Assembly (NCBI GenBank): GCA_002205965.3
Contig: NADL03000533.1
Location: 1-64,000 of the forward strand
Source: Kappaphycus alvarezii
Lineage: Eukaryota; Rhodophyta; Florideophyceae; Gigartinales; Solieriaceae
Length of the DNA: 64,000 bases
Direction: 5' to 3'
Part shown: piece after piece, positions 1 through 64,000 of the stretch
Layout: each line of letters begins with the position of its first letter
Numbering within the stretch: position 1 is the first letter of the stretch
The notes under the pieces: generated by a model
The model's database searches: none
What the model saw: only the letters and a program-made list of their open reading frames with translations
What the model was told of the DNA's origin: nothing
Made by a program: the position numbers and the translations under genes

Positions 1-432
1 CAGTAAATTTCGGCCAAGACGTGTTGCGATAGCTCACACTCTTTCTTTTTTTTGACACAACATCAACGGAATCATCCTTTTTAAATCCCTGTTTCGAAAT
101 CAGGGCCTTCTTCAAAAAAGCGCCACAAATCACTAGATTCAAAAATAATGCGTAACTGGAACCCCCACACGGAGTATTTATTCTCCGTTAACTTTTCAAT
201 CATATATCTTATGTTGTTCGTCATGGGTTCTGGCCCATAACTTGTGAGATTTGATAGGGATTGAAAGAAAACTGGTGGTCCAGGTACGAAACTTATGAAG
301 ACCAAGGTGCTAGTCTTGGTCGTGTAGAACTTAGATGTCAAGCTGAGTAATTCGTACTCGTTACTTTAGTTCAGTGACTTTGGATAGTTCAACCTACATA
401 TATACAGTTCTAAATCACTAGCTCTAGAGTAT
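1..432 (-). mobile_element. Ty1/copia LTR retrotransposon remnant (start of gag)
   Basis: Fossil. Positions 81-341 on the minus strand encode the start of a copia-type Gag; the stretch KLTENKYSVWGFQLR followed by an SSDLW block matches the N-terminal copia Gag signature. Just upstream in element sense (plus 409-432) lies sequence resembling the primer-binding site of copia elements (TCTAGAGCTAGTGATT on the minus strand), so an LTR should lie to its right. Its edge could not be found, and it appears to abut the 5'-truncated LINE near 570. The rest of the element runs off the left side of the window. Family is fairly sure, boundaries are not. Age unknown. Confidence 0.6.
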
Positions 433-1106
433 TGCTGAGGTAATCACCTTCACACAACAAATTCTGTGAGGACGATGCATTTGATATTGATAATGCCTCG
501 CTGTGACCAAATGCACGTGCATCCATGTCTATTTGACCAAACTGTATGTTTCATGCAATTGAATGTTAACCCTATACGTACAACTCAGGCGGTTCTCGAG
601 ACAGCGCATGATAAATTTGCTCCCGACCAAAGTACCGTCGCTGTGTCGTTTTCTGAGCATGGTGTCGGGACGAAAAAGGTCCTCTTCGCATCTTTAAATC
701 CGTCCTCGACTAAACGTCCTACCTTTGTCTTTCCAAAACAAATTCTGAATATATTTTTCCTTTATGAGTCCAAATTCACTGTACAACTCCATTTTCTATT
801 TTATGTTTGAATATTTGGTCCTCCTCCTTCAAAGAGACGCCTTTCAACTCGTGGTCACTTCGCCTCCCAAATTCAGTTCCGATATTTTATCACGCAGATT
901 TTTCGATGCCCCGAATTCATGAATATCCAAGGCCGCAGTATCGCCTATTTTTTTTTGACCAAGACCATGATGATTACCAAAGACATGCCCCCATTTAAAG
1001 TGCTATAGCATTGTCGCTGAAGCATCACTCCTACCACCAACAATTAGATAAGCTGATTACTCTTTCTGTTAACATCCGCAACCCCGCTCACCCCTTTTCC
1101 AGAAAT

Positions 1107-1724
1107 ATGACGTCAAACCGCCCCTCTGTCCCTATCTCCAAAAACCGCCCTTCCCGTCCCATCAACGGCCTCCGTCTCGCCGCCTACGGGCCAACCGATG
1201 CCGACGACTACATCCGGCGGCAAACTAAGAAGAAAATCATCGAGTTTGTTAGCCTCCTCTTCATAGAAGAAGAAGCAAGGGAGGTAAGTGTGGATGAGAC
1301 TGAGAAAGTCGAAGAGGAGAGCGAGGAGTCCTTCGAGGAATGGTTAGCCCCTGAGCTAGTGTACGAGACTCAGGAGAAGGATGGGGAGGAAGAGGAGGAT
1401 GGAAAGGATGGAAAGGATTGGGAGGATTGGGAGGAGGAAGAGGAGGAAGAGGAGGAAGAGGAAGAAGAGGATGATGAGGACGAGGACGAGGTGGATGAGG
1501 GAACAGGGGGCATGGAAAGTGTTGGACTGGTGGGGCCTGGACTGGAGAGTATGGAACAAGTGGTGCCGACGCTGGAACCGGATGGAGATATCTTTAGTAG
1601 TTTATATATATCCCAGGAGGTAATAGAGAGCTATGAGCCGTTTGCAGATATTTATGGGGACTGCTTGGACAGCTTGGATATTTCAGAGGAGTTGTTTGGA
1701 TCTGATTTAGAGAATGGGAAATAA
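1107..1724 (+). CDS. acidic protein of 205 aa inside LTR-like element A
   Basis: The reading frame is open upstream of 1107, but this is the first ATG. The N-terminal 30 residues are basic and proline-rich (MTSNRPSVPISKNRPSR), followed by GPTDADDYI. A long Glu/Asp-rich stretch covers roughly residues 65-135, with a run of consecutive glutamates. The C-terminal segment ends LDISEELFGSDLENGK. No known domain is recognised. The minus-strand relative at about 21.0-21.6 kb keeps GPTDYDDYF near the start and ILEELFCSDLED at the end while the acidic middle varies, so both ends look constrained. The acidic tract could be simple low-complexity drift; conserved ends argue that a protein was once made. 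A TATA box follows about 130 bp after the stop. Confidence 0.45.
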   Translation: MTSNRPSVPISKNRPSRPINGLRLAAYGPTDADDYIRRQTKKKIIEFVSLLFIEEEAREVSVDETEKVEEESEESFEEWLAPELVYETQEKDGEEEEDGKDGKDWEDWEEEEEEEEEEEEEDDEDEDEVDEGTGGMESVGLVGPGLESMEQVVPTLEPDGDIFSSLYISQEVIESYEPFADIYGDCLDSLDISEELFGSDLENGK

Positions 1725-1853
1725 GAAGACCTCATTGATTGTTTGTTTCTTAAGTATCTTTTGTTTAGAGTATATCATCCACACAAATGGTTTGTATACA
1801 TTTTCTAGTACCTTCTGTAGTTTTTTTTCGGACTTTAGGGGTAGCCAAAAGTC

Positions 1854-1860
1854 TATATAA
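1854..1860 (+). promoter_or_regulatory. TATA-box-like TATATAA in LTR-like element A
   Basis: TATATAA is followed by a GAGTAAACTGCTTCCT block. The same arrangement occurs in the relative at 4197-4203 and, as TACATAA, in the minus-strand relative near 20.96 kb. It lies about 300 bp before the element's end, where a U3/R promoter would sit in an LTR. Confidence 0.4.
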
Positions 1861-3790
1861 GCTGAGTAAACTGCTTCCTCGTGGAGAGGTCAAGCAAGTT
1901 GGCAGAAAACTTTAAGCCCAGTCCCAAATGGTTTGAAAGTTGAGAGTCAACTTCAGACCCAAGAAGCATTTATTTTACGCTAGTCACCAAGCATAGGTGG
2001 TAGACCTTGCCCCTTACAAACTTGCTTGTAGCCCTTTCAACTGTATTCCCTATGCACTCCTTTTTGTTCGTTCAACTATACCCTGGTAGCACTTTTGTCG
2101 CTTGCAACACCTCCTTCTTGGGGTAGTTGGTTCTGAGGATCTCTTCCCCGCCGATTTATCCCTATCACATGGTATACGTCCGCAACACGCCGTCGCTGAT
2201 ATTGCCCGTAGCGGCCGCACAAGACATCCCTAGCCAAGAAGGTATGCAACAGGGGGACCCTGCAAGCATGTTGCTGTTTTTTCTTGTTGTGCATCCATTA
2301 GCAACGGAAATTGTCCAGCAGACACAGCGTAGTCTACATAGATGGTATGCGGACGACTGCACTCTCATCGGCACTCAAACAGTGCTCGAGAGGGCAGTCG
2401 ACATCCTCAGCTCCAGAGGATCGGACGATGGCTTATACCTGAATCACGCAAAACCCGTCTGTTCTGGCCGCACAGACTCGGTAACTGCACATCGCCGCTA
2501 TTCTACCGCTTCCCAGTTAAGAACTTTTCCACCGAAGGCATCGACCTTCTTGGGCCCTAATTGGGTCGTCACAGTTTATGGAGGATTTTCTGAACGAGGA
2601 AATCAGAAGCTGCAAGCACAAATTGTCGCTGATTGACGGTATCGGAGACGCTCGAATTCGGTTCCACCTTAACCGGGTATGTGCATCCGCTTGCAAGCTT
2701 CAACATGTGGTGAAGCTAACTCCACCGAGTGTGACCACTGCCACTGCACTGAGATTCGACGACGACCAACTCGAATTTTACTCAAGCTCTAACAACTTGC
2801 CGATGACTGATGCAGTTCAACAGCAGGTATCCTCACATCTCCGTTATGGCGGTCACGGCTTCACACCCATAGCAACGCTTAATTTCGCAGCATATGCTGC
2901 GAGAATAATTGACGCCGAGCTGCTGCGGAGCCCTGAGGACAGTGGTGAGACTGAACACCGATACGCTGAAGCGGATAAACACCTCCGGTAGTTTGTCCGA
3001 CGGCTCCCTGCGTCCGTCACTAATGATTTGTTGACGAATTTCGCGCGCAAACCCAACGGCACACAACGGCAATCCACTGAAAGACTTGTGCGGTAAAAAT
3101 GGAGCAGATTCTACTCTACCAAGTAAGGCAAGCAAGCTGGCGCACTCACCTGACTGCGGAGTTCCCGCGGTGAGTGGCCATTCAAGCGAATGGCCTTTAT
3201 AGCTGCCCTCCATCATACCAGTTGACTTCTAGTATCACGGAAAAGAATATCTTTGTGCAAACAGCTCTAGAAAGATCTAGACTAGCCGAGTATATCAACA
3301 ACACCAAGTACTTTGATGTAATATCCGACTTTAAATAGATAGCATATCTGTGAACAAGTGTGCTGGATGACTGTACTGTATTCGGCTTGAAAATGCATCT
3401 GCACCCTTACGCAGAACGCATATGCGCTCATTATAAGTAACCCAAAAGCAACATGACCGCGATTAAACAAAATGATGGCAGTCTTCCGGAAACATTGACA
3501 GCGGCAGGCCTCACAGCCAAGCCCGATAGTACATACAACATTCTGTATCGAGCCTGGTGCGAGTCTGCAGCAAAGTTCTTCTGGAAGGACGACGAATGGA
3601 ACAGGTTGCCAAACCTCGTATCGCATTCAGAAGCAGATATTCTGCGAAGAATTCGACGTCATGCATACTTGGAAACGCAGCCAGGGGCCTTCCTCACCGC
3701 ACACCTCGCTGTAGTCAACCGAACGTCCAACGAGAAGCGGACAGTGATGCTACGCCGTCACCTAGGAGTTCGCGTGTTTGACGACACCGC

Positions 3791-4510
3791 TGATGTGCGC
3801 CAATTCGCACACGAAAAAAATCTAGATGAGGACCATGATTGTATACAGTATCGGAATTGGGAAGATATTTTTACAGTTTTTGAATTTGCAAGATATTTTT
3901 AATTTGGGTGAGTGTGGCAAATTCATCGGTTGATTTTTTCATTTTAGGACACGCTGTCATAGTAGATGTCAGTACAGTTCCAGGTTGTGGGTGATACTAC
4001 GAGTGACTCTGAAAGGACTATATAATGGTCACATCAATTCCCACCCTGGCCGATGGGTGGCTGGCATGGGTATGGCACCTAGATATTTACCTTGAGGAAA
4101 TATCTCCTAATAGTCTCTCTGGTTCACACGATTACCGTGAATACATTTTATGGTTATTAGTATGTTTGTTTGAGACTTTTGGGGTAGCCAAAAGTTTATA
4201 TAAGCCGAGTAAACTGCTTCCTTTAGTGGAGGTGAAGCAAGTTGGCAGACAACTTCAAGCCAAGTCCCGAGTAGTAGGAAGTTGAGAGTCAACTTCAGAC
4301 CCAAGAAAACTTTTTCTTACGCTAGTCGCAGAGCGTCGGTGGTAGACCCTGCCCCTTTTATACTTGCTTGTAGCTTCCTCAACTCTCTTCTATATACACT
4401 CCCTTTTGTTCGTTCAACAATACCACGGTAGCACTTTTGTCGCTCGCAACACCTCCTTCTCAGGGTAATTGGTTCTGAGGATCTCTTCCCCCGCAGATTT
4501 ACCCCTATCA
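3791..4510 (+). mobile_element. LTR-like element C, 720 bp, relative of element A
   Basis: It starts TGATGTGCGC, ends CCCTATCA and is flanked by ACCGC at 3786-3790 and 4511-4515. Removing it and one duplicate restores the LINE reading D-D-T-A-P-L-Q-C. The last 350 bp (from about 4163) align closely to the end of element A, including the TATA box at 4197 and the end motif. The first half shows little likeness to A and no acidic ORF, so it is a shortened or diverged family member. It appears to be a solo LTR, inserted after the LINE copy. Confidence 0.65.
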
Positions 4511-5171
4511 ACCGCACCGCTGCAGTGCGCTGAGTGCCATGGGCCCATTGATATCTTAGGGGACCATGCAGCAGACCTTTGTAACAAAGGTCTTGGGTGG
4601 ACCAACTGGCACACAGCAGTTGTGAGAGTACTTGGGAGAGAGCTGTTTAAAGCAGTAGGAGTTGGCGTCCAATATGAGGTCAAATACCTACTCCCCGGAC
4701 TGAATGCGCGACCCGCAGATATTCCGGTGCACCCGCGATCCGACGTTTTGAATTAACCTCTTCCAGTGGCCTACGACATCACCGTATCCTCGCCATTCCA
4801 GGAGTGCTATATGTCAATGGGAGCACGAAAAGCGCGAGCCATTGCCAACGCAGCAGACAAGCGAAAGAGGAGGGACCTAGCCACGAAAGTGGCCGCCATT
4901 TCTGGCCACGTCCTGCCTGAAAGATCAAGATTAGGATGGGATCTTGTGTCGCTGGCTTTTGACTCGTTAGGATCACCTTCTGAGAAGTCATCAAAGGTCA
5001 TATAGAAATACGCGGCAGCTGTCGCATCGCGCAGCGGATGCTCTACGGGGGGGATGAAGACCTGCTTATACCAGAAACTAAGCTACGCTATTTGGTCCAC
5101 AAGCGCGGCGTCAGTAATATGTAGTGCCCCGCAACACGCAGAAGTTAGTCACCCTATTCAAAACTAATTTT

Positions 5172-5450
5172 GTGGTGGTAGATCTTTATTTGTCGTACAA
5201 TGTCGCACAGAGGCGTGCGGAGGGTATTTATAAATTAACTACGGATGCGGGCGGCGGGTAGAAACTTGTCGCGCCTGCATTATTTGGAGACTAAATGCAA
5301 AACGGGTAACGAAGTCGCGGACCTCCTGTTGAGGGGAGGAACCGCGACGGGAAGCAGCGAAGGAAGCAAGGCGGCGGAAAAAAGCCTTACCGTCGTCGCC
5401 CAAGGCGCCATAGATATTAATCCCGACGGGGGAGAGGAGGATACTAATTT
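5172..5450 (-). mobile_element. LINE 3' fragment (tail type 2)
   Basis: On the minus strand it encodes the last domain of the LINE protein: IDIYGALGDDGKAFFRRL, then SFAASRRGSSPQQE and FSLQIMQARQ, ending at TRRPHP and a stop. It is closely similar to 48108-48388 on the same strand, including the non-coding tail around 5172-5245. It is heavily 5' truncated near 5450 and lies tail to tail with copy L1. Confidence 0.65.
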
Positions 5451-6770
5451 TGTAGCGACTTCACAGTTTTGCACATACATACAGTATTACAGTGATAAAA
5501 ACAAGTACACACTCAGACAAACCTCAGGCTTTTTTGCGCATTCACACTGAAACCCATTTCAATGCATAATTTCAATGCATCAACCTCAAGGTCTATATCC
5601 TACTATCTGATACAGTGACGTTTCACTTCGTAGTGATGAGAGGACACAAGATCACTCGATTGTCACAAAGGCTGCGATTAGTTTGGTGAACATTTGTTTT
5701 ACTACTGACGAAGAGCCAACTGAAGCGCTATATTGTCAGGGTAATTTATCTATTGAAGACTGCATAAAGAGCCTTTGCTCGGAGAAAAGCGATTATGCAG
5801 TGTAAGGAGATACCACAATGCATGTGGGGGGGATCAGGGTATTGGCCGCGGGGGATTGGGCATTGCGTTCCAACACAGCAATTTCATATTCAAATGAAAC
5901 AACTTACATGGAGTGGGAAGTCGGGATCGGTTTACAGTTAATGGCGTTAAGGATCGACCCCCTGCGCACGTGCAATAAAGTTGGAGACCTCATCGATTTG
6001 GTGCTCGAAAAGAATGGTTCAATACCTGTCATTATAACCATGTACTAGCCACTCCATCAGATAGCCCGAGACATAACCGATGTCTATTTCCAACAATGAC
6101 GCACCTCAACTCTCCTCCGATACTTGGTACGCATTTTTCATGGTTTGAATACAAGTTAATAGGACCGTTATCCTTTCCATTTCCCGCAGTAAACCAACTG
6201 CATTTACCCGATTGTTCACAGAAGCGTTTTCTTGTAAACTGCTTACTGCAAATAAAATGCTGCGAATGAGGACGGCATGTTTTTGTATGATTGTTTCGCA
6301 GTGAGCTGAAGACATCAGCGTCAGCCGGAGGATATCGTATGTCAGAACTCACCAGGTGAATCTGAAGTACCGAAATATGACCTTTGCTGAAAAGGAAATT
6401 TTGAGTGGAAAGCTATAAGACGCCGATTTCTGGTTGACCCACGGTGCAGAAAAGCCGGCCAATGATTATAACAGCCACATCCTTGATGGAGCAGGTAATA
6501 TGTTTATAGCCTCCACTGTACTTCCATGTACTTCTTATATCGTCGGGAGATTACATTTATTCATTCAATATTTGGAGGGCACACCGACTGGGTCTCGGCT
6601 CCATTATTCCCTTAGTTTCGTTAACTAATTATTCATTCCAGTCGCAATTTATGTGACCGCGTCCACAAACAGAAATATTTAAATGAAACTTGTATGAAGT
6701 CGAGACGAACCTTCTTAGACTTAATTTTAAAGGGATTTCCCCTATTCATGAAATGGAGGATATGCGCGAA
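5451..6770. other. no recognised gene
   Basis: Several open frames of 60-106 codons exist (such as 5818-6048 plus and 6032-6352 minus), but none has a recognisable motif and they overlap on both strands. No repeat with another part of the window was seen. Confidence 0.4.
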
Positions 6771-6774
6771 AGGA

Positions 6775-6957
6775 CAACGTTGTGAAAACCAATGCGGCCT
6801 GCTTGATGGCTGGCCTGAAGGTAGCTTTTTAGGGAGCGTAGTTCCTTCCCCATTACTGTGTCGGTATACCCTTTTTGAGTAGATTGTGGTTGTCTGGAAA
6901 GCCATGGGATAGATCGGACATATCTTCCAAGAGTAAAACACCCAAACCTTTTCCCTG
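6775..6957 (+). mobile_element. LINE 3' tail fragment (tail type 1)
   Basis: It begins at the C-terminal coding block (AATGCGGCCTGCTTGATGG), passes GTCGGTATACCCTTTTTGAG, and ends with CTTCCAAGAGTAAAACACCC and a C run. The same order is seen at 11.58, 18.7-18.9 and 19.06-19.27 kb. Only about the last 180 bp of the element is present. Confidence 0.6.
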
Positions 6958-8417
6958 TGAAAACGTGGATCAATAGAGGTGGCGGATGATGTTTAAATTT
7001 ATATGCGAAGAACTATCTCAGGGAATTCAATCGGCTCAATTCGCGCTACATGGCTGATCTCTGATTGTGATAGGACGATTATCCTTGCCCAAAGGTAAAG
7101 CTAAATAACCACTAAAGGCTCTGTTGCAATCTTGCTAAGCTGTCAGAACTGTTGGGATCTTTGCATGGAGACTGGCGAGGGAACAAAGGAGTACGTGTAA
7201 CTATGATTTGTGGACCAACGTGCGCGGTAAGAAGGGCACCAATTCTCAACTAGTGGTACCTTGATCACCACGCCAAAGTTGAGCCAGCAATATACTTGGA
7301 ACTTTAATTATGCTTCAAAACGACCTGTCACCAAACCTCATGCAACATCCTACAAGGCGGCGTCAGAATGTCCCGATTCGCAGAGTCCCGAGCGAAGTCA
7401 GGAGGTTTGCTTTCTTCCGTTCTGCAACTAAGCGCCGTGCGTATTTCAAACTACTGTGTCCAGTATGTAATTTTACCAGTGTAGTTAAACTGTGAGCAAT
7501 ATCCACGAGGAAACAACACACTATAATAGGAGCCTTGATCCGAAAACACAGCCTGTAAAATTTCTGTGGCCAATTACGTCCCTAGAAAAAAGCAAATCTT
7601 GCATTCACTGCTCACGCACAATGTCATGAACATTATTATCATTGCCTCGGTTTTGCGCACGAGGAATGCGCCAGATGTACTCACTACCGTACAACATATC
7701 TGGCGCATTGTAACCATCAATGGAATGTTTAAAAACCTCAGAGTATCTTCAATCGTGAGGACGGGAAAATTGTACGCAAAAGAGGCCACAGCTGTTTCAC
7801 TGATTGGTCTTTTCGTAGTCCATCAACAAATGAGCCCAAGTGCTATTTTCATTGACCTTGGTACGTTTCAAGCGCCGTGGAACCATGGACAGTACCACCT
7901 TTGTTGCCGTGAGATCAACGGCGCATGAAATTTGCGTGGTCAGGTTTCAGAACGACGCGTTTATGACTGACAATAAAATAGTGAGGTCAACAAGTACATA
8001 ACCTCGTTGGCATCACAGCTCAAAATGCTATCATAGAATGTCAGAAATTGAAACAAGAAAATGGACCCAGTTGTGACTTTATTTCCAGTTGCTTACAAAA
8101 GACTATTCGATACATTTGCATTCTAGCAAGGCATTTAGGCACATGACTCACATTAACCATTATCCTGAAAATGTCTAGCATACACCGGGGGATAGCCGAA
8201 CCGCACTTTTCAAAAATTGAAGAACCACATCAATTCCATTTGCATTTTCCGTTGGGAGATGTTTAGGTTCGAACCGATTGGGAAATAGTTTTCCATCATT
8301 TGCGTAGTGCTGGATTTGGAACATCGATCTCCATAAAGGGAATTCCTGGCGAATAGTTCTGTACAAACTTTTCAGTGCGTAGCATCTCGAGCTGGCCGTC
8401 TATCTCCTCCCATTCAG
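6958..8417. other. no recognised gene; contains one inverted repeat
   Basis: The longest open frame (7566-7928 plus, 120 codons) has no motif I recognise. Inside it is a 12-bp perfect inverted repeat (AATGCGCCAGAT at 7665-7676 and its complement at 7698-7709) with a 21-base loop, which argues for a structural rather than coding origin of that open stretch. Confidence 0.4.
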
Positions 8418-8625
8418 TAAAAGGGGAAAAGCGTTGGGTAGTTTATTACTTGGAAAGTAGGGTAAAAGTGCTTCGCAGCAACCTCGGCAGCATTGACAAT
8501 GCGCCACCGAAGAATAGCAGCACTTCATTTCGATTGATTCGATTGTGACTGTTTTCAGTACTCCAATAGTGAGTCGAATATATCTTCCAAGAGTAAAACC
8601 CAAAAATTCCTCCCCTTTCGACTAG
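8418..8625. repeat. short element with inverted LINE-tail ends
   Basis: The left end (GGGGAAAAGCGTTGGGTAG then TTATTACTTGGAAAG) is the complement of the LINE type 1 tail, and the right end (ATCTTCCAAGAGTAAAACCC then CCTCCCC) is the same tail in plus orientation. About 110 bp of unrelated sequence lies between. It is either two truncated LINE tails head to head or a MITE-like derivative. Confidence 0.45.
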
Positions 8626-8914
8626 TATCGCCGATACATGGGACTTGCAACTGTTGCAAGCCCCATTTCCTATGACGACTTGTCTCGCTTTCCGCACTTT
8701 CAGCGGCGTGTAGACAATCGCTCACATTTTCCAAACATTAAAATAAACCAAAATGTCCTCCACTTCCTATTCTGTATCCGCCCCTCATGAATGCACGGTA
8801 ATACCGTATCTGGACATCAAGAAATTTTCCAAGTAAGCTCTAAAATTACTTCTCGCATGCCGAAACGAACAGGATACTGTATTAGCACACAGAATTGATT
8901 TTGTTTCGAAAATC

Positions 8915-8922
8915 TATAAAAA
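8915..8922 (+). promoter_or_regulatory. TATA-like box upstream of the cysteine-rich gene
   Basis: TATAAAAA lies 124 bp upstream of the ATG at 9046 in an AT-rich stretch with no other feature. Position and orientation suit the core promoter of the downstream gene; this is inference from sequence alone. Confidence 0.35.
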
Positions 8923-9045
8923 CCTTTGTAGGGAAAGTTTCACTATCCCAGGACTCGATTCTTCTCAATTCATTGATTTCTACTACCCAGATAACAAGCA
9001 TTTATTATCAACATTCTCAACACTCCACCGATTGTCTACTGACAG

Positions 9046-10895
9046 ATGCGATCGAGTGCTTTCATTTTAGCAACTGCCCTGTGCTTTGCTCTGCATGAGC
9101 TTGGCGTAGCCCAGAGCAATTCCTGCGGGTTCGGCCAATTCCTCCAGAACGGAAGATGTGAAGATTGTCCCCCTGGAACCTTTCAAGACGAAAAGGGCTC
9201 TACTCAATGCAAACCCTGTCTTCCTGGAACTTACAACCCGTACCATGGCGCCCAAGGCATCGACGTTTGTATTGAGTGTCCGGAGGGCACCTTTCAGAAC
9301 CGCTCGAGAGCAACTTCGATAAGAGACTGTGTTCGTTGTCCTTCCGGAACGAACTCCTCTCCTGGCTCGCCTTCATGTATTTCATGCCCTGCTGGCCAAG
9401 TAATTCAAAACTGTTGGAGTCCTATGTTTGAAACTGATAGCCAATTTAGTTTTCGCGGCAACTGCTTCAACTGCTTCGTATATAACATGGGTTCCGGCTG
9501 CGTGCTAAACGGCACTCCGATCCTTTTTGTCAGGACTGTCGTCCAGGATCATTCAGCGGACCGAACGAGTTTAAGTGTCAAAGGTGTCCAGATGGTACTT
9601 TTTCTGGGGTCGGGTCGTCAACTTGTTCCAGAGACCAATGTCCTCATGGAATGGAGCTAAATTACCTCGGTGTATGCGAGCAATGTACAGGTTTTACCGT
9701 CTTTGACGAGAGCGAATTAGTCTGCAAAGAATGTCCACCAGGATATATCGGGGACTCACCGGAAGGAAGTACTCGTTGTATACCCTGCCCATCTGGTACG
9801 TTCAAATCATCAGATAGCTCGAGGTGCCGTCCATGTGCTCCTGGGGAAAACTCGTTTGTTACGGGTGCGGTATTCTGCGTACCAGACAATACACCTTGCC
9901 CTCCAAACTACTTTCGGAATAGCAACGGTGCTTGCATGAGATGTTCGAACAGACAACGCTTCGATGGGGTACAACAAAAGTGCATCGACTGCCCGAGGAA
10001 CAGCGTGAGTGCCGGCGGTTTAGCTGGGAGATGTGTTAGATGTCCCCGAAACATGATTAGTAGTGAAGAGTTCCCATACTTTGAATTACCATGCGTCTGC
10101 AAACCAGGATTCGGATTTGTGCCAGGTTCCGGTGGAAGACGTTGCATGAAATGTCCCGTGGGAACGGCAGGGCGTGGGAATGGCTACTGTTCAAAATGCT
10201 ATAGTAACAGTATTGCCCCTCGCAGGGGCATGGCGAGTTGTATACCATGTCCTGTTGGGATGAGCCAACCAAATGATGGCCAAGGGAGCTGCATATCGGA
10301 TCCTCCATGTCCGAATGGAACGATACGGGCAGCTAACGGGTGTGTGGAGCCGCAGACAAATTGTCCCATGAACACAAGAAGGGTAACGGTGAGTTTATAC
10401 CAGCTTCCGTTTTGCAATCCAGAAACATGTCCGGCCGGTGTTGCCCTTATCCGAGGAGACTATTCCGAGGCGGATCGATGTGGTGTTTGTGGTCTCGACC
10501 AAAGGTACAATCCTGATACTAGACAATGCGAGTTTTGTGAATCAGGGCAGTTTAGTCCTGGTGGGCTCTTAGAGCGATGTGAGAACTGCACCCAGGGCTT
10601 CTCCTCAGATCGGACTCCAGGAGAATGTTCATGCACGGATGCTAAGCGTATCGTGAGTGGTAGGTGTTCCAAGTGCCCGCCGGGGACCTTCGGATTTAAC
10701 ATGATGGACGGTTGTCGGCCGTGCCCTGCAGGAACATTTTCTGGTCAGGGATGGACATATTGCAGGAATTGCACCGCTGGGTCGTTTAACGATGCACCAG
10801 GACAACCATCCTGCACGTCATGTCCCGAGGGAACAACGAGTTTGGGAGTTGGAGATACTGGATGCGTTGAAATTGGCTCTCTCCCGGATTTCTGA
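9046..10895 (+). CDS. secreted GCC2/GCC3-type cysteine-rich repeat protein, one 56-bp intron
   Basis: Exon 1 is 9046-9477 (144 codons) and exon 2 is 9534-10895, giving 597 residues. The ATG is preceded by a stop-rich leader and followed by a signal peptide (MRSSAFILATALCFALHELGVAQ). The rest is a chain of cysteine-rich units of the form C-x2-C-P-x-G-T-F/Y, such as CEDCPPGTFQDEKGSTQC and CSKCPPGTFGFNMMDGC, matching the GCC2/GCC3 (ephrin receptor/TNFR-like) repeat. Cys spacing continues cleanly across the predicted splice (NCFNCF joined to DCRPGSFSG). No transmembrane segment is visible near the C terminus (GSLPDF), so a secreted extracellular role is likely; ligand unknown. It is the longest intact coding sequence here and has no transposon-like domain. 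Confidence 0.85.
9478..9533 (+). other. 56-bp spliceosomal intron in the cysteine-rich gene
   Basis: It starts GTATATAAC and ends CCTTTTTGTCAG, with a branch-like GTGCTAAAC about 28 bases before the acceptor. Its length is not a multiple of three, and removing it moves the frame from exon 1 directly into the long downstream frame with conserved Cys spacing. A genuine frameshift is the alternative, but signals at both ends make an intron much more likely. Confidence 0.75.
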
Positions 10896-11329
10896 ATTCA
10901 ATATTAGAGAATGAATATGTCAGAAGCCATTCGAGCTCGATATTAGTCGGTTCTCTGATCTACGAGACTCCTGGTCATAGCTAATAGCAGCGGCTTCAGT
11001 TAGTAAGATTTATCCCTGGGCATCGTTCCATGGACCGACGGTCCGAGAACGCACCGGTGCGAAAATACCTGGTACATATTTGAGTGGAGGGAATTGTCCG
11101 GTCCGGAGACGGATTGGAGATAATCGTGTCGCCCAGATATGGATTTGAAGTAACGCCCCGGTGCAAATGCAATAGAAAAAAATGAGTAAAACTATTATCT
11201 GCATAGAATACTGCGCAGTACCATTACTCACAGTAAACCAACCCAATTCCCCAACCCAATGCGACACTTAGGCCGCAACTTGAAATTGTGTATACAGTGT
11301 ATTCCAGAGAACCTCCGTTCTGAGGGTAT

Positions 11330-11552
11330 GTACAGTAAGTGGTTACCCTACTTACAGTAGTCCTAGTGTGCGATTGCTCTTAGCCGGAAAATTAAGTATA
11401 CCAACCCATTCAAGTAAACCCAATTCCCCCTTAGCGGGTATACCGTATACTGTACAGTAAGTGGTTACCCTCCTTAGAGTAGTCCTAGTTTGCGATTGCT
11501 CTTACCCGGAAAATTAAGTATACCAACCCATTCAAGTAAACCCAATTCCCCC
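11330..11552 (+). repeat. tandem duplication, 122-bp period
   Basis: Units at 11330-11430 and 11452-11552 share GTACAGTAAGTGGTTACCCT, GCGATTGCTCTTA and CCAACCCATTCAAGTAAACC with few differences. Each unit ends in AACCCAATTCCCCC, resembling the LINE type 1 terminus, so this may be a duplicated LINE tail. The rest of 10896-11330 holds no gene I can recognise. Confidence 0.65.
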
Positions 11553-11574
11553 CCTTGATAGACGGAAAGGTTCG

Positions 11575-11818
11575 GTGGGTTTTGATGCAAAGGCACGCAG
11601 CAGCAGCCGTTATGTACAATGCGCCCTGCTTGACGGCGGGCCTGAAGGCGGCCTTTTAGGGAACGTACTTCCTTCCCCATTACTGTCTCGGTATAACTTC
11701 TTGAGTCGATTGTGTTTGCCCAGAAACTTTAGGATAGATCAAATACATCTTCCAACAGTATAAAACCAAGATAGAATGGTCGGGTATTTTACTGCGTCCT
11801 CTGACACTTCTAGCTGGG
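11575..11818 (+). mobile_element. LINE-tail repeat, target of the gypsy insertion
   Basis: It has the same order as 19060-19385: GATGCAAAGGCACGC, GGCCTGAAGG, TTCCTTCCCCATTACTG, CTTCCAACAGTA, then a unique block ending CTCTGACACTTCTAGC. The Ty3/gypsy element interrupts it at CTGGG, and the repeat seems to resume at 17973. Confidence 0.6.
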
Positions 11819-12243
11819 TGAAACAGAGAGGGACGCAGCCGGGGTGCTGCTAAAGAAACTGTAGAGGCGATGGTAATGGGTTTCTGAAAGTTGGGGGCAA
11901 AGGGTGTATGGAGTGTACCTGGATTCCCACAAGAATCCAGATGAGCCCCCCTTTTATAGACAGTACGGTAACTCTACTCTAGAAATTCTATACTCTGTTA
12001 GCTCAGTAGAACTTACTAGAAAGTAGAGGTGTAACTATAGAATTGTACTATCTAGAATATAACTACGTAAATAAAAACGATGACGTGGGGCTCCAAGTCA
12101 AATAAAACATTGAGGGAAAATCAAATTTCTAAAATCATTCAAGACGATACAGTTTCCCTGTTACACCACTGTGTAATAGGAACTGGAATAGCGACAGCGA
12201 ACAAGTCTCTATTACACAGTGGTGTAACAGAGACATTGTTACA
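11819..12243 (-). repeat. 3' LTR of the Ty3/gypsy element
   Basis: 425 bp with TG..CA ends. It contains a 20-bp perfect inverted repeat (12160-12179 with 12209-12228) close to the outer U3 end in element sense. Confidence 0.9.
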
Positions 12244-15200
12244 CTATTCCCTCCCCCGGACTATTGACGTCCTCGTCAATGATACTGCGGGAGTATATTA
12301 TGTTTCCGAGAATACTCTTGGAAAGCTTCCGTTACTACAGCAGATCCATCTTCCGTAACATCAACGAAGTCCTTTGTTGGTTGCCACTCCGCCTCATGAC
12401 GTGGCCACCACGCATCAGAACCAAGAACTTGAAACCGCGTCCAACCTTTTTGTGATCAAGATAACCTCAACTTCCTGTTCTGGTCCATCAGGCAGCTCAA
12501 GCGGTGCAGGTGCAGGAGGAATAGGTAAAGCAATGTCATTGGGCTGCTCCAAATGTGGTGTGGTGTGAATGATATGAATGACTGGATGGATTTTAAAATG
12601 ATCAGGGAGATCCAGTCGAACAGCATTCTTACCAATTAGCTCCTTAACCACGAATGGCCTATATCTACGCGCACCAAGCTTTTTAGAGTCCTGGGACCTA
12701 GAATAAACATCTGTAAACAACGAGCGATTGATCCAAAGCTTTGAACCGACTTGTAATCTGGAACCTTGTATCGCCTTGAAGCATATGCAGCTTGCCGAGC
12801 TTTTGCCACTTTGTAGGCAAATTGCGCATCCTCCAGAGAAACCTTGAGCTTGGCACGAAAGTCGTCCAAACTTTGAAGAGTATGCTGCTGCTAGCCAAGA
12901 AGTCCAATGGCGATTTAGGTGTCCATCCCAAGTCCAGCTCAAATGGTGACATACCCAGATCATCGCTCACAGCCGAGTTGTATGCAAATTCTGCAGAAGG
13001 AAGCAGTTCATCCAGTCATCCTGATGATACGAGCAATAGAACGGAGATAGTTCTCGATCATCCTATTCATAATCTCAGAAGCCCATCTGTTTGTGGGTGT
13101 CTACTTGTAGACATTCTTAATTTCACCCCACAAAGATTCATTAGTGTCTTCCAAAACTTTGAAATGAACTTGCTGTCCCTATCTGAGGTCACATCATCAG
13201 GCAACCCGTGGTTCTTGAATATGTTCGCGAAGAAGTCTCGAGCCGTGTCCTCAGCAGTATCTGATGTTTTAGATTTAAGAAAATGGACTCGACGAGTAAG
13301 TCGATCAACCCAAGACACTGATTTCATTGTGAGGCTAAGGGTAGCCTCACAATGAAATCTGTAGCTAATGAACCCATCTGCGGTCAGGCAATTCCAGTGA
13401 CATTGGATCAGTCAACTTTTTTGATTAGAGTCCTTATACTGCTGACACGTGAGACATCCTTCACAATACTTTCGAACATCCCGGCTCTTATGTTTCCAAT
13501 GGAAGTTATCTAATCTGGACAGTGTCTTCGCAAATTTAAAATGTCCACCAACTTTAGAGTCGTGAGCAATTTGCAAAATATCCGAAACTGACCTTCTTGG
13601 TATGCACAACTTTCCATTGTAAAACAGCCTCGAACCATCTTTTCGGAACATTGGCAGAATTCTTTCAAGTTTCTGCTTCTGAACCATATCCTCTGGCCAC
13701 TCTCCTTCCATGGCTTTTACCACTGGACCAAAGAACTGGTCGTCATCATACCGAGGAATGATCTGATCAACTCAAGGTAGGGAATTTCAACGTCATTCAC
13801 TGAGATGTCACGGTCTCCTCTAGTCACGTGCGGAGCTCTGGATAATGCGTCTCCCAAGACGTGAATTCTTCCAGGCTTCAGTGTGATGGGAAAGATTCCG
13901 AAGTTACCGAGAGTTTCCAACCAACGTGCTTCTTTCCGACTCAGTTTCGGTTTTGTGAAGAAGCTCTTAAGCACTTGGTTGTCTGTGAAAATCTTAAATT
14001 CAGAACCTTCAAGATGACACCTGAATCTTCCCAGAAAATTAATCAAAGCCAGAAGCTCTCTGTCATTTGCAGTGTAGTCCGACTCAGCTGGTAAAGTTCT
14101 TTGAATAGAAAGAAATTACACGATCTCTTCCATTCTCATCCAACTGTGTTAGAGTTCCACCGACAGCAAGCTGTGAAGCATCTACATGACCACGAAATGG
14201 CTTGTTCCAATTAGGAGCGACTAAAATTGGAGCCAATGTCATCGCTTCCTTTAGCTTCTGAAAAGCTTAATCACACTGCTGGTCCCATTTCCCAATACCT
14301 CGACTCTTCTTTGTCAGATCTGTGAGAGGTGCCGCAATTGCCGAGAACTTCTGAATGAACCTACGGAAAAACTGTATTAGACCTAAGAAACTTCTCAACT
14401 CCGTTAGAGATTCAGGTTTCGGCCAAGTTTGTAGGACTTCGACCTTATCTGGATTGACACGAATGCCGTGCTTCCCGACTATTAAATCCAAAAACTCTAG
14501 CTCAGTCTGAAAGAAAGAGCATTTTTCGGAGAGATGTACAGCTTGTGGTCCTTAAGTCTCTTTAATACAATTTCCAGATGCTCGTAATGTTCGTCCTCAT
14601 TCTTACTGAATATAAGAAGATCATCCATATAGACAACCAAGAAGACATCGATGCAATCATAGAAGATCTGGTTCATCAAAGTTTGGAACGTAGCAGGAGC
14701 GTTGCAAAGTCCCATTGGCATAAAAGATATTCAAATTGCCATATTTGTAATGAACGCAGTCTTTTCGATGTCCTCCGGTTTCACACTTATCTGATGGAAT
14801 CCGGTTTTCAGATCAAGCTTGGAGAAAAATTTCGCATCTCCAAGTCGATCGAACATTTCATCAGAACGAGGGAGTGGAGCATTATTCTTTTTGGTGATGC
14901 GATTCAAAGCGCGATAATCGACAACACCTCTAAGTTTTCATCTTTTCTTTCACAAAGAAAAGTGGTGCTCCATATGATGATTTACTGGACCTGATCTCCT
15001 CTTTCCTCAGAAGAGACTCGACGTACTCTTTTGCTGCCCTAAGTTCGGATGGAGACAACTGGAATAAAGGTCGATGAGGTGCCTTTGCTCCTTCCTCCAC
15101 TTTGATCTCATGATCAACTGATCGAATCGGAGGAAGCCCTCTTGGCAATTCATCCTGAAAGACCTCTTTGAAATTATCCAGTAATCTGCTCAGTCTTCCA

Positions 15201-17545
15201 TCGAACTTTGAATCTGTCACTCCTGTCATACTGTGAACTTCAAGTAACTGAAATACTTCGAAGTCACCCCCATGCCTCAGCATTCGTCTAAATTTCTTCA
15301 ATCTCAAATTGGACACATCAATACGATTTTCTTCATCGGAATCAATCACTGGAATGGAAGCATCTTTCACCATCACAATTCGTTTCCGATAGTCGTCACG
15401 TGGATTATGGGCAACATACCACGGTATTCCAACAGAACATCATACCTGTTTGGGACACAGCCCAACTGAAGTATATGTATGTTCGCCTAACTGAATAGTT
15501 CCGTTGGAAATGATCTCAGATACTTCCTCAGTGTCTCCCTCTGTGAATGGCAAACAATGACTCGTTCACGCCGAATCTCAAAAAGTTCCTATTTCGCTTC
15601 AGGAACTCGGCTGAAACCACGTTTGTATTGCATCCATCGTCCTTTAGTACTTTGACTGCTATTCCATTCAGTCTACCTTCAAGTACTAACAAAGGCTCCA
15701 CTGGTATAGGTCCATCAGTGGGGATGCTGTCATCATGACTAGAGTGATTCCATTAGACTCGGCTTCGGAGATTCTCGACTTTTCCCTGTCCTCTGAGAAT
15801 TTAGCTCCGGTGATGTCCACAACAGTTTCACTCTGCTCATTGGGACATCTTTTCACACTCACTACTGGTCTCACCTGAGTGTTCACCAAGTCTGGTGGAC
15901 CAACTAGTTTCCCGAGTCAAAGCCATTCAAATCATTACTGTGTCCTGCCTGTGTATTGTTCGCCGCTATGCGAGTACCACCCCTGTTACCTTTATTCCCG
16001 TTTCCTTTTCTGTGTTTACAAGGTCTACATCCACCTTATGGCACGTAAAGCATCGGTTCTCCATCAAGTCTTTCTGACGCTGCCCATCGTTTTTACGTTC
16101 AAGGTTTCCAATCTCCATCGGCATAGGACCTGAGGCATTTCGATTGGCGTGAAATGAACCTCTGCCAGTGAAGAACCTGCACCATAAAATGCTCCGTCAA
16201 CGTTGAGAGCAATGGTAGTCGCAGCTTCAAACTTGGATGGGTTTCCTTTACGAACCTCCAACAGAATGTGGGGTTTGAGACCTTCACAGAACCGCTCCAA
16301 TTTTTCCGACTCACTGATACCGGGAATATTGATAACCAAATTCCTGAACTCTGAGAGGTACGCAGCCACACTCGTTTTCTGGCGGATCTTGGTAAGTTTG
16401 TCGCGAGCTCGAATGACACTGTCCTGGGGGACAAACTATGCCTCAACCAGGAGTTTGAAAGCTTCCCATGTAGGAGGAACAGCATTCTCGGACACAACTG
16501 TATACCACCAGTTTGCGGCAGTTCCGGTCATGAATGTCGAAGCAAAGTCGATAGCATTCTGGCACTGATGACTTCTTCATGGCCCACCTGAATAAGTCTC
16601 AGGTATTTACGACTGAATGCAACCATGACCGAACTGTTAACGCATCTCGAGTCCCATCGAACAACACAGGCTTATTTGGTTTGAAGAAAGACATGTTCAA
16701 CAAACCTCTCACTTAAAGCCTTACAATAACACCTAAACTTGAATACAAGCACTTGAAGTTGAAATCTGCAAGGGATTCGTCCTGGACGACGGGTTGGCTC
16801 CCTACCCGCGAAGAGAGTGACTCACCAGCAGCTTTAATCACACCTAACTCCGATGTGACTCAGCAATCCGTTCGGAATATCCCCATCAGTCCACTATCTA
16901 GACCGCGATCGGTTCCTTACCCTATAGGAAAGCCTCTCAAGCCGACTCTAAGCTAGCGAATAACCAAAGAATACCCTTTCTGAGCACGTACCCCTTAGTC
17001 CAAGTCCAGTCCAAGTCAACCCTATGAAGCGTTACCTGAACCCGTGACCCAGTCGGTGCACCTAGCTAACAGCCAACGAGTGCAATAGGATTGTATAGGA
17101 ATACTGTGAGGGGTCCCTCAAATGGGGACTTGGTCAGAAGTACGGCTTTACTAAGGCAACTTAGTTAAGCCTAACTGTCCAGTCTAAGTATTCTGAAAAG
17201 GATCACGCAGCTTCGTGAGGCCTGCACGCTACCTGAACAGAATAACCTAGAGAACGCAGACTAGGCTGTACCCCCAAGTTCCCGGTTACCTAGTTCTCCA
17301 ATTAGTAACCGCGACCTGCGTAGAACAATGGGGTTTAGAGTACCTGGCACTCCAGCCCGCAGATACTCTCCTGTACTTGGCACTCCAGCCCACAAGTACA
17401 GTATATGATATTGCTTACAGTAAACCTGTCAGCAAAATTTTTCCAAAAAATCAACAACCCAAAAAATACACGTGTAAGAAAACCTCGAACTAGAGCAAGA
17501 CGAGAAGCGAAAAAGCAGCGGAACCGGCGAAAGCGATGCTACCAG

Positions 17546-17972
17546 TGAAACAGAGAGGGACGCAGCCGGGGTGCTGCTAAAGAAACTGTAGAGGCGATGG
17601 TAATGGGTTTCTGAAAGTTGGGGGCAAAGGGTGTATGGAGTGTACCTGGATTCCCACAAGAATCCAGATGAGCCCCCCTTTTATAGACAGTACGGTAACT
17701 CTACTCTAGAAATTCTATACTCTGTTAGCTCAGTAGAACTTACTAGAAAGTAGAGGTGTAACTATAGAATTGTACTATCTAGAATATAACTAAGTAAATA
17801 AAAACGATGACGTGGGGCTCCAAGTCAAATAGAAACATTGAGGGAAAATCAAATTTCTAAAATCATTCAAGACGATACAGTTTCCCTGTTACACCACTGT
17901 GTAATAGGGAACTGGAATAGCGACAGCGAACAAGTCTCTATTACACAGTGGTGTAACAGAGACGTTGTTACA
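17546..17972 (-). repeat. 5' LTR of the Ty3/gypsy element
   Basis: 427 bp with TG..CA ends, about 99% identical to the other LTR by eye (two substitutions and two single-base length differences). Confidence 0.9.
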
Positions 17973-18085
17973 CTGGGAATGTAAAACAAACTAAAACATT
18001 CCTCCTTGATAGACTAGCACGAAACTTGTTCTACAGAGGGGGGAAGGTTTTGGTGATGTATGATTGTAGTTGTTTGGATTACGCT

Positions 18086-18166
18086 AATACAATGTCCATT
18101 ATATCTTTAAAAAGGGCAGAAAGTTTTTGGTGATTTACTTTTGAAAGACATAATGGACATTGTATT
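18086..18166. repeat. 17-bp perfect inverted repeat
   Basis: AATACAATGTCCATTAT at 18086-18102 is matched by its complement at 18150-18166 with a 47-bp spacer. It lies between the gypsy element and a LINE fragment and may be the tips of a very short MITE. Confidence 0.6.
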
Positions 18167-18174
18167 GGAGTACT

Positions 18175-18700
18175 CCAAACAACGACGATTGACTCAAAAG
18201 GGCAATGCGCTTCCTAAAAGATGGCATCATGGCCAGACAAAAAGCAGGCCGCATTGGACATGACGGCCTGCTTGTTGCAGAAGAACTACGTACCGTAGTT
18301 TCAACATGCGAATTCATTTAAAACCCTACTGCAACAAAACCTAGAAAACTAGGTTTGAATAGGGTGGCTGAACTCTGCATGTTGTGAGGCGCAACATGAC
18401 TGCCGCGGCGCACATGGACCAAGTTGAATAAAGAAGCTGCTCATAAAGTCGAGTTTTCAATTTTCCCGTCGAGCATGCACTGCGGGTTGCGATAGCGGCT
18501 GAATATTCGTCGATTTTGTTCGAAGTCATCGCAGATGGCGAACCAAGCGAGTCGAGAGCTGGTGGCACAAACTTCCACCTTAATTTCGATAGTCCTGGAA
18601 GAGTTTCACCAGGAATGGCTGCAAATTTGCTGGTCAGCACCCTATTCTTTTGTCGTTCATCTGTACTGGAAAAGACACGCGCCTCGCGCGCCCCGTAGAC
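18175..18700 (-). mobile_element. LINE C-terminal and 3' fragment
   Basis: On the minus strand it encodes KFAAIPGETLPGLSKLRWKF, ALDSLGSPSAM and STWSMCAAAV, equivalent to AISGHVLPERSRLGWD..FDSLGSPSEK in copy L1, so it is the last domain of the LINE protein. Sequence at 18175-18340 resembles a LINE type 1 tail. Confidence 0.6.
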
Positions 18701-19270
18701 GGGGGGGAACGTTTGGGTGTTTTACTCTTGGAAGAAATATCCGATCTATCCCATGGTTTTCCAGACAAATACAATCGACTCAAAAAGGGTATACCAACAC
18801 AGTAATGGGGAAGAAACTACGCTCCCTAAAATGCTACCTTCAGGCCTGCCATCAAGCAGGCCGCATTGGAAATGACGGCTGCTGCAGCGTGCCTGCCCCG
18901 TAGACGTAAAGTCCTCCTTGAATGGCAATGTCACTGTGACATTGTATACCACTGGGAGAGGTGGAGAGGTATTCGTGACTTCAGACCTCAGATTCACAAG
19001 GATGTAAACACGACGGGCATTCAGTCTGGGAAACAAGTGCTTAACTTCACATTGGACAGGGGGTTTTGATGCAAGGGCACGCTGCAGCAGCCGTCATGTC
19101 CAATGCGGCCTGCTTGATGGCTGGCCTGAAGGTAGATTTTTAGGGAGCGTAGTTCCTTCCCCATTATTTTGTCGGTATACCCCTCTTTTAGTCGATTATA
19201 GTTGTCTGGAAAACTTTACGATAGATCGAATACGTCTTCCAACAGTAAAAGCACCCAGACCTTTCCCTCC
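18700..19270. mobile_element. two LINE 3' fragments head to head (inverted repeat unit)
   Basis: 18706-18905 is a minus-strand type 1 tail (GGAACGTTTGGGTGTTTTAC at its end) and 19055-19270 the same segment on the plus strand. About 150 bp of unrelated sequence lies between. The arms are about 200 bp each and clearly similar. The pair could act as a single inverted-repeat element or be two separate insertions. Confidence 0.6.
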
Positions 19271-19413
19271 ATTGGACTACCACTCATGCTATTTTCAACA
19301 GTCGTCAGCCAAATACCCCCACTACAGCATTGCAGGAATGATGGGGTATCTTACTTCGTCGTCTGACACTTCTAGCCGGGGGAATCTAAACGGAGTTTGA
19401 ATAGAGGGAAATA

Positions 19414-19683
19414 ATGAAACAGAGGCGGATCTGCGCCGCCGTGACCTTGCGACTACATCGACGTGTCAAGGCAGAAAAGGAGGCATGCAGCATTAGACAG
19501 TACAGCTTGAGCTTCTTGTCTATGCAAAAGGACCACTTTGGCTCCCTTGAAGCTCTCCATTGCCCTCATGGCCGTATTTATTTCCCGAGACGAGGGAGGT
19601 CTGTGTATAGGGGGTCTAGCAAGGAGGCAGAGTCAGACGGGACTATTTCACAAGACTGGCCTAGGACCAGCGATCTTACCTAA
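19414..19683 (+). CDS. small hypothetical ORF, 89 aa
   Basis: It has an ATG start and a basic N terminus (MKQRRICAAVTLRLHRR). No domain, signal peptide or membrane segment is recognised. It starts just after the LINE-tail-associated repeat and may be chance coding. The flank from 19690 to 20180 shows nothing else. Confidence 0.15.
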   Translation: MKQRRICAAVTLRLHRRVKAEKEACSIRQYSLSFLSMQKDHFGSLEALHCPHGRIYFPRRGRSVYRGSSKEAESDGTISQDWPRTSDLT

Positions 19684-20185
19684 TGTTAGTAATAGATTCT
19701 TTTCAAGATAGCTCCTATGACTTCTCAAGACGAGGTTTTGCCTCTAGAATGATCAGCCCTTAGTACATAATATGTTTCTGCAACGTTAAAAACCCATACT
19801 CACTGAAATAAATATATTTCTTTCAAGGAGGGAACTTTGGAGAGTTTTGTCGTGAATCAATTGACTGTCCGAGGTTAACTTTATCAAATGATCTCCTCTT
19901 CTCCCTCGTCTCCTTATTACTCGAAAATTTCGTACCAAATTATCAGAATATTCTCTCTTCATCCCAAGTTACAGGCTATTGCTATAGTAGTGATTACCAT
20001 GGATCTTCTTCTATAAAGATGACCGAGCCGTTCTCATTCGGAGGAGGAGGAGGTAACGATTTGAACAACAAAGAACCTACCCCAACGCCTGGACCGCAAC
20101 CCACAGATTGCAACCACAATCCTCCTCCTGGGACCTGGGTAAGTAAATTGCCTCGTCCGGTAAGATGATTGTGAAGGTCTCTCGA

Positions 20186-20293
20186 CTGGCGATTACTCCG
20201 GGACAACGTCCCTGAAATAACGAGTCGCGGACAGATGAGCCTGGCGATTACTCCGGGGCCTTTAGTCCTTGAAATAACGCGTGCGCGGACTTA
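20186..20293 (+). repeat. imperfect tandem duplication, about 53 bp
   Basis: TGGCGATTACTCCGGG and TGAAATAACG-CG blocks occur twice in the same order. No gene is recognised around it (19690-20640). Confidence 0.55.
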
Positions 20294-20650
20294 TGTTATC
20301 TTATCTTTTCTACTTGGCGCAACAAGTTTATTTCTTGAAAAGAGTGTAAATTGGATTGTTGTTTGAAAAGTAGGATAAATGGAGTAAATGGGGTTGAGAA
20401 AGATATCGCAAAGACGATGCCTAGTTAGCGTAGCGTGCTGATGTTCCCCGAGAGCGGAAGTTCTCCGGGAAAATGGGGTTGGTTTACAGCAAGCAATGAA
20501 AAACTTGAACAGTAAAGCCAGTTTCGAAAAATGGGCCAAGCCTTCGCTAAGATTCTACGAATAATGGAGTTATCCTTCTCTCAGGATTGAATTTTCCACG
20601 TTTCAACTTTCAATTTTTTTTCTCGTCCCTACTCATTAGATTTACAGCAT

Positions 20651-22050
20651 TGGTAGGGATAAATCTGTAGGGATGATATTGCCAGAGCCAGTTATCCTAA
20701 AGCAGAGGCGTTGCAAGAGACAGGAGTTCTACCGAAGTATGCTTTTGGGAACAAAGACATATGTTTAAGGACGGTTCAAGGAGCTACAAGTGAGTATTGA
20801 AGGGGCAGGGTCTACCATCCATTCTCAGGGACTAGCGTTAAGGAAAAGCTTCTTAGAGCAGAAATTTATTCTCAATCTCTGGACTACTGTCGTCTGCACT
20901 TGAAGTTTTCTCCCAATTTGCTTGTAATCTCCCGGAGGAAGCAGTTTAACTAGCTTATGTAGACTTTTTGTCTAACCCTAAACTCTCAAATAAACATACT
21001 AGGTACTATAAAATGAACTCAAGGGAATCTTGTGGGCGAGAGAGTCTAACAATAGATATTATCAGGGTAAAAAGATATTTTCCTCACAGCCTTTATCTTC
21101 TAGATCAGAGCAAAATAGTTCCTCCAAAATATCCACACCCCCAAAGCAGTCCCTAAAAATTCCGTCGAACGGCCCAACATGATAGATATCTTCCTCTGAC
21201 ATATCAAGTTCCTCCGATCCCTCCTCACGACCTTCAACTGCCTTCTTATCAGAGGAGTCAGAAATAACGATTACTCTCTCACTCTGTCAACCTTCCTCTA
21301 CAGCAGTTCCCCCACCGTTGTACACCAGTGGCTCCCATGGGTCCACCCAGTCCTCCGCACCTTCCAATACTTCCACATCAGCCTCAGCCTCCTCCTCTGT
21401 CTCCTCTGCCTCCTCGAAGCAGTGACCGCGGACCCACTCCCAAAAGCTTTCCCGGTATATTCTTATCGGTCCATTAATCTAAAGTAATCGTCGTAGTCAG
21501 TGGGCCCATTGGCCATCAAGGCCAGAGCATTGAAGATCAGCGACCTTGGGATGACTTGAAGATGGTGAAGAACGGGCGGAGGTTGGTCATATTAGGGGAA
21601 AAGGGTGGTGAGCAGACGGGGTGGTTGACAGCAGGGGCTTGCTTCAATGACGTTGATGTCGAACTATAAACAGGGCGATGTCTTCTGGAAGTTTTACGGT
21701 CTTGGGCGAAATAAAAAATTCGAGGAAAAGGCACAGCTTTGACCTTGCACGCAATCGGCGGAATAATAAAATATCCGCTTGATAAAATATCGGAACTGTG
21801 TTTGGAGGACCAGCGGATCAAGAATTGAAAAGTCTTTCGTCGAAAAAGTAGGAGTAAATATTCATAAATAAAATGGTAAATAGAGTCGTACAGTGAATTC
21901 AGGCTCATGAAGTAAAAGGGTCTTTATGGTTTGGTCCCTGAGAAAAGACGAGAAGGGCGATTGGTTTTAAAAGAAAGAGGTCAGGTATAAGGAAGGCACG
22001 ATTTGGTATAGAGAACCGTTTCCTACGGAAGAACCTGTTTCCTATCAACA
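20651..22050 (-). mobile_element. LTR-like element B, 1.4 kb, decayed relative of element A
   Basis: Read on the minus strand it follows element A along its whole length: TTCACTGTAC and AGTTCCGATATTTTATCA blocks upstream, a remnant of the acidic ORF, a TACATAAGC TATA-like box, AAACTGCTTCCTC and the end motif ATTTATCCCTACCA. Possible flanking duplications are AGCAT (20646-20650) and ATCAT (22051-22055), one mismatch, so the outer edge is less sure than for A. The acidic ORF is recognisable at both ends but broken in a few places. It is clearly older than A. Confidence 0.6.
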
Positions 22051-22055
22051 ATCAT

Positions 22056-25000
22056 ATTTGCTACGTACAATTTTCAGTTCTGATTTTGAAGCCTTTGGAT
22101 CCTGTGAGCTGAATTTGATGAATGTGATTGGCACAATATATTTTTTCAATTACCGATTTAATATAAGTCATTTTGGGTTGCCGTGGAAATTATTTTACTT
22201 GCATGATCAAGTCAGCAAGATGGAGCAGCAGTACAGGAAAGCTAATCTCAGCCTTATGTATGTACTTTCAGTCGTCCTTGCACAAAAATGTTCATAAAAG
22301 CTTCAAATAAAACAATTTACTGTTTTCTCATCTACTTGCATGAAAAGGTCATTTTTTAAGCGAAAAAACTTGGTTTCTTTTTGTATTTTTTTGCCTCGCT
22401 GTAAACATTGTAGTTCGCAAGAAGGCCTTAAAATAAGTTTTTCCTCGCTGAGATCTTCGTTGCTACGAGGCATAGAATTAATACTTATAAAGAAAAACTG
22501 ATGAGGGAAAATGACGTAATTATCGAAGAATTATCTCTTGTCCGCAAATCTATATCCACAAATTTCTATGCACTTGACCAAAAATTTTATTCATCTAGCG
22601 TTTTCTATGGATTCCATTTTATTACCGTGACTTTCGTAGCAAATGAGGATAATTTTTGGAGTATCTCTACTATAGGTAGTTTTACCAAACCATGAACTTT
22701 TAGTACCTAATCCTGTGAATCGAAATACAAGGGACAAAATTCAATTGAAGTGGAGCGAAATGATAAATAAATTAAGATTAATTTATATGCACTGCCGAAA
22801 ATTTAACGGCTTTCGTTGTCTTATTATTTGTCGAGTCCCTCTAAATAAATGAACTACTGGCGTATGCAGAGTCACTCAAAGGCGGCAAAATTTCCACTTT
22901 ACAGACTCTCGTACTTTACGCAGTTCCTGGTGATGAATTTGCACGTCAACGTTATTACTTCTATTTCTTCTTGAAATATACAAACGCATCATAGTGTAAT
23001 ATTGCTGTAGACAATGTAACCAACTCATCCCAGAATCGTAGCCAGAATCGTGCTGCAGGCAAAGGATGCATACCAATTCTGTTCAAAAATATACAAAGTT
23101 TTACAAACATCCACCGTAAATATCTTGTACTGCAATGTGTGCTTGAAATAAAACGAATTTGTGCAGTTTCACTGGAAAAATTCAAAAACATTTGAAGGAT
23201 ATTTCAAAATCAATCATCTGAAGGTAAATGCAGATTCCTGATGTTCTATATGTTCTAGCAGACTTAGGTCTCTACAATGAAAAACAGGACGTTATTCAAA
23301 GTTTTATGCCTGAATGAAAATTAATCTTTTCAACACTTGATTTCGAGCAAGCCCATTTATCAAAGGGGTTTACCCTCCCAACAAGGCAGAAAAATAGCTG
23401 CTACACGAGGAGAAGAAAGAGATAAGTAAGACCAAAGTGGTAGTACTAGCATATTCAGAATGTAATTTACGTTCTTCGGCGTAGAATATTCGTTCGTAAT
23501 AAGAAAAATAAAGCAATTGAAGCCCTACATAGATGTCTAGTACAGGTATCGGATAAAGAGGATGAAGGGTGGCCGTATCGTATACTGCTAGGGGATAAGT
23601 AATGAAAGAGAGAGAAATGAAAGGTAATCAAGGAAGTAGAGTGAAGATGAAGACCAGAGGAGACGCGAACACTTGGCCCCAAGCAGGCGGCGGTAGCGGA
23701 CAAGGGTAGTCGGTAGTAAGCTGTCGAGAACCAAGGTAAATTTAATGTAAAAGGTACCTAGAATAGTAGGTATTGAGTACTCGATAGGATAGCTAGCGAT
23801 TAATTGAAAAGGTAAAAAGGAATAAAATGAAAGGGAATGGCCACTGGCGAGCCCCGATTTGGCGGCCACGACGCAGTCTGCAAATTATTATTCCACTGAA
23901 AGTGTAAAGTAAGTGGGCCCTGGGGCGGTAAGAGACCACATGCATGGAACTGCCAGGTTTTTAATGGAATCATACCATGGATCATTACTATAAACATAGG
24001 GGTTGACAGCTATAGCACAGGACACTTTAAGGTACAGTAAAAGGGGGCACCCCTTTGCACTACGCTCAAATTCCTCCAGTGAATCCGCACACGAGGACAC
24101 ATTACGCTCTGGGGACACATTTATACTCAGTAGAGATTGCTGTTTGATCCAAGGATATCGCGGGCACATATTTTATCCCTGGCCAAATCAACGTGATTTA
24201 CAGATGGAGTTTTCTGGAATAGTCCGGGCACTACCACAAATGCATCCTTTAATTACGGTGGAAGGCAACCTTTAACAAGTCTTAACTTCAAGCAAGAAAA
24301 GTTAGCTTTGTTTCACACAGAGGAAGATTCATTCAGAAAGAACAAGTAATGATTCACCTCTCCACTTTTCATTCAGTTCTATGACTTAAAATACGTGCAA
24401 CTTCGAGATGGCTGCATTTAACACAGCCGCTTGTGTCGCGTCATTCCAAAATTTTCGGACGGGAAAATCCAATCTTTTCAGAATGCGATGCAAACGATTA
24501 CCCTATCCGAAATTCATTACGATAAGTTTGAGCGAGAAGTTTGGCCACCATTCGGGAAAATGAAAGTAAACCGAGTACTTACTGTCGAATCACCTATTCA
24601 ATTTGATCAGCAATCTTCAATCGCAAAGATTAGCTCCCCTCCATATAATGAAGTTGGTCAATTGGTTTTACTCTCTATCGTGCTAAGAGTATTTGAACAG
24701 CTCCTAATAATTCACCAGATGGCCTTTCCGTTCTGGCGATCTAGTTGAAAATAGAGTCTATAAACGAGTAGCGTTTATCCTTTATTCATCTTTCGCTACA
24801 TTGCTTGGTGGGGAGTGAAATAATATAGCCTAATATTTTTTTACTCAACCGCTAACTCTATGCATAGTAAAAACTATTTTTCTCACCTAAGCATCGGTTG
24901 AAGGCTTGGAAGACAGCCGAGAGCTTTATAGTGTGAAACGGGCAATAATTTTTGCCTGTGAAGCCGTGTGCAAGTTTATCTCTAAGAAAGAGAGTAGAGA

Positions 25001-27800
25001 AGGAAATTTGACGTTTTAATGAGATATGAGACAAAAATGTTTAAACTAATCTCAAGTTCGTGCGGTACCAAGTAATATGCCTTGGGATGATCTTCAATTA
25101 TATGTTTTTGTTCGCTTCTTTGAAAAAAGTTGGCGCTTGTGAGTGGAGTTAGGGGTTTATTAGGAGAGAATTAATGAAAAGCTTTCAGATAACGAAAAAC
25201 GTACTAAAAGATTTCCGGAGATAGATGTCTACTTTTAAGAAGTTACTTTTTTCAAATCTCATGGATAGTCTGGATTGCCTGATTTTTTGGATACAAAAAT
25301 TACAGCAAAACTCTTTAGCTGAGAAAATAGGACCCAAGTAATAGAAAGAAATACTTCATGCTGATAAATTTGCTTTGTTTTATCTCTTAGCGCCCGATAC
25401 AACTGTTGATCAAGCTTGTCTACCCAGCAGAGTAAAAAAGATTTACTTTGCATTTTTGCTATGCTTTAATGCCTATTTATTTTGGAGTATCTACGGTATT
25501 TAATTGTTTGAGCTAAACGCCTAAATCCTTTTACAGGTAGTTATGGACATGAGTATGGAATTAATTGTATATTCAGTTACAAGGAGTGGATGGCATCATT
25601 AGTTTGTTTTAGAGTGGCTGCTGTTATTCAATTTTTACATCAGAAACAATTTGAACCGAAAATGATCTTCCAAATGTAGAATAATAGCAACCGAAAGCCA
25701 TAAAAGTTTCTACTTTCTAAATGAACTCACAGGAGGTGAAGTTTGATTATTGCAACGGAACTCAAAGACAACTATTCAGAATTTTAATGCGGAACGAATT
25801 TCATTGATGAAGGCTCGATAAATTTCAAAGCGAACCTTTGGTGCACTTAAGCGAATCAAACGTCAGAAATATCTACACTGTAGTCAACTGACATAGAACT
25901 TTTACCAGAATCTGGCAGGATGAAGGCGGAGACTTAATTCGAAAGTGCTCTAAAAAGTTAACTATTCGGTGACATCACAGATGTTACATACGATTCTCTG
26001 TCCCCTAATCACAGCAATTGAGCAGATAGTGCTTGTAAGGTAGAATTTGGATATTTTTCTACACTTCGAGACCGTAGAAGACTGCTTCCGCAACTTCGAA
26101 AACTAAAGTAATATTCCTCCCAGAGTGAAAAAATATGTAGCGAAGAACTATAGGTAATCTGAAGAAACGGATAAAGTTCATTTATTTTCTAATTCTGGTC
26201 AGGTCGACGCTTTATACTTCCTGAAAGAGAAACTATGCTCTTCAATTTACTGCAATTCACTGTTTCCGTATCTAAGGATTAATAGTTAATTCTGGGACTC
26301 GTAAATTTCAAGGGAATTCAGTATAGAAAATTTATATTTTTCAAGATCTGTAAGATGTTACGATAGATTTCTTCTAAAAAGCCTCATTTATGAATTTTCT
26401 ACCGTATACTGAAACTACCCACGGTCATGTACATAGAATTTAGGCAGAGTAAAGAGAAAATAATTTTTTATACATCAAAGGTTTACTTAGCAGATTTCAA
26501 ACAGTGCCTAGTCAACAGATGTATCAGTAGTAGATCACAGGACAAAAATATGGTCATTTTGCAGAGTTAAAAACGTTCATGGCTGGTGCGATCCTGAAAA
26601 ATCCCTCGGAAAAACTCGCCATTGGGTAAACAGGTGAAAGGCAGAATTTTTTGTAGCAGCTGAGGGGAGGAAAACATAAGTGTCCCCTTTTAACGCAAAC
26701 TAGATGACGGACTAGTATTTTGGGCAGTAGGAACCAAAAACTGGGCAATACCTCTTTTGACATCATCTTCGTAGTTTTTTCGTTATTGAAATCATTTTGT
26801 CGTTATTTTCACCCTTCTTCCGTACTAATTTGGAACTATAAACTTTAACACATCTAATTTGAAGTAGTAGAGCATAATTTGCACGGAAAATGTCAACCTA
26901 AGTCTTTAATTGATTGAATTTCTTAATTTTTGCTCATTAGTTTCTTTCAAATCTCACTGCATCGATTCTATACGGCCTTTTATGCGTCCTTTTAAACTCA
27001 AATGTCCCTCAAAAATTCTCATCACAATTAGTCAAGCTTCAGCTGCAGAGCTTAATCATTCTTCTACTTAAAATGAAGTCTAGAAGTATCAGTTGCTCTT
27101 TCAACTGCGCTCTCATCTACTCCTAAATTCCTTATTAGAAGTATTCAAAGGTTTAACAGCATAAAAAGTATTTTTTTTCGTTCTTTATAGCCTTATACAC
27201 AACCATTTACCTTGAAAACATGTAATGTTGCCATTTTTAAATTATGCTGAAACATTAGAAGTAAAAAAGCACTGTATCACCATTTATGAGCGATGAAGAC
27301 CACCTAGAGCTTTACCAGTAGCAGATTAATGTATTAAACTGAAATGAATCGTTACGAACACTAAATATGTTTAGCGGAAAGTAAAACAAGGAAGAAATAC
27401 GAAATTTGGTAGGCTGCATGGGCCAGAAACTTAATAACTGTAAAAAAGAAGTTTTCTCAGAGATAAAATTGATACTCCCTTGCTCAAGACAAATTTTATT
27501 CAACTTTGGTTTGATAAAAGTAGCCAGAAGGTCTCTTAATACCGTTGCAAATACTTACATATACTGTAAAAACTACTTGACCACTCTATCCATTCAAAAA
27601 CGTTTAATCTAGCTTAAACGTGGATTATCACTTGGATAAGGCCTTTAATGTGTTTTATTCAGCTTTGCAAAAAATATGAACCTCACACTAAACCTAAACG
27701 GATAGTGAATCAATGCAAAAAATAGATCTAAATAATCCGGCGTAGATAGCAACTAGAAATCGCGACTAATTTCTGCATACTACTCTATACCTTCTGTTAC
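22056..27800. other. AT-rich region without recognised genes
   Basis: About 5.7 kb of AT-rich sequence. Open frames are short, scattered on both strands and without motifs (for example 22501-22695 plus and 24431-24748 plus). No repeat shared with the rest of the window was noticed. It contrasts with the GC-richer, transposon-dense flanks and could be old decayed insertions or true intergenic DNA. Confidence 0.5.
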
Positions 27801-27806
27801 TTTCTT

Positions 27807-28000
27807 TTAAGGCTCTTCTGCATTCTGATTCAACGTTAAAGCGTTGGCAGCAAAAGCGTATGCCTCCTTGTAGTTGACCTTTATACCAAAATTCAAATAC
27901 CTTCGGTTGAGATCGGCGATAGTCCTCCCCACTTCTTTACAAGCCGACTGAAAATCCTCAAGGCCCTCCTGATGCTCTACCCTACCGTTCCTGGTCGCCT
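27807..28000 (-). CDS. possible terminal exon of an unknown gene
   Basis: On the minus strand a strong acceptor (GGTTTTCAG) precedes an open frame of 63 codons that starts in phase ATRNGRVEHQEGLEDFQSA, runs through RTIADLNRRYLNFGIKVNYK and AYAFAANALT, and ends EEP with TAA at 27807-27809. The composition looks like a real globular or helical segment, unlike the AT-rich surroundings. No family is recognised. It might belong to the fragmented coding region at 28.9-29.8 kb on the same strand, but I could not link them by splice sites. Confidence 0.35.
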
Positions 28001-28201
28001 CTGAAAACCTTCAACTCAGATTAAATTTTAAAACTTTTCATCGCGCAAAATGTTATCAATGCAAGTGATTGACTGGGCAGTGTTGATGCCCTAACGCCTT
28101 CCGAATATTTGCTAAAACATTTGTAAGGTGCGTAGGACTATTCGGATGAATTGGGCGAAAGGCCTAGACTAGAACATTCTAAAAACCTTCAAAGTCGTAA
28201 A

Positions 28202-28366
28202 TAACTTCCTCTTCCATTCCATTGGACTGCAAGTTTTACAGGTCTAAACCAATGTGTTCACACCTATTGAAACTATAAAAGTACACACCATTAGGTACAT
28301 GCCAATAAGCACTGAAAGAGGATTTAATTAGGTCATTCTAGTCCAATGGAATGGAAGAGGAAGTTA
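28202..28366. repeat. MITE-like element with 27-bp perfect terminal inverted repeats
   Basis: Arms at 28202-28228 and 28340-28366 are perfect complements (core TCCATTCCATTGGACT) separated by 111 bp without coding potential. A third, imperfect copy of the arm lies at 28378-28404. No target duplication was resolved. Confidence 0.6.
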
Positions 28367-28938
28367 AGACGTTTCAGTTCAATGGAATGGAAAAAGAAGC
28401 TAGTTGCACAAAATTGTAAGAAAAATATTGGCTTACTCATACTCTAACATCTACTTTTTGATCCGTGAAAACAGGTGACGCTGGATCTTGTCCAATGGAA
28501 GGGCTGGCTGCTTATACCAACAACTAAAACTAGTTCAACAGATTGTTCTCATACATAATCGCTCCAATGATAGCCTCAAATGCGCGATAATTACTACTAG
28601 TTAAATAAATTCCGTCAACAGATAAGCCTTTATTAGCTTTTTCATCCGCTACATAGACTTAGGGAATCCTTTGAGTTACTTTTCTAATAGCTGGTCGATA
28701 AAAGTCATATTTGTAAGTGAAATAGCAAAGGTATTGTTCGAGTCAGAGTAGTCTTCCTTCAAATTTTTTGGTCGTAACTTGTCCTGAATAAACTGACTAT
28801 CGGCAGACTTTGGTCATGAAGTCTCATTTTAGCAATGAAAATTTCAGTTTTGCCTGGTAGTTTTGCTTTTTTTCATCTTTGTTCTTTTTTTTGTCCAGGG
28901 AAATGCGGGAAATTCGGAATTTTATTGTAACATGAAGT

Positions 28939-29761
28939 TCATCCTACGACTTCAAAAGCTTGGTCATCGTTAAGTGAAACATAGGCATCGATAGAAGCCT
29001 TATGCTCAACATACAGTAACTTAGTATCATCTTGGCGCCAGGTATGATTGTACTTGTCGTATACATGGGTCTCTACGGCAAATGGAAGCGATATCTTCCA
29101 AATGGACAATACAGACTCATCCTTCTTGCTTCTAAGTTTCTTTAAAGCCCCGTCAAACGATAACAGTTTGGGATAGTGGTTTTTAATCTTTTCAGGGCCA
29201 TTAGATAGCAAACTATTTAGCATGCAGAAACTTTGTAGTCGTTAGCGGCTCTGGCCATGTAATGGATGGCTCAAACGTAGTACATCTGACTGGCTCCACA
29301 CGGTAGCTGAAAACACCCTTCCGCACTCCTGATGGCAGTACTATAGCTAACTTAACTCTCTTAGTAGTCATTTCAGGCTCTGTCCAGGTCGCAGTCAATT
29401 AAGTAAGATGAATAACAGTAACATCACAACCCTCCACAGATTCTGTAATATCCTCTGACTTGCTCTCCTCCCCCACAAGATCCTCATACGAGCGGTCTTG
29501 CCCTGTCATAGACTCACTACGGATTGTACACCGACGACCCAGCGTGGGTGTAGGGACATATTCACCCTTGAAAAAAACGGTCAGTATTTGGACAAAACGG
29601 GAGCAACCAAAGTAAATGATATCATAAAACTTACGATCGTTTGTGACACCCAAAATCTCTTGCCTCATGCGATTGTAACAAGCCCTGAAAGCAAACAAGT
29701 TATGCTCTTGAAAGAGCTTTGACATAGTATACACTGCCTTAGGCTTTTCAGTGCCCGTCAT
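28939..29761 (-). pseudogene. fragmented unknown protein-coding region
   Basis: Three open stretches follow each other on the minus strand: 29761-29399 (ATG start, MTGTEKPKAVYTMSKLFQEH), 29398-29213 in the same frame after one TAA, and 29223-28939 in another frame (MLNSLLSNGPEKIKNHYPKL..KISLPFAVETHVYDKYNH). The amino acid texture is protein-like, with no recognisable domain. It could be a broken gene, or one with introns I cannot place; a good-looking donor and acceptor pair (29634 to 29567) gives a premature stop. The stretch 28405-28938 upstream of it holds nothing recognised. Confidence 0.4.
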
Positions 29762-30439
29762 TTTTTTGTGTCAAACAGCATCCGCAAATATGCGACAGCA
29801 TCACTGTTCTTCGACAACTTTTTTGAGGGTCCATGCTAGGGTTTGTTTGTCGGATGCTAATAGGTGGTTGTGAAGATTACTGGCAGAAAAATGCTGATCT
29901 GAGTTACTAACCTATAAAGAGTGTGTGTCAAAAAAGTTGAACGTTAAATGTTCGATTTTTTTGTTCGCGATTGTTCGGCATCGTTTTTCAGGGGCGAACA
30001 AAAAACGTACAAAGTCTTTTAGGGCCGTAGTTTTTCCTTTTTAATCTCCTTTCCTGCGAATAATGGAACATCATAGAACCACCTATCATCTTACAAAGAA
30101 TACTGAAATGCAAATAAAACTAAAGGACAAAGTTCTGCATTACAAAAAACGAAATGTTCGGTTTTTTTTGTGAATTTTTCGATTTTTTAAACGCTTATTT
30201 CTTAATTAAAAAATTACATTTTTCTAAATCCCATTCATGTAATCATTTCTTATCCCTAGAACTGTCTATATTCGTATGATATTTATCCTTTTTCCATCGT
30301 ATTGCGTCCCAATTGGCAGTTCAAGGTTGACAAAAGCGTAATGTTTCGAAAAAAACGCTTTTGTTCGGAAATTTTTATATTTTTATATTTTCCATGTAAA
30401 ATGAAAACTGACTGTTGTGCAACAGAACAAATATGTTCT

Positions 30440-31375
30440 TGACACATTTTTGCGTTGGCTCCAAGCCGCAACCGTCAATGGCCGTCTCTAGTATTACGGC
30501 TGATGCCTTCCGTACGGCAGCCCTTTGTCTCCGGCTCTGCACTCAAAACATATCGGGCAGCACCGCTGCTCGCCGCTTCAAGGGTTCCTTTTGTGTTAGC
30601 CATGAGACTGCTGCTAGAACATGGAACTTGTGTGTTCCTCTGCTCCCGGCGAAAACCGAGCCGCGGCATTTACTATGGGCTCTGTTATATCTCAAGAACT
30701 GAAAAAACAACGAACACATTAACGCCACAATTTCTAATGTAGACAAAAATACTTTTCGCCTATGATGTTGGCGAGCTATAAAGCGATTTGAAGTCCTAGA
30801 AGTGGTAAGTGTTGTCATTCGCTTTCACTTTTACTAGCTTTTCTAACATATTGTTAACGTTTTTTAGGTACATATTGAGAAACGATTGTCTGATCGGGCG
30901 CACTCTTCGTTCAAAATTTCAGTTGATGGTACCGATTTCATGATTTTTGAGCCAGCTCCTTTTGGCTCGCAATGGTACAGCCAAAAATTTAAAGGTCTGG
31001 GTCTACGATATTAAGTAAGTGTGAGCATTCGTGGTGGTAATATTTTGTGGCACACGGCCCATTTCCTTCCGAAAATTTCACGGATTGGAGCATATCTCGC
31101 TGTGGTCCTAAGCGCAATCTGCTACATTATGATAAATTCCAAGCAGATAAAGGTTATCCCGACAATATTTGCTCTCTTGCGCAGCTCTTCGATGGGCATG
31201 TCGAGGTTAGTTTTATCAGGGCTCGTCACGAAGCCACGAAAAAGATGCTAAAACAGTTTAAGGTTCTGGGCTCTCGTTTTCGTTACAAACTGAACCTTAC
31301 TTTTTCGCTGTTCTGAATCTTGTGCAGTTGTCTGTTGAGGGTGGGGAGAGTTTATTTTCTGATGACTAGGCTAGA
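30440..31375 (+). pseudogene. HARBI1-like DDE superfamily endonuclease (DDE_4 type), one intron, degraded
   Basis: Exon 1 carries RRFKGSFCVSHETAARTWN and RHLLWALLYLKN, typical of the N-terminal region of these nucleases. A 63-bp intron (30805-30867; GTAAGTG, branch TTCTAAC, acceptor TTTTTTAG) is followed by ISVDGTDFMIFEPAPFGSQW, the first catalytic Asp. QADKGYPDN has the second Asp, and RARHEATKKMLKQFKVLG the Glu. The copy is dead: a TAA replaces a sense codon after GLRY near 31014, and the frame shifts near 31045. No terminal repeats were found. It is either a transposase of the IS5/Harbinger group or a decayed domesticated relative. Confidence 0.65.
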
Positions 31376-31861
31376 ATGTTATTTTTGAATAAATTTTGGT
31401 TCATCCTGGAATTTCTCGCATCTTCCAGGCGGCGAGGTCGCTTAATTTCCCATGGTAACTGTAGTTCTGAGGTTGCCTTCTATTTCACGCTTATTTTTCT
31501 GTCTAAATTGCGCCTATTTCAGAATTATTGGCGCCATCCGCAACCACGGGTCAACTCTCCCCTCAACCGGCAAGGTGATGTTAAGATTTCCGTCTCTCAA
31601 TACAGTTTTTTAGATCCTTTTGAACCGCGGTTTGCCATTGGTCACCCCTTGACGGTTTTCAATCTTCTCAACGCCAAGGACAGTGCTGTTCTCGACGCAG
31701 TCAATCTGGTTCCTTCGTTGGAAATTCTGGGACGATTTTTGTCAAAGTGGAAAGATGTGATGGAGGGTGGTTTGGGGTGCTTTTTTCTGGTTTTAAAACG
31801 CAATGGACCGGGTATCTGTGCACAGCAGAAGTCTACAAGCTCCGCTGGCTTGATAGATTGA
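31376..31861 (+). CDS. hypothetical ORF, 161 aa
   Basis: An ATG-started open frame just downstream of the DDE_4 gene. It contains NYWRHPQPRVNSPLNRQGD and DPFEPRFAIGHPLTVFNLL. No family recognised. Strong codon-like texture in the second half suggests it was once coding, perhaps a captured fragment. The start is uncertain. Confidence 0.25.
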   Translation: MLFLNKFWFILEFLASSRRRGRLISHGNCSSEVAFYFTLIFLSKLRLFQNYWRHPQPRVNSPLNRQGDVKISVSQYSFLDPFEPRFAIGHPLTVFNLLNAKDSAVLDAVNLVPSLEILGRFLSKWKDVMEGGLGCFFLVLKRNGPGICAQQKSTSSAGLID

Positions 31862-33020
31862 CACGTGTCAGAAATTTTTGAGCCGTACGCAAGCTCGCTT
31901 TCTTTTTCCTTTCTTTTTCTTTTTCTCTTTCTGATTTTAATATAATACTTTTTGTATAGCTATTATTATTCTATTTTTAATTACTGAATTTCTGACTTTC
32001 TTAGATTTCTTTTTAATGTGTTTGTCCAATTCCTGTATCGTGTACGGTTCAAGTGTAATATTTCTTGATAAAAAGAACTACATTTCTTCGAGTATGAGTA
32101 AACCAATGTTGTCCTAATACTTTTACCTAATAAATTACCGTTATATTCTTTGGAATTGAAATATAGCAAACGCTCTTGAGTTTTAGCGAGCTTAAAAGCT
32201 GTTTTTTATCATAATATGGGAATGGTTCAGAATCTAAGTGTTCTGCTTTAATCAAACGCTCAAGAGCACGCGGTACAGATATATATATATATTTCTGGAA
32301 ATATTTTGGCGCGCATATTCAATGGCAATAAAGTGTTTTACCTATTACGTAACTCTACACTCAGTGCATTTTTCGCGAATATTTGTACATAAATTGCACG
32401 CAAGATTCCGAAGCGATTTCCTGTTTTACTTGAAAGAATCAATTGCTATACGGAATCAAAAAACCCCCAAAGTTCCGAGCTGTTTTTACCAAGCTGTGGT
32501 TACAACTCAAAAATAATCTCAGTATACGACTTTAACATTTTCCAAGGTCGTCGATGTGTCTTCTTCTGCATTTAAAAGCATTATGCGCACTGCTGAGACT
32601 GAAACTTGAGACTATAGCCGGGTCCAGTGCACTCATTGCCAATTTCACTGTCTGTTTTAATTTTTCATCTATTCTCTGGTTAGACCAGTATGAAAGTCTT
32701 CATAAAACCGACCTCAGCAAACTTCACTACAAACTTCTCTCTTGTTCACACACTCCTCTCCCTTTATCCCTCTTTCTATCCTCGATCCTCTTTCTCCTCG
32801 CCTCTTTCGCTCTCCCTTGGTCTCCCTCGCTATATCTTTCTTTCTTTCTCGAACACTAACTTTGTACGAAGCAATATTTCTTTTACTTTCTTCTCTCCGT
32901 GCTTGCTCCATTATGCTTGTAGCCCTGCAGGGATACAATCCTATGTATCATTCCCAGCATTCCTTAAATTCTAAACTTTCCCACACTGTCCGTTTCCACC
33001 TTTCACTGTTGCGGTGAATC
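31862..33020. other. no recognised gene; pyrimidine-rich tract
   Basis: AT-rich DNA followed at about 32735-32860 by a C/T-rich tract (repeated CTCTCC and TTTCTTTCT words). The open frames over it are low-complexity artefacts. Confidence 0.45.
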
Positions 33021-33029
33021 AACTGCGGT

Positions 33030-33420
33030 TGGTATTGAGAGCATCGCCCACGGAGGTATCGTGACTACTGCCGAATTCAGCTCACTGCGTTACCTGATCG
33101 AAAAACTCGCTTCTCAAACCATCGTGACTAGAGAAAACCCCCATTAAAAGAGAGGTGCGCCGCTATATCTTATGAAAGGAATGATCAAAGTAGAGCACGT
33201 CAAGATGAAGGAAGAAGACGACTACGGCAACACTAGACCTGTGACTTCGAGGAAATTTATCATCCAGGATGGCTGCAATGATGCGGCTCGTCTCCGGAAG
33301 AAAATGAACGAGGTTGATATCCTCAGGAAGATCCGTTATTACCTACAAGCCTGTGTCGAGATAATTCGTTCTTTCGATTATGATATAAAACTCTCCTTGC
33401 GAACCAACACAACTTCCTGA
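33030..33420 (+). pseudogene. unknown coding fragment, copy 1 of a duplicated pair
   Basis: The reading starts VGIESIAHGG..SLRYLIEKLASQTIV, passes one TAA, then continues IKVEHVKMKEEDDYGNTRPV, KFIIQDGCND and RLRKKMNEVDILRKIRYYLQ. It aligns block for block with 34690-35057. No named domain is recognised. Conservation between two diverged copies implies a former real protein. Confidence 0.4.
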
Positions 33421-33667
33421 CAACTGACTTGGCTATACAGTATACTTCAGATTTAAATATGAGTTTTTAGATGATACAAATTGGCGTCCAGAGATCACCA
33501 ATGCCATTCGTTTTTTGGAACCGTTGGCTAAACTATTCTATCTGATATGATTTAAGATTAGATTAGGTTGGCTGCATGTGCATTTAAGTCTGGTATGTGC
33601 CGTTATTCTTTCAGAAACTACATGTAGCTGAAACGGAGAATTAAGTATTTTTCAATTCGTTTATTGC

Positions 33668-33889
33668 CTACTCTGTTCCTTTTTGGGGTCTAGCCTCCTC
33701 AATACGAAAAGTTTCTTTGGTTAAAATCCTCATGGTGCGAGCGAAGCGAGCAGAATGAAAGAATAAACTAACCTGATTATTACTTGCTAGCATGGCAGCT
33801 AATTCTTGCGGTCCCTGAGTCCGATATAGCTCTATACTGGCGTTCACTTTGCCGTCGGCTCCTGGCTTTTCCATCTCATCCCCACCCAC
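33668..33889 (-). CDS. possible first exon of an unknown gene
   Basis: An ATG-started stretch encodes MEKPGADGKVNASIELYRTQ then ELAAMLASNNQ and meets a GTTAGT donor near 33777, with pyrimidine-rich, promoter-like sequence upstream. A possible acceptor (TTTCAG) lies downstream near 33630, but no convincing second exon was found. Weak. Confidence 0.2.
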   Translation of the reverse strand: MGGDEMEKPGADGKVNASIELYRTQGPQELAAMLASNNQVSLFFHSARFARTMRILTKETFRIEEARPQKGTE

Positions 33890-33899
33890 ACCCTCTCTA

Positions 33900-34560
33900 A
33901 AACCCTTCTTACCTGCACATTAACTATAATTCTCACATTCCCATAATGTCCGCTCTGATAGAGGTTGGATAAGGAAGGTGGGGTGAATGAAAGGAAGTTC
34001 GCCAGCTCTGGCCAGATTTTACTTGGAGGTGCTCAAGTCGCAACTTAAATAGAACTATTTCGCTACACTCGCACTCAACTCTTACACTCACTAAACCCTA
34101 GCCATCTGAGCGGGACACTCAATACTACCAATCATCACAAGACATGACGTAGTAACACTGGCACAGACTCATGCCAGCTTACAACTAACAGTGCACAACA
34201 GTGCACAACACTACACCACGTCATCATGTGTATGCACTAACTCACCAACTGCACGTAACCACACAATCACTACACGTCCCTAAATTCGCAACACAACTCT
34301 TACACATGCAACGACATGTATACACGCAACTACTGTAACCGCCACCACTGTACTTGACTCATCACCATAGTGCGTCAACACCCATCAACCTGTACTGTAT
34401 GTAAACTTTCATACCTGTCCACTCTGCACTGCACAGCCGTACTGTACAGCATAGCCATATGTACTAGCTACACACGTGTACGTCAGAACAACCCACTAGA
34501 GCCACAACACTTGTACGCACCACGTTGCATATGAGCATTTGCAGTAGCCAACCAGAAGCC
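33900..34560. other. low-complexity A/C-rich region, no gene
   Basis: About 34060-34330 is dominated by CACTAC, ACACTC and CAACAC words, followed by scattered GTACTGTAC motifs (34396-34450). No coding potential seen. Confidence 0.5.
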
Positions 34561-34689
34561 CGTTTCACGATGAGTTTGAGATTAGGCGCATATGCGCTTT
34601 CCAAACGGCACCCTCCAAAACAGCCCATGCTCCCCTGCACTTTTGGTTTTCAGTGACAGCACAGGGTTCACAGCCAACACGCTCCCTTG

Positions 34690-35057
34690 AAACACTGTAA
34701 AAGTGACTATACTGTACTTTTTTTGGCATTGATACCATCCTCAATGGCAACGAAATTCCTAATGCCGCAACCAGCCCACTGCGTAACCTTATGAAAAATC
34801 TCGCTGCTACAATCAGCGTTAGGGCTACAGTCCACCCCTTTTCCACGACTGTTACCACGCTTTCCCGGATCAGACGCATAATTAAACTGGAGTGCTTCGA
34901 TGCTGAGACAAAATACAATTATGAAAATACAATTCTAGTGAATACGAGGGGTTTTATCATTCAAAACGGCTGTAACAATGATTCTTGTCTCAGAAAGAGG
35001 GAAGAAGCGAGGATCACATCATTGAGGAGAGTAACGATCTTTCTCGTCTTTAACTAA
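34690..35057 (+). pseudogene. unknown coding fragment, copy 2 of a duplicated pair
   Basis: The reading FGIDTILNGNEIPNA..SPLRNLMKNLAATISV continues to IRRIIKLECFDAETK, then GFIIQNGCNNDSCLRKREE and TSLRRVTIFLV. It matches copy 1 in order: GIE/GID, LRYLIEKLA/LRNLMKNLA, FIIQDGCND/FIIQNGCNN. It is open from about 34791 to the stop, so it is less damaged than copy 1. Both copies are on the same strand about 1.65 kb apart. Confidence 0.4.
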
Positions 35058-35199
35058 AGCGGGAGGCATAATTTTTTTTGAAGTATACGTTGAAGTTAGG
35101 AATACCTATGACTTTATTCTAGCAGGCCAGGGTTTATCGAGCGGTATTTACTTTATTAAATGTTTCGAATCGCTGAATTACAGCATTCCAAGGCTTTTT

Positions 35200-36335
35200 G
35201 CAGGAATTTTCTCGTTTTTCGTCTCTCTTTTTGGAATGGATCATCCACCTCTCATTTCAGCCTTTGAAAGGGACAGTTATTCCGAATGAACACATTAAAC
35301 AGTTCTTTGATTTTATTTTTGAACGCATAAGCTTGAGGGATGCCAAAACAAAGGCAAAATTGGCCTTTATTACAACCTATCTAAAAGTATTAGGAGTAGC
35401 TACCTAGTAGTAGCAGTAATACTATTAACTATATAGGTAGTAGTACCACTACCACTACTACTTACCACCACTGCTACCTAGAACTACTACTCCTAGGTAC
35501 TAGTGCTACCAATACTACCTACCACCCCTTTTACCTAGTAATACTACTCCTAAGTGTAGTAGTAGTACTAGATCTCATATCATCGGCCTGTCCCTGTCTC
35601 ATGATCATTTGGATCACGTGAGAGATGCTATCACCGCTTAAAAAATGTGGGACTCCATTTTGGAATTTTTTGAACGCCACACGTTACTAAATAAGCTGAA
35701 GGCCCGGAGAGACTTTTACACAGTCACCATGCTATACAATGAGAAATTTTTTCCGTACATAGTACATGTACGACATCTAGCAGCTCGCTTAAAGTCAATG
35801 GGAGTCGTCATTGATGACAAATAAATGGCTATGGCAGTTGTTAACAGTCTGCCGCAGATGGTTCAAAGCCTTATTGTAGCTCTTGACGCTCTTAGATCCG
35901 AAGATAACACCTTCTGAGTAGAATATGTCAAAAAAGTTGCCTGTTCCAAGAGGAGCAACGTGCATCGATGAAGCTTGCTAAACGGCAGACTCCGCCAAGT
36001 GCTGCTTTTATTCGGCAGAACCCTGAGTCAAGACGTGTTTCTCCATTGACATGCACCAACTGTGGTCACAGTGGAAACTCCGCTGCCCGGTGCTAGGGAA
36101 AGGACATCAGCGGAAAGAAGCCGCTGTCGCCTGAGCTTTTCTCACGTAGACAGTCATAGAAGCCTACTGTGATGATTGCTCAAGAGAAAGGGAATCCCAA
36201 AGGTAATGAAGTCGAGTACACATGTCTGATGAACAAGGTAGATAACTCTGGTGTCAATATAACGTCAAACACTTGGCTTATCGAATCTGGATGCTCAGCG
36301 CACATGACATTTGACAAGACCCTTTTCTCGCCCAT
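35200..36335 (+). mobile_element. Ty1/copia remnant (gag to start of protease)
   Basis: Fossil. Gag blocks in order include ERHTLLNKLKARRDFYTVTM, VRHLAARLKSMGV and SLIVALDAL, then a zinc knuckle CTNCGHSGNSAARC, then a protease-like GCSAHMTFDKTLFSP. The order matches copia. The piece is broken in several places and has neither LTR nor pol beyond the protease start. A (TAG)n simple repeat lies inside it. It looks old. Confidence 0.65.
35398..35575. repeat. imperfect (TAG)n/(CTA)n simple repeat
   Basis: Triplets alternate between GTA/TAG runs and complementary CTA/TAC runs, so the tract can fold on itself. It sits within the copia remnant. Confidence 0.7.
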
Positions 36336-36649
36336 CGGAAAAAAATAAAATATCTATTTGTTCTGGGGCCAAAATCGGGTGCTATTTCATCGGATATAGC
36401 CCGAATTTTAGTCCATTGCTGCCAAGATTAAAACAGTTTGCAGCTCGCCATTGGGTGACAACGTGCTTTTTCGAACTGTTTCGCGCCTGTTTCAACAATT
36501 CCCAAGATTTTTCAAGTCCCTAGGAGGGACTTGAGAAAATCCTTTGCCACATCCCCGCTCCACCATTGGCAACCTTTCACCTAAATCCAGGGACCAGATC
36601 TCCGAACCAAGCGGATCTGCACCATCTCCATCCGTTATCACACCAACTT

Positions 36650-37350
36650 CAACCGCAATCACCGCGTCGATTGCAGTGCAGTAAAATAGCAGGCGGAACA
36701 GGGGAGCAAAAAAACATCATCAGAGGATCAGGAACTAGCTCGAGCCTGGATCAAGATATCTGAAGACCCCATCATATGTTCAGAGCAGAAACCCTTGGAC
36801 TTCTTCTCTCGAATCGCGGATGTTTATAATAGCCTGAACCCCCCTAAAGGCAACTATCTAACTTCGGAGTCTATAAAGTGCAGAGTCAAGTTAATCAACA
36901 AAAAGTATGTGAATCTTTGTGGGGGCCTCCATACTATTTGATTCTCTAAAGAAACTTTTGCTAGTGAAACTGATGCTCATCCTATCGAAACGGCTATCTA
37001 AAATGGTCTAAAGATACACTCAGCTAGCGATAATTGCGGAAAGCCTTTCAAGTTTTTCGAGGCATGGGAACTGCTGCGTGGCCAAGAACATTTTTCTAGG
37101 GGGTCATCGTTAAGAACACCGTCAGAAAAAAGTAATGAATCACCAGAATCGGTAGGTGCTAATGTTGTTGAAGAGGACGAAAGTGTCTCTGAATATAGCA
37201 TTTTAGCGTTTATTACAAAGTACCAACAGACCAGACGACGCAAAGCAAAATAGCTCTTCAAAAAAGAAGAAGCAGCGCAAAAGAAGATGAAGCTAGCACA
37301 TAAAGTAATGGAACTGCAGAACGCTATGAATAATTCCCTACAACGTTATA
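36650..37350 (+). pseudogene. Myb/trihelix-like protein of a PIF/Harbinger-type element, degraded
   Basis: Across frames the reading has ELARAWIKISEDPIICSEQK, FFSRIADVYNSLNPPKGNY, KCRVKLINKKYVNLCGG, then GKPFKFFEAWELLRGQEHF and a C-terminal charged segment ending around TKYQQTRRRKAK. This order is that of the Myb/NAM-associated proteins that accompany plant-type PIF/Harbinger transposases. Frame changes and stops show it is dead. It converges on the transposase remnant at 37670-38074, supporting one two-gene element. Confidence 0.5.
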
Positions 37351-37618
37351 ATTAGATCATGCTTTTTTCTTCCGCCCCTTTTGGCTGTGATGAGGGCCAT
37401 GCCGTGTAATAATTCACCTCATGCGCGCAGAGACACTACAGAAAGCGAGAGTGAGAGCGGCGAGGACGTAGATAGCACTTGTTTCAGTTAGACTCTACCA
37501 ATAGGCGCATACTTTAGGTGGATAATGCCTGCAATGTGACAGGGCTTCTCTAAACGGAAACAAATAGACAGTTTGTAAAGTCATCTGTGATATACAAAGT
37601 TCATAACAAAAATGAACC

Positions 37619-37682
37619 TTTCATCATCTAAAGATGCTGTTTCATCATCTAAAGATGCTGTTTCATCATCTAAAGATGATGT
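37619..37682 (+). repeat. three tandem copies of a 21-bp unit
   Basis: The unit TTTCATCATCTAAAGATGCTG is repeated about three times, the last copy altered to end GATG. Each unit contains the palindrome CATC-TAAA-GATG. It overlaps the end of the adjacent transposase frame. Confidence 0.8.
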
Positions 37683-38074
37683 AACACCAGCTTTTGTGGA
37701 TCGTAGTGTTCCGCTTCATTTCTAGTAAAGTTGTTCATTTCGCAAAGATGAGCAAGGGAGCCAGGAGGGACGGTAGTTGAAGAAGAATTACTCTCAAGAT
37801 GTCCCCATATTTCCGTTGCGCTTTCACCAACTAATAGGTCCCCATCATTTTTAGTTTCGAAAAACAAATCTTCATTGAGTATTTCCCGTTCTTCTACGGT
37901 GATGTTATGTGAAATTATACGGCAATTCACAATGGAGGCCATAATTTCCTTTGACCAGTGTCTCCCAGGTCGACTCAAAATATGCCACTTGCTTTGAAGA
38001 ACCCCAAACGTTCGTTCCAAATCTTTGCATGCTTCCCCTTGGCATTTGGACACCAACTTCTCTATTTCATTCAC
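37670..38074 (-). pseudogene. PIF/Harbinger transposase, C-terminal part
   Basis: 134 open codons encode KCQGEACKDLERTFGVLQSK, WHILSRPGRHWSKEIMASIV and NCRIISHNITVEERE, the classic C-terminal block of plant-type PIF/Harbinger (PF04827-like) transposases, including the catalytic Glu in DLERTFGVLQ. The N-terminal two thirds with the catalytic aspartates is missing. No TIR could be assigned with confidence. Confidence 0.75.
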
Positions 38075-38339
38075 AGGTCCTACAGTAGTACTATATATTA
38101 ATCGATGTCGATCGATCGGTAGTACTACGAGTACGAGATCGGGCAGCGAAGCAGCAGAACAATGCCCCCAGTGGAAGAATATGAGAAGGGGTAAATGAGT
38201 GAACGAATTAAATTTACGGCAGCCAATGAAAATGAAACAGCTGTCAAATTTTTTACCGTTTTATGCCCAGCCGGTGGTGATGCTCTAACTCAATGTAACA
38301 TACATTTATCGAGCACACGGTACAGTACGAGACTCTGTA

Positions 38340-40723
38340 TCGTAGGCGCGGGTAAATATGGGTGAGGCAGGTAAAGTGTAAATGGGGGGTTAATTTACTG
38401 TGGTAGATTTGTGGGTTGGTATCCAGTAAATTTGTACCGAAGCGTAGACATCGCATCATTGTCAAGCCAATTGCGAAATCCTACGATGCGGCAGGTAAAG
38501 TGAATCAAAGTTTTTGTGATTTTTTCGAGGTTTTCAAAAAAAATCAAGTAACTTGTCTAAAACATTTATATATCTTCAAAATTATATCTTTTATGGCAAC
38601 ATGGATGGCGCCAATTGCATTTTAGCGCTAATTTACCCCCAATATGACACCTTTCAAGTTAATGGTTTTCATTTCAAGAAAAAGGGGCCCTCCCAAGTAC
38701 ACGAAAGGTAATCTTCATCGTGAATATCTTAATAGGTATCCGTCGCCTTTTGTCATCAACTTGTCTATCCATTCGCCTTTCGAATGCTCTGAAAGCCGTC
38801 AAGGACGACAAACTGAGCATTCGCAAGGCCGCTCAGACGCATAGGGTTTCTAATATGACAATTCAGCGTCGTTTAAGGGATGTCTTACAGACTCAGAGCA
38901 ATGAAACGGTCAAACCAGTACGCCGCACTACTATGACACACGAAGATGAGGATACCATAGCCAAGACCTGCTTGGAGTTTGCTCTCAATTGCATCTTTCT
39001 CCCTAGAGAAGGCCTAAGGGATCTCATAAAATTATTTTGTTCTAAGCTTCCGACTGAGAGACAAAGCAGGCTGCCCTTTCGAGACAAAACCCCCGGAAAG
39101 TGCTTTATCAATAACTTCTTGGTTAGGCACCCCCAATTGTCCTTGAAAAGACGGGCGTCCCTGGAGAACGGCGGCGTGATCGTCATGTCTCCGGAGAATA
39201 TCTCCAGACACTTTGCCCGCCTAGCTCAAGTGTACCGCGAGTTCAAAAAAACGAGCGCAGAGCAGGTTTTCAATCTTGATGAAAGCGGTTTGTCAACCAA
39301 ACATTCATCAAGAGCAAGAGCTAAAGCATTGACAGAACGACAAGGAAGAATTAATTCCGTCGAACTGAAGTGGCATTCAAATGCAGAATACGTAACAGTA
39401 ATGCCAGTCGTGTCAGCAGATGTGTCAGTTTGGAGTCCCGTCGTAATTGTTCAGGGAAACCAAGCAAAAAGGCGTAAAACAAGTGATGGTAATGTAGCAA
39501 CACCTGCTTCGTTCCTGCCATACAATGCTCGTATTGGGTATCGAGATCCAGCAGGAATGGGTTCCTTGTTGCGGAGACGGAGGAACTTCGAAAGAAGCAC
39601 AAGTACATCGTATTGAAAATGGATGGGTATGGCGCGCATGTCTGCTTCAGTGCCCTGGAAATATTGAGAGCTAGTAACATTATTGCTGTTGATCTTCCTG
39701 CCCACACAAGCCACCACACATAGGTCTTGGATTACAGCGTGTTTTTTCCGTTCAAGACGTATTTAAGGAACTCTATGAACAGTCGATTCGTGGCGCACAA
39801 CCCTGGGTAGGAAAAACATTTGTATACTATTTCCGAAATGTTTCATGAGGCGTATAGAAGAGCTCTGTCATACAATAATATTATAAGCGACTTCCGAGCT
39901 TGTGGTGTATGGTGTAACATCAAGAAATCTGCTGTTCCAGATGTTATCAAGTTGGCTGACCTTATGAACACGGATGGTTACGAGTCACACGAGGACGCAT
40001 ACGAAGATTACAAGCGACTCTTCGAACATTATAAGTCCAACATGAACCCACTGTGATCGGACGAATCGGTGATTGAGGCGGAACTATCAACACTAGAACA
40101 GGGGCCCTGTTGACGGGAGATGATGTTATGATGGCATTGCGGCAGCGGCAGGAACATCGGTCGGAAGATGCACGGCAGAGGGCGTCGCGTGCAGGGAAGC
40201 AAGCTGCGAGGCGACTTGTTCGAAAGTGGGAGGCAGATGAACGCCAGGCCAGGAGGGTTTTAGAAGAAGAATGACGCTTTATTGTTTGAAGACAGGAGGG
40301 TTTTACAGCGGCAAGAAAAGCTTCGTGACCAAGCATAATGTTCAATCCTACACAATGGACATACCTACACAATGGACATATTTCTCGACTGAGTTTTTGG
40401 AAGGAAACTAGGGACTTAAGCAGGGCTCTTGCCCGTGCCAGGCTTGTGGGCTACTAGAGTCACGGTAAAAAAATTCTTTTCTTTTATGATTTTTTTTCCT
40501 AATGTGACCCATTATTTGCTGCCTTTGTGGCTATTTACTGGACACTGGGCACAAAAGTAAACAGGTGTAGGTCCTGTTCTGAATGGTTACTGGTTATCAA
40601 ACTTCATACGCTTCCTTTTTAGCCTTTGACATTTGCTTGTGCAGAGTTTAAGGAACGTACGATTAGCAGAAGTAATTTTTTAAAAAAAAGGAAATTTTTG
40701 ACCCATTTTACCCGCCCCCACGA
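38340..40723 (+). mobile_element. pogo/Tigger-type Tc1/mariner transposon with TIRs, transposase broken
   Basis: Terminal repeats TCGTAGGCGCGGGTAAATAT (38340) and TCGTGGGGGCGGGTAAAATG (complement, ending 40723) are flanked by TA (38338-38339 and 40724-40725). The transposase has an HTH_psq-type N terminus (NALKAVKDDKLSIRKAAQTH), a CENP-B-like block (FLVRHPQLSLKRRASLE), the first DDE Asp in VFNLDESGLSTK, and the second in KMDGYGAHV followed by AVDLPAHTSHH. The main frame is open from 38720 to 39616; no ATG was settled. A frameshift lies near 39560 and a TAG at 39721-39723 where Gln is expected. Open stretches continue at 39820-40056 and, as a charged coiled coil, to about 40275. Confidence 0.85.
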
Positions 40724-40725
40724 TA

Positions 40726-40847
40726 CGGTACAGTACGAAACACTGTACTGCACAGTACGGTACAGTGGGCTCAATACAAAAGCACTGTACAGTACGGTAC
40801 TCTACCGAACAATGCTGTACAGTACAGTACAGTACAGTAGTGTGCAG
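40726..40847. repeat. GTACAGTAC palindromic repeat cluster
   Basis: Many overlapping GTACAGTAC, GTACTGTAC and CGGTACAG words, including a run of ACAGT units near 40816-40840. It adjoins the right end of the pogo element. The following 40848-41174 holds no recognised gene and is the SGT1 upstream region; no TATA box stands out. Confidence 0.7.
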
Positions 40848-41174
40848 TGGAATCCAGCACCGAAAGTCGTGCAGAAATTACAGTTTTGTACCAGAAAACT
40901 TCTACAAACATACTGTAAAGTACAATAGCACCCGAGGTTGGGGTGCCTCCATGCGGGACACAATCTTTACCACGCCGGGATCAACATCGCCCTCTGCCCT
41001 GCTGAAACTAAAACTACCTGATCCTATACCACCCGCGAACCTTCTTGTCAAGCCAAGGACCATCTGGATACCACCCAGTCTCCTCGCTACGGAAACGGCT
41101 TTTCCCTTAGTGAGGATAACCTGCAAACCCTGTGGATTCTTCTGAAAAACTGCAAACTGCTCTGTGCTCTCAAC

Positions 41175-42275
41175 ATGGACAACGTTTCTTTCCAAGCGGT
41201 TGAAGAAAAGGTACTTTATGCTACAGCAGCTGTTGAGAAAGGTGACTACCTTGCCGCTGCTCCAGCATTCGGCGCGGCTGCCACTCTCTGTCAAGATACC
41301 CTCGTTCGTCTATTCTGCTCACAAGCTAATGCATTGATCTCCGCAGATTTGTATCAAGATGCCCTCCAAGTTGTCGAATCCCCCATCCGAATAGCACCAA
41401 CAGTCGCACGTCCGTGGTATTTGAAAGGTACCGCTCTTCTAAAACTAGGCCAGAGATTATTAGCACGAAAAGCGTTTGAGAAGGCCGCATCCTTGGAGAC
41501 GGTCCGCACTGTGAAGATGTCATACATGGATTGGGCAGCTCGATGCGATGAGCCACCTGAGGAGGATACAGACGATGATATTGTTACACTTGACGTGACT
41601 GCACAAAGTGCAAGGACTGTGCCCGTCAAAACTGCGATGAAAGCATCGGCCCATGCCAAGCGCAAAGAAGCAAACGATTCGGCCAGTACATTGCAATCAT
41701 CACAGCCACCGACCGATAATACAAATATGAAATGGTACCAATCGGCGTCTCACATCAGTATCGATGTGTACGCGAAGAACGTTATTGCAGAGCAAAGCTC
41801 TGTGAAGTTCGAATCAACAAATCTCAGAGTGCATCTAGTTCGTCCCGACAAGCCAGACTATGTGTTGAACAAAGATCTTTATGCGGCGATCATTGTGGAA
41901 GGTAGTACATGGAGCGTCAACAAATTTAAAGTTGAGATCAGGATGAAGAAGGCTACTGCCGCTTCCACGTGGAAAGCACTTGACAGAGATGCGCAAGTTC
42001 TTTCAGCTGCTCGGCAAGCTGGCGCGGAATCAATACGGAGAAAGGAAGTGCAGGAAGGTCGGAATAAGGAGTGGAAATCACTGGCCGAGAAGGAACTAAA
42101 GGATTACAAGGAAGATGACAGTCCCATGGCGTTATTCCGTACTTTATATAAGGATGCGGATGAGGACATGCAACGCGCTATGTTGAAGAGTTATTCTGAA
42201 AGCGGGGGTCAAGTTTTGTCCACAAACTGGGATGAAGTCAAGAAGAAGAAGGTCGTCTATGAAGAAAAACATTAA
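41175..42275 (+). CDS. SGT1: SGT1 co-chaperone (TPR, CS and SGS domains)
   Basis: 366 residues, intronless, ATG at 41175. An N-terminal TPR region covers residues 4-110 (LFCSQANALISADLYQDAL, WYLKGTALLKLGQ). A variable acidic linker follows. The CS domain covers about 184-270 (MKWYQSASHISIDVYAKNV to VEIRMKKA), the surface that binds HSP90 in this family. The SGS domain occupies 296-366 (KEWKSLAEKELKDYKEDDSP, YSESGGQVLSTNWDEV). This three-domain order is diagnostic of SGT1, an HSP90/SKP1 adaptor in SCF ligase and kinetochore assembly and in immune-receptor folding. Length is near normal and no defect is seen. It is the clearest host gene here. Sequence to 42660 looks like its 3' flank with nothing else. 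Confidence 0.95.
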   Translation: MDNVSFQAVEEKVLYATAAVEKGDYLAAAPAFGAAATLCQDTLVRLFCSQANALISADLYQDALQVVESPIRIAPTVARPWYLKGTALLKLGQRLLARKAFEKAASLETVRTVKMSYMDWAARCDEPPEEDTDDDIVTLDVTAQSARTVPVKTAMKASAHAKRKEANDSASTLQSSQPPTDNTNMKWYQSASHISIDVYAKNVIAEQSSVKFESTNLRVHLVRPDKPDYVLNKDLYAAIIVEGSTWSVNKFKVEIRMKKATAASTWKALDRDAQVLSAARQAGAESIRRKEVQEGRNKEWKSLAEKELKDYKEDDSPMALFRTLYKDADEDMQRAMLKSYSESGGQVLSTNWDEVKKKKVVYEEKH

Positions 42276-42667
42276 CCATTGGTACGTACTGATAGATGCA
42301 AAGCCTGGAGAGGTTTAATGATGGATAGCATTCCTGAAGTGATTCCCAGCTTCTTATCAGGTACGTTCCATGAAGGAGCACATCTCCGCTAACCCATCAA
42401 TACATCTAATGTAGTTAACGAAGCGCGAATGGAACTTCCTTCAGAGCAGAGTGATACATGCGTAGAGTGAACAGTCTAAAGCAATTCGTACTTTCTCTGT
42501 TCTTTCTCAAGCAGGGGGTAGGAAGTCCGGCAAACATATTTGGTGTCTCACATTCAGGACAACCTTGCATCCAATTATTAGGCAGCCTGCACCCTCATCT
42601 ATGCAATCACATTACACTTCCAGTTGTGTTATTATTCCACATTGCGTGAACCGACTACATAGCCACA

Positions 42668-43490
42668 GGCAAACCGAGTGGTCCACGTCGGCCAGGCGCT
42701 CGAGCAATATTACCTCATTTCATTGAGGACCCAAGGATTCAGCTAAGGCGATGGGTTGTGGTCTGGCATATCGCTTAGTCACACGTATATTGCGAGCTAC
42801 GCGTGTAATAGACTTCTCTAATAGACGGATAATTGCTGGGTATGCAGCAACCAGGGAGTCGAGTGGAGCGGGTCGAAATGTGTTCCTAGAGCACGGAACG
42901 GGCCGTGGGGGGGAAGCGGCGCGGGAGCGAAGCGGCGCGAGAGCTTACGCTCCCGCGCCGCTTCTGAATGGCCTCATTGCTGGTGATGGCGACACAGCGG
43001 AATTGTCAGGGGCAATGGATTACGTCTATTGGCTGTTGGAAGAAACGAGAGGGTGCTCAAATATGTCCGCGAGCCGAAGATCTGTGCCGCGGACAAGGGG
43101 AGGGATCTCAAAATAGCCATTTAGCCTCGCGGCGCGGGGAACGTAGCGGCCGACAGCGTTGTGGAGGGAATTGTGAGGGTGGGTGCGACCGAATCTGGAA
43201 ATGCAGAGATCTGCCGCTTGATCCCCAAGGGATTCCATAGCTTTCTTGCGACCAAATCTGAAAATGCAGATCTGCCGCTTGATCCCCAAGGGATGCCATA
43301 GTTTTCTTGCAATACTGGCAGGTAAACGGGAGGAAGCCCGAGAACACGGGAATCCTGGATTTGTGGCCCTGAGGCTGTAGCGGTAGCGTATCCTGTGGCC
43401 TTCCCGCAGCACTGTGATAGAAGAGGTTGGGTTGAGGGAGTCCGCCGAGAAGGTTAGAACAAAAAGAATCCTTTCTTGCCTTCTATCCAT
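42668..43490 (-). mobile_element. LINE fragment L9 (finger/nuclease region, tail type 3)
   Basis: Minus strand: FTCQYCKKTMASLGDQAADL is the finger with His replaced by Gln, then GRTHPHNSLHNAVGRYV, LVRGTDLRLADIFEHPLV. It ends in the tail GGCCGACGTGGACCAC (42668-42693 region), also found at 44499-44525 and 57987-58013. A 61-63-bp tandem duplication at 43188-43310 repeats the finger region. It is 5' truncated. Confidence 0.6.
42913..42964. repeat. GC-rich hairpin, 17-bp perfect stem
   Basis: GAAGCGGCGCGGGAGCG (42913-42929) pairs with 42948-42964 around an 18-base loop that itself repeats AAGCGGCGCGAGAG. It lies inside LINE fragment L9 and interrupts its coding sense. It might be a folded micro-insertion. 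Confidence 0.7.
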
Positions 43491-44149
43491 CAACATGGCG
43501 ACCAACAATTCTCCCGCAAGCCAATATCCTTCCTATTCGTCCTCCTGTCATCCCTCTGTCCAGGATGTCCATTTCATGCACATTCCCCGATGTGATTTGT
43601 TTCTCGCTCATCCCGGGTTACTCCAACAGTGCTGCGATCCAGTTCATTCGTTTGGTGCGGGCCAGCAGTGTAGTCATGGACACTGAGACGGATCTCAACG
43701 CTTTTCTCTACTCGCACATGTTCACGACCATGTATCTCCGGCTTCGATAAACAATGGTGCAACAATAGGAGGGGTCGATGCATTAATATTCTTAAGCGCA
43801 CTCGCTATGCTTCCGTCGGTTCGCAATGGGATCAGCTACAGGCCGACATCTCTGCTTCCCGATCCCGACGTGGAGTACTTTCGTGGTCCGCCCGATTCTG
43901 CTCGGTCAACACCCTTCATTAACGTGGGGCAAGTGTCATGTAGTTTCGCTGCGCAAGTCCAGTATTCTCAGGCCCGAAGCGGGCGTCACTAGTCTCTCGG
44001 CCCTTACCAATCTTATCTGTTGCTTGACCTGTGGTGACCTTCAGGCTTGCACCATTCCTCTTTTCAGCTCCGCGACGCTTCTGCACCTCGAGCCTCGCCT
44101 AGACAAGATTCGGTCAATAGTCGATAGTTAGAGTCTCAGGCGGCCCGTA

Positions 44150-44525
44150 ACCAAGATGTAACTTTCTGCGGCCTTCTCCTATTCTTGCCACTGCCTGGAA
44201 CCCTCCCAGCTCACCAGAGACTTTCCATTGGGCCTCGCCGCCGTCGTTTATGAAACGAGAATGCGTATACGCCGCCGCCGCGGTACCACCCCAATTTCGA
44301 TTTCCAACCGCTGGCTTTCGATTCCCTGGGTTCACTTTCCCCGCTACTATCCGCTTCATAGATGACCTCCTCCCGCGCATCGCGGAAAAATTGCATACAT
44401 CTGTTACAGTCATTAGAATGATAATTTACCGACGCCATTAGTTACACGAGCTGGTCTTCTCTGGCGAACGCTATCGTGTCCCTCACACCTGTGCACGCGG
44501 CCGACGTGGACCACCCTGTTAGCAC
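44150..44525 (+). mobile_element. LINE 3' fragment L10 (tail type 3)
   Basis: Plus strand encodes NFDFQPLAFDSLGSLSPLLS, then LPRIAEKLHTSVTVIRMIIY, the last LINE domain (compare FLFQPIAFGSLGAPSSD at 52.76 kb). It ends with GGCCGACGTGGACCACCC (44499). It lies head to head with L9. The region 43500-44150 between them may be older LINE sequence but was not assigned. Confidence 0.55.
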
Positions 44526-44572
44526 TTAGCTAGCAACATAGTCGGTTCCTGCTCTGGACTAATGCAGTAAAG

Positions 44573-46378
44573 GGGGGAAATTGGGGTGTTTAAATGATTG
44601 AAACATAGGTTAGCCTACGTTCCAATGCGCATCAAATAATTGGTACAAGCAGTCGGCATGGGGAACCAAGAAACGGAACTAATGTGGGTCAAAGTCGCTA
44701 GAAGGCTGACGTGAGACCAGCCAGCAGGCAGGCCGCGTTGGACGTGGCAGTGGCCGCAGCGTGCCTTTGCATGAATATCTCGCGAACCTTCCCGTATGAT
44801 CCCATGGCCCTGACTGCAACGCTTCTTGCCACTTCGGTTATGACGGCGTAAGCGTCTGGATGCCAACCGGCGAGGGTGGATATGGGCACGGGGGCGAGTC
44901 CGCCTCGAGAGGAAGTAGCGATGAAAGATTGGTACTTTCTGTGCTTCGCTGCTCGGGCTGCGTTAAGGGAGGTCAAGGGATTGAACGTGTTGACTCTCCT
45001 GTTCGATGACACGAGAGGATTGACAAGAGTGATGTGGAAGAAGTCAGGCCCCCGCGGCTTCCCATTGTCCGAATATCCGGTCTCGTACGGTGAGGGCCCT
45101 CTCGCGGCTCAACGACGGGATCACGGGCGGCTTTGGCCAGGTCCCTAGCCAAAAGATTCACTTGCCGGTCGTGGCGGATGCTCCTGTGGGGGCCGTGCAG
45201 CCAGTGGAGGAGGTGGTCACCATAGACGTCCAACTTGTGCGGGCAGTTTGCTCTTGGGCATGGTGTGCCAGGAGCAAACAGCGGGACTTGGCAATGATAT
45301 TGGAGCCACTGGGAAAATTGTCGGGCCTCGATATGCGTTTGCAGTCCGGGACATGGCGCACAGTATACCCATTCCTTGGAGCCCGGAAGCCCCATGGATG
45401 CGCGGAAAGCTTGCCTCCTGCAGTCTCCGGTGAGAATCGCCTGTTGCACTGCCTAATGAGAAGCATCCGTTAGTTTCTTCTGCGGTAGTGTTTCTTGAGG
45501 GCAGAACACGTTGAACGGGATGATCTTGGACGGTAGGCAAGACATGGACCATTTCCGATGGGCGTCCACGGCGGCGGCGTACGTTTCCAGAGACTGGATT
45601 GGCGGTGGCAAGAAGTGTCTGGACAGGTTGTCCGTTGGCGAGCTTGACGCGAGGAAGGCTGCGGGGGCGATAGCCTTCGCGGAGGTGAGCCCTATTCCCA
45701 AGGAGGGCTTTTTGGGGTCCGCGGGCTTGACCGGCAGCTGGAGCTCTCGGAAGACCTCGGAGTCTAGAACACCCCCCGCAATGGACCGTAGGCAGCGCTC
45801 CATTCTGCGGTCGAACTCCATCGCGCCTTCGGTGGTGCAGGATGGGGGCAGGAGGTAGCCCATTTTGCAAACCCCAACGCATGATCGCAGAAGTTGGAAC
45901 GCTACATGTTTGTCTTCCAAGTCTGCGATTGAGTCCAGGAATGGCTGGAGGGTTTCGATGTGAGCCATGAAAGACTGCCTAGTGAATTCCTCAGATCCCA
46001 CTGGGGCGTTCAGTACGAGGGCACCTCGGCCGTAATCCTGCCTGAATTCCGCCGGGTACGCGTCTTGTACTGGCTGCGGTGGGGCTGTAGGCCACCAAAT
46101 AGCGCATTCTGATGGCGACAAGTGTAGCCCCCGGCGGTTCGCGTCTCCCGACGACAGGATGTCGACCACCCTGTCGAGTTGGTCGTGGCGCGCAATAATG
46201 TTCCCATCGTCGTGGTACCAGAGTTGAAGCAGTAACCTGGCCACTGTCCCGTCTTCTTCGTCCTGTGAACTAAGGAGTTCCTGTATTTTGAGGACGATAG
46301 GATGTAAAGCCAAGTCAAACAGGAGACCCCCAAGGTTATCTCCTTGTTGCGTCCCGTGGACACTCCGGATTATGCAGT
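44573..46378 (-). mobile_element. best-preserved LINE copy L11 (RT motif B to 3' end)
   Basis: Open from 46378 to 45453: RT motif B HGTQQGDNLGGLLFDLALHP, motif C LWYHDDGNIIA (Asp pair kept), LHLSPSECAIW, then a long linker. A single in-frame TAG (45453-45455) is followed by QQAILTGDCRRQAFRASMGL, the finger and RHDRQVNLLARDLAKAARDP, and RTRPDIRTMG. A frameshift near 45050 leads to FFHITLVNPLVSSNRRVNTF and the C-terminal LAGWHPDAYAVITEVARSVA, ending at 44698. The type 1 tail ends in a C run at about 44573. There are thus only about two breaks over some 560 codons. The 5' end is cut just before motif B, next to a GTACAGTA motif. Confidence 0.8.
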
Positions 46379-46429
46379 AAAGTACAGTATTATACCACAT
46401 AGTAAGCCATAGATTCTGATAGCGCGAAA

Positions 46430-47790
46430 AAAGTGTTCATTACAGTATTTTCACAAACGCCTTATGCCCGACTCCTACATGTCTTAGCTAATTTCATTAA
46501 GATGGTCTGTGCTCGTGCCATGCCCCCCCCGACCTTTCTTATGTCTCACGGCTCTTCCTCAGTAGCCAGGAGAGCTCGCATCAGGGCTGTCTTGCTAGTA
46601 CGCCCCTCGTTTCCCTCATCATCCAACCTATAATCTGTTGATATCAGCCAAGTGTGATCTTTTGCTTACCCGCTGGTATGTGGACGATGGCACCCTCATC
46701 GGAAAAATACCAAATGTGGCCAAAGCGATGCTAATCCTGCCGAGGTTATGTCCAGAATTCCAGCTCACTACCAACACCACAGGGTCCCATATGTACCTCG
46801 TGCCACACCATGCGTCCCTGTAGACTTTCAAGCCCGGAGTGCTGCCGTTACTATCTCTTTAGTCACTGACGCTGGTACTGCGTTGTCGGAGTCCCTCTTG
46901 ATTCAGGCGACAACTTGCGCCAATAAATTCAGTATTCAATCCTATGCTATCACAATGCTGCTCGACACTATCACCGAAACGCAAACTCGTTTCCACCTCA
47001 GCCGCGTTGCTGAATCTGCATGCCGAGTTCAGAAAATCTTCCGGCTTGTGCCCCCCGACGTTTTCCGCCCATTCCCCATCCAATTCGATGCTCATCTGAT
47101 GGCGGGCTACGCCCGCTTCAATTATGTCCCCACCACCCCGCCGCTCGCGTAAAAATCGAACTCCCTGTTAGGTGTGGTCATTGATTCCAACCTTCTACCA
47201 CTACTACCTATGCCTTCTTTGCTGTCAGGTTGCTGGCTTCCGCCTAGCCACGCGTTTCTGGCCGTAACAACGCCTCCGTTACCAATAACAGCGACATTGG
47301 CGGTTTCTCCCTGTCTAGTCACCTGTACCCTCTGGCCGATCGCCTCCGGCGTCCCGGCCATGACACCGGGACCTCCGATCTAGGTTCATCAAAATCTGAT
47401 ATTACCCAGCGCACTGGACGCCCCTACATTTACCTGCTTCAGGAGTGGCAAACAGCCTCTGCCCGTACCTTCTCGGGGAACACCCTTTGGGACGCCCGCG
47501 CGAGCCCAAGAGACCATGACGCTGAATCTATCCGCCGCCGACCTCGTTGCAGCTCCCTTATCTCATTTGGCACTTTCGCCTTACTTTCTGCCCTCCAGCC
47601 TGGGACATCTCGTGTCCTCAATTGTGCCTAGTCTACAACGCTGCGCTGTCACGTGCCCCACCGGTTCGCCTCCGTAGCCACTCATTCGAGCACCCCAAAC
47701 AACTCCACACCAACCAACCGCACGCTGCCTTCCTCCCTTTTCAACCCCATGCCGGGGAGACTCTCAGCATTTCGCCACCGTAATTCCTAG
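46430..47790 (+). mobile_element. LINE fragment L12 (RT and linker)
   Basis: Plus strand starts near RT motif B (HQGCLASTPLVSLIIQPI in one frame), then motif C RWYVDDGTLIGK (about 46673), NAVQ-like linker TRFHLSRVAESACRVQKIFR, matching ARIRFHLNRVCASACKLQHV in L1. Several frame changes. Begins about 50 bp from the 5' end of L11, head to head. The stretch from 47791 to 48107 shows no gene. Confidence 0.6.
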
Positions 47791-48107
47791 GTACAGTACC
47801 CGGCAGCCCAAACAATCCCTTCCCCTTCTACACTCTTCTCAACACTTCCATAGCCCCTGAAGCGTACTCGAATTACGCAGCCAAAGTTTGGCATGATCGG
47901 AAGCCCAATCAGCAAACGAAGGATGCCCGGGCAGTTACCGAGGACGTCGCTTTCCGTTCCAAGCAGGCCGCGATTACCTGTTGGCTTCGATATTTGGAAC
48001 GATCTCAGAAGACAATAGGTTCTCATCGGAGAACACCTTACGAAAAATCTGGGCGGAATTGTCATGTTACGCATGAGAGTACTTACTGGTCAGCAATTCT
48101 GACATGG

Positions 48108-48500
48108 ACATGGTGGTGGTAAATCTTTATGGGTTGTACAATGTTGCACAGAAGCGTGCGAAGGGTATTCATAAATTAACTACGGATGCGGGCGGCGGGT
48201 GGAAACCTGTCGCGACTGCATTACTTGGAGACTAAACGCAAAACATGTAACGAAGTCACGGAGCTCCTGTTGAGGGGAGGAACCGCGACGGGAAGTAGCG
48301 AAGGAAGCAAAGCGGCGGAAAAAACCCTTGCCTTCATCACCCAAGGCGCCGTAGATATCAATCCCGACGGGGGAGAGGAGGATATCGTTTTGGTTGCAGT
48401 AAGTGCCGTAATGACGATGTTTCTCGCGCTCTGCGAGTGTTGCGGCAGCGCCTGCGGTAACCGTACTTGCGAAATGTGGCGGCGTGCGGAGGGGTGGGCA
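48108..48500 (-). mobile_element. LINE 3' fragment L13 (tail type 2)
   Basis: Minus strand: AGAAATLAEREKHRHYGTYC, LLSPVGIDIYGALGDEGKGF, SFATSRRGSSPQQE and TRRPHP at the stop. It closely matches 5172-5450. The open frame continues upstream without a stop into a kinase-like fragment. Confidence 0.65.
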
Positions 48501-48518
48501 ACATGCATATACAGTACG

Positions 48519-48623
48519 AAACGAGTGAACATCTATCTTCTCCGTGTACTCGTCTTCGTAAAGCTCAGGACCCATAAACTCGTGGGTACCGATGGGCCTC
48601 TGGGCAACAGCACCCTCCTTAAA
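48519..48623 (-). pseudogene. WNK-like protein kinase activation-segment fragment
   Basis: Minus strand reads RPIGTHEFMGPELYEDEYTE then KIDVHSF. This matches the activation segment of WNK-family kinases (G-T-P-E-F-M-A-P-E-L-Y-E-E-E-Y-x-E-x-V-D-x-Y-S-F) with the APE-type motif altered to GPE. Only about 35 residues are kinase-like. The 165-codon frame (48677-48180) joins it to the LINE C terminus. It is probably a scrap of a host kinase gene at a LINE insertion point. Confidence 0.55.
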
Positions 48624-48679
48624 TTGATGGACCAGATTTTCTTTTTTGTGCTTTATAAACAGACTAGGGAAGTGCAACG

Positions 48680-50130
48680 TGCAGGGCCATTAAAAATAAC
48701 TAGCTGTGGAGGGGAGGCAAACATCTGCATGTTGCGGACTAGCTGATACAGCTGTATCATCTAGCGGTATTTCTGGCGTGTGTTGGTGAATTTGATTCGG
48801 GGTGGACTCGGATTACTATGATAATTGCGCGGCGTGAGCGAGTAGGATAGTAATGGGCTGGGAGGATGGGCACCTGGTGTTTCAAAAGCCAACGTTAAGA
48901 ACGTTCATCGCAGACAGGGAACCTCAACCGAGTCAGTGGGGTGACGGGCCTTCCAAAGTTGGATAAGGTGGGTCCTTGCCATTTCGTTATCGGGGAGGTT
49001 GACGGCACCAGGTGGGCCGGAGGTTGCGCTACGAAGGACGGACGAAACGTAAGATAACATCACGGGCAGTCGGGGCAGAAGGACGGTTGCCTAGAGCGGG
49101 CATCAAAGTTAGCACGGGAAGGCCAGCGAAGCGGAGGAAAGTATCTGAACCTAGAAGAGGGGCCTCGAGATGCCTCAAGGGGCCTGACTGGCGGAAAAGG
49201 TGATCGGCTAGGGTGTTCCGCACATTTTCTGTCGTTGAGTAGCGCTGCAGCCAGAAGTGCAGATGATGGCATGGTCGCTGATGAGGTCCATGGCAACGTT
49301 GAAATGCGTTCACCTCAGAGCACCGAGTTGACCAAAGACCGGAAGAACGAAGAACGAGGTGACAGCGGAGCATAATGGACTAGGAGGGAAAGAAATGAGA
49401 GGAAGGAGACGGAGCAGCAAGGAATGCTGATGCATCTGAACAGACAAGAAAATTGTATCCGTAAGAGGAACTTTCATTGAGTATCTATTGTGTACAATCC
49501 GTAAGAGAGAGTAACTTTATGGCATCAGTAAAACGGGTGTCCGCTGCAGTGTGTTATCAGAAGGGAAATTCTGGACTTTTCACGAAGCGCGCTCCCAGAA
49601 ACGACCCATGGCGGTTCGTGACAGTGCCGGAAACTGTACGCAGTGGATAGTATCAGGACTTTGCGGAAGTGTTCCAGGTTCAGTCCTCAAGCTCAGCTTG
49701 AATTATGAAGAATCCTTGAGAATGCTGTTGCACATGGGAGGGAAATAAGCAAATAAGCAATGGAGGAGGAAACTGTGCTGGGCAGTGATAGGAGGAAAAT
49801 TGAGACTTAGTGGGACCTTGAATACGGTAGGGGGAACTGCTGACAGGCTAGCGCTATGGTAGGTCCATTGAGTGCTGAAGATGCCGTGAAATACGCGGCC
49901 ACCCTCTTCACCCTTCTCATGGGTGAGGGTGGCAGATAGAGATCTTCATATCCCAGTCGGGACTCCTTCCTTTCCAGCTCAGGGGCATAGGGAGGTAGTA
50001 TGCTGGGAGGAGGATCGGAAGCAAATGCCCGACCGTAAGTTATCGCCTGTATCAACAATATTGGCGCAGTCTACGCTACTGAGTATCTATCGTGTTCACA
50101 GCAGTACGGTAATACTGTACGCTACAGACG
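48680..50130. other. no recognised gene; short shared repeat at 49507-49549
   Basis: Open frames on both strands (such as 49029-49373 minus and 49807-50058 minus) carry no motif. A 43-bp sequence at 49507-49549 (core AACTTTATGGCATCAGTAAA) recurs with one mismatch at 55330-55372. Confidence 0.4.
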
Positions 50131-50132
50131 AA

Positions 50133-50520
50133 ACGAACACCCCGCTCCCTCTCCCGATGGCGTACGACATCAACATATCTACGTCATTCCGGGAGAGCTA
50201 CATGTCAATGGGAGCACGGGAAGCGCGAGCCGTCGCCAATGCAGCAGAAAAACGGAAGAAGAGGGACCTAGCCGCGAAAGTGGCAGCCGTTCCTGGCGAG
50301 GCACTGCAGTGACGATCGAGGCTAGTATGGGATTTTGTGCCGCTAGACTTCGACTCGTTGGGATCACCTTCTGAGACAATATCCACGGTCCTACGGAAAT
50401 GCGCTGCAGTAGTCGCATCTCGCAGAGGTTGCTCTCCAGGGGGAGCGAAGACTTGATTATTTAAAAAAGCTTAGCTATGCGGTTTGGTCCGCATCTGAGG
50501 CTCTGTAATACAGTACGTCG
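50133..50520 (+). mobile_element. LINE C-terminal fragment L14
   Basis: Plus strand: PMAYDINISTSFRESYMSMG, AREARAVANAAEKRKKRDLA, AAVPGEALQ, stop, then WDFVPLDFDSLGSPSE, closely matching copy L1 (AYDITVSSPFQECYMSMGAR). It ends near a GTACG motif at about 50515. Confidence 0.65.
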
Positions 50521-50529
50521 TGCCCCGCA

Positions 50530-50886
50530 ATACGCAGAATTACGTCACCCGACTGCTACTAGAGGGAGGCGTGTGCCTATCCCAATATCTACCCTCGGAG
50601 GCTGGCACCCAGACGCGTACGCGGTGCTAACCGATGTCGCGCGGAACGTGGCCGTTCGAGCGATGGAGACCTATGGGATGGTTAGAGAGGTGCTCACTCA
50701 AAGGCACGCTGCTGCGGTCGGCAGCATGCCTGCTCGCCGGCATGCCGCTTACAGCCGGCTCTGTAAGCAAGGTCATTTACTGTAGTGTTACCGATCAGCG
50801 AGGACTTTTCCCGCATAACGTATTAGCCTCGTGGGTATAACCGACCACATCTTCCATGCATTAAAGTAACCCAAGAATTCCCCCCG
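50530..50886 (+). mobile_element. LINE 3' fragment L15 (tail type 1)
   Basis: Plus strand: VPIPISTLGGWHPDAYAVLT, DVARNVAVRAMETYGMVREV and LTQRHAAAVG, the same C terminus as L11. It ends CATCTTCCATGCATTAAAGT then AACCCAAGAATTCCCCCC. The next LINE begins at once. Confidence 0.65.
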
Positions 50887-52960
50887 ATTGAGACCCTGCT
50901 CCCCGCTGCCATTGACGCCTCCCATTTCTTAGACCCCTACCAGACGGCTAACGGGATCAAGGCAGGCATCAACTCCATAGTTCACGATACCCGAGTCATG
51001 CTCAAACGCACACGTCGCTACAATCCTCATCAATGCCCAAAATGGCTTCAACCGTGTTGATCGGCAGTCGATGCTGGACCTACTACTGACACGGGCCCCG
51101 ACACTTGCCCATTTCGTGAACATGCTTTACGGTCGTGCGCAGCCACCCTTGCTCATCCCAAACCGCGACCGTACTACACTGGTCAGTGCTCAGGGCACGC
51201 AACAGGGTGACCTGGCGAGCCTTTGCTGTTCTCACTAAAATCCAGCCGCTTGTACGGCGGATTGCGGCCGAGGAGGGCATACTTCTCAATCAATGGTATG
51301 CTGACGATGGCACCATCATGGGGAAGCTGGACGGTCTTCGGCGAGTCCTGCGTCTGCTCAAACCTTTGCGACCCCGTCGTTTGGGCTTTTCCTCAACACG
51401 ACGAAGACACGAATCTATTGGCCACACACGACGGCCACGGACTGGGCGGCCTTCTTAGCGAAATATCCGCTTTCGTAGTGCTCCCATGATGGCTTTGATC
51501 TCACCAAGAGGTTAACTCCATGTTTACTGAAACCTCTCTATGGAGCACAACTGCCGAATGCCGCTGCGTCCTGCATCTTCTCGAGAAAGTCCCGGATCCC
51601 GTTTTCATATGCACTGCCTTCATGGTTCGGCGTGCCGGGTCAAACATGCGTTTCAAGCTGGCGGATCTCGCACACTCCGCCTATTCTGCGGACGAATTCG
51701 ATTCTCTACAGAGCTCGATGTACGCGTTCCTGCACAATGTTGCCCTCTCGGACGATGCATGGAACCAAGTGTGTCTCCCGGTTCGCCCTGGAGGTCAAGT
51801 TTTCTCGTTGGTTGTTCCGTTGCTACCCGCCGGTGTTGCCGCCAGTCTCCTAGATGCTGCCCCCGCACGCCAGCGGACAGCAGCATATACCACCGCTCGA
51901 TCATCGGCGCTCCTGGGCAAACGTTTCCGCGAGAACCGGTCTTTCCTTCTCGCTCAACCCCGATCGCCTCTGCATGACTTTTTGCGTCGCGTCAGCGGTA
52001 ACCCTGTACAAAGTGACCTAGGCACCAATGACCCTGCCACCCTTGCTGCTACACCCGGCAACCCTCCTACACATTCAAATAGGGTGCAGCAGAAGGCCAG
52101 GGCAAAGGTTTTCAGGGAGGTTGCGCTCTGGAAGGATGACCCACCCACTCCGCTCACAGTCCTCAACGTACTCGCCGCCGGATCCGCGGGTTCGCTTTTC
52201 GAAACACTGCTGCCGCTGCTTTTCTCCAAGCGCATCCGACCACGGCAACGAAAATTTCTGGTGCACACTGGAGCACAATGCTGCGTCGACACCTCGGGCT
52301 TCCGGTTTACACGGGCTCGATGACACTGCAGTGTCAATACTGTGAGCAACCACTTGATACCTATGGCGGCCACGCTGCTGACATCTGCCTCTCGGGTTTT
52401 GGCCGCATCCACCGCCACAAATCCATCCGCTACGTCCTCGCATATCATGTGTCTTGCGCTGCAGGTTCGGACTGTCAATTCGAGATCCCGCTCCCAGTAC
52501 CTGGCACCGATCTGCGTCCAGCCGATCTCCTCGTTCACCCCCCTATTCCTCCCGTTGGACCCCGGAAGCGGCCCATCGCCTGTGACGTCACCATCGTTTC
52601 GCCATACACATCTGCCTCCGTCACAGCAGCGACGAAAGCCGCTGAAGGCGCTGCTGCCCAGGCCTACCGACGCAAGGTCCAGGACCTCGAGCGAAAGCTC
52701 TCCCGACGCCTAGTACCGCCCTCTGACAACCCCTCTCCCGACTCGGGCTTCCTTTTCCAACCCATCGCTTTTGGTTCTCTTGGTGCGCCATCCTCGGACA
52801 CCTGTTTTCAGGAAGAGAGCATACAGCGCATCGCAGCCCGCGACCACACCACCGCTGCTACGATTCTCACACGCATCTACCAGTGCCTCAGATGTGCGCT
52901 GTGGTCATCGGTGGCTATGGCCATCATATCTCGGACTCCATTGCAGGTGATCGGTGTGAA
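50887..52960 (+). mobile_element. longest LINE copy L16, cut by the hAT insertion
   Basis: It includes sequence upstream of the RT core (LDPYQTANGIKAGINSIVHD), motif A LINAQNGFNRVDRQSM (about 51025), motif B GTQQGDLAS (about 51197), motif C WYADDGTIMG (51293), then a 267-codon open linker (51520-52323). After a frame change near 52280 come LRRHLGLPVYTGS, CQYCEQPLDTYGGHAADIC, GFGRIHRHKSIRY, PGTDLRPADLLVHP, ACDVTIVSP and QPIAFGSLGAPSSD. The last codons read QVIGVN, then after the hAT element HPGPD and TAA at 62815-62817, matching VHPARS at the end of L18. Frame changes near 51055, 51225 and 51490 as well as 52280 make it inactive. Confidence 0.8.
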
Positions 52961-53627
52961 TAGTGATGGCCGGTAATATAAAAAATTATTCCATGACAGA
53001 CATTTAATGAAAATATTCCATTATCAGGTAATTTAATTCCCTCCCAGACCAAAACAGGAATTATTACCTCGTAAGTACAGTCCTGTAATTTATGAAGTCA
53101 TTGTCGTAATTATAACTATGACTTCATATTTTAATGATCTACATTATCGGAGATTGCAAGAGCCGTGGAACGGTTTGCGAAGGTTCGAGGCATACTTCAA
53201 CGACACTTGGCGTTGGCAGTAACATCTAACGCTGCTTGTCTGCTGGCGAGCCTTCCATCGACTTTCTGGTAGACTGTTGTAGGTGCTATCATTCGACAGC
53301 AATGATTTCTACAGTACATGCCTCGACCATTGGCACATGTATTTAACATGACATGCAGATTTGCAACTCCAAATGGGTTCCAGCCAATCCATACATCTTA
53401 ATGAAGACACCCCCTTTTTCCCATTATTGACGGAACGTAGACCGTTACCTCTGTTTATTTTGTGACTTGTCGACGGCGGATCGCCTTTTGTACTTTTTCT
53501 ACTCAAGGACAGTCTGTCTTGGGTGCTTCGTCAATTATGACCAGCTACCGTAGGTCATTAATTCCCCGAAGAAATTAATTCTCATAGTCATGACAAACGG
53601 AATAGTTCCGCACAGTGCTATGAAGTA

Positions 53628-55250
53628 CCGGGAAATTTGGGGTGTTCTTAATTCATGAAGAATATGGTCAGCTGTTCCCTGAGGGGTGTCATGATGTTGG
53701 TAAAGGCTTACAATGTAAAGGATTGGCTGGAAGCCGTCACTAGAAAACTGGCTGGAGGCCGGCCAACAGGCACCCCTCATTGGACATCGCTGCCGCTGCG
53801 GTATGACGCTGTGTTAAGACTTCTTTGACCTTTGCGTAGGTCTCCCTTGCCCCTGTAGCCGCACACATCGCACGCAACGTCGCTTAACAACGCGTGGGCG
53901 TCCGGGTGCCATCCTCCGGGGGTAGAACTAGGGACGGGCATCAGCCTATTTTTGGCGGAGGACGCGATAAAGGACTCGTATCTTCTATGTTTCGCCGTTC
54001 TTGCTGCGTTGAGCGAGGTGAGAAGGTTAAAAGTCCTTACTCTCCTGTACGAGGGCGCTAGGGGGCTGACAAAGGTGACAATGAAGACGTCTGTTCCACC
54101 AGTTCGTCCCATTGCGCGAATATCAGGTCTTGTGCGGTGGACCCCTTCTCGCGGCTCGATGACTGGATGTCGTGCAGCTTTCTCGAGATCGCTCGCCAAT
54201 AAACGAACCTGACGGTCGTGTCTTTGCGTCCTTTCGCCCCGTGCATGCAGTGCAGCAGATAGTCGACGAAAAAGTCGACAGTTTCGGGGTAGTTCCGCTT
54301 GGGGCATGGTGTTTCTGGAGGGAAAAGCAGGACTTGGCACTAGTATAGGAACCATACTGAGAATTCTCTTGGCTCAATGCTAGCCTTAAGGCCCGGAGAT
54401 GGGGTGCAGTGCACCCAATCTTTCGCGCCGGGGAGCCCCATGGAGGCACGGAAGGCCTGCCGTCTGTTGTCGCCCACATCGATCTCTTCCTGCACCCGCT
54501 CGTGGATGGCGTCCGATAGTGTCTTCTGTGCAGGTGTTTTGTTTGAGCAGATGGTACTAAAGGGGAGAATCCTGGACTGGGAGCAAGAGAGGGACCAAGT
54601 CTGATGCGCCTCCACGATGTCTCGGTACGTTGCGAGGTCCGTAGTTGCCGCTGGAAGGAGGGCTGCAAAAAGCTTGTTGGATGCTGCGCTGGAGGCGAGG
54701 AAGGCTGCAGCTGCAATTGACTTCGCCGAAGTGAGTACAAATCCCAGTGATGGCTTCTTGGCGGTGATCGGTCACAGGCAACTGCAGTTCTCGAAATAGT
54801 TCGGGGTCGAGAATGCCCCCAACTAGTGTGCGCACGCAGTTATCCATCATTGCATCAAATATTGCAGCGCCTTCCGCAGTAAAAGCTGGTGGCGCCACTC
54901 GTAACAGGTATCCGAGCTTACAGACCCCGAAACAGTTGCACAGGAGCCGGAACGCGAAATGTGTGTTCTCCAAGGCGATGATGGTGTCGAGGAACAGCTT
55001 CAGAGACTTCACATGGCCTGTGAGGTGCTGCTGGGTGAAGCCATTGGTGCCGACGGGAGCGTTCAGCACCACTGTGCCCTCGCTGTACTCTGTGCGAGTT
55101 CTCTTGGATAGAGGCGTTGCACTGACTCCAGTGGTGGAGTTGGCCACCAGATTCTGTATTTGGGCACTGCTAGATGCAGTCCCCGAGCTGTGGCTTCTGG
55201 CGATGACAAGATGTCCAGTGCCTTGCGGAGCTGGTCGTGTTTTGAAATGA
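53628..55250 (-). mobile_element. LINE fragment L17 inside the hAT element (tail type 1)
   Basis: Minus strand: a linker region with VVLNAPVGTNGFTQQHLTGH, FRLLCNCFGVCKLGYLL and LVGGILDPELFRELQLPVT, aligned with L11. Then NRRQAFRASMGLPGAKDWVH, RHDRQVRLLASDLEKAARHP, HRTRPDIRAMG and STPGGWHPDAHALLSDVAC. Frame changes lie near 54600, 54560 and 54250. It ends with ACACCCCAAATTTCCC at 53628. Confidence 0.75.
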
Positions 55251-55380
55251 CGTACCGTGCAGTGCTTTACATTACAGTGTAAAGACTGCCACAAAGGTGC
55301 GACATGCAGTCATGTACATGACATGTACTGAGAGTAACTTTATGGCATCAGTAAAACGAGTGTCCGCTGCAGGATCCGAC

Positions 55381-57975
55381 TATCCCTTAATTCCGTAAGG
55401 GATATAATATATCTCCTAAACCTTAACGGTTCATGTAAAATGCAAAGAAAATAGGCGAAAAAACCCAATGAGCTGATGCCATTTGGCATACTATCTGACT
55501 TGAACGTGTTATGTTGAATGGCAAGATTTGTTTTTGAAATTGAGCCAGACAAATGGTGCTGACATTACCTCCTCTGCATGCCAGCAGGATGTCAGGATCG
55601 AAAAAATAACGAAAATTAAAGTTTCTCCAAATCACCAATTTATCATATTGGCCCGTGCACGAAAATATCTCATTTCCAGTAGCCAATCAATGACAGGATC
55701 GGAAGGAAGGCCGCCTTCACCCTAAAATGCATCCGTTCGACGATACACAGCAGTTCTGAGCATCCGTCCATTTCAAAACAAGCTCACCGACCTCTTCTCT
55801 ATTCCACCTTTGTCTGCGTTATCAAAATCACCTACCATCGGCAAAACTGAAGATGAATGAACTATCAGAAGTACTTTTGTCTCCCAGTGACGATTCCCGT
55901 GAAATTCAACCTCTGCCACAAACCGTAGACTCCACTGACAGCCCGCTTGGTTTAGCGCCGAAAGTATTGGAATGTCCACACGAAAACAATGCCTCTCATC
56001 ATTCTCTCTTTTATTTAGAATACACGGACGTTGATCGCAGAGCGGTGTTCGAGATTATCAGGGTTCTATCACAAGTGACCTCAAAGTTTGACGCCCTTGT
56101 GCATTTGTATCTTCCGAATAGTTTGATTAGTGACATTGTGCTATGTTAACAAATATATTGCTCTTAACATAACTGCATCTCGTCGTCAACATCCTATTAC
56201 TGAAACGGATATACTGCAGTTCATGACTATCATCTTCTATTTGGGCGTAGTGCAACTTCCAGGAAAGCTGGATCTTTGGTCCATCCATCCAGAGATGCCA
56301 CTATACGCAATTACAAATGAACACACCATGTCACGAGATCGGTTCAGCTATGTTTGGAGGAATATTGCATTGGTGGAACCCGTGTCTGCTGTTGATGGTA
56401 ACGGGGGATCCTACTCCTCTGATGATGAAGAAGGTGCAGATAATGAAGACACGCCAATCGCCTCATGGAGGATTGGTGACAACGCAAATGAGCAACTTAC
56501 TAAATTGCAAGACCGCGATTCTGTATGGTTTGCAAAGGCGTCTCCGTTAGTAAACCATGTAAGAAATATTTCAATGACCCTGCTGAAGGTTCCGGAATTC
56601 TCACTCTCAATTGATGAGATGATGGTGCGCTTCAACGGTCGTTCAGGGGAAACTCATCGTATGAAAAACAGGCCAATAGGCGAGGGCTACAAGTTTTTTT
56701 CTATTGTAGACGCTAAAACAGAGTTCGTTTGCTACTTCTTGCCAGATGGGCGTCTTGCTGCAAATCGCAATATTCAAGATGGCGCTGGTAAAACGAATTT
56801 GGACGTGAAGGAACACTGTCAAAAACAGCTTCTATGGTGAGGATGCTCGTTAAGAAAGTGACCGAACCACATACAGAGAGAAATGTTCCATTTGTAGTTG
56901 CGATGGACAACTACTTCACGTTGCCAAACGTGATGCAAATGTTGCGAAAGATGGGAGTTGGATGTGTTGGAACTTCAAGATCTAAGCGCGGCTGGACGCC
57001 TTCTGCTCGGTCTGTATCAAGTAAGGCAACTTTTAATGATCATTACTACTGTATTGACCACCACGGAACACTTGTGAGCCGTTGGATTGATAACAATGTA
57101 GTTCTCTTAATGAGCACAGTGCACAAACCAATGTGTAGGCAGAGAGAATTCGAAGGCAACCTAGACCGACAGCCACGAACCGTAATCTCCTGCAGCAGAT
57201 ATGGGGACAAAGTCCACTTCGAAGCGTTGCAATTACTCGCATGGTAGACGATTACAACCACTGCATGGGAGGGGTGGATCTTGCAGATCAGAGAATAGCG
57301 TCTTATGCAGCTGACCTAAGATGCCGTAGGACTTGGATGCCGATGTTTCTTCAATGCCTGCATATCATTAGAAACAATACGGTATTAGTACAAACGGAGC
57401 TATCAACCGAAATTGTAGGCAATAAAGTGCATAAGAACACAGTACTGTCAATGGTTTCTGCTTTGCGAACCCGGATGCAGTCAATGCATCTGCAAATTGC
57501 CTCCAGGAGAGAAACCAGGGCCCCTCAAACAGGAGACGTATCTTTGGGAACTACCGAGAGTGTAGCAGGGAAAATATTTCCTACCAAAAGATTAGATCCT
57601 ACTCTGAGTTTAAGAAGGAAGGATCGTACTTCCCACATACACCAACGTGTTGTCACAAAGTAACAACGGACCTGCAGATATTGTTCGTACTTGAAAGCCT
57701 TGTTCATCAAGGCGAATCTGGACCAGGTCGCAGATATTCCCAAGCCGCGTAAGCCATCATGCAGATGTGGATACTGCGATGTACATCTGTGCAGTGATCA
57801 TTTCAATGTTTATCACGATTTGGATAGCAGATAGCTATTGGACAGTTCTTTCTAACCGTCAAATCTTTCAACCAATAAAATTAAAGCAATTGGATGCTTG
57901 GCCCACGAAACAGAGGAATTGTTGACAATTTAAGTTATATAATATATCCTTTATCCACCCGGGAATTAAGGGATA
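55381..57975 (+). mobile_element. piggyBac-type transposon with transposase remnant
   Basis: A 14-bp terminal repeat TATCCCTTAATTCC (55381-55394) has its complement at 57962-57975; each holds a TTAA (55387 and 57966), the usual target. The transposase reads MNELSEVLLSPSDDSREIQ at 55853, then FSLSIDEMMVRFNGRSG (first Asp), PFVVAMDNYFTLPN (second Asp), VDDYNHCMGGVDLADQR (third Asp), and a cysteine-rich C terminus CRCGYCDVHLCSDHF. A TAA at 57661-57663 precedes RTCRYC, and frames change near 56140, 56830 and 57240. It is inactive but has all catalytic residues. This is the DDE_Tnp_1_7 family. Confidence 0.88.
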
Positions 57976-57986
57976 CTGCTAGATAA

Positions 57987-59095
57987 GTGCTAACCGGGTG
58001 GTCCACGTCGGCCACGTGCAGCAGTACTGTAATGTACTGTACAGTACATTACAATGGAGTACATGACTCCATTTTGCCCTGTACTGTACTGTACTGTACA
58101 GTACAGTACAGTGCATAAAGCAGTGCAGTACGGTATTCAGAGCAAGGGTTAGACCCCAGAATAACAGGTCCGCCTCAATTGTCTGAAAAGCCCCTGGCCA
58201 ATGCACTCACTTGCAGACGACCATCAATGCGGACAGTTAGGAGAAAGAATTTTAATACATTCAGTATCTAATGGGGACTGCCCACGTTCCAACTATACGG
58301 CTAAGATCTAGCCGGATGTACCTCGTCGTCCATGCGCATTGGGGCTCGGGACAGGATATCATGAGAAATGGATGAACAGAGGGTGCAACTCAGTTGTTGG
58401 TAGATACGGCGGCGGATAACGCCAAGTGTCGAGTGACATTTGGACGCGATCCGCGGAAATAACTCCTCGATAAACGCAATTGTATACCAGGGGAAGGGGC
58501 ACCCAGGGAATCAAACGCCAGAGGTCGAAACTTGAAGTTCGGCATGTAAGGCGCAGAAGATTGACAAGTTAGGGAGCGGGGAGGCGTCGGGCGAGGTTGC
58601 GTTTCAGATTTGTAACCTCGTCGCGGGCTGCCAGTTCAGCAGCGCTACCGGCAACCTGGGTCGCCTTGGTGCGAACTGCGGCCTTGAACGGTGAGAGGAC
58701 AGTGATGTCACACGAAATGGGGCGCAACGTTGTGCCTTCCGTGGTTGGGGGGGTTGCACCAGGATATCTGCGGGCCGGAGCTCAGTGCCCGGGACGAGGA
58801 GCGGAACCTCGTGCCGAGTATGTAGACCCACGGCGGGGGTAGCGTGTGTCGCAAACGCACAACAGAGCGAGTTATGGCGGTGAAGACGGCCGAAACCAGG
58901 GCAGCAGAGGTCGGCGGCGTGATCCCCGAGGGTGTCCAAGGGGTTGTGGCGGCAGTTGAGGAGCATGGAGTCATCATAAAATGGCAGTCCGAGGTGATGG
59001 CGCAGCATGGTCTGCCAGTGTGTGGTGTGCACCTTCGTAGCTGCCGTGGGTTGAGCGAAGAGAAACGCCGCAGCGGGGCTGCAGCGAAACACTAA
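57987..59095 (-). mobile_element. LINE fragment L18 inside the hAT element (tail type 3)
   Basis: Minus strand: TMLRHHLGLPFYDD, LLNCRHNPLDTLGDHAADLC, GFGRLHRHNSL, PGTELRPADILVQPP, then the last domain ending RAPMRMDDEVHPARS. The tail GGCCGACGTGGACCACCC runs out at 57987. The first finger Cys pair is altered (CRH). It abuts the piggyBac right end. Confidence 0.7.
58022..58135. repeat. GTACTGTAC palindromic repeat cluster
   Basis: The centre at 58081-58112 is a near-perfect palindrome of GTACT units reading into AGTAC units, able to form a hairpin of about 15 bp. Shorter copies surround it. It lies in the 3' non-coding part of LINE L18. Confidence 0.75.
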
Positions 59096-59099
59096 GCCA

Positions 59100-59800
59100 C
59101 GGATGCGATGTCGAAGGTCGGCACCGCTATGGGCGGAAGGGTTTGGGGCATTCGCCCAGGAATGTAATCTTGCCCGTGCCTCTTGCTTCGGCCATATTTA
59201 GAAAAAAACAATGTAGATAAACAACTATTTGCATTCCAGTTCTCAACAATAGACCCGTGGTCGGGTGGTTAAGCCTCAGTCCAGGGATTCTGGATAGTCA
59301 TATCCTTTCTCGCAACAACTTAGTTGGAGCGGTGATTTAATTTCCTGATTTAGAGATCTTTCTCAGGTTACTGTCACAACGTAGTACAAGGAAGTTTTTA
59401 TCTAGATGCCAACTTAGAAGCGTCAGAGATTGGAGTGCTACTCATAGTAATATGTCACCAGAAGGGCAGCTACAACCTTTTAACCTGTTTTAATGAATAG
59501 AAGGATATTTTTGAATAAATTCACAGGGTTTAATACAACAAACACAATGTTTATAAAATGGAGTCCATTGAAAATGTGAAAGTGAATCATGAAAGGGGTA
59601 AGTTGCAGTTATTAATATGGATATAGATAAATATCTATTTCCACAGGGATTGGGATAGAAAATAAGTGCATGTGTTTATAAACCAAAGCATATTTGGTCA
59701 AAGTAGCGAGCGCTATTTTATTATATCGCAGGTGGCGTGACACATAAAGAGGAACGAAAAAGACTTTAAATAAAGAATTTATAACATTCTTAATATGGCG
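59100..59800. other. no recognised gene
   Basis: AT-rich sequence between LINE L18 and the hAT transposase remnant; presumably internal hAT DNA. No motif seen. Confidence 0.4.
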
Positions 59801-62340
59801 GATCTAATTCAATTCGTCTGGAAGATGCGTTTTGTCTCTTCAGATACTCTCCAACTTTCAAAAGACATTCGGTGAGGACAGCTGTCAGTCGGGTCTCTTC
59901 TTGGGTCTAAATGATCCAGCAACGCTGAAAACTCTTTTAGATGATGTTGAGGAAGAATTTGGAGCAAAAAACACGTTCGACTCGAGATAAGATTGGGAAT
60001 GTACCTTTATACTTCTTCAAAAAATCGAGATATTCCATTTCTTTTGCAGAAGACTCCATAAACTTAAAGAGGTTAATTGCAGAATCAATAAAGGCATCAA
60101 GTATATCCCTAATTTGTACATCATCATCATCTGAATCGAAACTTGATAAAACCCCTTTCTTTGAATGTTCGGATGCTTTTTCATTTAAAGCATTCAACCC
60201 CGATGAAAACGTGATAGTGAAGTAGTTCTCGGCCAATTTTGAGACAAACTACACAGAAGCTGTGTCAGAAAGGGAGTAAGCATCAAATCCACCCAAGAAA
60301 ACCTTGTGCTTCAATTTAAAATATCTGGGAGTCAGAAGAGTTGCAACATGAGCACAATGCTCTGCCATTGGACACTGAAGGCTATTCCTCTTACGGCGGT
60401 TCAGGATAAGTTCAGATAAATCATGGACCAATCTTCGCGTCACAGAATCCATTAAATTTTGCTCCTTCTTCTTTTTAGAACTTTCAAAATTCCTGCAGAA
60501 CAAATGTCTTTCAAATGAATTGTCGGGCCTGCCTGAGAGCCCAAAAAGCTATACTTTCTTCGACTGGCCTGAATAGCTCTACACTAGATTTCAGAGACAG
60601 CTTTTCCCCAGCGGTAGGCCTATCAGCTAGACCGACACCTTTCCACGTAAAATTGTCAGCATACAGTTTTTCGATTGCAGATCCAAAATAGGGTTTCTAG
60701 TAAAAGAAATCTCAAGCATTGAAACAGTAGATCCCCATCCTGTCCTAACATCCAGAATTGACCGCAATATACCCGTATTTTTGGACGAAAGCTCGGGAAT
60801 AAGATACTGCGCAGCAATTGCATACTTCTAAAAACATTTGACATTCTGGCGCACTTTAATAAGTATTTCGTCAATCTCCTTGTCTGAAAATGCCTTATGA
60901 GACGAAATTTGAAGCAAATGAGATGCAAATGAAATTCGGTTCCAAGAAGATCCGAAAGTGTAGGCTGACTCTGTCTGATTGGTCGAGGATCTTTTAGGAA
61001 CAGTATCTGCAAGGGGGAGGTTTTCGGGCAACTGCGGCAAGGTGGTATTCGAGATCAAATTGAGCTGATAATCGAATTAAGCTTCGCTAGAGTCCTCATT
61101 GATTTCATTGTCATCTAGTTCAGTTTCAATTTCTTCGAATACTGATTCATTGGCAGCGGGTTCAGATTCAGTTGCCTTAAACGTAATTGCATCCCTTCCC
61201 TGTGCATAAATCGAGGCGACCTCGTGAGTTTCCCCTCCACTTTCAAGCTCTCCGATTTTTCGAGCCGCGACTCCAGCAGTACAGAATCCTCAATATCAGC
61301 CAAGACTACTTCCCCTTCCGACGTAAGTTCGACTTGCTTCTTCGCATTAGCAGCGCTGTCAGTGGTTATGAAAGCTATTTTTTTGGTTCATAATTTCTTC
61401 GTAGATTCAAGAAGGAAGGGTGAAAGTTCCTTTGCAGTATGGCAACCAACCATCTTAGTGCAGCATGCCAATTTTGTATGGTATCCACATTCGCTGCCAA
61501 TGAACGATATTTTTAAAGATGAATAGGAATCATTACTTTCGGTTGTCTAAACATTTGTAGTTCCAGCTAACATCGGAAACTTTTCGAGTGTATCTGCATT
61601 CAACTCCTCAACGATAGCCTCGGATTTCTGTAGAATACGACTGACGGCCTGATGCCTGACATGGTTGATATTTGGAGCAAACTCATCAACGATTGCGCTA
61701 AACCCCGAATCTTCAACAATAAAAAGCGGTCTTTGATTGGCAGCAATCTATTCTGCGCATAACCGAATAAATTTCTTCTGAACCAAACCCGATTTGTTGA
61801 CCTTCGGGGTGAACATTTTCTGGAAACCAGGATTTGTCGGGCTTGAGGTAATAGCTGAACCCCCTTAAGTTTATTGAATGACAAATTGATGTCAGTTTTC
61901 TTGTGTTTTCTGTTCATGTGGCTTCGGAAATTTGTGGATCCTTGTCCCAAAGCACCTACTTCCGCGCAAATCCGACATTTAAACTTTCGCGTGTGCGGTT
62001 CATCTTTGCGGTAAACATGTTCAAGCTGCACGAAAGAAAAGATCGGGTTGCTTGAATTTCCATCATACGGTACGAAATGAGCAGTCATCGGAACTGGTGA
62101 GTTTCGCACGGGGAGAGGGGCCGTTGGATCTTTTTCACGGACCGAAGGGGTTTTTTCTTGCATTACGGGCTCAGATTGCGCATTTGCGTCCTGGGAATTC
62201 ATTTGTAGCAGAAAAGGTCCTGAAATTCGGCAGTTTTCGCTAAATCTTGTATATCCTGGTCTTTCACAGCTCTGCTTAAGTTCATATCTATATGGACCCT
62301 TAAGTTCATTGTGGCTATTTGGACCTATGTTCAAAACTGT
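59800..62340 (-). pseudogene. hAT transposase remnant (BED finger to dimerisation region)
   Basis: Read leftward on the minus strand. The frame 62334-61600 has a BED-type zinc finger (FKCRICAEV..STNFRSHMNRKH; Cys120, Cys123, His139, His144), then FGYAQNRLLPIKDRF, typical of the start of hAT catalytic regions. The frame 61012-60656 holds the middle; 60503-60249 has HVATLLTPRYFKLKHKVF; and 60236-59937 has EMEYLDFLKKYKGTFPILSR, which resembles the hAT C-terminal dimerisation domain. Many frame changes separate the pieces. It is the source gene of the surrounding hAT element. Confidence 0.7.
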
Positions 62341-62995
62341 ACCATTTTATAGAATAGTATAGAATACTGTAAAATCATGACTTACGAGGGACATCGGTGG
62401 TGGTCAAGTCATAGGTAATGCATTACTTTCCGGCCATGAAATTCTGAGGATGTGGTAAGGTGAATATTTATTCCAATAGAATAAGAATAGTAATACAGTC
62501 ATTATTTATCCATATCATACAGTAGTGCTGTATTCTATTGTCGCAAGTAATTTGTTGGTAATAGTAATAATTCTGCCAGAGTGCAGTCTATCGCCCTCAG
62601 GCAATAATTTGCTAATCAAGTCATTGATTCTTTTGTGACCTCATGGATTCATTAATTCCTTTATGAGTTCATATTCACAGGTAGGGAATAAAATGACAAT
62701 TATTTTGGAATAATTCTATTACAGGGAATTGAAAAATTTTCAATTTTTATGCACTTTAAATTCTATGACCAATAATTCTCCGCCATCACTAAGTGTGAAT
62801 CACCCAGGTCCTGACTAAATAAAAAAACATACGCTTTTATTAAATGATAACTAAACCGACTGACTAAATAGTCTGTCCGTCACTATAATGTACAGAGGTG
62901 GCAAAAAATATACGACAGGTGGCCTGATTCATAACACTGGAAAAAGTATTGGATATTAACACATTATTTTCTGTACAGGGGTGAACCTTTATTGC

Positions 62996-63290
62996 CTCTC
63001 CCCATCAGGATTGATATCTATGGCGCCTTGAGCGACGACGGTGATACGACGATGACATCGCAGGCGACAGGGGGCTTCGCAGTGCCGTCGGGAGCTGACA
63101 GTGGCTTGAAGAGGATGAAAGCGGGTCGTAGCCCGGTGCCCAGCACCGACAGCGGAACCTCAAACTGGAATTCCAGACCGGCTGCACGGGCGATACGGCC
63201 GGCAATGACGTTGCGTAGCGAGTCATGCTGGAGTTTACGACCGAAACCAGAACGACAAAGGTCCACTGAGTGGTCATTTAGCCTATTCAT
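62996..63290 (-). mobile_element. rearranged LINE fragment L19
   Basis: 63048-63290 on the minus strand encodes HSVDLCRSGFGRKLQHDSL, FEVPLSVLGTGLRPAFIL and PVACDVIVVSP. The adjoining 62998-63047 matches the last LINE domain (IDIYGALSDDGD) but in plus orientation, so the two parts are inverted relative to each other. Confidence 0.55.
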
Positions 63291-63413
63291 AGGTCATTGA
63301 AATGCTAAGAGTTCGGTAGTACTTTGAAATAGAAATCTAAACTAGAAAACGGAGTTGAAAAATCTTTAATATTTCGGGAGATATCTCCAGTTAAACACAA
63401 AAAGCCTGGCAAT

Positions 63414-64000
63414 AAATACAGCTATAGATTAGGACAACTAGGACTCTTCAACGGAGACAAAGGTGAGGATGATGCTATCGTAGTCAATTTTCCTGTCTTT
63501 AGCTTTTGGGAAAAACCAACACGCTTCTGCATCAGTCCTGTTAACTTAAACAATATTTTAGGCCCAATAATTTCCCATACCTTAAGAATGCAGTCTACGA
63601 GAGAGTCCACATCCTCAGACTGGAGTTAATGAGCGTAAATTTCTCTAACTATACTTCCACACATATTTTCAAGCGGATTGAGATTAGAGAAAAAGCGAAC
63701 CAGTCCATTTAAGTCATAGAAATACAGTAAAGCGATCCTTAGTTACCTTAAACCGATGGCAAGGTGCGCTATCCTGCATAAGTTTCCGCCCAATAGAAAG
63801 ATCTTCCGGGAAAGGAACCAGGTAATCATCTAAAGTCTTCACATATTTCGATCCCTCCTGTTTCCCTTTTAGAAGAACTAGCAGGGATGGGTTCTTATCA
63901 GCGAAGCAAACCCAGACCATGGCACTTTCCCTACCATTCTGACGTTTCGAAAACGATTCCTTATTTTTGCACGGGTCATGCCATTCATGGGCCAAGCCAT
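63414..64000 (-). pseudogene. Tc1/mariner transposase, C-terminal half, runs off the window
   Basis: Minus strand from 63995: SFSKRQNGRESAMVWVCFAD, KYVKTLDDYLVPF, KLMQDSAPCHRFKVTKDRF (second catalytic Asp). After a frame change near 63720 comes FFSNLNPLENMCGSIVREIY (third residue, Glu) and then WEIIGPKILFKLTGLMQKRV. The expected PDLNP is read as SNLNP. The first catalytic Asp lies beyond the right edge. The copy is inactive. No TIR was confirmed. Confidence 0.8.

What the first reader, a model, noticed from the sequence alone, without database searches (positions are those of the whole stretch)
663..2167. LTR-like element family carrying its own acidic ORF upstream of the promoter
Three relatives (663-2167, 3791-4510, 20651-22050) share TG..CA ends and a TATA box 300 bp from the end; A and C have perfect 5-bp duplications, B a one-mismatch candidate. 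The two longest carry an ORF for an acidic protein whose two ends are conserved between diverged copies while the middle varies. An ORF lying in the U3-like part of a solo LTR is unusual; a few LTR elements are known to do this, but I do not recognise this protein.
Basis: partly seen in the sequence, partly recalled or inferred. Interest (0 to 1): 0.75.

Follow-up and report, generated by a model that had tools for sequence, protein, structure and literature searches.

The report
Solo LTRs with an acidic gene
Three scattered copies look like the leftover end-repeats of one jumping-gene family, and two of them carry an intact or broken gene for a very acidic protein inside the repeat itself, an arrangement known from mouse mammary tumour virus but not yet proven to be functional here.

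Summary
A (663-2167) and B (3791-4510) are exact TG...CA insertions with perfect 5-bp duplications: joining their flanks gives a reading frame that runs on across each junction and aligns there without a gap to uninterrupted relatives of the same host retrotransposon in the window. C (22050-20651, minus strand) has a 4-of-5 duplication. All three share a 3' core (347-428 aligned columns, 70-84% identity) with a TATA-like box 310-313 bp from the end. The best reading is solo LTRs of one diverged LTR-retrotransposon family. No complete element of it is in the window and no host genome is held, so this stays an inference.

The ORF (1107-1724, 205 aa, net charge -54) is intact only in A. C has a broken homologue of both ends; B lacks it, its first 295 bases being unrelated. 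ORF length exceeds chance. Selection on the protein is moderately supported: third-position differences are 43 of 97 in the unpicked ORF ends (p 0.016) against 102 of 285 outside the ORF (p 0.21). Most likely it is a U3-encoded accessory gene already present in the A-C ancestor, placed as MMTV sag is. Expression and function are inferred only.

The parts
658..662 (.). 5' target-site duplication of A (CATGG)
   Evidence: flanking frame runs on when one copy is kept
663..2167 (+). Copy A: solo-LTR-like element, TG...CA, 1505 bp
755..903 (+). U3 block shared with C (75% over 149 bp, no gaps); no coding signal distinguishable from the non-coding comparisons
1045..1059 (+). Second TATA-like stretch, 13 of 15 bases as at 1854-1868; possible own promoter of the ORF (inferred, noticed after the fact, absent from C)
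   Evidence: 1 of 1000 block shuffles as good; gap in C in the alignment
1091..1102 (+). Pyrimidine-rich tract ending in AG, 4 bases before the ORF's ATG: possible splice acceptor (inferred; AG not kept in C)
   Evidence: read from sequence
1107..1724 (+). Intact ORF of 205 aa, 70 D/E, net charge -54; ends similar to the broken copy in C
1854..1861 (+). Main TATA-like box TATATAAG, starting 313 bp before the element end
1816..2167 (+). Conserved 3' core (TATA box, R- and U5-like part) shared by A, B and C
2168..2172 (.). 3' target-site duplication of A (CATGG)
3786..3790 (.). 5' target-site duplication of B (ACCGC)
3791..4510 (+). Copy B: 720 bp, same 3' core, unrelated first 295 bases, no acidic ORF
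4511..4515 (.). 3' target-site duplication of B (ACCGC)
20651..22050 (-). Copy C: 1400 bp, 5' block, broken ORF and 3' core of the A type; TSD 4 of 5
21062..21590 (-). Broken homologue of the acidic ORF in C (similar stretches at 21531-21478 and 21208-21095)

Best explanation
A, B and C are solo LTRs left by LTR-LTR recombination from separate insertions of one diverged family of LTR retrotransposons in an unidentified eukaryote. All share a 3' core of promoter, R and U5. Upstream of it U3 is modular: A and C share a module of about 1 kb that held a protein gene in their common ancestor, while B carries a different, shorter U3. In a complete element the gene would lie at the 3' end of the genomic RNA, in the 3' LTR, and would be expressed from a spliced RNA or from its own U3 promoter, as MMTV sag is. 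A solo LTR could still express it from such a promoter. The protein, acidic and without confidently predicted structure, with a C-terminus rich in D, E, L and F that is partly kept in C, would most simply act in the nucleus as an activator or chromatin-binding factor for the element's promoter. Shown: exact insertions of A and B, family relation, intact ORF in A, broken homologue in C. Inferred: LTR identity in the strict sense, recombination origin, expression, function.
For: Exact insertion: flanks joined at one TSD copy give a frame that runs on and aligns without a gap at the junction to relatives at 51053-51223 (A; 42% over 57 aa, E 3e-12) and 52140-52793 (B; 35% over 221 columns, gaps only away from the junction, E 1e-34). 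TG...CA ends and TSDs. TATA-like box 313, 313 and 310 bp from the end. No direct repeat joins the two ends of A, B or C. A two-LTR element in the same window (LTRs 17972-17546 and 12243-11819, 423 of 427 columns identical, TSD CCCAG) shows that TG...CA elements with 5-bp TSDs insert in this genome. ORF: 0 of 1000 and 1 of 1000 shuffles reach its length. Third-position differences A-C: 43 of 97 in the unpicked ORF ends, p 0.016, against 102 of 285 in the columns outside the ORF, p 0.21. In the 56 codons that tblastn picked, 32 of 65 differences are at third positions; a neutral simulation that also picks its best blocks reaches that fraction in 12 of 3000 runs at the divergence of these blocks (0.387), and in 89 of 3000 at divergence 0.30. 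C-terminal 25 codons: dN/dS 0.22.
Against: No complete element, PBS, PPT, gag or pol of this family was seen; the host genome could not be searched. The codon tests rest on one pair of sequences. Amino-acid identity of the picked ends (31 of 56) is not unusual if neutral divergence was 0.30 (1453 of 3000 picked simulations reach it; 64 of 3000 at 0.387); the first simulation, without picking, overstated it. Each ORF end alone gives p about 0.07, as does the non-coding stretch 1725-1815 (16 of 34). In the C-terminal block an antisense frame also gives a low dN/dS, 0.33. The ORF ends are no better conserved than non-coding parts (54% and 61%, against 75% in 755-903, 60% in 904-1106, 71% in the core). 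The purine-rich middle makes long ORFs easier. Only one of three copies is intact. No Pfam match above its cut-off, none in the PDB at E 0.01; the single-sequence model is poor (mean pLDDT 42.8).
Confidence: 0.6

Rival explanations
1. They are solo LTRs, but the ORF is a by-product: a purine-rich simple-sequence expansion in U3 that happens to lack stops on one strand. The likeness between A and C is ordinary DNA relatedness.
For: The middle of the ORF is purine-rich with repeats at 9-base steps; ORF absent from B, broken in C; identity of the ends is not unusual under picked neutral simulation at divergence 0.30 (1453 of 3000); one non-coding stretch shows a similar third-position excess.
Against: Length rarely reached in shuffles that keep local composition (1 of 1000); third-position excess in the unpicked ends (43 of 97, p 0.016) and not in the pooled columns outside the ORF (102 of 285, p 0.21).
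Confidence: 0.3
2. A captured host gene fragment: the acidic coding stretch was picked up into U3 of one lineage (A and C) and has no role in the element.
For: B, with the same core, has an unrelated 5' part and no such ORF, so the module was gained or lost as a block.
Against: No positive evidence: no Pfam or PDB relative. No host proteome is held, so it could not be tested.
Confidence: 0.15
3. Not LTRs but another kind of non-autonomous mobile element with 5-bp duplications, carrying its own small gene.
For: No complete two-LTR element of this family was seen; the 5' ends of A, B and C agree in little more than TG.
Against: TG...CA ends, TATA-like box at a fixed distance from the 3' end, conserved 3' half and variable 5' half as in a known LTR family, no inverted repeats of 14 bases or more within a copy.
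Confidence: 0.1

Closest known systems
Mouse mammary tumour virus LTR with sag/naf in U3 (PMC9412291, passages seen)
   Same: Protein gene inside U3; a second U3 promoter (P2) can drive it. That it lies upstream of the main promoter is recalled.
   Different: Retrovirus of vertebrates, Sag is a superantigen; no sequence relation was tested; here no complete element is known.
crapaud, an LTR retrotransposon of Podospora (PMC10787394, passages seen)
   Same: Conserved 3' half of the LTR and a diversified U3 preceding the TATA box; LTR types that look recombinant.
   Different: LTR subfamilies of 339-443 bp; the passages seen mention no gene in the variable part.
Foamy virus tas/bel genes (PMC7828637, passages and legends seen; overlap with the LTR recalled)
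   Same: Accessory genes between env and the LTR, Tas being a transactivator.
   Different: Vertebrate retrovirus; no similarity tested.
Bdelloid rotifer LTR retrotransposons with added ORF3 (PMC5408684, passages seen)
   Same: LTR elements that gain family-specific extra ORFs, typically expressed from spliced messages.
   Different: LTRs of 159-551 bp; the ORF3s are described after gag and pol, and the phrase 'within the ltr' does not occur in the text.
Two-LTR element at 11819-17972 in this window (Ty3-like by my reading; RT_RNaseH match)
   Same: TG...CA LTRs, 5-bp TSD, same host.
   Different: LTR matches to A, B and C are no better than E 0.26; the longest ATG ORF on the sense strand of its 5' LTR is 19 aa.

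Membership tests
LTR retrotransposon (as solo LTR) | TG...CA ends with a 4-6 bp target-site duplication | tested here: met
   A and B 5 of 5 bases, C 4 of 5; junctions of A and B confirmed by host frames
LTR retrotransposon (as solo LTR) | Core promoter inside the repeat, at a fixed place among copies | tested here: met
   TATA-like box 313, 313, 310 bp before the 3' end; promoter activity not tested
LTR retrotransposon (as solo LTR) | Complete elements with this repeat at both ends, PBS, PPT, gag-pol | not testable with these tools
   no host genome held; none in the window
TRIM (miniature two-LTR element) | Direct terminal repeats inside the copy | tested here: not met
   no direct repeat joining the two ends in A, B or C at 14 bases or more
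U3-encoded gene (MMTV sag type) | Protein-coding gene within U3 under selection | tested here: inconclusive
   intact in 1 of 3 copies, broken in 1, absent in 1; codon tests moderate
U3-encoded gene (MMTV sag type) | RNA and protein made from the ORF | not testable with these tools
   no expression data held
BUD22 (Pfam PF09073) | Score above Pfam cut-off | tested here: not met
   16.7 bits against 37, over residues 47-130, which include the acidic stretch

The most novel reading that the evidence does not exclude
An LTR-retrotransposon family, outside the vertebrate retroviruses, whose U3 carries a selected gene for an acidic nuclear regulator, so that every solo LTR of this type is a self-contained gene plus the promoter it may regulate, with the gene module exchanged between LTR types.
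Probability: 0.3. Interest if true: 0.65.

Novelty: new variant of a known kind. Interest (0 to 1): 0.42.

Why it matters
A gene inside an LTR is present twice in every complete element and survives when the element collapses to a solo LTR, so it can persist, spread and be taken over by the host without the rest of the element. The examples I recall are vertebrate retroviruses. If real, this family would allow a direct test of whether U3-encoded regulators arose independently elsewhere.

Tried and rejected
A second conserved ORF at 764-922 (similar to a stretch in C): rejected as evidence; in its frame the differences by codon position (16, 9, 12) and dN/dS 0.55 are no better than in the non-coding comparison A-C of the core (dN/dS 0.68, 0.49, 1.32 in three frames).

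A and B as the two ends of one element with 2168-3790 between them: rejected; each has its own duplication, and the host frame runs on at both junctions.

Relation to the two-LTR element of the window: no LTR match better than E 0.26.

Relatives outside the window: the protein (11 pattern matches, 0 confirmed) and two DNA patterns (0 matches each) gave nothing in viral contigs. The RNase H of the two-LTR element, as a probe for host-like contigs, gave 11 pattern matches and 0 confirmed. Genome contigs (bacteria and archaea) were scanned with one DNA pattern only: one 20-base match in a Vibrio contig, not followed; from the collection's 257 billion bases I estimate about two chance matches.

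Rfam and tRNA scans of the window were empty. The structure model of the 205-aa protein is of low confidence, so no fold search was made.

Papers: searches (nothing found). Of six phrases of the form 'ORF in / within / inside the LTR' one paper held one, PMC9412291 on MMTV. This does not show that no other case is in print: most subscription papers are missing and wording varies. PMC4717578 (passages) reports miniature LTR elements in Chondrus crispus; not pursued, since the host is not identified.

Full report
What is there. A, 663-2167, begins TG and ends CA, and is flanked by CATGG on both sides. B, 3791-4510, is flanked by ACCGC. C, 22050 to 20651 on the minus strand, is flanked by ATGAT and ATGCT.

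Are the ends real? A and B both sit in a decayed retrotransposon whose stretch after A matches RVT_1 (33.1 bits, cut-off 29.6). I call it R2-like, with a restriction-like endonuclease part, from memory; no call tests that name. With the element and one duplication removed, the frame across A runs on and aligns without a gap to 51053-51223 (42% over 57 aa). The frame across B runs on and aligns to 52140-52793 (35% over 221 columns, no gap at the junction) and to 59215-58751 (36% over 159 columns, with a two-residue gap a few residues after the junction). These are empty-site tests on relatives, not on alleles, but they place both junctions. For C no such test was made.

The family. All three share their last 347-428 aligned columns at 70-84% identity. 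A profile built from that part finds the three, as it must, and no further copy in the window; the next hit is at E 0.11. A TATA-like box starts 313, 313 and 310 bp before the end. A and C also share a 149-bp block (75%), the ORF remains and weaker stretches. B's first 295 bases match neither. U3 is therefore modular, much as described for crapaud, where variation is mostly limited to U3 before the TATA box (PMC10787394, passages).

Why solo LTRs. TG...CA, a 5-bp duplication, a TATA-like box inside, a conserved 3' half and the absence of repeats joining the ends of a copy fit. A two-LTR element in the same window gives a local yardstick: LTRs of 427 and 425 bp, 423 of 427 aligned columns identical, duplication CCCAG, a purine-rich tract before the 3' LTR; its pol pieces lie in several separate ORFs, one matching RT_RNaseH. 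Its LTRs are not related to A, B and C (best E 0.26). Without a complete element of this family the identification remains an inference. The host genome is not held.

The ORF. 1107-1724 encodes 205 aa with 49 E and 21 D, charge -54. Dinucleotide shuffles of A gave an ORF that long in 0 of 1000, shuffles within 60-base blocks in 1 of 1000. tblastn of the protein on the window finds C at 21531-21478 (12 of 18 residues) and 21208-21095 (19 of 38 residues, in the search with the middle masked), in different frames and with stops. In B the only match is at E 6. The sequence of the gene was thus present before A and C parted and is broken in C.

Is it under selection? In those 56 codons 65 bases differ, 32 at third positions, and 31 residues are identical; with the same substitutions placed at random the mean is 19.6 and 0 of 20000 reach 31. 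That test ignores that the blocks were picked by similarity. A simulation that also picks gives 31 or more in 64 of 3000 runs at divergence 0.387 but in 1453 of 3000 at 0.30, so identity alone is not decisive; the third-position fraction is reached in 12 and 89 of 3000. Without picking, the ORF ends have 22 of 50 and 21 of 47 differences at third positions, together 43 of 97, p 0.016; the columns outside the ORF have 102 of 285, p 0.21, although one of them, 1725-1815, has 16 of 34. The acidic middle shows no excess (47 of 143), where alignment is doubtful. The ORF is not better conserved than non-coding U3. I rate coding in the ancestor as likely, not proven. Changes in C after it broke would weaken the signal.

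How it could work. In a complete element the 5' copy of the ORF lies before the transcription start, and the 3' copy at the end of the genomic RNA. Two local features could give it an RNA of its own: TAGATAAGCTGATTA at 1045-1059, 13 of 15 bases as at 1854-1868 (1 of 1000 block shuffles as good), 47 bases before the ATG; and a pyrimidine-rich tract ending in AG at 1101-1102, 4 bases before the ATG. Neither is kept in C, so both are speculative and were noticed after the fact. MMTV uses a U3 promoter, P2, for Sag (PMC9412291, passage). The acidic composition and the D/E/L/F-rich C-terminus suggest a transcription or chromatin factor; this is analogy only. No Pfam or PDB match supports it, and the model has no residue at pLDDT 70 or more.

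Host. Not identified. The window has an SGT1-like ORF (CS and SGS domains above cut-off), a Cys-rich ephrin-receptor-like ORF and a DDE_Tnp_1_7 transposase. A red alga was my guess from memory; no call tests it.

Verdict. The interest lies in a gene inside U3 outside vertebrate retroviruses, which needs the host genome to settle.

Noticed in passing
11819-17972: Two-LTR element on the minus strand (Ty3-like by my reading), LTRs 423 of 427 columns identical, TSD CCCAG, RNase H and other pol pieces in separate ORFs.
   Followed up: partly
2169-5000, 18533-19057, 43050-43238, 45453-46436, 50148-52976, 58492-59215, 63039-63293: Decayed relatives of the retrotransposon that hosts A and B (tblastn; 45453-46436 also by its frame).
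   Followed up: partly
56223-57663: Transposase ORF matching DDE_Tnp_1_7 (piggyBac-like, name recalled), continued in overlapping frames.
   Followed up: no
9046-10895: Cys-rich ORFs in two overlapping frames; the second matches Ephrin_rec_like.
   Followed up: no
41175-42275: SGT1-like single ORF of 366 aa with CS and SGS domains; TPR matches are below cut-off.
   Followed up: no
18063-18189: 52-base inverted repeat with 23 bases between the arms (87% complementary), close to the 5' LTR of the two-LTR element.
   Followed up: no
6750-6955, 11577-11702, 18703-19187: A further short repeat family in both orientations, 67-92% alike.
   Followed up: no
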